NCBI GenBank assembly: GCA_947172415.1
Contig: OX359201.1
Span: 4,774,001-4,838,000 of the forward strand
DNA length: 64,000 nt
Origin: Chondrosia reniformis
Lineage: Eukaryota > Porifera > Demospongiae > Chondrillida > Chondrillidae
Reading direction: 5' to 3'
The position numbers and the translations under genes were made by a program. The notes beneath the pieces are model-generated. The model had not been told where the DNA came from, ran no database searches, and was given only the letters and a program-made list of their open reading frames with translations. Position 1 is the stretch's first letter; each line of letters opens with the position of its first letter. Below are positions 1 through 64,000 of the stretch, piece by piece.

Positions 1-3000
1 CCAGACTACAGAAGCTGATCTGAAATCACAAAGTTAGAAGAGTTAGTCTAAATGTTTCGATACTTTGTTCACTCTTAAATCTGTTTGCAGACATAGAAGT
101 GAAGAATTTGAAAGGAAATTTGGAAGAGCTAACACAAAAGGTAATCTCATTAATGTTTAATATATGTTTAGCCTCATCTATATACATACATATACAACTT
201 TCTCTATATTGTAACTATGTGCTGGTCTAGTCGTAAACATGACTATCATAATCCTGTGTGTATTATTTAAAGTTTAAGACATGTAAACCTCATGGGTACA
301 GTTTTGAAGGTTGCAAAATCAATTCTTGTTTGCCCCATATGTACTTATGTATGCATATATAAATACATACAGTACGTACATACATGGCCCAGTGGACAAA
401 GGAATAAAGAGAAGACTCGATCTTGTATCCTCATCCAAAGCTCTCATTAGATTTAGTTTCTTATAGCCTTTATGGATGTAGTATTATGCTCATGCGAAAA
501 CTGGGTCAACATTTAGACTGCATGTCTACTGATCAAACATGGAAAGACTGTGTATTTTACCAGAAAGTGGCTTATTAAAATTATATGATGGTTTTTAATT
601 AATTACCATCAATTACCACTTTTACTCATTTTTGCTGACAGCACAAAAAAATTGCAACTAAATTGTCAGAAGCTGAAAAGAATGTGATGCTTCTCAGGAG
701 TGACAAAGAAGTCTTAGAAGACACTAAAAGAGAAGTGGAGAAATCTCTAAAAGAACACAAGGTGCAGCTCAGAGAAGTGGAGATGACAAAGGCTAACCTC
801 AAATCACACAGTAGGAATAGTGACTCTTGGAAAAATATTATGTTTAATAAAACAGCAAATATTTGAATGTAGACATTAAAGTTGAAGAGGAAATGAAAGT
901 TTTGAAAAGACAAATAGAAGAGCTAACTAAAGAGGTAAAAAAGAAATGACCTCTTTTTAAATTTACACATGGCCAAGCTGTAATAAAACAACTTTAGTTT
1001 TAAATTGACACTAATTTTGAGTCATGCATTACAATATTGTAAAATGGATACCTACACTATAATTATTACCCACACTTTGTATGTTCCTGTGTATATTGTA
1101 TTGATAATGATGCTTTCATTTCTCTATTTCACTCTGCTGACAGTATAAGAAGGTAACAATAAAACTATCAGAATCTGAAAATTGGTCAGTCTTGCTTGAA
1201 ACAGATTACAAGGCACAACTCAGTGAAATGAAGATCAGAGAAACTGATCTGAAATCACAAAGTGAGTGAAGAGTCACTGTATGTATTAGGTTAGTATTGA
1301 CTGCATGCACCTTATTACCTTTACAGTTGAATTGAGAGACAAAGAAGTGAAGATGATTAAGGAGCAGAATGAAAAAGAGATGAAAAGGAAACAACAGGAG
1401 GTACACACGTACGTATAGTTGATTTTAATTGAACCTGACCTATCCTTTGTAAGTTTGAGGAGACTACTGCTAGGTTAGCAGATTCTGAAAGTGATAGAGA
1501 AGCAACTAAGCAAGAACTGAAGAAAAGGGTAGAGGAATACAAAGCAAAGCTCAGAGAAATGGAGTCACAAAGTGAGAAGAGACACATGCATATGTGTATA
1601 ACATACCTCAGTATAAAGAGTATACAATGAAATGTACATTGCATACCCCATATATTGTCTATCTATTCACACAAACTTGAAATGTTACATGTAGTCCACA
1701 TGAAAGATGACAAAATGAAGTCTTTACTAAAAGAAGTTGAAAGATTGTCAAAAGAGAAACAACAAAAGGTATAATTTTTCAATACATACGTACAATGATT
1801 ATTCCTGTTAAGCCCTTAATAGCTTCCATGCCATGTTGCCATGTTGCCATGTAAGATTATTTTAACAACTTTTTTATAAGAAAGTAAAACTGAAATATTA
1901 CATGTAGAGAAAATGAGACATCTTTTAGTTACAACTGACAATAAGATTAACTTAATAGTTTGATTAATAAAATTTCACTGACATTATTTGTATTTTCCTA
2001 AATAGGTATGTACGTAACTATCACAATAAATGTATGTAAAGATCATGTAAAATGTACATATACAGTACATATTGTACATTCTCAACTTTGTTTCATTAAC
2101 TACCTGTCTCCGCTCAATACATTGGACATAACCTCAGGAGGTAAGTATTTAATGATGTATACTTTGATATATAGATGTGACATGACAATGCAATTCTTAA
2201 CTTTGTTTCATAAACTGCCTACTTCCACTCAATACATTGGACATAACCTCAGTTGGTGAGTATTTAATGATGTATACTTTGATATATGGATGTGACATGA
2301 CAATGCAATTCTTAACTTTGTTTCATAAACTACCTACTTCCACTTAATACATTGGACATAACCTCAGGTGGTGAGTATTTAATGATGTATACTTTGATAT
2401 ATGGATGTGACATTAAAGTTCAATTCTCAACTTTGTAGGAAGTGAGTATTTAATGATGTATACTTTGATATATGGATGTGACATGACAATGCAATTCTCA
2501 ACTTTGTTTCATGAACTGCCTACTTCCACTCAATACATTGGACATAACCTCAGCGGGTGAGTATTTAATGATGTATACTTTGATATATGGATGTGACATG
2601 ACAATGCAATTCTCAACTTTGTAGAAAGTGAGTATTTAATGATGTACGTATACTTTGATATATGGATGTGACATGACAATGCAATTCTCAACTTTGTTTC
2701 ATAAACTGCCTACTTCCACTCAATACATTGGACATAACCTCAGCGGGTGAGTATTTAATGATGTATACTTTGATATACGTATGGATGTGACATGACAATG
2801 CAATTCTCAACTTTGTAGAAAGTGAGTATTTAATGATGTACGTTTACTTTGATATATGGATGTGACATGACAATGCAATTCTCAACTTTGTTCCATAAAC
2901 TACCTACTTCCACTTAATACATTGGACATAACCTCAGGCGGTGAGTATTTAATGATGTATACTTTGATATATGGATGTGACATGACAATGCAATTCTCAA

Positions 3001-6000
3001 CTTTGTTCCATAAACTACCTACTTCCACTTAATACATTGGACATAACCTCAGGCGGTGAGTATTTAATGATGTATACTTTGATATATGGATGTGACATTA
3101 AAGTTCAATTCTCAACTTTGTAGGAAGTGAGTATTTAATGATGTATACTTTGATATATGGATGTAACATGACAATGCAACTCTCAACTTTGTTTCATAAA
3201 CTGCCTACTTCCACTCAATACATTGGACATAACCTCAGCAGGTGAGTATTTAATGATGTATACTTTGATATATGGATGTGACATGACAATGCAATTCTCA
3301 ACTTTGTTTCATAAACTACCTACTTCCACTCAATACATTGGACATAACCTCAGGAGGTGAGTATTTAATGATGTATACTTTGATATATGGATGTGACATG
3401 ACAATGCAATTCTCAACTTTGTAGAAAGTGAGTATTTAATGATGTACGTATACTTTGATATATGGATATGACATGACAATGCAATTCTCAACTTTGTTTC
3501 ATAAACTGCCTACTTCCACTCAATACATTGGACATAACCTCAGTTGGTGAGTATTTAATGATGTATACTTTGATATACGTATGGATGTGACATTAAAGTT
3601 CAATTCTCAACTTTGTAGGAAGTGAGTATTTGATGATGTATACTTTGATATATGGATGTGACATGACAATGCAATTCTCAACTTTGTTTCATAAACTGCC
3701 TACTTCCACTCAATACATTGGACATAACCTCAGCGGGTGAGTATTTAATGATGTATACTTTGATATATGGATGTGACATTAAAGTTCAATTCTCAATTTT
3801 GTAGGAAGTGAGTATTTAATGATGTATACTTTGATATATGGATGTGACATGACAATGCAATTCTTAACTTTGTTTCATAAACTACCTACTTCCACTTAAT
3901 ACATTGGACATAACCTCAGGCGGTGAGTATTTAATGATGTATACTTTGATATATGGATGTGACATTAAAGTTCAATTCTCAACTTTGTAGGAAGTGAGTA
4001 TTTAATGATGTATACTTTGATATATGGATGTGACATAACAATGCAATTCTCAACTTTGTTTCATAAACTGCCTACTTCCACTCAATACATTGGACATAAC
4101 CTCAGCGGGTGAGTATTTAATGATGTATACTTTGATATATGGATGTGACATGACAATGCAATTCTCAACTTTGTAGAAAGTGAGTATTTAATGATGTACG
4201 TATACTTTGATATATGGATGTGACATGACAATGCAATTCTCAACTTTGTTTCATAAACTACCTACTTCCACTCAATACATTGGACATAACCTCAGCGGGT
4301 GAGTATTTAATGATGTATACTTTGATATACGTATGGATGAGACATGACAATGCAATTCTCAACTTTGTAGAAAGTGAGTATTTAATGATGTACGTTTACT
4401 TTGATATATGGATGTGACATGACAATGCAATTCTCAACTTTGTTCCATAAACTACCTACTTCCACTTAATACATTGGACATAACCTCAGGCGGTGAGTAT
4501 TTAATGATGTATACTTTGATATATGGATGTGACATGACAATGCAATTCTCAACTTTGTTCCATAAACTACCTACTTCCACTTAATACATTGGACATAACC
4601 TCAGGCGGTGAGTATTTAATGATGTATACTTTGATATATGGATGTGACATTAAAGTTCAATTCTCAACTTTGTAGGAAGTGAGTATTTAATGATGTATAC
4701 TTTGATATATGGATGTAACATGACAATGCAACTCTCAACTTTGTTTCATAAACTGCCTACTTCCACTCAATACATTGGACATAACCTCAGCGGGTGAGTA
4801 TTTAATGATGTATACTTTGATATATGGATGTGACATGACAATGCAATTCTCAACTTTGTTTCATAAACTACCTACTTCCACTCAATACATTGGACATAAC
4901 CTCAGGAGGTGAGTATTTAATGATGTATACTTTGATATATGGATGTGACATGACAATGCAATTCTCAACTTTGTAGAAAGTGAGTATTTAATGATGTACG
5001 TATACTTTGATATATGGATGTGACATGACAATGCAATTCTCAACTTTGTTTCATAAACTGCCTACTTCCACTCAATACATTGGACATAACCTCAGTTGGT
5101 GAGTATTTAATGATGTATACTTTGATATACGTATGGATGTGACATTAAAGTTCAATTCTCAACTTTGTAGGAAGTGAGTATTTGATGATGTATACTTTGA
5201 TATATGGATGTGACATGACAATGCAATTCTCAACTTTGTTTCATAAACTGCCTACTTCCACTCAATACATTGGACATAACCTCAGCGGGTGAGTATTTAA
5301 TGATGTATACTTTGATATATGGATGTGACATTAAAGTTCAATTCTCAATTTTGTAGGAAGTGAGTATTTAATGATGTATACTTTGATATATGGATGTGAC
5401 ATGACAATGCAATTCTTAACTTTGTTTCATAAACTACCTACTTCCACTCAATACATTGGACATAACCTCAGCAGGTGAGTATTTAATGATGTATACTTTG
5501 ATATATGGATGTGACATTAAAGTTCAATTCTCAATTTTGTAGGAAGTGAGTATTTAATGATGTATACTTTGATATATGGATGTGACATGACAATGCAATT
5601 CTCAACTTTGTTTCATAAACTGCCTACTTCCACTCAATACATTGGACATAACCTCAGCGGGTGAGTATTTAATGATGTATACTTTGATATATGGATGTGA
5701 CATGACAATGCAATTCTCAACTTTGTAGAAAGTGAGTATTTAATGATGTACGTATACTTTGATATATGGATGTGACATGACAATGCAATTCTCAACTTTG
5801 TTTCATAAACTGCCTACTTCCACTCAATACATTGGACATAACCTCAGCGGGTGAGTATTTAATGATGTATACTTTGATATACGTATGGATGTGACATGAC
5901 AATGCAATTCTCAACTTTGTAGAAAGTGAGTATTTAATGATGTACGTTTACTTTGATATATGGATGTGACATGACAATGCAATTCTCAACTTTGTTCCAT

Positions 6001-8610
6001 AAACTACCTACTTCCACTTAATACATTGGACATAACCTCAGGCGGTGAGTATTTAATGATGTATACTTTGATATACGTATGGATGTGACATTAAAGTTCA
6101 ATTCTCAACTTTGTAGGAAGTGAGTATTTGATGATGTATACTTTGATATATGGATGTGACATGACAATGCAATTCTCAACTTTGTTTCATAAACTGCCTA
6201 CTTCCACTCAATACATTGGACATAACCTCAGCAGGTGAGTATTTAATGATGTATACTTTGATATATGGATGTGACATTAAAGTTCAATTCTCAATTTTGT
6301 AGGAAGTGAGTATTTAATGATGTATACTTTGATATATGGATGTGACATGACAATGCAATTCTCAACTTTGTTTCATAAACTGCCTACTTCCACTCAATAC
6401 ATTGGACATAACCTCAGCGGGTGAGTATTTAATGATGTATACTTTGATATATGGATGTGACATGACAATGCAATTCTCAACTTTGTAGAAAGTGAGTATT
6501 TAATGATGTACGTATACTTTGATATATGGATGTGACATGACAATGCAATTCTCAACTTTGTTTCATAAACTGCCTACTTCCACTCAATACATTGGACATA
6601 ACCTCAGCGGGTGAGTATTTAATGATGTATACTTTGATATACGTATGGATGTGACATGACAATGCAATTCTCAACTTTGTAGAAAGTGAGTATTTAATGA
6701 TGTACGTTTACTTTGATATATGGATGTGACATGACAATGCAATTCTCAACTTTGTTCCATAAACTACCTACTTCCACTTAATACATTGGACATAACCTCA
6801 GGCGGTGAGTATTTAATGATGTATACTTTGATATACGTATGGATGTGACATTAAAGTTCAATTCTCAACTTTGTAGGAAGTGAGTATTTGATGATGTATA
6901 CTTTGATATATGGATGTGACATGACAATGCAATTCTCAACTTTGTTTCATAAACTGCCTACTTCCACTCAATACATTGGACATAACCTCAGCAGGTGAGT
7001 ATTTAATGATGTATACTTTGATATATGGATGTGACATTAAAGTTCAATTCTCAATTTTGTAGGAAGTGAGTATTTAATGATGTATACTTTGATATATGGA
7101 TGTGACATGACAATGCAATTCTCAACTTTGTTTCATAAACTGCCTACTTCCACTCAATACATTGGACATAACCTCAGCGGGTGAGTATTTAATGATGTAT
7201 ACTTTGATATATGGATGTGACATAACAATGCAATTCTCAACTTTGTAGAAAGTGAGTATTTAATGATGTACGTATACTTTGATATATGGATGTGACATGA
7301 CAATGCAATTCTCAACTTTGTTTCATAAACTGCCTACTTCCACTCAATACATTGGACATAACCTCAGCGGGTGAGTATTTAATGATGTATACTTTGATAT
7401 ACGTATGGATGTGACATGACAATGCAATTCTCAACTTTGTAGAGAGTGAGTATTTAATGATGTACGTTTACTTTGATATATGGATGTGACATGACAATGC
7501 AATTCTCAACTTTGTTCCATAAACTACCTACTTCCACTTAATACATTGGACATAACCTCAGGCGGTGAGTATTTAATGATGTATACTTTGATATATAGAT
7601 GTGACATTAAAGTTCAATTCTCAACTTTGTAGGAAGTGAGTATTTAATGATGTATACTTTGATATATGGATGTAACATGACAATGCAATTCTCAACTTTG
7701 TTTCATAAACTGCCTACTTCCACTCAATACATTGGACATAACCTCAGCGGGTGAGTATTTAATGATGTATACTTTGATATATGGATGTGACATGACAATG
7801 CAATTCTCAACTTTGTTTCATAAACTACCTACTTCCACTCAATACATTGGACATAACCTCAGGAGGTGAGTATTTAATGATGTATACTTTGATATATGGA
7901 TGTGACATGACAATGTAATTCTCAACTTTGTAGAAAGTGAGTATTTAATGATGTACGTATACTTTGATATATGGATGTGACATGACAATGCAATTCTCAA
8001 CTTTGTTTCATAAACTGCCTACTTCCACTCAATACATTGGACATAACCTCAGTTGGTGAGTATTTAATGATGTATGCTTTGATATATGGATGTGACATTA
8101 AAGTTCAATTCTCAATTTTGTAGGAAGTGAGTATTTAATGATGTATACTTTGATATATGGATGTGACATGACAATGCAATTCTCAACTTTGTTTCATAAA
8201 CTGCCTACTTCCACTCAATACATTGGACATAACCTCAGCCAGTGAGTATTTAATGATGTATGCTTTGATATATGGATGTGACATGACAATGCAATTCTCA
8301 ACTTTGTTTCATAAACTACCTACTTCCACTCAATACATTGGACGTAACCTCAGTTGGTGAGTATTTAATGATATATACTTTGATATATGGATGTGACATG
8401 ACAATGCAATTCTCAACTTTGTTTCATAAACTACCTACTCCCACTCAATACATTGGACTTAGCTATAGCCTCAGCCGGTAAGTAGTAAGGAAGTATGATA
8501 TATGTTATATCTTATGTTACTAATAATTTTCTATTTTCTAGTCCCTCCTCACCACAATGAGTTTGCCACGAACATCTTTGGATGTACAGAACAGACAATT
8601 AATTCTTTAA
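1..8610 (+). CDS. Gene 1: coiled-coil protein with single-codon microexon array (5' partial)
   Basis: The 5' end lies before the window; base 1 matches base 21701 in gene 3. Coiled-coil exons read by eye: 1-32, 91-140, 642-810, 873-934, 1144-1261, 1327-1400, 1454-1571, 1695-1768. Long exons run from phase 0 to phase 1 and short ones from phase 1 to phase 0. All are rich in Glu, Lys, Leu and Arg with no Pro, as expected for a coiled coil. The last ends in phase 0 (AAG) before GTATAA. It is followed by 66 triplets, each flanked by AG and GTRAGT (2138-2140 to 8475-8477), then a terminal exon at 8542-8610 after CTATTTTCTAG, which in phase 0 ends in TAA and encodes about 22 residues. The triplets translate without a stop as a Glu/Lys/Arg-rich helix ending Glu-Pro-Leu-Pro. 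Family role is inferred from gene 3: a death-fold scaffold. Exon structure of the coil is well supported; use of the triplets is a hypothesis. Confidence 0.7.
387..480 (+). repeat. Dispersed interspersed repeat copy
   Basis: A stretch starting at GGCCCAGTGGACAAAGG and passing through CCTCATCCAAAGCTCTCA to TATAGCC. Related copies lie at about 16073-16150, 22284-22372, 40905-41010 and 46016-46083 (+), and at about 12246-12330 and 26822-26985 (minus). The copies at 387, 22284 and 46016 sit in the same intron of the duplicated genes; the others are in unrelated contexts and orientations, which marks a mobile repeat. No coding capacity is seen. Confidence 0.6.
2001..2011 (+). other. Possible zero-length exon (ratchet-type splice junction) before array I
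   Basis: TTTTCCTAAATAG is followed at once by GTATGT, so an acceptor abuts a donor with no bases between. The same spot in gene 3 (23911-23921) reads AAATAG then GTACAT. In gene 4 a Tc1-like element sits exactly here, and the right flank still reads TAG then GTACGT (48593-48600). This resembles recursive-splice sites known from insects and vertebrates. It may be chance, because the flanking TA is simply the transposon target in gene 4. Confidence 0.35.
2079..8477 (+). repeat. Array I: 66 intron-like units separated by codon-sized triplets
   Basis: Tandem repeat with two unit types. Long units (about 115 bp) run from GTGAGTATTTAATGATG to GGACATAACCTCAG. Short units (about 72-76 bp) share the first half but end CTTTGTAG. 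Between each acceptor AG and the next GTGAGT lie exactly three bases. In order these include GAG, TTG, GTG, GAA, CGG, AAA, GCG, CAG, AGA, CCA and CCG; none is a stop. Short units carry only GAA, AAA or one AGA. Higher-order duplication is clear: about 2480-3900 recurs at +1552 bp, and a 760-bp block recurs at 5461, 6221 and 6981 (CAG positions), each spelling the eight residues EQERKRKA or a one-residue variant. The first and last donors are GTAAGT; the rest are GTGAGT. Unit length matches ordinary introns of the same gene (53-215 bp in gene 3). Confidence 0.9.
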
Positions 8611-9542
8611 GTAAACTGAGTGAATATTGATTCAGACTTATATTTGATCTGATTAGCATATGGTAATAAGTACACATAATTTATTTTCTACTCTAAAATG
8701 AAAGAAAAAAGAGAAATATTTTAACAATAGCATCAAGTTTATATAGTACATCTTTTATCATTGCATGATATCCATGGAACCTCTTTGAATCTAGATTTTG
8801 CCCACCCACTCATGTCTCCTTAGGAGCACAAATGAGCAAAAGGGTGGAACCGAAGTTCGCTTAATGGGAACCCCTTAGCCTTTCAAGGGGATGGTCGAGC
8901 CATAGACAGCTGTTTTGTCCTTATTAGGACTCATTACATATATGGCATATACAATGTAAATTTTGAGAGTCAAATGATGAAACCTTCCATCGTATGCCAT
9001 AATGATGAGTCTGATGAGTAGAATGAGCCACCTTAGGCCTTGCAATAGTAATAGAAATCTTATACAGTACAAGTTACAATATACTAAGGTAATCTAATAT
9101 ATTATATATAAATTATAAATATGGTTGGATGCAAGTATTTTGTTATTTTGTTATTTTATAACTATAGGGTATATATTTTAATGAATTCCATAATACATAT
9201 ACATGTTTTGTTATATATGTTTTTGGGCCATCCCCATGTCCTTAGAGAGATGTATATATACATATTAACCCTATATGTACAATACATGTACGTATTATAT
9301 CTACATACGTATGTACGTATATACATCATGTGTCCATCTACATCAGGAGGTAGTCTGTTCTTCCTATTTTTAGTATTCCTGCCGAATATTGTTATATGAA
9401 TGAAAAAGTGAATACGTACATGCACATTCACCCTTAGTCTTGCGTAGCCCAGACTGCTATTTCACCTCCATATTTACTTGATGACGACACACGGTTGCTA
9501 CCCACTCATAAAATGTGTTTAATGATTTATATAAATAGTAAA
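8611..9542. other. Intergenic spacer, duplicated at 26020-27494
   Basis: AT-rich spacer downstream of gene 1, matching the spacer after gene 3 apart from an insertion present only there (26159-26704). It holds runs of TA/ACGTAC-type simple sequence around 9240-9330. I see no gene, RNA gene or clear element in it. Confidence 0.6.
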
Positions 9543-9863
9543 CTACAAGTTACTCCTAAGACTGTTTACTAATAACTGATAGTCAGTGATAAAGGATTGG
9601 ACGTTAGAAACCTCCATATTATTAATCAGTTCAAAATCATTCCTTCTGTGAAACACCATTCTTGAGAGCTGCTGGCTAACTGCTTCTATTTCACTAAAAG
9701 GCACATCTTCTTTTATGGTGTATTCATAAAACAGGTGATCAGATCTTGTCAGTGATACCCTCCCTTTAGTCTCCTTTCCTCTACACTGCAGCACAGACTC
9801 CATTGGATGGTCTACTTGATCATCATACTCATCTGGATACAGGTCGTCTCCTGGCAACAGGGA
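9543..9863 (-). CDS. NUDT19-like Nudix protein, terminal exon (copy I)
   Basis: Read on the minus strand, a polypyrimidine-AG (TTTCCAG) precedes a phase-0 exon of 106 residues plus stop. It starts SLLPGDDLYPDEYDD. The PGD-LYP motif followed by an acidic stretch matches my recollection of the C-terminal part of NUDT19-type acyl-CoA diphosphatases, and the preceding exon found elsewhere in the window (see 34823-35020) fits the same family. The Nudix box itself is not in this exon. A near-identical copy is at 27495-27815. Here the penultimate exon is not on the same strand (it is at 12883-13080, +), so this copy cannot form the normal gene in the order shown. It is convergent with gene 1. It is either a broken duplicate or an assembly artefact. 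Confidence 0.6.
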   Translation of the reverse strand, partial: SLLPGDDLYPDEYDDQVDHPMESVLQCRGKETKGRVSLTRSDHLFYEYTIKEDVPFSEIEAVSQQLSRMVFHRRNDFELINNMEVSNVQSFITDYQLLVNSLRSNL

Positions 9864-11668
9864 CTGGAAATGAAGCAATCAAATATGCATCTAATCAGTA
9901 AATGACAGTTATTATATATACGTATATACATTTTGTCCCAGGAGGATCCTAAGATGGCCACAAAATCCCAAGATACTCTTAACATGCAATGTCAATAATT
10001 GTTCTATGTACTTAATAAAATCCCAGCATCTGCATATCCCAGGATACTCCGGACAAACAGTGACAGTTAATTCTTCTTAAATTTGGGTTAAACAGCAAGG
10101 CAATCCTGGGATAAACAGGAATTGCTCCTATACGTATATGTACAGCTAGAATTAATCCTGGTTGTTTCCTAAGATATACGTACCAGGGAGAGTACTAAGT
10201 ATTTGAGACTATAACTTGGACATTTGTAGGCAACACTGGACAGGAATGTAAGTTGATGAATAAACAAGAAGAAAAACAAGTATGTATATGAAATGAAAAT
10301 TGTACAATAGCATACAGTCTCTATACACTAAAATATGATTTACGTACGTATGTAATAGCATAAGGTTTTCTTTTAACTGCGTCGAACCTATCTTTTTAAA
10401 GGATCATCTTTCGACTTTTAGAGTGTCTAAAGATTATGTGACTGATTTAAAAACAATAACAATTTTGGTCACACTTCATAAAAGATTAACCCTGTTGTTC
10501 ACAAGCAAACAAAGAAACAGTGAAAGTGAAATCCAATAACATAACTATAGTCAATGGTGATAGGCAATCAAAGTCTTACAATGAAAACAGAACATTATCT
10601 ATAAACCAATAACAAATTGCATACAGTGAGAATAGCAAAAGTGACATGCCTTTAATATGTACAGTATATACGTATATATAAGTGTATATATACCCTAAAC
10701 TTTATGATAATATGCCCATTTTGTTTCTAGGTCCTTTCTTGGAGCCATATGAATTATTTATATTATTTATTTATATTATAGATTACCTTAGTATATTGTA
10801 ACTTGCACTGTATATATCACTGGAGTATAGTGGCCAGTATACAGTAGATACTGCACATTTCATCTTATATATGCCTACATATTTCACATATTGCACAAGT
10901 ATGTAAGTATAGGATTGGCACTATAGCTAGTAACCAAATACATATTTATAAATTGGTAGAAACTGATTGCATGGTACATCTAAATGTAATTGATCACCCA
11001 GCAACTCAATATGCATGTTATACGTATATACTGTACAGTAAGAGAAAATGATGACATATGGGGACATTCACTGGATTTAGTTAAAGGCAGTCATCCAAAC
11101 TTGCCACCAAAGTATACCACACTGATGAACCCAAAGGAGAGCAAAACAGCTGTCTGTGGTACTTTGACAATTTTTTTTATCTTGAATGATTGGGAGACTA
11201 TCACTGGTTGCCATTTTTAATAAGACTTTGGTCCCTTGGCCGGTTTGGCTCAATATCTTCCAGTGATTATCCACGTTATTATAGTAAATACATACGTAGT
11301 ACAACAACAGAAACAAGCTGAAGTGCTTTAAGGTCATTAGAGAGCCACAATCCCCTTGCATGAGCTTAGTGGGAAAATATTAAAGGAAAGGACAGGTATG
11401 TACAGTATATCTGAAGCATTATAAAGGTAGGTTACTATTAATGTTATGTATGACATAATATACTAAGGAATGTACAGTCATAAACACATTAACAATGTAC
11501 AGTTAAAATCTCTGCATTGTGAAATTCTGGGGGCCTAAAAATTCCACATTAAGAAGCTTAAAATGACGTCACAAAACGTCATCGGTCACATGATAAACAT
11601 CACTGTTGGCAAAAAGTGTTGGCAAGTGTATAATTGTATAGTGTATAGTGTATAATAAAGGTGCGAAG
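9864..11668. other. Intronic/intergenic duplicated sequence
   Basis: Matches 27816-28700 and 31610-32580 in order, with the stretch around 10680-10800 also present in inverted orientation at 28670-28830. Short open frames here (for example 10990-11220) have no domain signature and are not preserved in the duplicate, so I do not call genes. Confidence 0.5.
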
Positions 11669-11800
11669 ATGGACCACGTTCGAGCGATGTTGGACCTTGA
11701 ATCCGCTGCAAGCGAAACAGAGTTATTGGAAGCATTGAAACAGCTAACGGTGAAATTACTGAAGGAGCTTTGCTGGGAATACTCTAGGTACCCCTTGTAA
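11669..11800 (+). CDS. Short hypothetical ORF or first exon, three related copies
   Basis: An ATG follows a TATA-like stretch (GTGTATAATAAAGG). The ORF encodes 43 residues starting MDHVRAMLDLESAASETELL and looks amphipathic helical. Copies lie at 32583-32708 (41 residues) and 33494-33614, where the ATG is lost. In this copy a possible donor (AG then GTACCC) lies at 11787-11788, so it could be a first exon. The three copies are young segmental duplicates, so their similarity is weak evidence for selection. No family is recognised. It could also be part of a mobile element. Confidence 0.3.
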   Translation: MDHVRAMLDLESAASETELLEALKQLTVKLLKELCWEYSRYPL

Positions 11801-12882
11801 TATACAGTGAGAGGATGAAAGAGGACTATTGATCATATAGGTGAAAATAATTCTGCGAGATGAATGAATAAAGTGATTAAAGTAAAAGAGCCTAAATGTC
11901 CATTTACAAGGGTGACCTTAATACAAAAACTTAAAATGATTATGAGTAAGGGAATAAATTAAAGAAAAGGTGAAGTTCAGATCATCATGCTGATGCGGCA
12001 CACCAGTTCTGCACAGGCAGTAAATGTGTTGAGGGAAGAAGTGGCCTTGACATTTAAATTTGGTCATTTGCTAAATAAACATTACATCTATTTATAGTGT
12101 CACATTACCAAATGTATATAGAACAGATAATATGAGAGGATTTCCTGTTCAAAAACGTGTCATGACTAACCAGTTTTCTACATGATTAGTATAGCTAATA
12201 AGACTAATAAGAAACTTACTATAGGGCAAACCTACGTACGTATAGAGCAACTTTGGATGAGGATACAGTTTCTTCTTCCTTTTCTCCACTGGGCCAGACA
12301 GCTGTTTTCTACCTTCACCAGTGACCCTGCGAATCTTGTCATGTTGCTCCTTTGACATGTCTTATAAGTGTTATTTACTCCAACTGATATATGCGTATGT
12401 ACGTAGTTCCTTATGTTTATTTGCTGAACAACCCAGTACCTGTTACCATGATACCGGTATACCACAAAATATTGTTCCAAATATAGATCACAGATTGCTT
12501 CATGTTGCTATAGTGATGACCACAATTGGGTCTGAGGTGGCCACATTTCTATATAAGGAAGTGTTTATTCCAGATTTATTATATACACAAGTGTATATAA
12601 GGCAACTTGTGTAAGCCTTTCCTTTGGTCTCCTAGGAGATGTTCACCCCATATATACTGTACTATTTTTAGTTTGTTATGATGTATGCAAACACATGCAA
12701 CCCCAGACCACTTTGTTTACTAATAAAGCAGAATGTTATTATAGCTCCTGGCTGCTAAAAATGGACCCCTAACCTACCTACATCTCCTTCTCTCCAGTGG
12801 TTGAGTCCCAAAGCAGAATGTTATTATAGCTCCTGGCTACTAACAATGGACCCCTAACCTACCTACGTCTCCTTCTTTCCAG

Positions 12883-13080
12883 TGGTTGAGTCCCAAAGAG
12901 GCATTGAGCAAGTTTGCTGATGGAAGTGTGATTCTACCTCCTCCACAATACTCAGAAGTGTCTCTTTTCAACATGTTTCCGTCACTCCCTTGCCTACACT
13001 CATATGCTCTCCACAAGTCCATATTTGGAAGTCCCAGTAGAGGTCTACCAGTCAGAGTCAAGGCAAAGGACAAGATTTTA
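12883..13080 (+). CDS. NUDT19-like penultimate exon, inverted copy
   Basis: After CTTTCCAG, a 198-nt phase-0 exon of 66 residues begins WLSPKEALSKFADG and contains LPPPQYSEV, then ends DKIL before GTAAGTTAGC. The W-SP-EAL and PPQ-Y-E motifs are as I recall them from NUDT19-type Nudix proteins just after the catalytic domain. Joined in phase it would lead into SLLPGDD of the terminal exon. That exon (9543-9863) is on the opposite strand in this copy, so this exon is stranded by an inversion. The same exon on the minus strand is at 34823-35020. Confidence 0.6.
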
Positions 13081-13968
13081 GTAAGTTAGCTATCATAAGC
13101 TCCAATGTATGTAGATATAAGTGGTAGGGAGATTGACATACACGTATTGACAGAGGTGATATGCCTTCTCTAATAAACTGAAGCTAGTAGGGCTGCATAG
13201 AGCCCCCCTAGGATTGATTTCCCCACCCCTAGACTTTTGAGAATCCCCTAAACCACTTCGACCCCCTCATACCATTCCACTCACCCTAAATTTTGAAAAT
13301 TTTCATTTTGCCCCCTCTGGCCCCGAGTTCTGCATGCAGCCCTGGCTAGGTGTACGTATATACCAGGACAGTAGCTGCTTTACACTTTTAGGTATATATG
13401 GAATAATATAGCACACAAATTAGTATAATATATCATATACGTATGTATGTTATACATGTGCATAATTTAATTTAGTTTCGTTTTCAATATAAATATTAAT
13501 GTGGAACCTGTCTAATTCAGTCACCAATATGGGGCTAATTTATCTGGCTGCATTAGGCAGGTGACCATATCTTTAATTCTCATGTTTCACTGGAACTTTG
13601 ATTGAGTCATTGAATGAAGCTTTAGAATCATCAAAAATCACTTTTATCTCCTTATCTAGACCTTTGTATAGAGATTACAGATGTTTACTTAATATGTACA
13701 CACACATCTAGTGTTATCTTGACCTGATACTATATGTATATCCTTATATGTAGTTCAAAAAAGAGATTGTAATATACGTATATATATATGCAAGTGATAT
13801 AATCGATTTATGTATATACTTCACTTGAACACCATTTGTATAATTCATTATTGGGTTTATATTAATTGGGTTAATAGTGATTGTTTGGTCTTAGTTTCAG
13901 GTACCAGTGAAGACAGTGGTATTCGATCAAATTGTCAATTATTTAATTAATCGTATCACTGAAAAATA

Positions 13969-14017
13969 CAGAAAATAAAGCTATTATATAGTTACTATAT
14001 AATAGCTTTATTTTCTG
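13969..14017. repeat. 49-nt near-perfect palindrome
   Basis: Begins CAGAAAATAAAGC and ends with its complement, with about 24-nt arms around a central TA/AC step and almost no loop. Further copies are at 32771-32819 and about 33680-33727, as parts of the duplicated segment. It is probably a miniature foldback element or a conserved hairpin; AATAAA occurs on both strands. Confidence 0.7.
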
Positions 14018-14214
14018 AATTGGTTTGCTTTATTGTATAGACACTTTCATTGGTGAGATGGTGTTTGCCTGAAAAATGTTTAATGTAAGAAACATTGGAT
14101 AAAGGTCTCCCCAGTTAAAATTAGATACTTGAATACCTGGTGGGTATGTAGGTACTGATTGCCACAAGTAAATGTATGTAAATCATGTCACAAAGTGGTC
14201 ATTCATGGTAAAGG

Positions 14215-14565
14215 TTGCACCAATCAGATTACAGGATCAGTGAGGTATGCCAGGAGGAGACACAAAGTCATACACTAATAACAGGAAGAACAATCCAAAC
14301 GTGCTTATATACAAAGGAAATTGAGAGAGCAATTACAGTGCACATACAAGTACTTCCAGTGATATACTTTATTCACTTGTTCTCAACATTTGAATTGCTA
14401 AAAATAAATTTGTTGATTTCAACAAGCCATGACTACATTCAAAGTAGAATATTAAAGGAGAGAATACTATCTACAGGGTGCCTAGAATAGTAGCCACTGG
14501 CTAAAGGCTTTCCCTGTTTAAATAAGCTTACCAAACCAAACCAAACCAAACCAAACCAAACATAT
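14215..14565 (+). mobile_element. Probable retroelement 3' end with (CCAAA)n tail
   Basis: The segment ends in CTGTTTAAATAAGCTTA followed by five to six CCAAA units at about 14530-14562. Pentamer tails of this kind are typical of LINE or SINE 3' ends. An open frame of 91 codons crosses it but shows no reverse transcriptase or endonuclease motif. Family not identified. Confidence 0.4.
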
Positions 14566-14635
14566 ATTTCATGTACATATGACAGAGCAGTGCCATATGT
14601 GTACACGTACATTAAGAACAGTAAACAGGGTTTCT

Positions 14636-15219
14636 TTCAGGGGGGAGGGCAGCAATTGCCCCCCTTGGCTTTGGCTTGCCCCCCCCTCCCCCTTGGATAT
14701 GCTGAGAATGCTATTTTACATGTAAATCAATTCAGGCCTTTATAAAAGCTTTAATGACACAATAAATGATAACATGAAATGCACAATATTCTATACGACA
14801 ATTTTCCTAGGTTTTCTAGTCAATATGCCTCCTATTGTTTCTAAATCATTATCAGATAGTTTTGTGGTGATTTAATTGCAATTTTCATTAGTAAAACGAA
14901 ATTTTTCTCAGATGAAAATGATCAAAAACCGTTGGAGAAATTGATTGGGTCGAAAAGATCTTTCTTACTTGATGCTGTCCCAACTGGAATTGTCATACAA
15001 ATATTGGCCAGGGTATTCAAATAAGGGAACATTGTTTTGAGTGAAAACAGTCTCAAATTGTATCTAATAAAAGTTTGAAAATTAAAATTTTCCGGGGGGG
15101 AGCATGCCCCCAGACCCCCTTGTTTGCTGCATGCTTTGCACATACTTGCCCCCCCCCCCCCCCCAATAATCCATACCATCTCATTTGCCCCCTTGGGCAA
15201 AAAGCTGAAAGAAACCCTG
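14636..15219. mobile_element. MITE with CAGGGTTTCTTTCAG terminal inverted repeats
   Basis: The left end CAGGGTTTCTTTCAG (14636-14650) is matched by its exact complement at 15205-15219. The interior holds long C/G homopolymers (for example about 15148-15164) and no transposase. No clear target-site duplication is visible, only GTAAA against GTGAA, so the superfamily (hAT-like from the CAGGG end) is uncertain. Confidence 0.6.
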
Positions 15220-16600
15220 GTGAATACATATAAACATAGGGGAATTGATCTCAAAGCTGCCTGTTGAACCTGTGGCTCTTAGTCATTGTGACAAGATCAT
15301 TATATACTGTGGAACTTCGATTTTATGAATGTATAGGGGATTGTGGTTGCCATAGAAAGTAATGTAACAATCGCTCCTCCACACTGGCCAATCGTTTATA
15401 GTTTTTCCGTATATTATTTATATATGTGTATTTCATTTGTATTTAGGTGAAGGAAAACATCAGCAAAAGAAGAAAAAATAAACAACAAAGGACGGTTTGT
15501 CAAATTGTTTTGCATAAACTATATTTTACCTCATCCCATAGATTTGTAAGGGTTCTATGTACTATTATTAATACTACTGTATTTGATATTACTTAAATGG
15601 ACAAATAGCATCTTTCCCTACCTTCATGTGATGCCAGTGAACTCCTGTAGGGTACAGTGAAACCTGTCTAATGTGGTCAGCTTGGGGCCAGCTGAACTTG
15701 GCCTTATTAGAGAGGTGGCTGTATCATAGCCTTATGTGCAGTATGCATGACCCATTTTTATGTATATATATAATTTTACTGGTACTTTAAGAGCCCAAAT
15801 GTAATTCAGAGGTTACTGCTCTATACCCATATATGGTAACCCTTAGCTGTAGCCTTTGCTTTCAATGAACCATAGTTCTCGCTTACTCATTGGTCATTGG
15901 ACAAGTGTAATAGCCTTAGCATGTACAATATAACAGGCCTACATGCATTAACCATGATTTTTACATAAAATGATTTGCCCAATTTCACAGCAGTGATTAG
16001 TCAACTAAACATATAATATGTAGTATATATATTTCCTACATTAACAGCTAACCTTTCCACAACCATACATACCCAGTGGAAAAGGAGAGAAGTAAAAGGA
16101 AAAACATCCAAAGCTCTCACTAGCTTTAGTTCCCTATAGGCCTTTTAAGTAGATGTAGCATGTTCAAAAATGGTGTGTTAGATTATTCATGCATGTTCTG
16201 CACGTATTTTATACACATGTGCAAAGAGATTTGATAATGTCTGTATGTACATTCTGAATTTTGAATGCATGAGGATAAAGCATTGTTCCTATTTTATTGT
16301 AGCTAGGTCATCCTGGTGGACGCAACTCACTCAATACTGACATTGACTGTTTTATTTATTTATTTTACTTGTAATTCACAGAAACATATACTAGAGTTCT
16401 TATATTCGTTCATGGTCTAGTCGTGAATATACTAGTTTATACGAAATAATTTAACTTGTTCGCGCGCTATATCTATAATACGATTGGGTTCTTTCGATGT
16501 GATTAGCAGTTTGTTTAGTAGTGTAATTCTATTGGATCGGAGTGCCTAAAGGTACTTTTTTCGGGGAACCACCTCTATCAATCCTCCTCGCGATGTGATT
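15220..16600. other. Spacer upstream of gene 2
   Basis: AT-rich sequence with lone transposon-end-like pieces (for example CAGTGAAACCTGTCTAATG at about 15656) and a diverged copy of the dispersed repeat at 16073-16150. The last 180 bp before the gene 2 ATG are less AT-rich and share GGGAACCACCTC with the region just upstream of gene 3, so they probably contain the 5' UTR. No core promoter motif is convincing. Confidence 0.45.
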
Positions 16601-19000
16601 ATGAACCACAGCAAAGAGAAGATCTCGGTCATATTGTTCTTTAGCAAGCACTTGGATGGCCTTTCGTCTTCCTTGAGCACTTCCGTGATCCTCCCTTACT
16701 TACAAGAACACAGGCTAGTTCCTCTTCCGAGCGAAAGAGACGGAATCGATTTCTATCGTTCTCTAGCAGGAGAGAAGACAGAGAAACATAAAGCGATGGC
16801 GCTGCTAACTAAAGTGATGGAGTGTCCTAAGGAGACCTGGTTTGATGAATTCACTAACATTCTGTCCAGGATACCTGACTATAGGAAGATCGCTGAAGAC
16901 TTGCATGCAGGTAGCTATAGGTCTATCACTATAATATATATAGACAGATGTAGCAAGACTGTATAATATATCTAGCTATATGGTCATAATCCCTTTTTAA
17001 CAGAATTCAAGTTACCCATGAAAGATATGTGCACTGACACCATGCTAAGTAGTTCTGGTGAATGGGTCCCTGAATGCGACTCCCCACTCAATCCTCCACA
17101 ATCTAAAGCTGATGAACCAACAGAGAATAACACAGGAACCTGTAATAGCAAAGATACGCAAGATGAGGATACTAATAAATCCTCACCGGGACAGCCCATG
17201 GCTCAAGCGACAGCCATTACTAATGTACAAGTTCAAACTGGCAGTAGCATTGATGCTGATACACTTCAAGAAGCACTGAACAAGTCATCAAGTTTTGCAG
17301 TAAATATCTATAGAATGTGTTTTGTTTAGCAATATAACAGTCTGGTTACAATAATTGCAATTGTGGATATTTATATGTCGGTATTTTACAACTAACTTCA
17401 TTGTCATGGCTTTTGCTATAGATTAAGTATGCAGTAACTGCACTTAAGCTAAATGAAGCAGAGAAACATGTGCTGCTTCTTGAAAGAGATAAGGAAGTCT
17501 TGGAGAGCACTAATAGAGAGCTGGAGTCATCATTAGATGAACATAAGAAACTTTTAAAGGAATCAAAGGCTAGAGAAGCTGATCTTAAATTACAAAGTAG
17601 GAATTAAGACTAACTCTTCAGTGAATTCAATTTAATGCAATTAAAATTTAATGTAGACGTGAAAAATAATGAAGAATCGAAAGTTTTGAAAAAAAAGTTG
17701 GAAAAGCTAGTGAAAGAAGTAAAATGACATCTTTCTTCATACTAATAGCAAATCTAATTGGATAAAATAGATTAACCTACAAGCTAGTCTGTATCACACA
17801 TCAAATTTTCTTTTATTTTTTGTCTAATGGAAGTCAATCCCATGAGTGTAGGCTTAGACTCTGACACTGTCAATGAAAATTATCTACATAATCTCTCTTA
17901 CCATATCATATACATTCATATACGTACGTACGTACAGTATATATTTTTAGCACATATATAGTTTTACATGTATGCATGTATATTTTTTAATATCATACGT
18001 ATGTTGTTAATATTAAGTGCTGCTGTGACAAATCAATTGCAATGCACTTCCAACTATTTTTGATTGATAAAATGACTGTTGTATTTTTCACTTACAATAA
18101 TAATGTATAATGTCATTTCTCTTCTTTCCATTTGCTATACCTATGCGTTTACTTTCACTTAATGTACTGAACACTCCTTTAGGAGGTGAGTATTTATAAT
18201 GAGGATGATAGTGTTTGTAAGCCTTGATTAAGGGCTTGATATTATAGGTATGTTGATGTGATAATACTTCTATTATTTGTACAGTATATATGAATGTCTC
18301 CTTTTATACAACTACACTGAACAAACTTCAGAAAGTGAGTATTCATAATGTACATAGTTTGCTTAGGTGTGGATACCAATTTAATATATTCCTATCTTTG
18401 AATTTCATGAACATTTCTGCTTCCACTCAATTAATTTGTTGAACATAACTACAGTTGGTAAGTGATCATGTATGGCTCATATAATATAACAATGTCTTCT
18501 TTGCTTCATAAAATTTCTATATACTTTCTGGATGCATGTTGAACATAACCTCAGAAAGTTAGTACAATATTTGTGTTTGAACATTACTTTGACAATATTA
18601 ATTCTTCTCTGCCTTTTCCCATAAAATATTACTTATTGCCAACTTTTAAATACACTGAAAACCCATGCAGAGGGTGAGTCATAAATGATGCATGGGAATG
18701 TCACTTGACAATTAGATTCTCTTTCGTTTGTGTAAACTGTGTACTTCTATTGAACAACTGTGCTGCATCATCCATAGGAAGTGAGTGTAATAGGACCTGG
18801 TATAGATGTGTATTTTGACAATGAAAACACATATGACATGTACAGTTGTTCTCTATAACTTCTCTTCACTGTCTTTTCTATCTTTCCATGAAATGTGGAT
18901 TCCACACAATGAATTAAACAATGAATTAAACTTATATAGTTTGCAAGTATCTAACAAAGTGCATTTTGATGTATGACATTCAGTACAAGAAACTGTAGCA
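16601..19000 (+). CDS. Gene 2: CARD-like / coiled-coil protein with diverged single-codon array
   Basis: Exon 1 (16601-16910) encodes 103 residues starting MNHSKEK. It contains helical blocks like VILPYLQEHRLVPLPSER and WFDEFTNILSRIPDYRKIAEDL, which look like a death-fold (CARD) domain. The ATG is chosen by alignment with gene 3. Exon 2 (17004-17299) is a Ser/Thr/Gln/Pro-rich linker. Exons 17422-17596 and 17657-17718 are coiled coil (KHVLLLERDKEVLEST) and end in phase 0. Six AG-NNN-GTRAGT triplets follow (18183, 18332, 18455, 18555, 18671, 18778): GAG, AAA, TTG, AAA, AGG, GAA, i.e. EKLKRE. A seventh, TTT at 18940, may use a GC donor (GCAAGT), or an exon there may read to an early stop; another terminal exon could start at 18999. 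CARD-coiled-coil layout recalls CARD9/CARD11/BCL10 scaffolds, but orthology is not claimed. Confidence 0.65.
18183..18942 (+). repeat. Diverged microexon-type array of gene 2
   Basis: Six (perhaps seven) units of 100-162 bp. Their bodies share little beyond traces such as TTCCACTCAATTAATTTG and GAACATAAC, which match the satellite of genes 1, 3 and 4. Each still has a C/TAG acceptor, exactly three bases, and a GTGAGT, GTAAGT or GTTAGT donor. Keeping splice sites and a 3-nt spacing while the bodies diverge is what selection on splicing would give. Confidence 0.75.
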
Positions 19001-19309
19001 AGGTATTTATGCCATTTCGTATAATACACATATATCTGAAAACATTTTATATATATTGCACTTATATAATTAGTGATGATAATGATCTACCATGCAAATA
19101 TTCTCTGTATAGTCTGAAGCTGCAGCTGAAGTCTGAAGCTCGTTGCCTTTGTATACAACAACCAACTTTGTTCCATGCATGCGTGCCTTTTTAAGCTGAA
19201 TGTGTCATGCAAAGTTCTTTTGATTTGGTTATCATAATATGTGATTGGATTTCTATAGCTATGCACTTGCATGCTAAAGACCTTTTTTGATGCAACATTT
19301 ATGAATATA

Positions 19310-19520
19310 GTTCCTTCATATAGATATATATAGTTCCTTAATGTATAGGTAGTTCAAATTCCTTCATATAGGTAGTTCCTTCATATAGGTACGTATATAG
19401 CTTATATAGGAAGTTATATATAGATAGGTAGTTCCTGCATGGGTATAGTTCCTTCGTAAAGGTAGTTACTTCATATAGGTATATAGTTCCTGCATATACG
19501 TATATATATATATGTACATA
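19310..19520. repeat. Short imperfect tandem repeat
   Basis: Repeats of a unit near AGGTAGTTCCTTCATAT, about 18 bp, imperfect, with TATA-rich interruptions. No gene is seen. Confidence 0.7.
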
Positions 19521-19547
19521 GGAAGAGTTCTATTGAAAGCGTCCTTG

Positions 19548-19621
19548 CAGCACAGAGTCCATTGGATGGTCTACTTGATCATCATACTCATCTGGATACA
19601 GGTGTCTCCTGGCAACAGGCC
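19548..19621 (-). pseudogene. Remnant of NUDT19-like terminal exon
   Basis: On the minus strand the LYPDEYDDQVDHPMDSVLQ stretch is recognisable, matching 9543-9863 and 27495-27815, but the rest of the exon is gone. Downstream placement after gene 2 shows that the ancestral duplicated block included both the coiled-coil gene and the convergent NUDT19-like 3' end. Confidence 0.7.
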
Positions 19622-19779
19622 GAGGGATTACATGGAAATGAAATAATACATATACATACACATACGTATGTACATATAATATATGCAAGCAGGAGTATAT
19701 AATATGTGGATACCACACAATTTATATTATGTAAAACAGTGCATGAGTATAGGAAAATATATATGATGACAGAGCAATA

Positions 19780-20278
19780 AGTGCATAATGAATATGTCTA
19801 AGTAGAAATGGCCGGGGAAAAAATGGCCGCCCTATCCAATGTATTAACAAGCAACACCTCATAAATCACCAACGAAGCGATTTTCTGTTATTTACAGCCA
19901 TTAATGCACGCTTTTATAAATGCCAAAACATGTTTCGACACTCTACACGCTCTGCAGCACTCAAAAAGTGGATAACCAGGAATAGGCCCATTTCCAAAAT
20001 TCATTTTTTCTTCTTTCTTCTTCTTCTTCGGCGCGTACAAGTTATAAATCGTCATAAATATTCCGAACTAGGGTATAGACGGTCCTAAATCTGAATGCGC
20101 TCTACAAGAAGTATGTTAATTGTGAAAAGCGAAAATTGCATGTGGTCTTCTCGGACGCCATTTTTAATTAAGAGATCATGGCTTTCGGCATATTTCTCTT
20201 GTTTAAAACGAGATTTTCGCCAAGAAAACTTTCAAATCAATTTAAAACAAGTAATATTAAGAAGAAAAAGGGAGAATA
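19780..20278. other. Unassigned spacer
   Basis: Less AT-rich, with AAATGGCCG repeats and a TTCTTC run near 20010-20035. A 64-codon frame at 20095-20289 has no recognisable domain. It may be an old mobile element. A TTCTTC-rich stretch of similar flavour occurs near 30075-30110. Confidence 0.3.
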
Positions 20279-20404
20279 CAAGTAAATAATAATATTTACA
20301 AAAATAATGTTATACGTAAGTGGGAATGGCAGTGTTCAAAGTATTAGTGCACACTGCCATTCCTACTTCTAACATTATTTTTGTAAATGTTTTTTATTTA
20401 CTTG
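20279..20404. repeat. Foldback hairpin element
   Basis: The arms at 20279-20335 and 20351-20404 are complementary (outer CAAGTAAATAA with TTATTTACTTG, inner GGAATGGCAGTGT with ACACTGCCATTCC) around a 15-nt loop. It has the form of a MITE. Confidence 0.7.
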
Positions 20405-20582
20405 TGTTTATATTATGCATACACAGTATAGTTTGATATATTAAAATGTATTGCATTCAGTGGAATAATTTTATAACAAAATTGCCTTTTCAGTTGATAC
20501 AATTTTGATTGACTAAATATATATTTTAGGAGCTTTTAATGATAGTACGTAGCCATCATACATCAATTAGCATATATTCCCA

Positions 20583-20690
20583 TAGGTGAAATTGCGGTTA
20601 ATTATATCCTTAAAGGTGAAATTGCGGTTAATTATATCCTTAAAGGTGAAATTGCGGTTATATATACCAATTGCGGTTATATATCCATGC
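20583..20690. repeat. Tandem repeat of a 30-bp unit upstream of gene 3
   Basis: About three copies of a unit starting AGGTGAAATTGCGGTTA, ending just before the gene 3 5' region. A related stretch lies at 36758-36800. A regulatory role is not shown. Confidence 0.7.
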
Positions 20691-20755
20691 AAAGAATTAC
20701 TATTTATAGCAAAAAGGGACTTTTTAAAGGGAACCACCTCAGCCTGCACACAAAG

Positions 20756-23700
20756 ATGGATCGAAGCAAGGAGAAGAATTCTGCCATTCTGTCCGTTTTC
20801 AAACACTATGATCGTCTTTCGTCTTCCTTGAGCACTTCCGTGATCCTTCCTTACTTACAAGAACACAGGCTAGTTCCTCTTCCGAGCGAAAGAGACGGAA
20901 TCGATTTCTATTGTTCTCTAGCAGGAGAGGAGACAGAGAAACGTAAAGCGATGGTGCTGCTAACTAAAGTGACGGAATGTCCTAAGGAGACCTGGTTTGA
21001 CGAATTCACTAACATTCTATCCAGGATACCTGACTATAAGAACATCGCTGAAGATTTGCATGCAGGTAGATTTGTCAATCTTATCAAGTGGAAATATGCT
21101 AGATAGATCGACTAGAATTTGATCCCGCAATTTTGTGTTATACAGACTACAAGTTATTCATGAAGGGCGTGTCTGCTGATGCCACAATGAACAATCCCAG
21201 TGAATGGGTCCCTGAATGCGACTCATCTCTCAATCCTCCACAATCTGAAGCTGATGAACCAACAGAGAATAACACAGGAACCTGTAATACACAAGATGAG
21301 GATACTAATAAATCCTCACCGGGACAGCCCATGGCTCAAGCGACAGCCATTACTAATGTACAAGTTCAAGCTGGTAGTAGTATTGATGCTGATACACTTC
21401 AAGAAGCACTGAGGAATTCAAGCTTTGCAGTACGTATATATGAAATACATTGTTATTCTATACCTATGAGTCTAACTGCTCTATGATTTTTTATAAGAAC
21501 GTAAAATATTAAGATACATGTAGACATCTATTATATAGCCATCAGCATCCAACTAAATCCCACATACGTATCTCTTCAATGTAGTTAGGTAAGTATGTGG
21601 AGACTGCTACCAAGCTAAGGGAAGCTGAGAAGACTGTGGTGCTACTTGAGAGAGAAAAAGAGAGTGCTAAAAGAGAACTGGAGAAAGCTTTAGGAGAACA
21701 TCAGACTACAGAAGCTGATCTGAAATCACAAAGTTAGAAGAGTTACTCTAAATGCTTGGATACTTTGTTCACTCTTAAATCTGTTTGCAGATGTAGTAGT
21801 GCAGAATTTGAAAGGAAGTTTGAAAGAGCTAACACAAAAGGTAACCTTGTTAATGTATAATATATGTTTTGCCTCATCTATATACATACATATACAACTT
21901 TCTCTATATTGTAACTATGTGCTGGTCTATTCGTAAACATGATTATCATAATCTTGTGTGTATTATTTGAAGTTTGAGACATGTAAACCTCGTGGGTACA
22001 GTTTTGAAGGTTGCAAAATCAATTCTTGTTTACCATATATGTACTTATATATGCATATATAAAATACATACAGTACATACGTACATGGCCCAGTGTGTAC
22101 TATTATTCGACGATAGTCCGCAACAAGAAAGACAGTTCACACGAGTCTCAATTAATTATCTCTACAATGACCTTACAATAAAAAAGATAAAAACTATTGT
22201 TCTCTCAGGAAGTTATGTCATCCCTATATTTAACTATCACTAAATAATAAACAGCTAGCTATGCAGTTCTAGATCACGCCACACAGTGGACAAAGGAATA
22301 AAGAGAAGACTTGATCTTATATCCTCATTCAAAGCTCTCATTAGATTTAGTTTCTTATAGCCTTTATGGATGTAGTATTATGCTCATATGAAAACTGGGT
22401 CAACGTTTAGACTGCATGTCTGCTGATCAAACATGGAAAGACCACGTATTTTACCAGAAAGTGGCTTATTAAAATTATATGTTTTTTAATTAATTACCAT
22501 CAGTTACAACTTTTACTCATTTTTGCTAACAGCATGAAAAAATTGCAACTAAATTGTCAGAAGCTGAAAAGAATGTGATGCTCCTCAGGAGTGACAAAGA
22601 AGTCTTAGAAGGCACTAAAAGAGAAGTGGAGAAATCTCTAGAAAAACACAGGGTGCAGCTCAGAGAAGTGGAGATGACAAAGGCTAACCTCAAATCAAAC
22701 AGTAGGAATAGTGACTCTTGGAAAAGTAGTATGTTTAATAAAACAGTGAATATTTGAATGTAGACATTAAAGTTGAAGAGGAAATGAAAGTTTTGAAAAG
22801 ACAAACAGAAGAGCTAACTAAAGAGGTAAAAAAAGAAATGACCTCTTTTTAAATTCACACATGGCCAACCTGTAATAAAACAACTTTAATTTTAAATTGA
22901 CACTAATTTTGATTCATGCATTACAATATTGCAAAATGGATACCTACACTATAATTATTACCCACACTTGTGTATGTTCCTGTGTATATTGTATTGATAA
23001 TGATATATTTCTCTATTTCTCTATTTTATTCTGCTGACAGTATAAGAAGGTTCAAGTAAAACTATCAGAATCTGAAAATGAATTGACAGATTGCAAGTCA
23101 CAACTCAAGGAAATGAATGTCAGGGAAGCTGATCTGAAATCACAAAGTGAGTGAAGAGTCACTGTATGTATTAGGTTAGTATTGCTATAACCTCATCTGA
23201 CTGCATGCACCTTATTGCCTTTACAGTTGAATTGAGAGACAAAGAAGTGAAGATGATCAAGGAGCAGAATGAAAAAGAGATGAAAAGGAAACAACAGGAG
23301 GTACACACGTACATATAGTTGATTTTAATTGAACCTGACCTATCCTTTGTAAGTTTGAGGAGACTGCTGCTAGGTTAGCAGATTCTGAAAGTGATAGAGA
23401 AGCAACTAAGCAAGAACTGAAGAAAAGGGTAGAGGAATACAAAGTAAAGATCAGTGAAATGGAGTCACAAAGTGAGAAGAGACACATGCATATGTGTATA
23501 ACATCCCTCAGTATAAAGAGTATATATACAATGAAATGTACATTGCATACCCCATATTGTCCATCTATTCACACAACCTTGAAATGTTACATGTAGTCAA
23601 CATGAAAGATGACAAAATGAAGTCTTTACTAGAAGAAGTTGAAAGATTGTCAACAGAGAAACAACCAAAGGTATAATTTTTCATTACATACGTACAATGA

Positions 23701-26019
23701 TTATTCCTGTTAAGCACTTAATAGCTTCTGGATGCCATGTTGCCATGTTGCCATGTTGCCATGTCAGATTATTTTAACAACTTTTTTATAAGAAAGTAAA
23801 ACTGAAATATTACATATAAAGAAAATGAGACATCTTTTAGTTACAACTGACAATAAGATTAACTTAAAAGTTTGATTAATAAAATTTCACTGACATTATT
23901 GTATTTTCCTAAATAGGTACATAATTATCAAAATAAATGTAAAGATCATGTATACATAATGTACATTCTCAACTTTGTTTCATAAACTGCCTACTTCCAC
24001 TCAATACATTGGACATAACCTCAGCGGGTGAGTATTTAATGATGTATGCTTTGATATATGGATGTGACATGACTATGCAATTCTCAACTTTGTTTCATAA
24101 ACTGCCTACTTCCACTCAATACATTGGACGTAACCTCAGTGGGTGAGTATTTAATGATGTATACTTTGATATATGGATGTGACATGACAAATGCAATTCT
24201 CAACTTTGTAGGAAGTGAGTATTTCATAATGTATACTTTGAAATATGGATGTGACATGACAATGCAATTCTCAACTTTGTTTCATAAACTGCCTACTTCT
24301 ACTCAATACATTGGACCTAACCTCAGCGGGTGAGTATTTAATAATGTATACTTTGATGGATGTGACATGCATATGACAATGCAATTCTCAACTTTGTTTC
24401 ATAAACTGCCTACTTCCACTCAATACATTGGACATAACCTCAGTTGGTGAGTATTTAATGATGTATACTTTGATATATGGATGTGACATGACAATGCAAT
24501 TCTCAACTTTGTTTCATAAACTGCCTACTTCTACTCAATGCATTGGACATAACCTCAGCGAGTGAGTATTTAATGATGTATGCTTTGATATATGGATGTG
24601 ACATGACAATGCAATTCTCAACTTTGTTTCATAAACTGCCTACTTCCACTCAATACAATGGACTTAACCTCAGCCGGTGAGTATTTAATGATGTATGCTT
24701 TAATATATGTATGACATGACAATGCAATTCTCAACTTTGTTTCATAAACTGCCTACTTCCACTCAATACATTGGACATAACCTCAGCGGGTGAGTATTTA
24801 ATGATGTATGCTTTGATATATGGATGTGACATGACAATGCAATTCTCAACTTTGTTTCATAAACTACCTACTTCCACTCAATACATTGGACATAGCCTCA
24901 GTATGTGAGTATTTAATGATGTATACTTTGATATATGGATGTGACATGACAATGCAATTCTCAACTTTGTTTCATAAATGCCTACTTCCACTCAATACAA
25001 TGGACTTAACCTCAGCCGGTGAGTATTTAATGATGTATACGTTAATATATGGATGTGACATGACAATGCAATTCTCAACTTTGTTTCATAAACTGCCTAC
25101 TTCCACTCAGTTGGTGAGTATTTAATGATGTATGCTTTGATGTATGGATGTGACATGACAATGCAATTCTCAACTTTGTTTCATAAACTGCCTACTTCCA
25201 CTCAATACATTGGACATAACCTCAGACGGTGAGTATTTAATGACGTATACTTTGATATATGGATGTGACATTGCAATGCAATTCTCAACTTTGTTTCATA
25301 AACTGCCTACTTCCACTCAATACATTGGACATAACCTCAGACGGTGAGTATTTAATGATGTATACTTTGATATATGGATGTGACATGACAATGCAATTCT
25401 CAACTTTGTTTCATAAACTGCCTACTTCCACTCAATACATTGGACATAACCTCAGACGGTGAGTATTTAATGATGTATACTTTGATATATGGATGTGTCA
25501 TGACAATGCAATTCTCAACTTTGTTTCATAAACTGCCTACTTCCACTCAATACATTGGACTTAACCTCAGCCAGTGAGTATTTAATGATGTATACTTTGA
25601 TATGTGGTTGTGACATGACAATGCAATTCTCAACTTTGTTTCATAAACTGCCTACTTCCACTCAATACATTGGACATAACCTCAGCCGGTGAGTATTTAA
25701 TGATGTATACTTTGATATGTGGATGTGACATGACAATGCAATTCTCAACTTTGTTTCATAAACTGCCTACTTCCACTCAATACATTGGACATAACCTCAG
25801 CCGGTGAGTATTTAATGATGTATACTTTGATATGTGGATGTGACATGACAATGCAATTCTCAACTTTGTTTCATAAACTGCCTACTTCCACTCAATACAT
25901 TGGACTTAACCTCAGGTGGTGAGTAGTAAGGAAGTATAATATATGTTATGTTTTTGTTACTAAGATAATTGTCTATTTAGAGTAAACAAAGAGAAGCTGG
26001 TCCCTCCTCACCACAATGA
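20756..26019 (+). CDS. Gene 3: CARD-like / coiled-coil protein with single-codon microexons (complete)
   Basis: Exon 1 (20756-21065) starts MDRSKEK; an in-frame ATG at 20687 is less likely because gene 2 aligns from 20756. It carries the death-fold block (VILPYLQEHRLVPLP to YKNIAEDLHAG). Exon 2 (21146-21429) is a Ser/Thr/Gln-rich linker. Coiled-coil exons: 21585-21732, 21791-21840, 22533-22701, 22764-22825, 23041-23146, 23227-23300, 23354-23471, 23597-23670. All junctions keep frame and the last ends in phase 0. Eighteen triplets follow (24025-24027 to 25916-25918), reading RWERLRPRYPLTTTPPPV. The terminal exon 25981-26019 reads SKQREAGPSSPQ then stop. The Pro/Thr-rich tail contrasts with the helical arrays of genes 1 and 4. 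It is likely a cytoplasmic scaffold that assembles through the death fold and coil (inferred). This is the best complete model in the window. Confidence 0.72.
22095..22283. mobile_element. Small insertion in a gene 3 intron
   Basis: About 190 bp present here but absent at the matching position in gene 1 (after GGCCCAGTG, about 395) and gene 4. CCAGTG and CACAGTG at the edges may be a target duplication. No inverted ends or coding motif are seen. Confidence 0.5.
23967..25918 (+). repeat. Array III: 18 intron-like units with codon-sized triplets
   Basis: Mostly 113-117-bp long units and one short unit (triplet GAA at 24212). In order the triplets are CGG, TGG, GAA, CGG, TTG, CGA, CCG, CGG, TAT, CCG, TTG, ACG, ACG, ACG, CCA, CCG, CCG, GTG. 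No stop occurs. The triplet varies much more from unit to unit than the surrounding bases. One unit (ending 25110) has lost about 20 bp before the acceptor yet keeps CTCAG and the 3-nt spacing. Confidence 0.9.
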
Positions 26020-26264
26020 GCTTACCACGCCTTATACACCATAATAAGTACAAGAAGGAACATCTTTGGATTTACAGAACAGACAATTAATCCTTTGAGT
26101 AAACTGATTGAATATTGATTCAGACTTTGATCTGATTAGCATATGGTAATAGGTACACTTATACCCCGATGCCATGGCAACGGGCTGGTTAATGGTGGGG
26201 TATATTTGTGATATACGCGAGATTTGTTGATTGGTTCACGGATATACGCGTGAAATTCAGAATG

Positions 26265-26558
26265 CTACGCATGAAAGGATATACGCATGAAAGGATGGTT
26301 TGAGCCGTCCTCCTTTCTAGCTTCGGCAACGAATCGCGCAAGCCATTTGTTAAGAGTAGCAGCTTTACAATTCTTGAAAATGTCGAGTGGACACTGGTCG
26401 GCAGAAAACTTCTTGTTGTGCGCGTCCCTCCAAGCTGAGAAGGTGTTAAAGGCCCACTTTGTCATTTTCTCAGTGTTTCCTGGGACATACTTGGTCGACA
26501 ACTTCTCCACTTCTTCACTAGACAGAGAAGGAAACCGCTCGTTCTCTTTGTTCGCCAT
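26265..26558 (-). CDS. Crypton/KIAA1958-like N-terminal domain fragment
   Basis: 97-residue frame starting MANKENERFPSLSSEEVEKL, with a conserved-looking W..FN.F..WRD block and a L..WL..F..E.RK.DG block that I associate with the DNA-binding/core-binding region of Crypton-type recombinases and their domesticated relatives. There is no catalytic Arg-His-Arg-Tyr region. GC content is higher than in the flanks. It is probably a remnant inside the insertion at 26159-26704; a host exon is less likely because it lies within a segment absent from the paralogous spacer. Confidence 0.5.
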   Translation of the reverse strand: MANKENERFPSLSSEEVEKLSTKYVPGNTEKMTKWAFNTFSAWRDAHNKKFSADQCPLDIFKNCKAATLNKWLARFVAEARKEDGSNHPFMRISFHA

Positions 26559-26600
26559 CGCTTCTCCCGCCCGATCGCCATGGACAACTGGGTATAAAGC

Positions 26601-26699
26601 AGTTATAGCCCATGGTCTCGGACTTCCGCCAGAATATAATTACTCGGCCTCGGCCTCGTATTATATTCTGGCGAAAGTCCTCGCCCCTGGGCTATAACT
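26601..26699. repeat. Foldback hairpin
   Basis: AGTTATAGCCC and GGACTTCCGCCAGAATATAA are mirrored by TTATATTCTGGCGAAAGTCC and GGGCTATAACT, with a GGCCTCGGCCTCG-containing loop. It probably is the terminal hairpin of the surrounding insertion or a separate MITE. Confidence 0.75.
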
Positions 26700-27494
26700 A
26701 TTACATAATTTAGGAAAGTGCAAATAAACTCATTTTCTACTTTAAAATGAAAGAAAAAAAGAGAAATATTTTAACAATAGCATCAAGTATGTATAGTACA
26801 TCTCTTGTCATTGCATGAAAAATCTAAGATACCATTTTCCTACATGCTATGTATATGCCTATTCTGTAAAAGAGCCTATAGGGGAACTAAACCTGAAGAG
26901 AGCTTTGGATGAAGATACAGGAGTCTTTTCTTCCTTCTTTTCCCTTCTTTCATCTTCTCCACTGGGTCAGACAGCCATTTCTGGGAATTCCACCCTTCAT
27001 CAGTGATCCTGGGAGTCTTTGTCTTTTTCTTTTTCTTGATCTTCTGTAAATCTTGGCATGATATCCATAGAACCATAGAACCACCTTGCATCCAACCAAG
27101 TATTTTGTTCTTGTACCCACCAAATAAAATATTTGTTGGACAATAGGGTATATATTTTGATGAATTCCATAATACATATAGATATGTTTTTGGGCCATCC
27201 CTATGTACTTAGAGAGATGTATACATATTAACCCTATATGTACAGTACATGTACATACGTATATTATATATAATATATATATCATGTATCCATCTACATC
27301 AGGAGGTAGTCTGTTATTCCTATTTTTAGTATTCCTACTGAATATTGTTATATGAATGTAAAAGTGAATACATGCACATTCACCCTTAGTCTCATGTAGC
27401 CCAGACCACTATTTTGCCTCCATATTTACTTGATGATGTCACATGGTCGCCACCCTCTCAAAAAACATGTTTAATGATTTATATAAATAGTAAA

Positions 27495-30400
27495 CTACAA
27501 GTTACTCCTAAGACTGTTTACTAATAACTGATAGTCAGTGATAAAGGATTGGACGTTAGAAACCTCCATATTATTAATAAGTTCAAAATCATTCCTTGTG
27601 TGAAACACCATTCTTGAGAGCTGCTGGCTAACTGCTTCTATTTCACTAAAAGGCACATCATCTTTAATGGTGTATTCATAAAACAGGTGATCAGATCTTG
27701 TCAGTGATACCCTCCCTCTAGTCTCCTTTCCTCTACACTGCAGCACAGAGTCCATTGGATGGTCCACTTGATCATCATACTCATCTGGATACAGGTCGTC
27801 TCCTGGCAACAGGGACTGGAAATGAAGCAATCAAATATGATCTAATCAGTAAATGACAGTTATTATATATACGTACGTATATACATTTTGTCCCAGGAGG
27901 ATCCTAGGATGGCCACAAAATCCCAGGATACTCTAAACATGCAATGTCAATAATTGTTCTATGTACTTAAGACAATCCGAGCATCTTCACATATCCCAGG
28001 ATAATCCGGACAAATAGAGAACACAAGAATTTTTGCATATACTTTTTACTCTAGGAACATCCCATGCCGGATGCTCTGGACGAACAGTGACAGTTGATTC
28101 TTCTAGTCTGGGTTAAACAGCAAGGCAATCCTTGGATAAATAGGAATTGCTCCTATACGTATATGTACAGCTAGAATTAATCTCCTGGTTGTTTCCTAAG
28201 ATATACGTACCAGGGAGAGTACTAAGTATTTGAGACTATAACTTGGACATTTGTAGGCAACACTGGACATGAATGTAAGTTGATGAATAAATAAGAAGAA
28301 AAACAAGTACATGTATATGAAATGAAAATTGTACAATAGCATACAGTCTCTATATACTAAAATATGATTTATGTACGTAATAGAATAAGATTTTCTTCTA
28401 ACTTCGTCGAACTTATCTTTTGAAAGGATCAACTTTTAGAGTGTCTAAAGATTATGTGACTGATTTAAAAACAATAACAATTTTGGTCATGCTTCATAAA
28501 AGATTAACCTTGTTGTTCACAAGCAAACAAAGAAACAGTGAAAGTGAAATCCAATAACATAACTATAGTCAATGGTGATAGGCAATCAAAGTCTTACAAT
28601 GAAAACAGAACATTATCTATAAACCAATAACAAATTACATACAGTGAGAATAGCAAAAGTGACATGCCTTAATATGTACAGTATACAGTATGTATATACA
28701 GTGCAAGTTACAATATACAAAGGTAATCTAATATAATATAATATAATATAATATAATATAAATAATTAAATAATTCATATGGCTCCAAGAAAGAACCTAA
28801 AAACAAAATGGGCATATCATCATAAAGATTAGGGTATAAAACTCGTTTCAAATTAAGGGATTTTTTATTTAGGTCTCCGTTTGTTAGAAAACGGAGGACA
28901 AAGTTTGCATATAAAAGGCCATAGGACTATAGAAAACCTATGGGAAATTTATATGCAAACCACGTGTTATATTGATAAAAATTGTCAGTTTGTCAGATAA
29001 CTGTGAAATCAACATATATCATGGTACATGTGCATAGAAAACGTCTGGCGAAGTTTTGCTTAATTAAATGAGCAAAATAATCAAGATAATAATGAAGAAT
29101 GCAAGGTTACGATTGCGCAACCTGATGATGTATTATGATGTTTCTCTTGTGCGTCACCAACACCTTCGTATGTCGCTCCGTACACACATTTTGTGAATCA
29201 TGTGACGTTGGGTAAACGTCTCCGACTCGTTGCTAAAGAAGATCATCCTTTCGAGAACGGCTATGAATATATATACAGTGGAACCTCACAAATGCGACCA
29301 CCTTTGGGACCACATTTTTTGGTCTTAATTTTGAGGTGGTCCTAATTCTGAAATTATTACGTACATGTACACGTAGGAAATAAGTCAACAAAATGGCGGA
29401 CGCTCGGCTGGCTTCGTTTTCTACCTTAAAAATAAGCTTTTTCTTCCTTAACGTCGAGCATTGAACCAGCGAAAGGGATTTAGAAAGCACTTTTACTAAG
29501 GTAAAGCTTGCACAAACGTTTTCTATGAGATATGGCATTGGCGACGACCGGAACTCGAACTTTGTTTTCACACCTGGTCGTTATACCGAGGTTATTTGCC
29601 GGTTATTTTTATATATCGGTCCGAAAATAGTGGTCGTAAAAGTGAATTCCGAGATGGTCGCTTTTCTGAACACCTGAAGTACAGCGCGATATACAAGAAT
29701 TACTCGGGACCAAAAAAATGTGTCGCAATTTTGAGGTGGTCTTAATACTGAGGTGGTCGTTAAGCGAGGTTTCACTGTATATATATATATATATAGTTTG
29801 TCAGATAACTGTGAAATCAACATATATCATGGTACATGTGTATAAGAAACGTCATATCAGGGAGTACGGTAGTACTCCCTATGTAGGGATGACACGGTTT
29901 TTTTCGTTTTCCCCATACATCGGTATAGGAGCGAAATCCCGAAATAGGCCGAAAATCAACAAAACAAGGCTATGTATAGCTAAATGTACGATATATATAC
30001 TCTAAATAGACCTTAAAAGCAAGCGAATATGTCCCGCTGGCGAAATAATAAACCTTAAAAATTCCCATTTTCGTCTTCTTCATATTCTTCTTCTTCTTCT
30101 TCTTATTCTTCTTCGTCAGCCATAACTAAAAAACTATATAAGCTTTTGGACTAATTGTTAAACGAAACTACTGCAAATTTTCCGAGCTGTATTCTTTTGT
30201 AGAAGCGAGAGCGATAACGCTATTATTGAGCACGACGGTTTTTCATGACCCTAGAGTCAAGGCCTCAATAAAGTCGTCATTTTAATGACGTCATATTCAG
30301 TCGAAGATTGCGAAACTAAAATGGTTTTAATTGTACGAATCTAATTCCTAGCCCATGCTCCATAAAAAGTACAAAAACTAGAAATATTAAAAATTTTCTA

Positions 30401-33400
30401 CAAAAATAGTGAAGATGTAGGGATGGCATAAAAAGTAGAGAAACAAGAAAGGGATGTTACACAGTGAAGCATTAGCTATACATGAATCCTACAAGCAAGG
30501 GTGTTGTATGATTCATGCATATATAGCTAATGCTTCACTGTGTAACATCCCTTTCTTGTTTCTCTACTTTTTATGCCATCCCTACATCTTCACTATTTTT
30601 GTAGAAAATTTTTAATATTTCTAGTATATATATATATATACACATATGAATAAGGAGTGTTATATTAAGCATGTTTAAATACAATCAAGTACTACACAGT
30701 GCAAGTTACAAATTTATACACGGATGCAAGTGACTCCCAAGATAATCACACTAAGGTATATAATATAATACGGATGCAAATGACTCCCAAAATAATCACA
30801 ATCAGGTATATTAAACGCTACAAGATTTTATAGCCACACTGAAATTCTCAACTGCTGCATACAGAGTAGTAGTCTCTACAGATCATATAAGGTTAAACAC
30901 ATAGCCTTCCAATTACCTTTTCACACCTTAGTATAGACTGAAGATGCTGCATCTGCATGCCATTATCAGCAAAAACTCCAGTCTCATGCAGGGAGTCTCA
31001 GCCAATAATCACCGCAGATTTGACTTGCCTTGAGTGTGAGCTAGGAGTACCGTTGCTTGCTTGCATGTATTCACATAAACAACAGGGTGAGAGACGATTT
31101 GGTAACTTGCACACAAGGGACATAAAGGCTGGGGCCTTTAATGTATTTCATGAACAATGTCCCTTGTGTGCAAGTTACCAAATCGTCTCTCACCCTGTTG
31201 TTTATGTGAATACATGCAAGCAAGCAACGGTACTCCTAGCTCACACTCAAGGCAAGTCAAATCTGCGGTGATTATTGGCTGAGCCCCCTGCATGAGACTG
31301 GAGTTTTTGCTGATAATGGCATGCAGATGCAGCATCTTCAGTCTATACTAAGGTGTGAAAAGGTAATTGGAAGGCTATGTGTTTAACCTTATATGATCTG
31401 TAGAGACTACTACTCTGTATGCAGCAGTTGAGAATTTCAGTGTGGCTATAAAATCTTGTAGCGTTTAATATACCTGATTGTGATTATTTTGGGAGTTATT
31501 TGCATCCGTATTATATTATATACCTTAGTGTGATTATCTTGGGAGTCACTTGCATCCGTGTATAAATTTGTAACTTGCACTGTGTAGTACTTGATTATAT
31601 GTATATATATACACACTAAACTTTATGATAATATGCCCATTTTGTTTCTAGGTCCTTTCTTGGAGCCGTATGAATTATTTATATTATTTATTTATATTAT
31701 AGATTACCTTAGTATATTGTAACTTGCACTGTATATATCACTGGAGTATAGTGGCCAATATAGATACTGCACATTTCATCTTATATATGCCTATTTCACA
31801 TATTGCACAAGTATATAAGTATAGGATTGGCACTATAGCTAGTAACCAAATACATATTTATAAATTGGTAGAAACTGATTGCATGGTACATCTAAAAGTA
31901 ATTGATCACCCAGCAACTCAATATGCATGTTATACGTATATACTGTACAGTAAGAGAAAATGATGACATATGGGGACATTCACTGGATTTAGTTAAAGGC
32001 AGTCATCCAAACTCGCCACCAAAGTATACTGATGAACCCAAAGGAGAGCAAAACAGCTGTCTGTGGCTCTTTGTCAATTTAATTTTTATCTTGAATTATT
32101 GGGAGACTATCACTGGTTGCCATTTTTAATAAGACTTTGGTCCCTTGGCCGGTTTGACTCAATATCTTCCAGTGATTATCCACGTTATTATAGTAAATAC
32201 ATACGTAGTACAACAACAGAAACAAGCTGAAGTGCTTTAAGGTCATTAGAGAGCTACAATCCCCTTGCATGAGCTTAGTGGGAAAATATTAAAGGAAAGG
32301 ACAGGTATGTGCAGTGTATCTGAAGCATTATAAACTTAGGTTACTATAAATGGTACGTATGACATAATATACTAAGGAATGTACATAAACACATTAACAA
32401 TGTACAGTTAAAATCTCTGCATTGTGAAATTCTGTGGGCCTAAAAATTCCTCATTAAGAAGCTTAAAAGTATATAGACCCTTTTCAAAATGACATCACAA
32501 AACGTCACATGATAAACTGTTGGCAAAAAGTGTTGGCAAGTGTATAATTGTATAGTGTATAGTGTATAATAAAGGTGCGAAGATGGACCACGTTCGAGCG
32601 ATGTTGGACCTTGAATCCGCTGCAAGTGAAACAGAGTTATTGGAAGCGTTGAAACAGCTAACGGTGAAATTACTGAAGGAGCTTTGCAGGGAATGTTTCT
32701 TACATTAAACATTTTTCAGGCAAACACCATCTCACCAATGAAAGTGTCTATACAATAAAGCAAACCAATTCAGAAAATAAAGCTATTATATAGTAACTAT
32801 ATAATAGCTTTATTTTCTGTATTTTTCAGTGATACGATTAATTAAATAATTGACAATTTGATCGAATACCACTGTCTTCACTGGTACCTGAAACTAAGAC
32901 CAAACAATCACTATTAACCCAATTAATATAAACCCAATAATGAATTATACAAATGGTGTTCAAGTGAAGTATATACATAAATCGATTATATCACTTGCAT
33001 ATATATATATACGTATATTACAATCTCTTTTTTGAACTACATATAAGGATATACATTTAGTATCAGGTCAAGATAACACTAGATGTGTGTGTACATATTA
33101 AGTAAACATCTGTAATCTCTATACAAAGGTCTACAACAACAGAAACAAGCTGAAGTGCTTTAAGGTCATTAGAGAGCTACAATCCCCTTGCATGAGCTTA
33201 GTGGGAAAATATTAAAGGAAAGGACAGGTATGTGCAGTGTATCTGAAGCATTATAAAGGTAGGTTACTATAAATGGTACGTATGACATAATATACTAAGG
33301 AATGTACATAAACACATTAACAATGTACAGTTAAAATCTCTGCATTGTGAAATTCTGTGGGCCTAAAAATTCCTCATTAAGAAGCTTAAAAGTATATAGA

Positions 33401-35020
33401 CCCTTTTCAAAATGACATCACAAAACGTCACATGATAAACTGTTGGCAAAAAGTGTTGGCAAGTGTATAATTGTATAGTGTATAGTGTATAAGCGCCACG
33501 TTCGAGCGATGTTGGACCTTGAATCTGCTGCAAGCGAAACAGAGTTATTGGAAGCGTTGAAACTCCTAACGGTGAAATTACTGAAGGAGCTTTGCCGGGA
33601 ATATTTCTTACACTAAACATTTTTCACGCAAACACCATCTCACCAATGAAAGTGTTTACACAGTAAAGCAAACCAATTTAGAAAATAAAGCTATTATATA
33701 GTAACTATATAATAACTTTATTTTCTGTATTTTTCAGTGATACGATTAATTAAATAATTGACAATTTGATCGAATACCACTGTCTTCACTGGTACGTGAA
33801 AGTAAGACCAAACAATCACTATTAACCTAATAATGAATTATACAAATGGTGTTCAAGTGAAGTATATACATAAATTGATTATATCACTTGCATATATATA
33901 TATATATATTACAATCTCTTTTTTGAACTACATATAAGGATATATATACATATAGTATCAGGTTAAGATAACACTAGACGTGTGTGTACATATTAAGTAA
34001 ACATCTTAATCTCTATACTAAGGTCTAGATAAGGAGGCAAAAGTGATTTTTGATGTTTCTAAAGCTTCATTCAATGACTCAATCAATGTTCCGTGAAACA
34101 TGAGAATTAAGGATATGGTCACCTGCCTAATGCAGCCAGATAAATTAGGCCCCATATTGGTGACTGAATTAGACAGGTTCCACATTAATATTTTTATTGA
34201 AAATGAAACTAAATTAAATTACGCACATGTACATGTATAACATAGTCTGATGAAATCTTACTGAAGAGGTGATTGCGCAATGAAAGGGTCTGATTTCATC
34301 AGACTATGTATAACATACATATGTACGTATATGATATATTATACTAATTTGTGTGCTATATATTATTCCAGACATACCTAAAAGTGTAAAGCAGCTACTG
34401 TCCTGGTATATACGTACACCTAGCCAGGACTGCATGCAGAACTCGGGGTCAGGGGGCAAAATGAAAATTTTCAAAATTTAGGGGGGTGGGTGGAATGGTA
34501 TGAGGGGGTCGAAGCAGTTTAGGGGATTCTCAAAAGTCTAGGGGTGGGGAGAAATCAATCCTGGGGGGGCTCTATGCAGTCCTGCTAGCTTCAATTTATT
34601 AGAGAAGGCATATCACCTCTGTCAATACGTGTATGTCAATCTCCCTACCATGCTTATGATAGCTAACTTACTAAATAACCTTATATCTATATACATTGGA
34701 GCTTATGATAGCTAACTTACTAAATAACACTTATATCTACATACATTGGAGCTTTATGATAGCTAACTTACTAAATAACACTTATATCTATATACATTGG
34801 AGCTTTATGTTAGCTAACTTACTAAAATCTTGTCCTTTGCCTTGACTCTGACTGGTAGACCTCTACTGGGACTTCCAAATATGGACTTGTGGAGAGCATA
34901 TGAGTGTAGGCAAGGGAGGGACGGAAACATGTTGAAAAGAGACACTTCTGAGTATTGTGGAGGAGGTAGAATCACACTTCCATCAGCAAACTTGCTCAAT
35001 GCCTCTTTGGGACTCAACCA
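27495..35020 (-). CDS. NUDT19: NUDT19-like Nudix hydrolase, last two exons
   Basis: Minus-strand penultimate exon 34823-35020 (66 residues, WLSPKEALSKF, PPPQYSEV, ending DKIL before GTAAGT) and terminal exon 27495-27815 (SLLPGDDLYPDEYDD to NSLRSNL, stop) are both phase 0 and in the right order. The PPQ-Y-E and PGD-LYP motifs fit NUDT19, a peroxisomal/mitochondrial acyl-CoA diphosphatase in animals. The C-terminus ends in Asn-Leu, not an obvious SKL-type peroxisomal signal. Upstream exons with the Nudix box (GX5EX7REUXEEXGU) were not found in the window. The 7-kb intron is filled with foldback and MITE insertions and segmental duplications, so a working gene is possible but not certain. It is convergent with gene 3. 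Confidence 0.6.
28670..28830. repeat. Inverted copy of 10680-10800 and of 31610-31740
   Basis: Around CTCCAAGAAAGAACCTA the sequence is the complement of the stretch at 10680-10800 and 31610-31740. Together 28670-28830 and 31610-31740 form an inverted pair enclosing the mobile-element cluster 28830-31610. Confidence 0.65.
28988..29040. repeat. Direct repeat with 29798-29850
   Basis: GTTTGTCAGATAACTGTG to about GAAACGTC occurs at both positions with few differences. The two copies bracket the MITE at 29276-29777 and flanking sequence. It may be a local duplication around the insertion. Confidence 0.65.
29276..29777. mobile_element. Tc1/mariner-type MITE
   Basis: Ends CAGTGGAACCTC and GAGGTTTCACTG are inverted repeats and are flanked by TA on both sides, the target duplication of Tc1/mariner elements. 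Subterminal GAGGTGGTC motifs occur near both ends. Open frames inside show no transposase DDE motif. Confidence 0.75.
30378..30624. mobile_element. Foldback MITE with about 110-nt arms
   Basis: The left arm starts CTAGAAATATTAAAAATT, the right arm ends with its complement, and complementarity continues almost without break to the loop near 30490-30520. No coding sequence is present. Confidence 0.85.
30683..31597. mobile_element. Large foldback element with about 440-nt arms
   Basis: Left arm 30683-31122 and right arm 31159-31597 are nearly perfect complements (outer AATCAAGTACTACACAGTGC, inner CACACAAGGGACA), with a loop of about 36 nt. The open frames on each arm are mirror images and are not genes. 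Related arms lie at 39720-40122, 44125-44226 and 45466-45890, so this is a family with several copies. Confidence 0.9.
32583..32708 (+). CDS. Second copy of the short MDHVRAMLD hypothetical ORF
   Basis: 41 residues, near-identical to the ORF at 11669-11800 for the first 35 residues, then different because the downstream sequence switches to the inverted segment. No family recognised. It lies in the NUDT19-like intron. Confidence 0.25.
   Translation: MDHVRAMLDLESAASETELLEALKQLTVKLLKELCRECFLH
33130..33615. repeat. Direct duplication of about 32210-32700
   Basis: CTACAACAACAGAAACAAGC and about 480 bp following are repeated. The adjoining inverted stretch (32700-33120 and 33600-34020) is duplicated too. 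The second copy contains a degraded form of the MDHVRAMLD ORF without its ATG. Confidence 0.75.
34241..34308. mobile_element. 68-nt hairpin insertion
   Basis: CATAGTCTGATGAAAT and ATTTCATCAGACTATG form the ends, flanked by TATAA on both sides. The copy at about 13440 in the inverted duplicate lacks it, so it inserted after the duplication. It is a miniature foldback element. Confidence 0.8.
34640..34830 (-). repeat. Tandem copies of the NUDT19-like exon's 5' splice site
   Basis: A unit of about 60 bp is present about four times. Each contains the minus-strand donor region TTAGTAAGTTAGC; the one nearest the exon (34817-34823) is the real donor. The inverted duplicate at 13081-13140 has one copy, so the expansion is local. 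Confidence 0.8.
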
Positions 35021-36300
35021 CTGGAGAGAAGGAGACATAGGTAGGTTAGGGGTCCATTTTTAGCAGCCAGTAGCTATAATAACATTCTGCTTTATTAGTA
35101 AACAAAGTGGTCTGGAGTTGCATGTGTTTGTATACATCATAACAAACTAATAATAGTACAGTATATATGGGGTGAACATCTCCTATATATATAGGAGACC
35201 AAAGGCAAGGCTTACGTTATACACAAGTTGCCTTATATACACTTGGGGTCCACTGAACAAGATTATTAACATTAGTTAGTATACTTCAAAATACATTAAA
35301 TTTGTCCAACTGGTATACCTGATTTAGGGTCCATTCCAGTTTCTAGTAGCTATGGCTAGACTCATTTAGTGGAGTGGTTACAGTGAGTGTACATCTTGTT
35401 TGCTTCTCTACCTATACCTTAATTGCTAAAGGTATACAATATTATTATTTTCAATTTTATATAGAAAAGTCTCCATAGCAACCAGGTGCAGTTCCATGGC
35501 AACCATTCAAATGAAAGTAATCAGTTGTTCATGTGGCTCTCACTTGTAGAACAAACTTCATACATGTACGTCAAGTGGTATCTTCACCTAGTCAGCTGAT
35601 GCTGATTGAGATCAGGCAGTTTCTCCGAAGTCATTATTATTGGATCGGATGTACATGAAGAAACAAACATTAATTTGTTGTACAGTATGTAATGTGATGT
35701 ACGTATGTACTTCATGTGCATGTCCTTTTAACAGAACCTATAACTACTTGTAGATTAATTATCATTGAAACGTTTCTGTCCAACTGCTTCATTGTAACAG
35801 CACATGACAGTGGTTGATGCAATAACATGCTTTGGCAGGATTTGAGTCTGAGCATGCACTAATTGAATAATAACTTATAAGAATTACAGTGCTCTATTAA
35901 TTAATGGAAGATAGGCATAGAATAAACCTTAACTTACTGCACTATGCAATGGTCACTTATTTTGAGTAGTCAAGTATTTAACTGTTGGTCTGGTAAACCC
36001 TTTCAGTAAAAAGTGAACTATTTTGTAGATTATAGAATTTGGAAAAAAAGGAAAATATTCACTCTATCAACCATTCAACTGCACGCATGCACAGCTCAAT
36101 CAATCACTATTTAGCTTGATTTAGTAATGTTGCAGTTGTACATTCTGGGCCTAACCTATTTGATTGATCTACCTATCTATGTTACTATCACTATACATCT
36201 TAACTGGTACGTATGTTGAGAGAAAATATCTAAACTACGTAATTGGACATGCTTTAATTAGTTAACATTTCTAGTTTAAATGTTCTATCTGTGACTTGTA
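35021..36300. other. AT-rich sequence without recognisable gene
   Basis: This is where upstream NUDT19-like exons would be expected on the minus strand, but I could not recognise a Nudix box. No mobile-element ends are obvious. Confidence 0.4.
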
Positions 36301-36389
36301 ATTATGAATAAAAAGAACACTTCATGCCAAGGATGCATAAAGAATGAGACAAAGATTTCCAGGTTCACTGATCACCACGATCCTAGACC

Positions 36390-36760
36390 ACATCGCCATT
36401 GCTGGATAGCTGTGCTGTCATCCCATTATGACTCCGCACAGCATTGTGGAGTGAATTGGCAAAGCTGGGTGTCCCTGACAATGTCATCAACCTTGTGAAG
36501 TCCTTTAATAATATGCCTTATTCAAGTCTACAAAGGTGATGAACTGCTTTGACCTGTGCTCTACTAACTTCTCCACCAGCTGCCGAAGGGTAAAGGTCAT
36601 GTCCGAGCAGCCTCGACCCTTGCGGAACTCACACTTGTACTCTGGTAGCTCAGTCTCTGCTAGTCTCTCTTGGAGGATCCTGGCCATCACCGCAACCTCC
36701 AGCAGGGAGATCCCTCTCCAGTTGTCACACCCATTAGCACATATGTGTACATGATGTCGA
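36390..36760. mobile_element. Rearranged non-LTR retrotransposon RT fragment
   Basis: On the minus strand 36505-36690 reads ILQERLAETELPEYKCEFRKG and FVDLNKAYY, a LINE reverse transcriptase motif-A region. On the + strand 36420-36500 reads RTALWSELAKLGVPDNVINL, which is the part that follows it in the same kind of protein. The two pieces are head to head, with a junction near 36505-36510. It is truncated on both sides. Confidence 0.7.
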
Positions 36761-36796
36761 ATTGCGGTTATATGTATATACCCATATAGGTGAAAT

Positions 36797-39365
36797 TGCA
36801 GTTATAATAATAATAATAATGATTTTTATTAAAGTGACATGCTATCACAATGCTAAAAAAATCAGTCAGGAATAGCCCAACCCATGGTGGGTTTACAAGT
36901 CACTGGCAGGGGGTATACATTTCCAGGGCCATGCAAGGAGGGCGTGTGTATTACAAAACCTTTATGGAACAAAAATTAGTGCGAATGAGTGAGAGATTTA
37001 CGATGAATGTACATACTGTAAATATAATTTGAGATTGTTTGATTTGGGTATGTTGGGATGAAGTGTTTTTTTTGGATACTTGGGTAAGAGTTTCTAATTA
37101 GGGGATAAAAGTGAGCACTCAGCAAAAAGATTACATCTTATATGATTGAAAGCTGGACAGGTTGTAATAAAATGAGTGGAGTCCTCTATTGCACCACAGT
37201 TACACAGCTGGCAAATCCTGCTCTCCAGATCAACCTTAGGGTGTCTCAATCTGCCCTTCTCAATTTCGAGAGGGAGGCACCTACACCTCAGGGCCGCCAG
37301 GACTCTCCTTTTATCAAAATTACTGGTCCTTATATAGTCATCAGTTGAAGGCGTTCTCTTAATGAGCCTGTAGTCAGCTAACCTGCCCCCAGATATCTAA
37401 TGTTTTTGTCTATAGTGTCTAGTCTTAAGGTCCAATCTTGTAAGGCTAATTTATTTATAAGTTGCATTGTATGACTAAGGAATTGTGATCTATCATACAT
37501 GATGGTGCATGTTGTTCATGAAATTACTGGGGTTAGAAATAGCAGGATAAGGAGCATCATTGGGGGTAATTAATTTAGAGATTACATCCATCGCATTGCT
37601 ATACCATGTATCTTTGAGGTTAAGTTTGGCTAAAAACAATAATACCTTCTTGGGCATGCATTTAATAGGGAGATCACAAAGGTGATGCCAGAATTTAATG
37701 GTGGTAAATTTAGTATGCCAGTGTAATGGCTTCCAGTTTAGTTCACCAATGCATGAGTCCAACAAGAGGAGCAGTCTTACCAAGGCCTATAAACGATCTC
37801 ATGACATTGTTTTGTACCAATTCAAGGGCCTGATATTCTTTTGCACCCCAGACATGTGAGCTATAACTAATTATACTTAGGACTAGTGTTCAGTATAGAT
37901 GACTAAAGATGTTATAATGGAAGTTACCATACGCTCTAGATTTAGCTGTTAAGAGGTTGGCAGCTTTGGAGGCTTTCTTCGATATTAATGCAATAGATTT
38001 GCTCCAGGTTAAATGTTGGTTTAGTGATAAACCTAAGTAATTATAACCTTTGGGGTATTCTATGTGAGAGGAGCCTATATGAAATTTGAACTGTGATAGT
38101 TTGTGTTGAGTCGGGCGGAAATGAATGACCTTAGACTTATTGGTGTTAATTTGGAGTTATCATTTAGCACACCAAACATGGAGTATATCTAGTAGATGTT
38201 GCAAATCATTTACTGATTCTGCACAGGTTGCAATATCATCTACATAGAGAAGACAACTTAATTTATCATTATATATATTGATGCCAAGATGGCACTTTTT
38301 GAGGTCTATGGCCAAGTCATTAATATATAAATGTTGAAAAGTGTAGGGGAGAGGGCGTCCTTATTTTACACCCTGATCTACCTTAAAGTATTCTGTAAAG
38401 GTATCGTTAATTTTATTGTGTAGTGGACATTAGAGTACATGACATTGTGTATACTTTGAATAACCTTAAGTAATTTGCCTCTCACACCAATCCTCTGTAG
38501 TTTATCCCAGAGATGATTTCTAGGGATAGAGTCGAAGGCTTTCCTAAAGTCAATAAAGCAGACAAGGGTGTTAAATTTCATTTTCATTCTAGCTTCAATT
38601 ACACTACTTAAGGAGAAAAGATGGTCGGCACAGCTTCTTTGTTTTCTAAAGCCATACTGATCCTCAACAAGTAAATCATTAATTTCTAAGTATGAACTCA
38701 GTCTTTTTTTAAGTATGTGGCAGAAAACCTTTAGGATGATTGATTGTATGGCAATACCTCTGTAATTTTCAGGGGAGTAGGGGTCATTGTTATTTTTAGG
38801 GATATAGGGCATATTAAGGTGTTATCCCAAGAGGAAGGAATTAGTCCAGAGTCAAAGCAATAGTTATAAAGCACAAGTAGGTATCTCTTGACCATTTCGT
38901 TTTTAAGAATTGAGGTAGTAATTCCATCTAATCCGCGGGATTTGTTTTCTCCTAATAGGCTAATAGCTAAATCAATCTCCTCAGGGGTAATAGTCACATC
39001 TCATTCCTTTGGGGACATTAGAGGGGTAGGTAACTCATTACTGGGGTCATGATCAGCGTTAATGTGGTTTACATCATAGGGTTACAGTCAGTTGTTCCTG
39101 CATACATACTTTTGAAGAAGGACAACCAAGAATCTTTAACAACCCTAGGATCATTACTAAGATTACCATCATGCAGTCTAACTTTCCTAGCTGCAGTAAG
39201 GGAGCTACTCCACCAGGGTTTTTTAGAGGATCTAATGTAACTGGAGGAAGATTTATGTAAAACTGAAGTAGTATGGGGGGGCAGGGGGGATAATAGTAAT
39301 GAGAAATGTACTGTAGTTGGCTTCTAGGGAGGGGTGTGTAACTATAGAATATTGATATATATATA
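36797..39365 (-). mobile_element. 5'-truncated LINE (non-LTR retrotransposon)
   Basis: Minus-strand reading from about 39365: linker (KPWWSSSLTAARKVRLHD), then reverse transcriptase with NYRGIAIQSI, EDQYGFRKQRSCADHLF and motif A VCFIDFRKAFDSIPR (38378-38997). Motif C YVDD is at about 38234-38245. A C-terminal Cys-rich motif (ICQLCNCGAIEDSTHFITTC) is at about 37150-37240. The 3' end has an ATT trinucleotide tail (36797-36815). The endonuclease domain is missing. The frame is broken in several places, for example between the 38731-38997 and 38378-38812 frames. Clade not assigned. Confidence 0.8.
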
Positions 39366-39489
39366 TATATTGATGCAAAAGAAATTCGTTTAGTCAACCG
39401 TATTAAAACTTTGGTAATTTAAGCTCCGTCTTCCCTTTCTTTTGTCAATGTGTAGGAATAAGGACTATTTATTGTGATCATTATGAGAA

Positions 39490-39640
39490 TAAAGCCTTGT
39501 TGAGCGTCAGCAACATGAATTTATCAATTTCCTACTTGATATGCCCATTCTTGTATTACTGATGTAAGACCTCCGGGTTGAAATGTCCAGAATTAGTAAA
39601 ATTTATGTTACTGACATTTAACAAGGCTTTATTCTTATCC
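39490..39640. repeat. Imperfect hairpin
   Basis: GAATAAAGCCTTGTTGAG and ACAAGGCTTTATTCTTAT face each other across about 110 nt. It lies just outside the long inverted arm that starts at 39657. Confidence 0.5.
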
Positions 39641-39656
39641 ATGTGTGTACATACAG

Positions 39657-40122
39657 TTGAATCTCATAACAAAATTGCTCAGAGTGAATGTCTAAGTATA
39701 GTGAAGTACTTAGCTGGCTAATTACACTCAAGTACACTACACAGTGCAAGTTACTGGCAAATATATAGAATATTAAAATTAAAATCAAGTACTAGCTACA
39801 CAGTGCAAGTTACAATTATGTTAATTGCCGAGCGAGTTGGGACAAATCTACTGCATAGAGAGAAGTAGTTGATACAGATCATATCCAAGGTAGAACACAT
39901 GGCCTACCAATTACCTTTTCACACCTTAGTATAGACTGAAGATGATGCATATGCATGCCATATATCAACAAAGGTTCCAGTCTTAAAGGGATCTCAGCTA
40001 ATAACCACAGCAGATTTGATTTGCCTTGTGAGGGAGCTAAGAATACCGACAGTTGGTTGCATGCATTCGCATAATCAACAGGGTTAGAGACCAATTTGTA
40101 ACTTGCAATTGTACACAAGGAC
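39657..40122. repeat. Left long inverted arm of a 6.3-kb segment
   Basis: Starts CAGTTGAATCTCATA after TA and is complementary to 45466-45963, which ends GAGATTCTACTG before TA. The inner part is the same family as the foldback at 30683-31597. The pair encloses the N-terminal exons of gene 4. Confidence 0.75.
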
Positions 40123-40249
40123 AAGCTTTAGTTAACGAAGCTTTTCTATCATTATTTATAATGTTCAAGACACTTAAGCGTCCTCAATCGTTAAGATTAT
40201 GAATATTTATATTAAATCTCACCGAAGTGGCCAAGTAGTTCGAGTTAAT

Positions 40250-40274
40250 TCGGGGGGGGGGGGGGGGGGGGGGC
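40250..40274. repeat. Poly-G run
   Basis: An uninterrupted run of more than 20 G follows AATTC. It can form a quadruplex on the + strand, and assembly length may be unreliable. Confidence 0.85.
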
Positions 40275-40422
40275 GGCAGTCCCAAGAGTTTTAAACTCGA
40301 AATACTTGTTTCATTTATCAGTTACTCTTGTGCAGACAATAAACATACATATGTATGTCTACATGTAAGAGAATGTTGTCAAAGTGATATATTATTTATT
40401 TGTTTATCGCTTCAGCTGCAGG

Positions 40423-40695
40423 AGGAGCCATCACAGTTGACGCAGCTACCAGATGATATAAACAAGGTACCTCCTGGCATGGACAAACTGCATGACCGAC
40501 TTTGAAAGCGACCTTGGTCCATACTGGGAAGTATGGTATAGCCTGAAGGTTCACTGCATTCCTGATCTGTGTGAAACTAATTACTTAAACTTCAGGAAGG
40601 CCCTCATTATCCTTCAGACATGGACAGAGCATGCAGGAAGAAGGAAGCTGGAAGACACTAACTGTCCTAAACAGATTAAAGCTAAGAGGAATTGA
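40423..40695 (+). CDS. Hypothetical exon(s), possibly degenerate
   Basis: After TTTATCGCTTCAG an open stretch reads LQEEPSQLTQLPDDINK before a possible donor GTACCT. In another frame 40492-40695 encodes 67 residues starting MTDFESDLGPYWEVWYSL and ending in a basic tail. Composition is protein-like (few Ile/Tyr-rich AT codons), unlike the flanks. No family is recognised. It could be a decayed member of the gene 4 N-terminal family or a short gene. Confidence 0.3.
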
Positions 40696-40904
40696 ATCCA
40701 AAATAGTTGTGGAATGAAAGAGGGTTTTGCTCTACTTGATTCAGATATCAACTTGACCAGGATATCATTCATGTCTGCTCACTCCTTCTGTCCCTGATGG
40801 TCCAGCAGTTGTGAATCAGTTGTGATTTCCAACATCTGAAAGGAATAAAAAACTAAACCCGAAATAATGTAAATATATAGAAACTTAAATCAAAAAGTGT
40901 ACAT

Positions 40905-41010
40905 GTATCTTCATCTAAAGCTCTCTTTAGGTTTAGTTCCCCTATAGGCTCTTTTTACAGAATAGGCATATAGCATGTAGGAAAATGGTATCTTAGATTT
41001 TTCATGTAAT
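40905..41010 (+). repeat. Dispersed repeat copy
   Basis: CTTCATCTAAAGCTCTCTTTAGG to TTTTTCATG matches the complement of 26822-26900 well, so these two form one subfamily of the dispersed repeat described at 387-480. Confidence 0.65.
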
Positions 41011-41694
41011 TATACTTATTGCAGAAATTTTGTATATAACTTACTGATTTAGATCTAAAATATACTTTTGGTACTCAGGTCCATTTTATTTATGAAATAT
41101 ATATATACTGTACATGCATGCTTTCAGTATATAGACTTACAGATGCGGCCTTTGTAATTCCGGGGATCCTAACTGTATATAAAAATGAAACTAAATATAT
41201 CTAGATTTAAGATAATTAGTTTCATTTGTATAGGATCCCATTTTGGAATGTATTGCTGCATAATAAAGCTGAAGAGCACATGAACAGACAACCAGAAAGA
41301 AACTATATACACCTGCTCTGATTACCCAGACCTATAGGATTAATGTCTTTTTATAATACCAGTATATTGTAGTTGTCAATGATTGCCATCTGACCTTCCA
41401 TATACAATGTCTACTACTGGCTGTAGAAAGGAACTGCTTGTAATTGATCACTACCAGTTCTGATTAAGCATGAACTACTATGGACTGCACATGTCTACTA
41501 TACGACCCATGCAATTTCAAACCTCAACCGTTGACATATATATTGGAATTAAGGCGGAGTATACTCAAACCCACAATTTTATGACTCTATAATAAGGAGG
41601 CGGCACCCGTGGCCAGCCGAATTCAGGTAACTAAGCAAGAGTCTGGAGAGAGTTGCCCCCTCACATGATGTAATCCACCTCCCACCTCGAAACA

Positions 41695-44600
41695 ATGGAG
41701 GAAAAGATCGTCGACTTCCTTAACGAACCTGATTTTAACCAACGGTTTCTTAACTACAACGACTCAAGGAAATGGGTGCCAACGCTCCAAATAAACAATG
41801 CCATTGAACCTACCGATTCTCAGGCGATCCAGTCGAAGCCTACTAGCAAGGAAGCTAATAATTATTTACTCACTCTTCTCGTCCAGGATCCTTCACTTAG
41901 AAAACTGAGAGCACTTTCTGAGGCTTTGAAGGAAAATAAAACTCACGATAACCAGCAAACATTAGCGGAGATGATTGACCTTTTCTTAAAATCGCAAGGT
42001 ACAGTCAAATTATATACATGTAAGCTGAGAATGAAACTTTGTCTCATATTACCGTATTTCACTAGAACCTCAAACAGTTTCCATTGAAAGGGAGGGACCG
42101 AGACATGATGCTGGACTACAGAAATACGACATCACCGCCGATTCGTGTCTTCAGGCCATGCAGTGTACCTTAGCGAGCCGTCCCGTACAAAGTGCAAAGG
42201 ACTTAATGATGTCCCTTTACTTTTTTACATATTCCCTCATCGTAACATTGTTCACAGAGGGACACCTAGACATAATCAAGGAGCAGGCTCTCCGGATTAT
42301 TGATCGTGGAGACAGCTTTAGGGTAGAAGGAAAGGAGAAATCAGTTGTCATGGCAGCTGAGTCTGTTGAGAAAGTTTTAGATTATCTTGGCATTCCTAAA
42401 ATGTGGGATGACCTCCAGCTGTTTGTATACATTCTTCTTCCACTCAAGAATTGTGATTTGAGCTGCTACAAGGAGGTTATGGGGAACCTGGATCACTACA
42501 AACAACATTTCTTTCAATATCAGAAGGTCCAGCATATGTTGAAGAATACTAAGGCACTCCGAGGACCTGAGAAGACCCCAGGACAAGATCAGGTAGAGGT
42601 GCATTTTACAGTAGAAAATAACATTTTTCAGCTCCAATATAGTACCTGTAACAAGCTATTGTTGGTAGTACTAGCGGAAGGTGCAGGTATTCCACGAGAT
42701 AAGATTGAATGTGGTCCAGTTCTACCAGGCAGCTCCATTATTACCTTCTACATACCAAAGCAGTATATTCAATCAGTGAACAAGACCTTCTACAAAGGAG
42801 CAGTCATTTGGGCTATGCTAGAGCTTAGAGTCACAAGGATTGAGATCCTTGGTCACTTTCACTTTGATGTCAACTGGAACACAGCCGTGTTACCTATAAG
42901 AGACAGTCTTCTGTCTAATGGAGACCTCTTTAGGAATACCAAGGTATGTATAAAATTTGATTCATTTATGATGCTAACAAATTATTTTTATTGTCAATTT
43001 AATATTATTTAGATATTACCAAAAGCCTTCCAAGCTATTGTAGAATTACTGGTGAGATTTGCTTCAACTTGATAGTATGTAAGACAACTTTACATATACG
43101 TACTTTGCATTCCTTAAAGCTTCCACACTAGTTTGGCTTGCAATTACCCAGATCTCCAGTTTCCTATTAACATGCACTACTTAATCAGCAAAGTAGTAGA
43201 TAATAATATAGGAATGTATAAATGACACCTTTATATGTCAAGTGCATGAGGATCTATCTCTTAGCCAGGATGCCATAACACATGAAATACTTTTGTGAAG
43301 ATTCTATGTATATACTGTATATGAATCTGATTGGTGACACCTGAAACATGATGACTGTTAAATGAGTGTGACTTAATCTTAATATGGTAGTTGGGTGTGG
43401 AGACACAATGTTGGTGTGATGTTATGAATACTATTACTTTTCTGTGAATACTGTTAGCTGGTTATGAATTATGCAATTGTATCTAAATAAGTAGTCTTTC
43501 ACTTCAATTTGTAAAGTTTTGCTTTCTCTGGCCCTGTAAACATATTTATGACACCATAACCTTTGCACTGGCTCCTTTTCACATAATAAGTATATATCCA
43601 CTCCTTACAGCCTCCCCTTCCTGGGAAGAAAGCTCTCCCTCTCCAGAGGTACCAGGCACAACTCTTGTCAGATTCCTTCTCTGATGTACTCCTGTTTAGT
43701 CAAGGTGAGATGTGCAGTTGTATGATTTTCTATTTACATTATTATACCAACTTGGGACTGGGAACTTTGGGAATATGAATGATGTTGAATGGCTTTGTAA
43801 AGGATTTTAACTTATTTGTACATATTATCAAATTGTTATCATGTTCCCTTAAGATATTGGGGGAGGGGGAGGAGTTAGAGTGGGTGTTCTGTATGTATAT
43901 GCAATAAACTCTTTTGTTTCTCACCAGAAGACAAACCAAAATGGTGGGATGATAAGAGATTACCAGTGGACAAAAGAGAACTGGAGGTAAAGAAATGTGT
44001 GTTTGTATTCGTTGGTATGTTTCATCACTCCAAATAATATATATGTGACCGTCCATGCGAAAGGGGAATTTTCGTGTATGAAACGGAAATAGTGTTTTTA
44101 ATATCATTTGAAAGGGCTTCCACACTATACTAACTTGCACACAAGGGACATCATATGATATACATATATAAAGGCCTTGCATGGTCCTTGTGTACAAGTT
44201 ACAAAATGGTCTCTAACCCTGTTGATGTGAAGGACTTCTGCGTGGCTAGGTTCTTGCATATCGGTACGATCGAGGGAACCACACTAGCCAAAATCAACTT
44301 AGAATAGATTCCAAACGTTTCGGTCCAATCCAGGACCTTCATCAGTGGAATTAACACTTACAAAACTGAGATGGCAGACTTTATACACATGAAAAAAGCG
44401 GAAATAAGGTGTGAATAAATGTGTTGCTAGGGGATGACAGCTTGCATGCATGAGGTATGAGTCCTGTTGTTTAACTGTGATGTGATATACTGGTATAATG
44501 GAATATAAAGTAACTGAAATATGCTAACATGCAGTGACACAGTCTAATAATCAAGAGGGTGTGTAGAGGTGGATAAGTGGGTTGTACACCCCTGGCAACG

Positions 44601-47600
44601 GGCCTTCATCTCGGTTCATCTTATGCCGTTCTGTTCGGATGTGCCAGGCTTCAAGGGTGCATCTCTGGCGGTACCGATGGTTGCGGTCCACCACTTCTGC
44701 ATCCTCCCACTTGATGGTGTGGTCCTCCTCCATGGCATGCTCTGCCACCGCTGACTGGGCTGCCTCGCCTAACCTCAGGGCCCTCTTGTGCTCTGTGAGG
44801 CGGTGCTTCAGCGTCCTGCTGGTCTGACCGATGTAGACTTTGGGGCAGTTTCCACAAGGAATCCTGTAGACTACACCAGTTCTTTGCGCAAACATCGGTC
44901 AGACCAGCAGGACGCTGAAGCACCGCCTCACAGAGCACAAGAGGGCCCTGAGGTTAGGCGAGGCAGCCCAGTCAGCGGTGGCAGAGCATGCCATGGAGGA
45001 GGACCACACCATCAAGTGGGAGGATGCAGAAGTGGTGGACCGCAACCATCGGTACCGCCAGAGATGCACCCTTGAAGCCTGGCACATCCGAACAGAACGG
45101 CATAAGATGAACCGAGATGAAGGCCCGTTGCCAGGGGTGTACAACCCACTTATCCACCTCTACACACCCTCTTGATTATTAGACTGTGTCACTGCATGTT
45201 AGCATATTTCAGTTACTTTATATTCCATTATACCAGTATATCACATCACAGTTAAACAACAGGACTCATACCTCATGCATGCAAGCTGTCATCCCCTAGC
45301 AACACATTTATTCACACCTTATTTCCGCTTTTTTCATGTGTATAAAGTCTGCCATCTCAGTTTTGTAAGTGTTAATTCCACTGATGAAGGTCCTGGATTG
45401 GACCGAAACGTTTGGAATCTATTCTAAGTTGATTTTGGCTAGTGTGGTTCCCTCGATCGTACCGATAACCCTGTTGATTATGCAAATGCATGCAACCAAC
45501 CGTCGGTATTCTTAGCTCCCTCACAAGGCGAATCAAATCTGCTGTGGTTATTAGCTGGGACCCCTTTAAGACTGGAACCTTTGTTGATATATGGCATGCA
45601 TATGCATCATCTTCAGTCTATACTAAGGTGTGAAAAGGTAATTGGTAGGCCATGTATTCTAGCTTGCAATTGGATAATCTGTATCAGCTACTACTCTCTA
45701 TGCATGCAGTAGTTGAGGATTTCAAAGCCTACAACTATACTATTTAAAATACTGATTATCCTATGGTTCACTTGGATCTCTTAAATTTGTAACTTGTACT
45801 GTGTAGTACTTGATTGTAATTTTAATATTTTATATATTTGCCAGTAACTTGTACTGTGTAGTGTACTTGAGTGTAATTAGCTAACAAAGTATTTCACTAT
45901 ACTTATAGACATTCACTATGAGCAATTTCGGTATGAGCAATTTCATTATGAGATTCTACTGTATATACACATGGATGAGAATATACGTAAGCCTTATAAA
46001 ATACATACACACATGGCCCAGTAGACAAAGGAATAAAGAGAAGACTCAATCTTGTATCCTCATCCAAAGCTCTCATTAGACTGATCAAACATGGGAAGAC
46101 TACGTATTTTACCAGAAAGTGGCTTATTATAATTAAATTATATGTTTTTAATTACAACTTTACGTACTCATTTTTGCTGACAGCACAAAAAAATTGCAAC
46201 TATATCGTCAGAAGCTGAAAAGAATGTGATGCTTCTCAGGAGTGACAAAGATGTTATAGAAGGCACTAAAAGAGAAGTGGAGAAATCTCTAGAGGAACAC
46301 AAGGTGCAGCTCAGAGAAGTGGAGATGACAAAGGCTAACCTCAAATCACACAGTACGTAGGAATAGTGACTCTTGGAAAAATAGTATATAAAATACAACA
46401 GCAAATATTTGAATGTAGACATTAAAGTTGAAGAGGAAATGAAAGTTTTGAAAAGACAAATAGAAGAGCTAACTAAAGAGGTAATTAATAAAAGAAATGG
46501 CCTCTTTTTAAATTCACACATGGCCAACCTGTAATAAAACAACTTTAGTTTTAAATTGACACTAATTTTGAGTCATGCATTACAATATTGCAAAATGGAT
46601 ACCTACACTATAATTATTACCCACACTTGTGTATGTTCCTGTGTATATTGTATTGATAATGATGCTTTCATTTCTCTATTTCACTCTGCTGACAGTATGA
46701 AAAGATTAAATTAAAGCTATCAGAATCTGAAAATTGGTCAGCCTTGCTTGAAACAGATTACAAGGCACAACTCAGTGAAATGAAGGTCAGGGAAAGTGAT
46801 CTGAAATCACAAAGTGAGTGAAGACTGTATTAGATATAGCATGGCCATATCTTGACTGCATGCACCTTATTGCCTTTACAGTTGAATTGAGAGACAAAGA
46901 AGTGAAGATGATCAAGGAGCAGAATGAAAAAGAGATGAAAAGGAAGCAACAGGAGGTATACACATACACATATAGTTGATTTTAATTGAACCTGACCTAT
47001 CCTTTGTAAGTTTGAGGAGACTGCTGCTAGGTTAGCAGATTCTGAAAGTGATAAAGAAGCAACTAAGCAAGAACTGAAGAAAAGGGTAGAGGAATACAAA
47101 GCAAAGCTCAGAGAAATGGAGTCACAAAGTGAGAAGAGACACATGCATATGTGTATAACATACCTCAGTATAAAGAGTATACAATGAAATGTACATTGCA
47201 TACCCCATATATTGTCTATCTATTCACACAAACTTGAAATGTTACATGTAGTCCACATGAAAGATGACAAAATGAAGTCTTTACTAGAAGAAGTTAAAAG
47301 ATTGTCAACAGAGAAACAACAAAAGGTATAATTTTTCAATCCATACAGTACGTACAATGATTATTCCTGTTAAGCACTTAAGAGCTTCTGGATTCCATGC
47401 TGCCATGTGAGATTATTTTTACCAACTTCTTTTACTTACAACTTACAATAGGATTAACTTAAAAGTTTGATTAATAAAATTTCACTGACATTATTTGTAT
47501 TTTCCTAAATACGGTACAGGTCAAAAGAAACTTGGCGATTTTTGCATTTTTCCGCTGTTGGACAATGCCACCGTCTGCAGTTGGCCACGCAGCTGTCTGA

Positions 47601-50600
47601 GGGTTTTTGAGAGAGCAACTGAGGAAAGTTGCAAGTGCGGAAATTAGCGTATACATATGTACGTATATATATGCGTACATGGTATATAATGACGATTACA
47701 ATTCGTAGTCTTGACTTTCCCCAAATCACGCTAACAGTTTTTCCAGGAGCTACAGTTCCTTCTTTGATACTGTTTCTTGTTACATACGATCTTTTGCCAG
47801 CTCCCCTTCCATCGATCCATTCTACCATAATTTTGCTTGCCATCTCGCTCCTAATCGCTGCTTCTAATCGCAATGATTCATAACGTCCAAATGCATGTAC
47901 AAATATTTATAGGATATTACAGGATACTCATATTATTTAATTCGCCAATCAAAACTCTACGATAAAACACTGAGGTCCGCCGAAGGAATTTGTGAAAATC
48001 CTCAGAATATAGGTGTTAATTTGTGAATCTATACGAATTCTGAGGATTTTCACAGATTCTTTCAGCGGACCTCAGTGTTTTATCGTAGAGTTTTGATTGG
48101 CGATTTACGTACGTACATAAATAATGAATAAAAATGATAATGAATATATAATACGTATGAGTTTCCAGTAATATACTATGCCATTAACTAAGTATCAAAG
48201 AGAAAGAATTGTGTCTCTCCATCTCCAAAGTAAAGGGTCAGCATCCAATATTTTAAAAATTATAGCAATTGAAAGAATCTATACAACAAAACAAACTGTT
48301 TTGAATACTCTAATTATTTTATTGTTCTATATTATTAGATTCTGACGATACTTATACGTAGGTAAAGATTGAAATGCTCGACATACGTACGTATCTTCTT
48401 CGTAGATTGCATGGCTTCCCTATCGACATCCTACGTACGTACGTATTGTTCGTTTGTTTACAAACATCGCTGACGATACCCGCAGATGCTGATATGGCAA
48501 ACCGCAGGTGGCTGTACAGCAGTACACAGAAAATTTGCGGATTCCCGTACAAACCCTTGCGGAAATCGCCAAGTTTCTTTTGACCTGTACCGTAGGTACG
48601 TAATTATCAAAATAAATGTATGTAAAGACCATGTAAAATGTACATATACATAATGTACATTCTCAACTTTGTTTCATAAACTACCTGTCTCCACTCAATA
48701 CATTGGACATAACCTCAGGAGGTGAGTATTTAATGATGTATGCTTTAATACATGGATGCAGCATTAAAGTTCATTTCTTAACTTTGTAGGAAGTGAGTAT
48801 TTAATGATGTATACTTTGATATATATGGATGTGACATGACAATGCAATTCTCAACTTTGTTTCATAAACTGCCTACTTCCACTCAATATATTGGACTTAG
48901 CCTCAGAGGGTGAGTATTTAATGATGTATGCTTTAATACATGGATGCAGCATTAAAGTTCATTTCTCAACTTTGTAGGAAGTGAGTATTTAATGATGTAT
49001 ACTTTGATATATGGATGTGACATGACAATGCAATTCTTAACTTTGTTTCATAAACTGCCTACTTCCACTAAATACATTGGACATAACCTCAGTCGGTGAG
49101 TATTTAATGATGTATACTTTGATATATGTATGTGACATGACAATGCAATTCTCAACTTTGTTTCATAAACTGCCTACTTCCACTCAATACATTGGACTTA
49201 ACCTCAGACGGTGAGTATTTAATGATGTATACTTTGATATATGGATGTGACATGACAATGCAATTCTCAACTTTGTTTCATAAACTGCCTACTTCCACTC
49301 AATACATTGGACCTAACCTCAGCTGGTGAGTATTTAATGATGTATACTTTGATATATGTATGTGACATGACAATGCAATTCTCAACTTTGTTTCATAAAC
49401 TGCCTACTTCCACTAAATACATTGGACATAACCTCAGTCGGTGAGTATTTAATGATGTATACTTTGATATATGTATGTGACATGACAATGCAATTCTCAA
49501 CTTTGTTTCATATACTGCCTACTTCCACTCAATACATTGGACTTAACCTCAGATGGTGAGTATTTAATGATGTATACTTTGATATATGGATGTGACATGA
49601 CAATGCAATTTTCAACTTTGTTTCATAAACTGCCTACTTCCACTCAATACGTTGGACATAACCTCAGAAAGTGAGTATTTAATGATGTATACTTTGATAT
49701 ATGGATGTGAAATGACAATGCAATTCTCAACTTTGTTTCATAAACTGCCTACTTCCACTCAATGCGTTGGACATAACCTCAGCGGGTGAGTATTTAATGA
49801 TGTACATATACTTTGGTATATGGATGCAGTTTTATAATTTAATTCTCAACATTGTAGGAAGTGAGTATATAATGATGTGTACTTTGATATATGGATGTGA
49901 CATGACAATGCAATTTTCAACTTTGTTTTATAAACTGCCTACTTCCACTTAATACATTGGACATAACCTCAGATGGTGAGTATTTAATGATGTATACTTT
50001 GATATATGTATGGATGTGACATTAAAATTTAATTCTTAACTTTGTAGGAAGTGAGTATTTAATGATGTATACTTTGATATATGGATGTGACATAATAATG
50101 CAATTTTCAACTTTGTTTCATAAACTGCCTACTTCCACTCAATACATTGGACATAACCTCAGCTGGTGAGTATTTAATGATGTATACTTTGATATGTGGA
50201 TGTGACGTGACAATGCAATTCTCAACTTTGTTTCATAAACTGCCTACTTCCACTCAATACGTTGGACATAACCTCAGAAAGTGAGTATTTAATGATGTAT
50301 ACTTTGATATGTGGATGTGATGTGACAATGCAATTCTCAACTTTGTTTCATAAACTGCCTACTTCCACTCAATACATTGGACATAACCTCAGGAGGTGAG
50401 TATTTAATGATGTACATATACTTTAGTATATGGATGCAGCATTAAAATTCATTTCTCAACTTCGTAGGAAGTGAGTATATACTTTGATATATGGATGTGA
50501 CATGACAATGCAATTCTCAACTTTGTTTCATAAACTGTCTACTTCCACTCAATGCGTTGGACATAACCTCAGAGAGTGAGTATTTAATAATGTATGCTTT

Positions 50601-53600
50601 AATATATGTTTGGATGTGACATTAAAATTTAATTCTTAACTTTGTAGGATGTGAGTATTTAATGATGTATACTTTGATATATGGATGTGACATGACAATG
50701 CAATTCTCAACTTTGTTTCATAAACTGCCTACTTCCACTCAATACATTGGACTTAACCTCAGATGGTGAGTATTTAATGATGTATACTTTTATATATGGA
50801 TGTGAAATGACAATGCAATTCTCAACTTTGTTTCATATACTGCCTGCTTCCACTCAATACATTGGACTTAACCTCAGATGGTGAGTATTTAATGATGTAT
50901 ACTTTGATATATGGATGTGACATGACAATGCAATTTTCAACTTTGTTTCATAAACTGCCTACTTTCACTCAATACGTTGGACATAACCTCAGAAAGTGAG
51001 TATTTAATGATGTATACTTTTATATATGGATGTGAAATGACAATGCAATTCTCAACTTTGTTTCATAAACTGCCTACTTCCACTCAATACGTTGGACATA
51101 ACCTCAGCGGGTGAGTATTTAATGATGTACATATACTTTGGTATATGGATGCAGTTTTATAATTTAATTCTCAACTTTGTAGGAAGTGAGTATATAATGA
51201 TGTATACTTTGATATATGGATGTGACATGACAATGCAATTTTCAACTTTGTTTTATAAACTGCCTACTTCTACTTAAAACATTGGACATAACCTCAGCGG
51301 GTGAGTATTTAATGATGTATACTTTGATATGTGGATGTGATGTGACAATGCAATTTTCAACTTTGTTTCATAAACTGCCTACTTCCACTCAATACATTGG
51401 ACATAACCTCAGGAGGTGAGTATTTAATGATGTTTACTTTAATATATGTATGGATATGACATTAAAATTTAATTCTTAACTTTGTAGGAAGTGAGTATTT
51501 AATGATGTATACTTTGATATATGGATGTGACATGACAATGCAATTTTCAACTTTGTTTCATAAACTGCCTACTTCCACTCAATACATTGGACATAACCTC
51601 AGATGGTGAGTATTTAATGATGTATACTTTGATATATGGATGTGACATGACAATGCAATTTTCAACTTTGTTTCATAAACTGCCTACTTCCACTCAATAC
51701 ATTGGACATAACCTCAGGAGGTGAGTATTTAATGATGTTTACTTTAATATATTTATGGATGTGACATTAAAATTTAATTCTTAACTTTGTAGGAAGTGAG
51801 TATTTAATGATGTATACTTTGATATATGGATGTGACATGACAATGCAATTTTCAACTTTGTTTCATAAACTGCCTACTTCCACTCAATACATTGGACATA
51901 ACCTCAGATGGTGAGTATTTAATGATGTATACTTTGATATGTGGATGTGACGTGACAATGCAATTCTCAACTTTGTTTCATAAACTGCCTACTTCCACTC
52001 AATACGTTGGACATAACCTCAGAAAGTGAGTATTTAATGATGTATACTTTGATATGTGGATGTGATGTGACAATGCAATTCTCAACTTTGTTTCATAAAC
52101 TGCCTACTTCCACTCAATACATTGGACATAACCTCAGCGGGTGAGTATTTAATGATGTTTAGTTTAATATACTTATGTATGGATGTGACATTAAAATTTA
52201 ATTCTTAACTTTGTAGGATGTGAGTATTTAATGATGTATACTTTGATATATGGATGTGACATGACAATGCAATTTTCAACTTTGTTTCATAAACTGCCTA
52301 CTTCCACTCAATACATTGGACTTAACCTCAGATGGTGAGTATTTAATGATGTATACTTTTATATATGGATGTGAAATGACAATGCAATTCTCAACTTTGT
52401 TTCATAAACTGCCTACTTCCACTCAATACATTGGACATAACCTCAGATGGTGAGTATTTAATGATGTATACTTTTATATATGGATGTGAAATGACAATGC
52501 AATTCTCAACTTTGTTTCATAAACTGCCTACTTCCACTCAATACATTGGACTTAACCTCAGCGGGTGAGTATTTAATGATGTACATATACTTTAGTATAT
52601 GGATGCAGCATTAAAATTCATTTCTCAACTTCGTAGGAAGTGAGTATATACTTTGATATATGGATGTGACATGACAATGCAATTCTCAACTTTGTTTCAT
52701 AAACTGTCTACTTCCACTCAATGCGTTTGACATAACCTCAGAGAGTGAGTATTTAATAATGTATGCTTTAATATATGTATGGATGTGACATTAAAATTTA
52801 ATTCTTAACTTTGTAGGATGTGAGTATTTAATGATGTATACTTTGATATATGGATGTGACATGACAATGCAATTCTCAACTTTGTTTCATAAACTGCCTA
52901 CTTCCACTCAATACATTGGACTTAACCTCAGATGGTGAGTATTTAATGATGTATACTTTTATATATGGATGTGAAATGACAATGCAATTCTCAACTTTGT
53001 TTCATAAACTGCCTACTTCCACTCAATACATTGGACTTAACCTCAGATGGTGAGTATTTAATGATGTATACTTTGATATATGGATGTGACATGACAATGC
53101 AATTTTCAACTTTGTTTCATAAACTGCCTACTTCCACTCAATACGTTGGACATAACCTCAGAAAGTGAGTATTTAATGATGTATTCTTTTATATATGGAT
53201 GTGACATGACAATGCAATTTTCAACTTTGTTTCATAAACTGCCTACTTCCACTCAATACATTGGACATAACCTCAGTCGGTGAGTATTTAATGATATATA
53301 CTTTGATATATGGATGTGACATGACAATGCAATTCTCAACTTTGTTTCATAAACTGTCTACTTCCACTCAATACATTGGACTTAACCTCAGATGGTGAGT
53401 ATTTAATGATGTATACTTTTATATATGGATGTGAAATGACAATGCAATTCTCAACTTTGTTTCATAAACTGCCTACTTCCACTCAATACATTGGACTTAA
53501 CCTCAGATGGTGAGTATTTAATGATGTATACTTTGATATGTGGATGTGACATGACAATGCAATTCTCAACTTTGTTTCATAAACTGCCTACTTCCACTCA

Positions 53601-56600
53601 ATACATTGGACATAACCTCAGCTGGTGAGTATTTAATGATGTATACTTTGATATATGGATGTGACATGACAATGCAATTCTCAACTTTGTTTCATAAACT
53701 GTGTGCTTCCACTCAATGCGTTGGACATAACCTCAGAGAGTGAGTATTTAATAATGTATGCTTTAATATATGTATGGATGTGACATTAAAATTTAATTCT
53801 TAACTTTGTAGGATGTGAGTATTTAATGATGTATACTTTGATATATGGATGTAACATGACAATGCAATTTTCAACTTTGTTTCATAAACTGCCTACTTCC
53901 ACTCAATACATTGGACATAACCTCAGAAAGTGAGTATTTAATGATGTATACTTTGATATATGTATGTGACATGACAATGCAATTTTCAACTTTGTTTCAT
54001 AAACTACCTACTTCCACTCAATACATTGGACATAACCTCAGCTGGTGAGTATTTAATGATGTATACTTTGATATGTGGATGTGACGTGACAATGCAATTC
54101 TCAACTTTGTTTCATAAACTGCCTACTTCCACTCAATACGTTGGACATAACCTCAGAAAGTGAGTATTTAATGATGTATACTTTGATATGTGGATGTGAT
54201 GTAACAATGCAATTCTCAACTTTGTTTCATAAACTGCCTACTTCCACTCAATACATTGGACATAACCTCAGGAGGTGAGTATTTAATGAAGTTTAGTTTA
54301 ATATATGTATGGATGTGACATTAAAATTTAATTCTTAACTTTGTAGGATGTGAGTATTTAATGATGTATACTTTGATATATGGATGTGACATGACAATGC
54401 AATTTTCAACTTTGTTTCATAAACTGCCTACTTCCACTCAATACATTGGACTTAACCTCAGATGGTGAGTATTTAATGATGTATACTTTTATATATGGAT
54501 GTGAAATGACAATGCAATTCTCAACTTTGTTTCATAAACTGCCTACTTCCACTCAATACGTTGGACATAACCTCAGATGGTGAGTATTTAATGATGTATA
54601 CTTTTATATATGGATGTGAAATGACAATGCAATTCTCAACTTTGTTTCATAAACTGCCTACTTCCACTCAATACGTTGGACATAACCTCAGATGGTGAGT
54701 ATTTAATGATGTATACTTTTATATATGGATGTGAAATGACAATGCAATTCTCAACTTTGTTTCATAAACTGCCTACTCCCACTCAATACATTGGACTTAA
54801 CCTCAGCGGGTGAGTATTTAATGATGTACATATACTTTAGTATATGGATGCAGCATTAAAATTCATTTCTCAACTTCGTAGGAAGTGAGTATATACTTTG
54901 ATATATGGATGTGACATGACAATGCAATTCTCAACTTTGTTTCATAAACTGTCTACTTCCACTCAATTCGTTGGACATAACCTCAGAGAGTGAGTATTTA
55001 ATAATGTATGCTTTAATATATGTATGGATGTGACATTAAAATTTAATTCTTAACTTTGTAGGATGTGAGTATTTAATGATGTATACTTTGATATATGGAT
55101 GTGACATGACAATGCAATTTTCAACTTTGTTTCATAAACTTCCTACTTCCACTCAATACGTTGGACATAACCTCAGAAAGTGAGTATTTAATGATGTATA
55201 CTTTGATATATGGATGTAACATGACAATGCAATATTCAACTTTGTTTCATAAACTGCCTACTTCCACTCAATACATTGGACATAACCTCAGAAAGTGAGT
55301 ATTTAATGATGTATACTTTGATATATGGATGTGAAATGACAATGCAATTCTCAACTTTGTTTCATAAACTGCCTACTTCCACTCAATACGTTGGACATAA
55401 CCTCAGCGGGTGAGTATTTAATGATGTACATATACTTTGGTATATGGATGCAGTTTTATAATTTAATTCTCAACTTTGTAGGAAGTGAGTATATAATGAT
55501 ATATACTTTGATATATGGATGTGACATGACAATGCAATTTTCAACTTTGTTTTATAAACTGCCTACTTCCACTTAATACATTGGACATAACCTCAGCGGG
55601 TGAGTATTTAATGATGTATACTTTGATATGTGGATGTGATGTGACAATGCAATTTTCAACTTTGTTTCATAAACTGCCTACTTCCACTCAATATATTGGA
55701 CTTAACCTCAGCGGGTGAGTATTTAATGATGTACATATACTTTAGTATATGGATGCAGCATTAAAATTCATTTCTCAACTTCGTAGGAAGTGAGTATATA
55801 CTTTGATATATGGATGTGACATGACAATGCAATTTTTAACTTTGTTTCATAAACTGTCTACTTCCACTCAATTCGTTGGACATAACCTCAGATGGTGAGT
55901 ATTTAATGATGTATACTTTTATATATGGATGTGACATGACAATGCAATTCTCAACTTTGTTTCATATACTGCGTACTTCCACTCAATACATTGGACTTAA
56001 CCTCAGATGGTGAGTATTTAATGATGTATACTTTGATATATGGATGTAACATGACAATGCAATATTCAACTTTGTTTCATAAACTGCCTACTTCCACTCA
56101 ATACGTTGGACATAACCTCAGAAAGTGAGTATTTAATGATGTATACTTTGATATATGGATGTGAAATGACAATGCAATTCTCAACTTTGTTTCATAAACT
56201 GCCTACTTCCACTCAATACGTTGGACATAACCTCAGCGGGTGAGTATTTAATGATGTACATATACTTTGGTATATGGATGCAGTTTTATAATTTAATTCT
56301 CAACTTTGTAGGAAGTGAGTATATAATGATGTATACTTTGATATATGGATGTGACATGACAATGCAATTTTCAACTTTGTTTTATAAACTGCCTACTTCC
56401 ACTTAATACATTGGACATAACGTCAGCGGGTGAGTATTTAATGATGTATACTTTGATATATGGATGTGACATGACAATGCAATTTTCAACTTTGTTTTAT
56501 AAACTGCCTACTTCCACTTAATACATTGGACATAACCTCAGATGGTGAGTATTTAATGATGTATACTTTTATATATGGATGTGACATGACAATGCAATTC

Positions 56601-59600
56601 TCAACTTTGTTTCATATACTGCGTACTTCCACTCAATACATTGGACTTAACCTCAGATGGTGAGTATTTAATGATGTTTACTTTAATATATGTATGGATG
56701 TGACATTAAAATTTAATTCTTAACTTTGTAGGAAGTGAGTATTTAATGATGTATACTTTGATATATGGATGTGACATGACAATGCAATTTTTAACTTTGT
56801 TTCATAAACTGCCTACTTCCACTCAATACATTGGACATAACCTCAGATGGTGAGTATTTAATGATGTATACTTTTATATATGGATGTGACATGACAATGC
56901 AATTTTCAACTTTGTTTCATAAACTGCCTACTTCCACTCAATACGTTGGACATAACCTCAGAAAGTGAGTATTTAATGATGTATACTTTGATATGTGGAT
57001 GTGATGTGACAATGCAATTCTCAACTTTGTTTCATAAACTGCCTACTTCCACTCAATACATTGGACATAACCTCAGGAGGTGAGTATTTAATGATGTACA
57101 TATACTTTAGTATATGGATGCAGCATTCAAATTCATTTCTCAACTTCGTAGGAAGTGAGTATATACTTTGATATATGGATGTGACATGACAATGCAATTC
57201 TCAACTTTGTTTCATAAACTGTCTACTTCCACTCAATGCGTTGGACATAACCTCAGAGAGTGAGTATTTAATAATGTATGCTTTAATATATGTATGGATG
57301 TGACATTAAAATTTAATTCTTAACTTTGTAGGATGTGAGTATTTAATGATGTATACTTTGATATGTGGATGTGACATGACAATGCAATTCTCAACTTTGT
57401 TTCATAAACTGCCTACTTCCACTCAATACATTGGACTTAACCTCAGATGGTGAGTATTTAATGATGTATACTTTTATATATGGATGTGAAATGACAATGC
57501 AATTCTCAACTTTGTTTCATATGCTGCCTGCTTCCACTCAATACATTGGACTTAACCTCAGATGGTGAGTATTTAATGATGTATACTTTGATATATGGAT
57601 GTGACATGACAATGCAATTTTCAACTTTGTTTCATAAACTGCCTACTTCCACTCAATACGTTGGACATAACCTCAGAAAGTGAGTATTTAATGATGGATA
57701 CTTTGATATATGGATGTGAAATGACAATGCAATTTTCAACTTTGTTTCATAAACTGCCTACTTCCACTCAATACGTTGGACATAACCTCAGCGGGTGAGT
57801 ATTTAATGATGTACATATACTTTGGTATATGGATGCAGTTTTATAATTTAATTCTCAACTTTGTAGGAAGTGAGTATATAATGATGTATACTTTGATATA
57901 TGGATGTGACATGACAATGCAATTTTCAACTTTGTTTTATAAACTGCCTACTTCCACTTAATACATTGGACATAATCTCAGCGGGTGAGTATTTAATGAT
58001 TTATACTTTGATATGTGGATGTGATGTGACAATGCAATTTTCAACTTTGTTTCATAAACTGCCTACTTCCACTCAATACATTGGACATAACCTCAGGAGG
58101 TGAGTATTTAATGATGTTTACTTTAATATATGTATGGATGTGACATTAAAATTTAATTCTTAACTTTGTAGGAAGTGAGTATTTAATGATGTATACTTTG
58201 ATATATGGATGTGACATGACAATGCAATTTTCAACTTTGTTTCATAAACTTCCTACTTCCACTCAATACGTTGGACATAACCTCAGAAAGTGAGTATTTA
58301 ATGATGTATACTTTGATATATGGATGTGAAATGACAATGCAATTCTCAACTTTGTTTCATAAACTGCCTACTTCCACTCAATACGTTGGACATAACCTCA
58401 GCGGGTGAGTATTTAATGATGTACATATACTTTGGTATATGGATGCAGTTTTATAATTTAATTCTCAACTTTGTAGGAAGTGAGTATATAATGATGTATA
58501 CTTTGATATATGGATGTGACATGACAATGCAATTTTCAACTTTGTTTTATAAACTGCCTACTTCCACTTAATACATTGGACATAACGTCAGCGGGTGAGT
58601 ATTTAATGATGTATACTTTGATATATGGATGTGACATGACAATGCAATTTTCAACTTTGTTTTATAAACTGCCTACTTCCACTTAATACATTGGACATAA
58701 CCTCAGATGGTGAGTATTTAATGATGTATACTTTTATATATGGATGTGACATGACAATGCAATTCTCAACTTTGTTTCATATACTGCGTACTTCCACTCA
58801 ATACATTGGACTTAACCTCAGATGGTGAGTATTTAATGATGTTTACTTTAATATATGTATGGATGTGACATTAAAATTTAATTCTTAACTTTGTAGGAAG
58901 TGAGTATTTAATGATGTATACTTTGATATATGGATGTGACATGACAATGCAATTTTTAACTTTGTTTCATAAACTGCCTACTTCCACTCAATACATTGGA
59001 CATAACCTCAGATGGTGAGTATTTAATGATGTATACTTTTATATATGGATGTGACATGACAATGCAATTTTCAACTTTGTTTCATAAACTGCCTACTTCC
59101 ACTCAATACGTTGGACATAACCTCAGAAAGTGAGTATTTAATGATGTATACTTTGATATGTGGATGTGATGTGACAATGCAATTCTCAACTTTGTTTCAT
59201 AAACTGCCTACTTCCACTCAATACATTGGACATAACCTCAGGAGGTGAGTATTTAATGATGTACATATACTTTAGTATACTGATGCAGCATTAAAATTCA
59301 TTTCTCAACTTCGTAGGAAGTGAGTATATACTTTGATATATGGATGTGACATGACAATGCAATTCTCAACTTTGTTTCATAAACTGTCTACTTCCACTCA
59401 ATGCGTTGGACATAACCTCAGAGAGTGAGTATTTAATAATGTATGCTTTAATATATGTATGGATGTGACATTAAAATTTAATTCTTAACTTTGTAGGAAG
59501 TGAGTATTTAATGATGTATACTTTGATATGTGGATGTGACATGACAATGCAATTCTCAACTTTGTTTCATAAACTGCCTACTTCCACTCAATACATTGGA

Positions 59601-62600
59601 CTTAACCTCAGATGGTGAGTATTTAATGATGTATACTTTTATATATGGATGTGAAATGACAATGCAATTCTCAACTTTGTTTCATATACTGCCTGCTTCC
59701 ACTCAATACATTGGACTTAACCTCAGATGGTGAGTATTTAATGATGTATACTTTGATATATGGATGTGACATGACAATGCAATTTTCAACTTTGTTTCAT
59801 AAACTGCCTACTTCCACTCATTACGTTGGACATAACCTCAGAAAGTGAGTATTTAATGATGGATACTTTGATATATGGATGTGAAATGACAATGCAATTT
59901 TCAACTTTGTTTCATAAACTGCCTACTTCCACTCAATACGTTGGACATAACCTCAGCGGGTGAGTATTTAATGATGTACATATACTTTGGTATATGGATG
60001 CAGTTTTATAATTTAATTCTCAACTTTGTAGGAAGTGAGTAAATAATGATGTATACTTTGATATATGGATGTGACATGACAATGCAATTTTCAACTTTGT
60101 TTTATAAACTGCCTACTTCCACTTAATACATTGGACATAATCTCAGCGGGTGAGTATTTAATGATTTATACTTTGATATGTGGATGTGATGTGACAATAC
60201 AATTTTCAACTTTGTTTCATAAACTGCCTACTTCCACTCAATACATTGGACATAACCTCAGGAGGTGAGTATTTAATGATGTTTACTTTAATATATGTAT
60301 GGATGTGACATTAAAATTTAATTCTTAACTTTGTAGGAAGTGAGTATTTAATGATGTATACTTTGATATATGTATGTGACATGACAATGCAATTTTCAAC
60401 TTTGTTTCATAAACTTCCTACTTCCACTCAATACATTGGACATAACCTCAGATGGTGAGTATTTAATGATGTATACTTTGATATATGGATGTGACATGAC
60501 AATGCAATTTTCAACTTTGTTTCATAAACTGCCTACTTCCACTCAATACATTGGACATAACCTCAGGAGGTGAGTATTTAATGATGTTTACTTTAATATA
60601 TGTATGGATGTGACATTAAAATTTAATTCTTAACTTTGTAGGATGTGAGTATTTAATGATGTATACTTTGATATATGGATGTGACATGACAATGCAATTC
60701 TCAACTTTGTTTCATAAACTGCCTACTTCCACTCAATACATTGGACTTAACCTCAGATGGTGAGTATTTATTGATGTATACTTTGATATGTGGATGTGAC
60801 GTGACAATGCAATTTTCAACTTTGTTTTATAAACTGCCTACTTCCACTTAATACATTGGACATAACCTCAGCTGGTGAGTATTTAATGATGTATACTTTG
60901 ATATGTGGATGTGACGTGACAATGCAATTCTCAACTTTGTTTCATAAACTGCCTACTTCCACTCAATACGTTGGACATAACCTCAGAAAGTGAGTATTTA
61001 ATGATGTATACTTTGATATGTGGATGTGATGTGACAATGCAATTCTCAACTTTGTTTCATAAACTGCCTACTTCCACTCAATACATTGGACATAACCTCA
61101 GGAGGTGAGTATTTAATGATGTACATATACTTTAGTATATGGATGCAGCATTAAAATTCATTTCTCAACTTCGTAGGAAGTGAGTATATACTTTGATATA
61201 TGGATGTGACATTACAATGCAATTCTCAACTTTGTTTCATAAACTGTCTACTTCCACTCAATGCGTTGGACATAACCTCAGAGAGTGAGTATTTAATAAT
61301 GTATGCTTTAATATATGTATGGATGTGACATTAAAATTTAATTCTTAACTTTGTAGGATGTGAGTATTTAATGATGTATACTTTGATATATGGATGTGAC
61401 ATGACAATGCAATTCTCAACCTTGTTTCATAAACTGCCTACTTCCACTCAATACATTGGACTTAACCTCAGCTGGTGAGTATTTAATGATGTATACTTTT
61501 ATATATGGATGTGAAATGACAATGCAATTCTCAACTTTGTTTCATAAACTGCCTACTTCCACTCAATACATTGGACTTAACCTCAGATGGTGAGTATTTA
61601 ATGATGTATACTTTGATATATGGATGTGACATGACAATGCAATTTTCAACTTTGTTTCATAAACTGCCTACTTCCACTCAATACGTTGGACATAACCTCA
61701 GGAGGTGAGTATTTAATGATGTTTACTTTAATATATGTATGGATGTGACATTAAAATTTAATTCTTAACTTTGTAGGAAGTGAGTATTTAATGATGTATA
61801 CTTTGATATATGGATGTGACATGATAATACAATTTTCAACTTTGTTTCATAAACTGCCTACTTCCATTCAATACATTGGACATAACCTCAGCTGGTGAGT
61901 ATTTAATGATGTATACTTTGATATGTGGATGTGACGTGACAATGCAATTCTCAACTTTGTTTCATAAACTGCCTACTTCCACTCAATACGTTGGACATAA
62001 CCTCAGAAAGTGAGTATTTAATGATGTATACTTTGATATGTGGATGTGATGTGACAATGCAATTCTCAACTTTGTTTCATAAACTGCCTACTTCCACTCA
62101 ATACATTGGACATAACCTCAGGAGGTGAGTATTTAATGATGTACATATACTTTAGTATATGGATGCAGCATTAAAATTCATTTCTCAACTTCGTAGAAAG
62201 TGAGTATATACTTTGATATATGGATGTGACATGACAATGCAATTCTCAACTTTGTTTCATAAACTGTCTACTTCCACTCAATGCGTTGGACATAACCTCA
62301 GAGAGTGAGTATTTAATAATGTATGCTTTAATATATGTATGGATGTGACATTAAAATTTAATTCTTAACTTTGTAGGATGTGAGTATTTAATGATGTATA
62401 CTTTGATATATGGATGTGACATGACAATGCAATTCTCAACCTTGTTTCATAAACTGCCTACTTCCACTCAATACATTGGACTTAACCTCAGCTGGTGAGT
62501 ATTTAATGATGTATACTTTTATATATGGATGTGAAATGACAATGCAATTCTCAACTTTGTTTCATAAACTGCCTACTTCCACTCAATACATTGGACTTAA

Positions 62601-64000
62601 CCTCAGATGGTGAGTATTTAATGATGTATACTTTGATATATGGATGTGACATGACAATGCAATTTTCAACTTTGTTTCATAAACTGCCTACTTCCATTCA
62701 ATACATTGGACATAACCTCAGCTGGTGAGTATTTAATGATGTATACTTTGATATGTGGATGTGACGTGACAATGCAATTCTCAACTTTGTTTCATAAACT
62801 GCCTACTTCCACTCAATACGTTGGACATAACCTCAGAAAGTGAGTATTTAATGATGTATACTTTGATATGTGGATGTGATGTGACAATGCAATTCTCAAC
62901 TTTGTTTCATAAACTGCCTACTTCCACTCAATACATTGGACATAACCTCAGGAGGTGAGTATTTAATGATGTACATATACTTTAGTATATGGATGCAGCA
63001 TTAAAATTCATTTCTCAACTTCGTAGAAAGTGAGTATATACTTTGATATATGGATGTGACATGACAATGCAATTCTCAACTTTGTTTCATAAACTGTCTA
63101 CTTCCACTCAATGCGTTGGACATAACCTCAGAGAGTGAGTATTTAATAATGTATGCTTTAATATATGTATGGATGTGACATTAAAATTTAATTCTTAACT
63201 TTGTAGGATGTGAGTATTTAATGATGTATACTTTGATATATGGATGTGACATGACAATGCAATTCTCAACTTTGTTTCATAAACTGCCTACTTCCACTCA
63301 ATACATTGGACTTAACCTCAGATGGTGAGTATTTAATGATGTATACTTTTATATATGGATGTGAAATGACAATGCAATTCTCAACTTTGTTTCATAAACT
63401 GCCTGCTTCCACTCAATACATTGGACTTAACCTCAGATGGTGAGTATTTAATGATGTATACTTTGATATATGGATGTGACATGACAATGCAATTTTCAAC
63501 TTTGTTTCATAAACTGCCTACTTCCACTCAATACGTTGGACATAACCTCAGAAAGTGAGTATTTAATGATGTATTCTTTGATATATGGATGTGAAATGAC
63601 AATGCAATTCTCAACTTTGTTTCATAAACTGCCTACTTCCACTCAATACGTTGGACATAACCTCAGCGGGTGAGTATTTAATGATGTACATATACTTTGG
63701 TATATGGATGCAGTTTTATAATTTAATTCTCAACTTTGTAGGAAGTGAGTATATAATGATGTATACTTTGATATATGGATGTGACATGACAATGCAATTT
63801 TCAACTTTGTTTTATAAACTGCCTACTTCCACTTAATACATTGGACATAATCTCAGCGGGTGAGTATTTAATGATTTATACTTTGATATGTGGATGTGAT
63901 GTGACAATGCAATTTTCAACTTTGTTTCATAAACTGCCTACTTCCACTCAATACATTGGACATAACCTCAGGAGGTGAGTATTTAATGATGTTTACTTTA
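41695..64000 (+). CDS. Gene 4: chimeric N-terminus + coiled coil + very long single-codon array (3' partial)
   Basis: Exon 1 (41695-41998) starts MEEKIVDFLNEPDFNQ and has a helical C-terminal half (NYLLTLLVQDPSLRKLRALSEAL), possibly death-fold. Exon 42066-42943 includes VLPGSSIITFYIPKQY, a GS-I-TF-P motif seen in invertebrate death-fold receptors (recollection). Exons 43013-43051, 43611-43704 and 43928-43986 continue in phase and end in phase 0. The next recognisable exons are coiled coil, shared with genes 1 and 3: 46184-46352, 46419-46480, 46696-46813, 46882-46955, 47011-47128, 47252-47325, entering in phase 0. About 148 triplets follow from 48719 to the window end with no stop. Joining the N-terminal exons to the coil across 43987-46183 is inferred from phase, strand and proximity. 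The alternative is two genes, with the coil part a truncated duplicate. Confidence 0.6.
44125..44226. repeat. Loop and inner arm of a foldback element
   Basis: ACTTGCACACAAGGGACAT to TAACCCTGTTGAT corresponds to the loop region and inner right arm of the 30683-31597 family. The rest of the right arm resumes at 45466 after the Penelope-like insertion. Confidence 0.75.
44309..44350 (-). ncRNA. Hammerhead ribozyme motif (left arm)
   Basis: Mirror of the motif at 45376-45417: on the minus strand CTGATGA (44339-44345) and GAAAC (44317-44321) with flanking TTCCA/TGGAA pairing and a GGTCC/GGACC stem. Hammerheads are known in the terminal repeats of Penelope-like elements. Confidence 0.7.
44551..44895 (-). 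CDS. GIY-YIG endonuclease domain of Penelope-like element (left arm)
   Basis: About 110 residues. It carries GVVYRIPCGNCPKVYIGQTS, then a basic TLKHRLTEHKRAL segment and AEHAMEEDHTIKW, and ends near YNPLIHLYTPS. These are the GIY-YIG core, the Arg-bearing helix and the His/Glu region of the Penelope endonuclease. The C-P-C type Cys residues near the N-terminus (CGNC) fit the family's zinc-binding linker. It is a fragment of a fossil element. Confidence 0.8.
   Translation of the reverse strand: MFAQRTGVVYRIPCGNCPKVYIGQTSRTLKHRLTEHKRALRLGEAAQSAVAEHAMEEDHTIKWEDAEVVDRNHRYRQRCTLEAWHIRTERHKMNRDEGPLPGVYNPLIHLYTPS
44894..45175 (+). CDS. GIY-YIG endonuclease domain of Penelope-like element (right arm, shorter)
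   Basis: The same protein from IGQTSRTLKHRL to the same C-terminal end and stop, on the opposite strand. It lacks the first GIY strand that the left arm has. It is part of the same fossil inverted pair. Confidence 0.8.
   Translation: MGQTSRTLKHRLTEHKRALRLGEAAQSAVAEHAMEEDHTIKWEDAEVVDRNHRYRQRCTLEAWHIRTERHKMNRDEGPLPGVYNPLIHLYTPS
45376..45417 (+). ncRNA. Hammerhead ribozyme motif (right arm)
   Basis: TTCCA, CTGATGA (45381-45387), stem II GGTCC/GGACC with a TGGATT loop, GAAAC (45405-45409), a short CGTTT segment, and TGGAA pairing with the first TTCCA. Core bases match the hammerhead consensus. Stem III is minimal, as in Penelope-type hammerheads. Activity is not known. Confidence 0.75.
45466..45963. 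repeat. Right long inverted arm of the 6.3-kb segment
   Basis: Complementary to 39657-40122; ends GAGATTCTACTG next to TA. The two ends look like Tc1-type termini with unusually long inverted repeats. Confidence 0.75.
47943..48112. repeat. Nested foldback MITE
   Basis: Arms of about 68 nt, starting CGCCAATCAAAACTC and ending GAGTTTTGATTGGCG-like, around a 25-nt loop. It lies within the Tc1-type element. Confidence 0.85.
48178..48345 (+). pseudogene. Tc1-type transposase N-terminal remnant
   Basis: 55 residues from MPLTKYQRERIVSLHLQ to a stop. The KYQRERIVSLHL and TTKQTV segments match the paired-type helix-turn-helix that binds Tc1 inverted repeats. There is no DDE domain. Confidence 0.7.
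48659..64000 (+). repeat. Array IV: about 148 intron-like units with codon-sized triplets, continuing past the window
   Basis: Long units (about 115 bp), short units (about 72-76 bp ending TTTGTAG) and a 105-bp type. I read 148 triplets between AG and GTGAGT from GAG at 48719-48721; the only types are GAA, GAG, GAT, AAA, AGA, AGG, CGG, ATG, CTG, TCG and ACG. They encode only Glu, Asp, Lys, Arg, Met, Leu, three Ser and one Thr. For example 60872 to 62379 gives LKEERDLMEELKEKRD. Higher-order repeats exist: 56221 and 58386 start blocks of 2165 bp holding 21 triplets. No acceptor or donor was seen broken. The array runs off the window, so the number is a minimum. Confidence 0.9.

Follow-up and report, generated by a model that had tools for sequence, protein, structure and literature searches.

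Putative runs of one-codon exons in satellite arrays of a gene family of the sponge Chondrosia reniformis

The window analyzed, a 64,000-nt stretch of Chondrosia reniformis DNA (GCA_947172415.1, contig OX359201.1, 4,774,001 to 4,838,000, forward strand), contains four neighboring paralogous genes, A to D, with putative runs of 66 (A), 18 (B), at least 148 (C), and six (D) one-codon exons. In genes A, B, and C, these runs sit inside repetitive DNA: each gene carries a shared satellite at an equivalent position, 3' of coiled-coil exons, with one repeat corresponding to one codon. Features are as follows (positions in the window).

91-140, 642-810, 873-934, 1144-1261, 1327-1400, 1454-1571, 1695-1768, + strand: gene A coiled-coil exons (hand-built model)
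2138..8477, + strand: array A1 of gene A, 66 putative one-codon exons, peptide ELVERKRKAAEQEKLEREAERKRKAAEREKLEREQERKRKAEQERKRKAEQERKRRAEREKLEPLP
8542..8610, + strand: gene A terminal exon, in phase, SLLTTMSLPRTSLDVQNRQLIL and stop
16601-16910 (CARD_2-like), 17004-17299, 17422-17596, 17657-17718, + strand: gene D exons (hand-built model), the last ending in phase 0
18183..18780, + strand: decayed array of gene D, six recognized one-codon exons, in phase, EKLKRE
20756-21065 (CARD_2-like), 21146-21429 (linker), + strand: gene B exons 1 and 2 (hand-built model)
21594-21732, 21791-21840, 22533-22701, 22764-22825, + strand: gene B coiled-coil exons 3 to 6 (hand-built model)
23041-23146, 23227-23300, 23354-23471, 23597-23670, + strand: gene B coiled-coil exons 7 to 10 (hand-built model)
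24025..25918, + strand: array A2 of gene B, 18 putative one-codon exons, RWERLRPRYPLTTTPPPV
25981..26019, + strand: gene B terminal exon, in phase, SKQREAGPSSPQ and stop
46184-46352, 46419-46480, 46696-46813, 46882-46955, 47011-47128, 47252-47325, + strand: gene C coiled-coil exons (hand-built model)
48719..63974, + strand: array A3 of gene C, 148 putative one-codon exons, phase 0, long units mostly 115 bp and short units mostly 75 bp

Gene B is a complete hand-built frame of 492 residues, with weak acceptors (..gtaag) at exons 21594 and 23354, and only 18 of its residues come from one-codon exons. The corresponding figures are 66 of the 309 residues visible in gene A, whose 5' end falls outside the window, to its left, and 148 of the 353 visible in gene C, which is incomplete at both ends: its 5' part was not found, and A3 runs past the window end, making 148 units a lower bound. 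The 3' end of gene D was not established.

A common family layout of CARD_2-like N terminus, linker, coiled coil, and satellite as the 3' part is likely, as inferred from sequence alone. Exon 1 of gene B matched Pfam CARD_2 (PF16739) with 20.7 bits (E 0.00042, aligned 17-101 of 103 residues) and that of gene D with 18.8 bits (E 0.0017, 18-101 of 103 residues). Both matches are below the Pfam gathering cutoff of 28.2 bits, and a scan with the full-length gene B protein did not return CARD_2 at E 1. An AlphaFold model of the CARD-like exon (two-sequence alignment; mean pLDDT, 48.6) was too poor for a six-helix death fold to be called, and a PDB sequence search with this exon gave only two chance-level matches (E 0.87 and 1.5). 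Used as a protein query against viral and bacterial/archaeal contigs, the exon gave 14 and 71 pattern matches, respectively, none of which was confirmed; absence from collections limited to viruses, bacteria, and archaea means little. Pfam scans of the spliced B and A proteins, both array peptides, and one neighboring open reading frame returned matches only below curated cutoffs, with no leucine-rich repeat (LRR) match in proteins A and B or the array peptides, and Rfam and tRNA scans of the 64-kb window found no match. The coil exons are under moderate constraint only (dN/dS, 0.49, 0.76, and 0.92).

AG, exactly 3 nt, and GTRAGT occur in 232 of 232 units of A1, A2, and A3 (230 GTGAGT and two GTAAGT, the latter at the first and last units of A1, the other 64 being GTGAGT). 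The AG is invariant, and splice sites are broken in no unit. Units were selected by the motif itself; since no spacing exceeds 121 nt in any array (117 nt in A3), no broken unit can be hidden between them. Intron lengths take 12 values (68 to 118 nt), and none of the 232 triplets contains an indel. The upstream exon ends in phase 0 in all four genes, and genes A and B continue in phase to a stop codon. At the DNA level, all 232 units and the six recognized in gene D have the form of a 3-nt microexon, with AG and GT on either side and in phase with the neighboring exons.

The original prediction concerned A3, and its description largely held. Each of the 148 GTGAGT sites is preceded by AG and exactly 3 nt, from the first codon (48719-48721) to the last within the window (63972-63974), and the preceding exon (47252-47325) ends in phase 0 as claimed; AG and GT are present at each listed junction of the gene C coil exons. 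The claimed 115-bp unit held in part, as there are two unit types: of 147 codon spacings, 98 are 115 nt, and the others are 75 (36), 105 (9), 71 (2), 79 (1), and 117 (1). The triplets were said to be stop-free, to lack Pro, Gly, and aromatic residues, and to encode almost only Glu, Lys, Arg, Asp, Met, and Leu; no stop (0/148) and none of the excluded residues was found, and the six residues account for 144 of 148 (E41 M33 R29 K21 D11 L9; remainder, S3 T1). A3 contains LKEERDLMEELKEKRD. Stop absence gives weaker support than was claimed: with per-position shuffling, 23% of trials were stop-free for A3 and 27% for A1. As this is about a quarter for each long array, stop absence is not remarkable alone and was rejected as coding evidence.

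The two unit types differ in their acceptors (long, ..cctcag; short, ..ttgtag) and in their variation. Long units are otherwise 95 to 97% identical, with invariant AG and GT, but in each of the three arrays triplet positions 1 and 2 rank highest in variability among 125 columns, with pi of 0.58 to 0.74 versus intron means of 0.025 to 0.053 (11 to 30 times more). For A3 long units, triplet pi is 0.58/0.69/0.39 versus an intron mean of 0.053. In short units, other parts vary more than the triplet, whose three positions in A3 rank 26, 37, and 16 of 85. No additional AG is found in 157 of 161 long introns, and in 133 aligned 112-nt introns 2 of 43 possible AG-creating substitutions were observed versus 59 of 248 other substitutions (pooled Fisher p 0.0017; p 0.010 stratified by transition/transversion). 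This depletion was not significant among transitions alone (p 0.28), and the tested range excludes the last 9 nt, where one more AG-creating variant occurs. Internal AG is common in short introns (16/28 in A1 and 21/39 in A3). In A3, 150 unit pairs show 1 to 2 edits over both flanking introns combined; the codon differs in 22 of these pairs, and every difference is E/K, L/M, or D/E; at 3 to 5 edits, K/M is the commonest (42/111), and in near-identical A1 contexts the differences are mostly E/R (12/18). Many units are copies, and unit-level p values consequently overstate the significance. Unbroken sites in all units, with hypervariable codons and AG depletion in the long ones, favor selected one-codon exons over a decorative satellite, in the absence of RNA data.

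In gene D, the splice motif appears to have outlived the repeat, a likely inference that also rests on sequence alone. Its codons start at 18183, 18332, 18455, 18555, 18671, and 18778, separated by introns of 97 to 146 nt. The five introns between codons retain 0.59 to 0.69 identity to the satellite consensus, and the stretch past the last codon has 0.55 (shuffled sequence, 0.527; standard deviation, 0.027). Despite this decay, AG, 3 nt, and GT are kept, with five GTRAGT donors and one GTTAGT. The units were recognized via the motif, after looking; in 17720-20600, AGN3GTRAGT was observed five times versus a Markov mean of 0.063, and five or more occurrences were obtained in 0 of 20,000 simulations.

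The residues E, K, R, M, L, A, Q, and D constitute 63 of 66 codons in A1 and 144 of 148 in A3. In a count-weighted code-permutation test, helix propensity was elevated in A1 (p 0.004), A3 (p 0.018), and D (p 0.022); with distinct residue types only, the signal was weaker (p 0.024 for A1, 0.08 for A3, and 0.067 for A1, A3, and D together). The composition of A2 (18 codons) is not helical (p 0.66). A heptad coiled coil was rejected for the A1 and A3 peptides, as the 3.5-residue hydrophobic period is absent with simple shuffles (A1, p 0.81; A3, p 0.10) and block shuffles (p 0.54 to 0.56 and 0.24 to 0.33, respectively). The original prediction that the array continues the upstream coiled coil therefore held only in part: the composition is helix forming, but A1 and A3 lack this period and A2 is not helical. 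A PDB sequence search with the A1 and A3 peptides gave no match at E 0.01.

The DNA-level architecture, phase, unbroken sites, hypervariable in-frame codons of long units, stop codons in two paralogues, and recognizable exons in a decayed paralogue are shown. That A1, A2, and A3 are genuine serial one-codon exons and the satellite is the 3' coding part of a gene family is likely (probability, approximately 0.82), inferred from DNA without transcript, protein, or second genome. The original prediction of a coding device adding one residue per unit is strongly supported by DNA evidence (paralogous arrays A1 and A2 with in-phase terminal exons, gene D, and, in long units, unbroken sites beside hypervariable codons and AG exclusion) and is unproven without transcripts. 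Each repeat unit would comprise a short GT-AG intron (68 to 118 nt) and one phase-0 codon exon. U1 and U2AF/U2 cannot occupy a 3-nt exon simultaneously, and the spliceosome is therefore inferred to remove the introns singly, by intron definition. With each ligation, the added codon would come to lie immediately upstream of the following GTGAGT. The donor would thus remain joined to the upstream exon as it grows, in a process resembling a recursive-splicing ratchet in which every step deposits one codon. The product would be a CARD-like/coiled-coil protein with as many C-terminal tail residues as units included. The tails of genes A (66 residues) and C (at least 148) would be charged and probably helical, and that of gene B (18) nonhelical. 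Unit skipping would be frame neutral, intron retention after any unit would lead to a stop within ten codons, and DNA copying of unit blocks would change the protein by whole residues. To splice 148 consecutive 3-nt exons correctly would be an extraordinary demand, and this counts against the reading.

A noncoding satellite within one large intron, with incidental AG-NNN-GTGAGT and the whole array spliced out, could explain the shared motif, as tandem copies inherit it by descent. It is also compatible with stop-free triplets, which are not improbable alone, the random-looking composition of the 18 gene B triplets, and the unexceptional variability of short-unit triplets. This explanation is very unlikely given that the long-unit triplet is the most variable part amid 95 to 97% identity and invariant AG and GT, that indels occur in 0 of 232 triplets versus 12 intron lengths, that the motif survives beyond the repeat in gene D, and that long introns are depleted of AG-creating variants. 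Also very unlikely is a recursive-splicing ladder, in which ratchet points at these sites divide a long intron and most triplets are absent from mRNA. The acceptor-donor neighborhood does resemble Drosophila ratchet points (PMC8605326), and CAG and GAG triplets provide a second AG abutting GTGAGT, giving a zero-nucleotide choice at those units. Ratchet points, however, abut, whereas exactly 3 nt separate the sites here in 232 of 232 units, and the helix-like composition of A1, A3, and D and the conservative codon changes between nearly identical A3 units are further evidence against a ladder.

A third possibility concerns origin: repeated insertions of a mobile, introner-type intron may have separated the codons of an ordinary helix exon, giving a spliced array that did not arise by duplication of an intron together with its codon. 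Near-identical introns are a hallmark of introners, and a 3-bp target-site preference could, by inference, account for the single-codon spacing. Within the 64-kb window, however, no near-identical introns were seen in unrelated genes; the best unit match outside the three arrays is 44 bp in the decayed array of gene D (E 0.018; next, E 0.22), and the exact unit motif occurs outside the arrays only once, in gene D. Higher-order periods indicate that unit blocks were copied together, pointing to tandem duplication, and on the evidence of this window an introner origin is also considered very unlikely. Exact unit patterns had no match in virus, bacteria, and archaea contig collections, where absence means little.

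Isolated 3-nt exons are known in Ncam and Drosophila troponin T (PMC8042270) and homothorax (PMC7392893), two occur in one fungal gene (PMC5639578), and isolated 3-nt and 1-nt microexons in plants include those of APC11 and VPS55, the 1-nt VPS55 microexon having a strong GTRAGT donor (PMC8831610). Such exons are, as here, no longer than one codon, but they are isolated, whereas the sponge runs comprise 18, 66, and at least 148 within a satellite. Microexon-flanking introns have been proposed to be removed one after another (PMC4674806), a mechanism like that inferred for the sponge arrays. The coding region of schistosome micro-exon genes (MEGs) consists mostly of very small symmetrical exons, alternative use of which yields similar proteins (PMC4350168). 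The sponge arrays share, at the DNA level, very small symmetrical exons in series (all one codon, phase 0), although these do not form most of the coding region in the complete gene B, but a satellite and exact one-codon size are not described for MEGs in the relevant sections of that study. MEG exons are longer, and MEG proteins are secreted. Tetrahymena LRR genes contain tandem 90-bp exons with uniform intron phase, unit duplication, and characteristic intron length (PMC6564038); the sponge arrays are not of this type (90-bp exons, phase-2 introns, LRR), having putative 3-nt, phase-0 exons that would encode a charged helix or tail. In ratchet points, the donor follows the acceptor at once and removal is stepwise (PMC8605326); the sponge units have a codon between the sites, and the zero-nucleotide exon criterion is not met (3 nt in 232/232). 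No precedent for serial one-codon exons, only single 3-nt exons, was found in the open-license literature searched, in agreement with the original prediction that no comparable array was known. Within that limit, genes built from long serial runs of one-codon exons are probably without precedent.

If transcripts confirm the one-codon exon reading, genes with 66 and at least 148 consecutive one-codon exons would exist near the lower limit of what the spliceosome can define, and satellite copy number would be read out as protein length, providing a route from satellite DNA to protein sequence. Recognition of serial 3-nt exons would become testable (intron definition, removal order, and error rate), and gene predictors and read aligners with a minimum exon length would miss such genes. 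A bolder and unlikely reading is that a CARD-containing gene family, perhaps with an immune or scaffold role, uses the arrays to diversify its proteins codon by codon. Unequal DNA exchange and frame-neutral RNA skipping would set charged-tail length and sequence at single-residue resolution, and codons would be driven to diverge faster than the introns between them. If this doubtful reading were true, tail length would differ among individuals and cells.

The tails may also be compared with charged single alpha-helix (SAH) segments, which are rich in E, K, and R and normally encoded by ordinary exons. The A1 peptide resembles these in being rich in E, K, R, A, and L and in its i,i+4 opposite-charge pairs (24 versus 15.5 in simple shuffles, p 0.003). 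When homologous units were shuffled as blocks, p was 0.013 and 0.034 for this excess, yet pairs at i,i+5 and i,i+6 were raised to a similar extent (p 0.009 to 0.070), and the i,i+4 excess is therefore not specific. The A3 peptide differs in being Met rich and without the i,i+4 pattern (33 versus 34.0, p 0.64); it does not meet the SAH criterion, and order signals at helical spacings are absent. Order signals of unexplained origin occur in A3 at nonhelical spacings in simple shuffles, namely, opposite charges at i,i+1 (p 0.004) and i,i+6 (p 0.013) and a 5-residue period (p 0.005).

The array of gene C (A3, 48659-64000) is organized as the original prediction held: AG and exactly 3 nt precede all 148 GTGAGT sites, no triplet is a stop codon (0/148), and the coil exon at 47252-47325 ends in phase 0. 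The single unit size proposed there requires correction: the A3 region contains long units, with an intron mostly of 112 nt and an acceptor that is mostly taacctcag, and short units, with an intron mostly of 68 or 72 nt and an acceptor that is mostly actttgtag. The A3 triplets translate as EERESTLSMKREMELKEERDMMKRERE... and reach the window edge. Array units were picked by the splice motif itself; despite this, the largest codon-to-codon spacing in any array is 121 nt, and therefore no broken unit is concealed. In gene C, the intron that opens the array carries a MITE-like insertion (47510-48594) whose termini, 47510-47541 and 48563-48594, are perfect 32-bp inverted copies of each other; this insertion has no counterpart in the matching introns of genes A and B.

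At the DNA level, A3 is one of four cases among the paralogous genes of the window, and its satellite has two further copies.

2078-8504: copy of the A3 satellite in gene A (array A1)
23965-25925: copy of the A3 satellite in gene B (array A2)

The same coil exon precedes all three arrays (..MKDDKMKSLLEEVERLSTEKQPK in gene B, with near variants in A and C). Without transcript data, the peptides predicted to follow the coil exons at 47252-47325, 1695-1768 and 23597-23670 are ELVERKRKAAEQEKLERE..., EERESTLSMKRE... and RWERLRPRYPLTTTPPPV, respectively. The 66 codons of gene A, ELVERKRKAAEQEKLEREAERKRKAAEREKLEREQERKRKAEQERKRKAEQERKRRAEREKLEPLP, continue in phase to SLLTTMSLPRTSLDVQNRQLIL-stop, and the 18 codons of gene B continue in phase to SKQREAGPSSPQ-stop, where the terminal exon closes a 492-residue frame that runs from an ATG via ten ordinary exons. 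Exon models were made by hand from GT, AG and paralogue comparison, and two gene B exons have weak acceptors (..gtaag) in the model. Phase-1 and phase-0 junctions alternate in the models, and every array is preceded by a phase-0 junction. The dN/dS of the coil exons among A, B and C is 0.49-0.92 and their introns differ by 4-6%, indicating that the three genes are recent duplicates; despite this, unit numbers have diverged to 66, 18 and at least 148, respectively.

In our judgement, gene D provides the strongest single argument for one-codon exons, as the repeat has largely dissolved while these exons were kept, although this array was noticed before testing and units without the motif would escape the count. 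In this fourth paralogue (16601 onward), the repeat finder reported no such repeat at the site of the array. Sequence inspection and a pattern scan identified six AG-NNN-GTNAGT sites at 18181-18786, five of the six being GTRAGT, whose codons (GAG AAA TTG AAA AGG GAA, or EKLKRE) are in phase with the gene D coil exon ..KLEKLVKE. Identity to the long-unit consensus is 0.59-0.69 for the five inter-codon introns (97-146 nt) and 0.55 for the stretch past the last codon, versus 0.527 (sd 0.027) for shuffles; most are therefore old yet recognizable relatives. Between 17720 and 20600, AGN3GTRAGT occurs five times, versus a Markov-model mean of 0.063, and five were reached in 0 of 20000 simulations. 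Spacers of 0-2 and 4-12 nt gave two matches in total at 17700-20600 (spacers 0 and 1), both overlapping 3-nt sites, and outside all arrays the pattern scan found the 3-nt form just once elsewhere, at 10898. A possible in-phase end of gene D, an ORF reading ..LQLKSEARCLCIQQPTLFHACVPF-stop, lies past the decayed array (18781-19195), but its splice site is weak and it is not established.

Variation in long units is concentrated in the codon. Pi at triplet positions 1/2 is 0.60/0.74 in A1, 0.68/0.69 in A2 and 0.58/0.69 in A3, versus intron means of 0.025, 0.050 and 0.053, and these two positions rank first and second among 125 columns in each array, while pi of the acceptor AG is 0. In short units, the triplet is not the most variable part (column ranks 2, 7 and 12 of 81 in A1 and 26, 37 and 16 of 85 in A3). 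Triplet length is constant in 232 units and intron length varies; units are often mutual copies, which leaves far fewer than 232 independent events. A3 unit pairs with ~4 edits in the two flanking introns (~200 bp) differ at 0.55 of 3 codon bases and those with ~8 at 1.29 of 3, approximately ten times the intron rate. Either the codons have been driven to differ or the introns have been homogenized by conversion; both are possible, and the data do not decide between them.

No AG beyond those of donor and acceptor is found in 157 of 161 long introns. Of 43 possible AG-creating variants, 2 were seen, versus 59 of the 248 other variants (P = 0.0017 when pooled and 0.010 when stratified; transversions P = 0.006, transitions alone P = 0.28), which is what use of the acceptor would predict; one further AG-creating variant falls within the last 9 nt of an intron, beyond the tested range. 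Internal AG is frequent in short introns (16/28 in A1 and 21/39 in A3). Long-unit Lys is encoded only by AAA and never by AAG (19/19 in A3), and long-unit Glu only by GAG. An AAG triplet would place another AG, resembling an acceptor, directly against the donor; GAG and CAG do likewise.

The residues E, K, R, M, L, A, Q and D account for 63 of 66 positions in A1 and 144 of 148 in A3. Helix propensity (the scale used is that of Pace and Scholtz) was raised relative to count-preserving permutations of the code in A1 (P = 0.004), A3 (P = 0.018) and gene D (P = 0.022) but not in A2 (P = 0.66). When only distinct residue types were considered, values were 0.024 for A1, 0.08 for A3, 0.008 for D and 0.067 for A1, A3 and D together. 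Pro and Gly total 2 versus 10.6 in position shuffles of A1 (P = 0.0002) and 0 versus 5.0 in those of A3 (P = 0.002); unit copying inflates both results. Opposite charges at i,i+4 exceed simple shuffles in A1, resembling a single alpha helix, but block shuffles, which keep homologous units together, show i,i+5 and i,i+6 also raised; A3 has no i,i+4 opposite-charge excess, and a heptad is absent in A1 and A3. The codon differs in 22 of 150 A3 pairs with 1-2 flank edits, exclusively E/K, L/M or D/E, and in 111 of 313 with 3-5 edits, most commonly K/M (42). It differs in 18 of 78 A1 pairs with 1-2 edits, and because these differences are mostly E/R (12), codon conservation is weaker in A1 than in A3.

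If the intron after any unit is retained, the reading frame ends at the 4th, 5th or 10th codon (229/229 introns), and protein could therefore be produced only via complete splicing or whole-unit skipping. A 3-nt exon is not definable from both sides simultaneously. Introns flanking a 1-nt exon are possibly removed sequentially, through intron definition and recursive splicing (PMC4674806), and in gene C this logic would apply at least 148 times; the order of intron removal and degree of skipping are inferred only. Every array donor is GTRAGT, also found at the 1-nt VPS55 microexon (PMC8831610), while the ten ordinary exons modelled in gene B have one gtgagt donor, the rest being, e.g., gtaacc, gtagga, gtacac and gtataa. 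Serial one-codon exons were not found in the literature searched, coverage of which was partial. What it does contain are 3-nt exons standing alone (PMC8042270, PMC7392893) or as two in one fungal gene (PMC5639578), recursive splicing (PMC8605326), and the exon arrays of Tetrahymena (90-bp LRR exons; PMC6564038) and schistosome MEGs (PMC4350168), none of them described with serial one-codon exons.

The host protein is likely, but not established, to be an adaptor of CARD-like type that carries a long coil and a charged tail. Scanned alone, the N-terminal exons of B and D matched Pfam CARD_2 below the cut-off (E = 0.00042 and 0.0017, respectively), and CARD_2 was not listed for the whole gene B protein. 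The duplicated block apparently also takes in a conserved ORF (..DLYPDEYDDQVDHPM..), which is inverted relative to genes A and B and sits on the downstream side of each; a fragment of this ORF follows gene D. The one copy scanned had no Pfam match over the cut-off.

9546-9878, minus strand: conserved ORF
27498-27830, minus strand: conserved ORF
19533-19721, minus strand: fragment of the conserved ORF

The GC content of the window is 34.8%, and retroelement remnants are present.

38381-38821, 36508-36801 and 44554-44898, minus strand: RT fragments and a GIY-YIG fragment

One RT fragment matched Pfam RVT_1 (E = 4.7e-16), the other fell just under the cut-off (1.1e-6), and the GIY-YIG fragment was also just under its own; we take these to be RT and GIY-YIG remnants, as in Penelope-type elements. 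An inverted duplication surrounds the GIY-YIG fragment (44554-45175), with the same ORFs on opposite strands at approximately 44554-44898 and 44870-45172.
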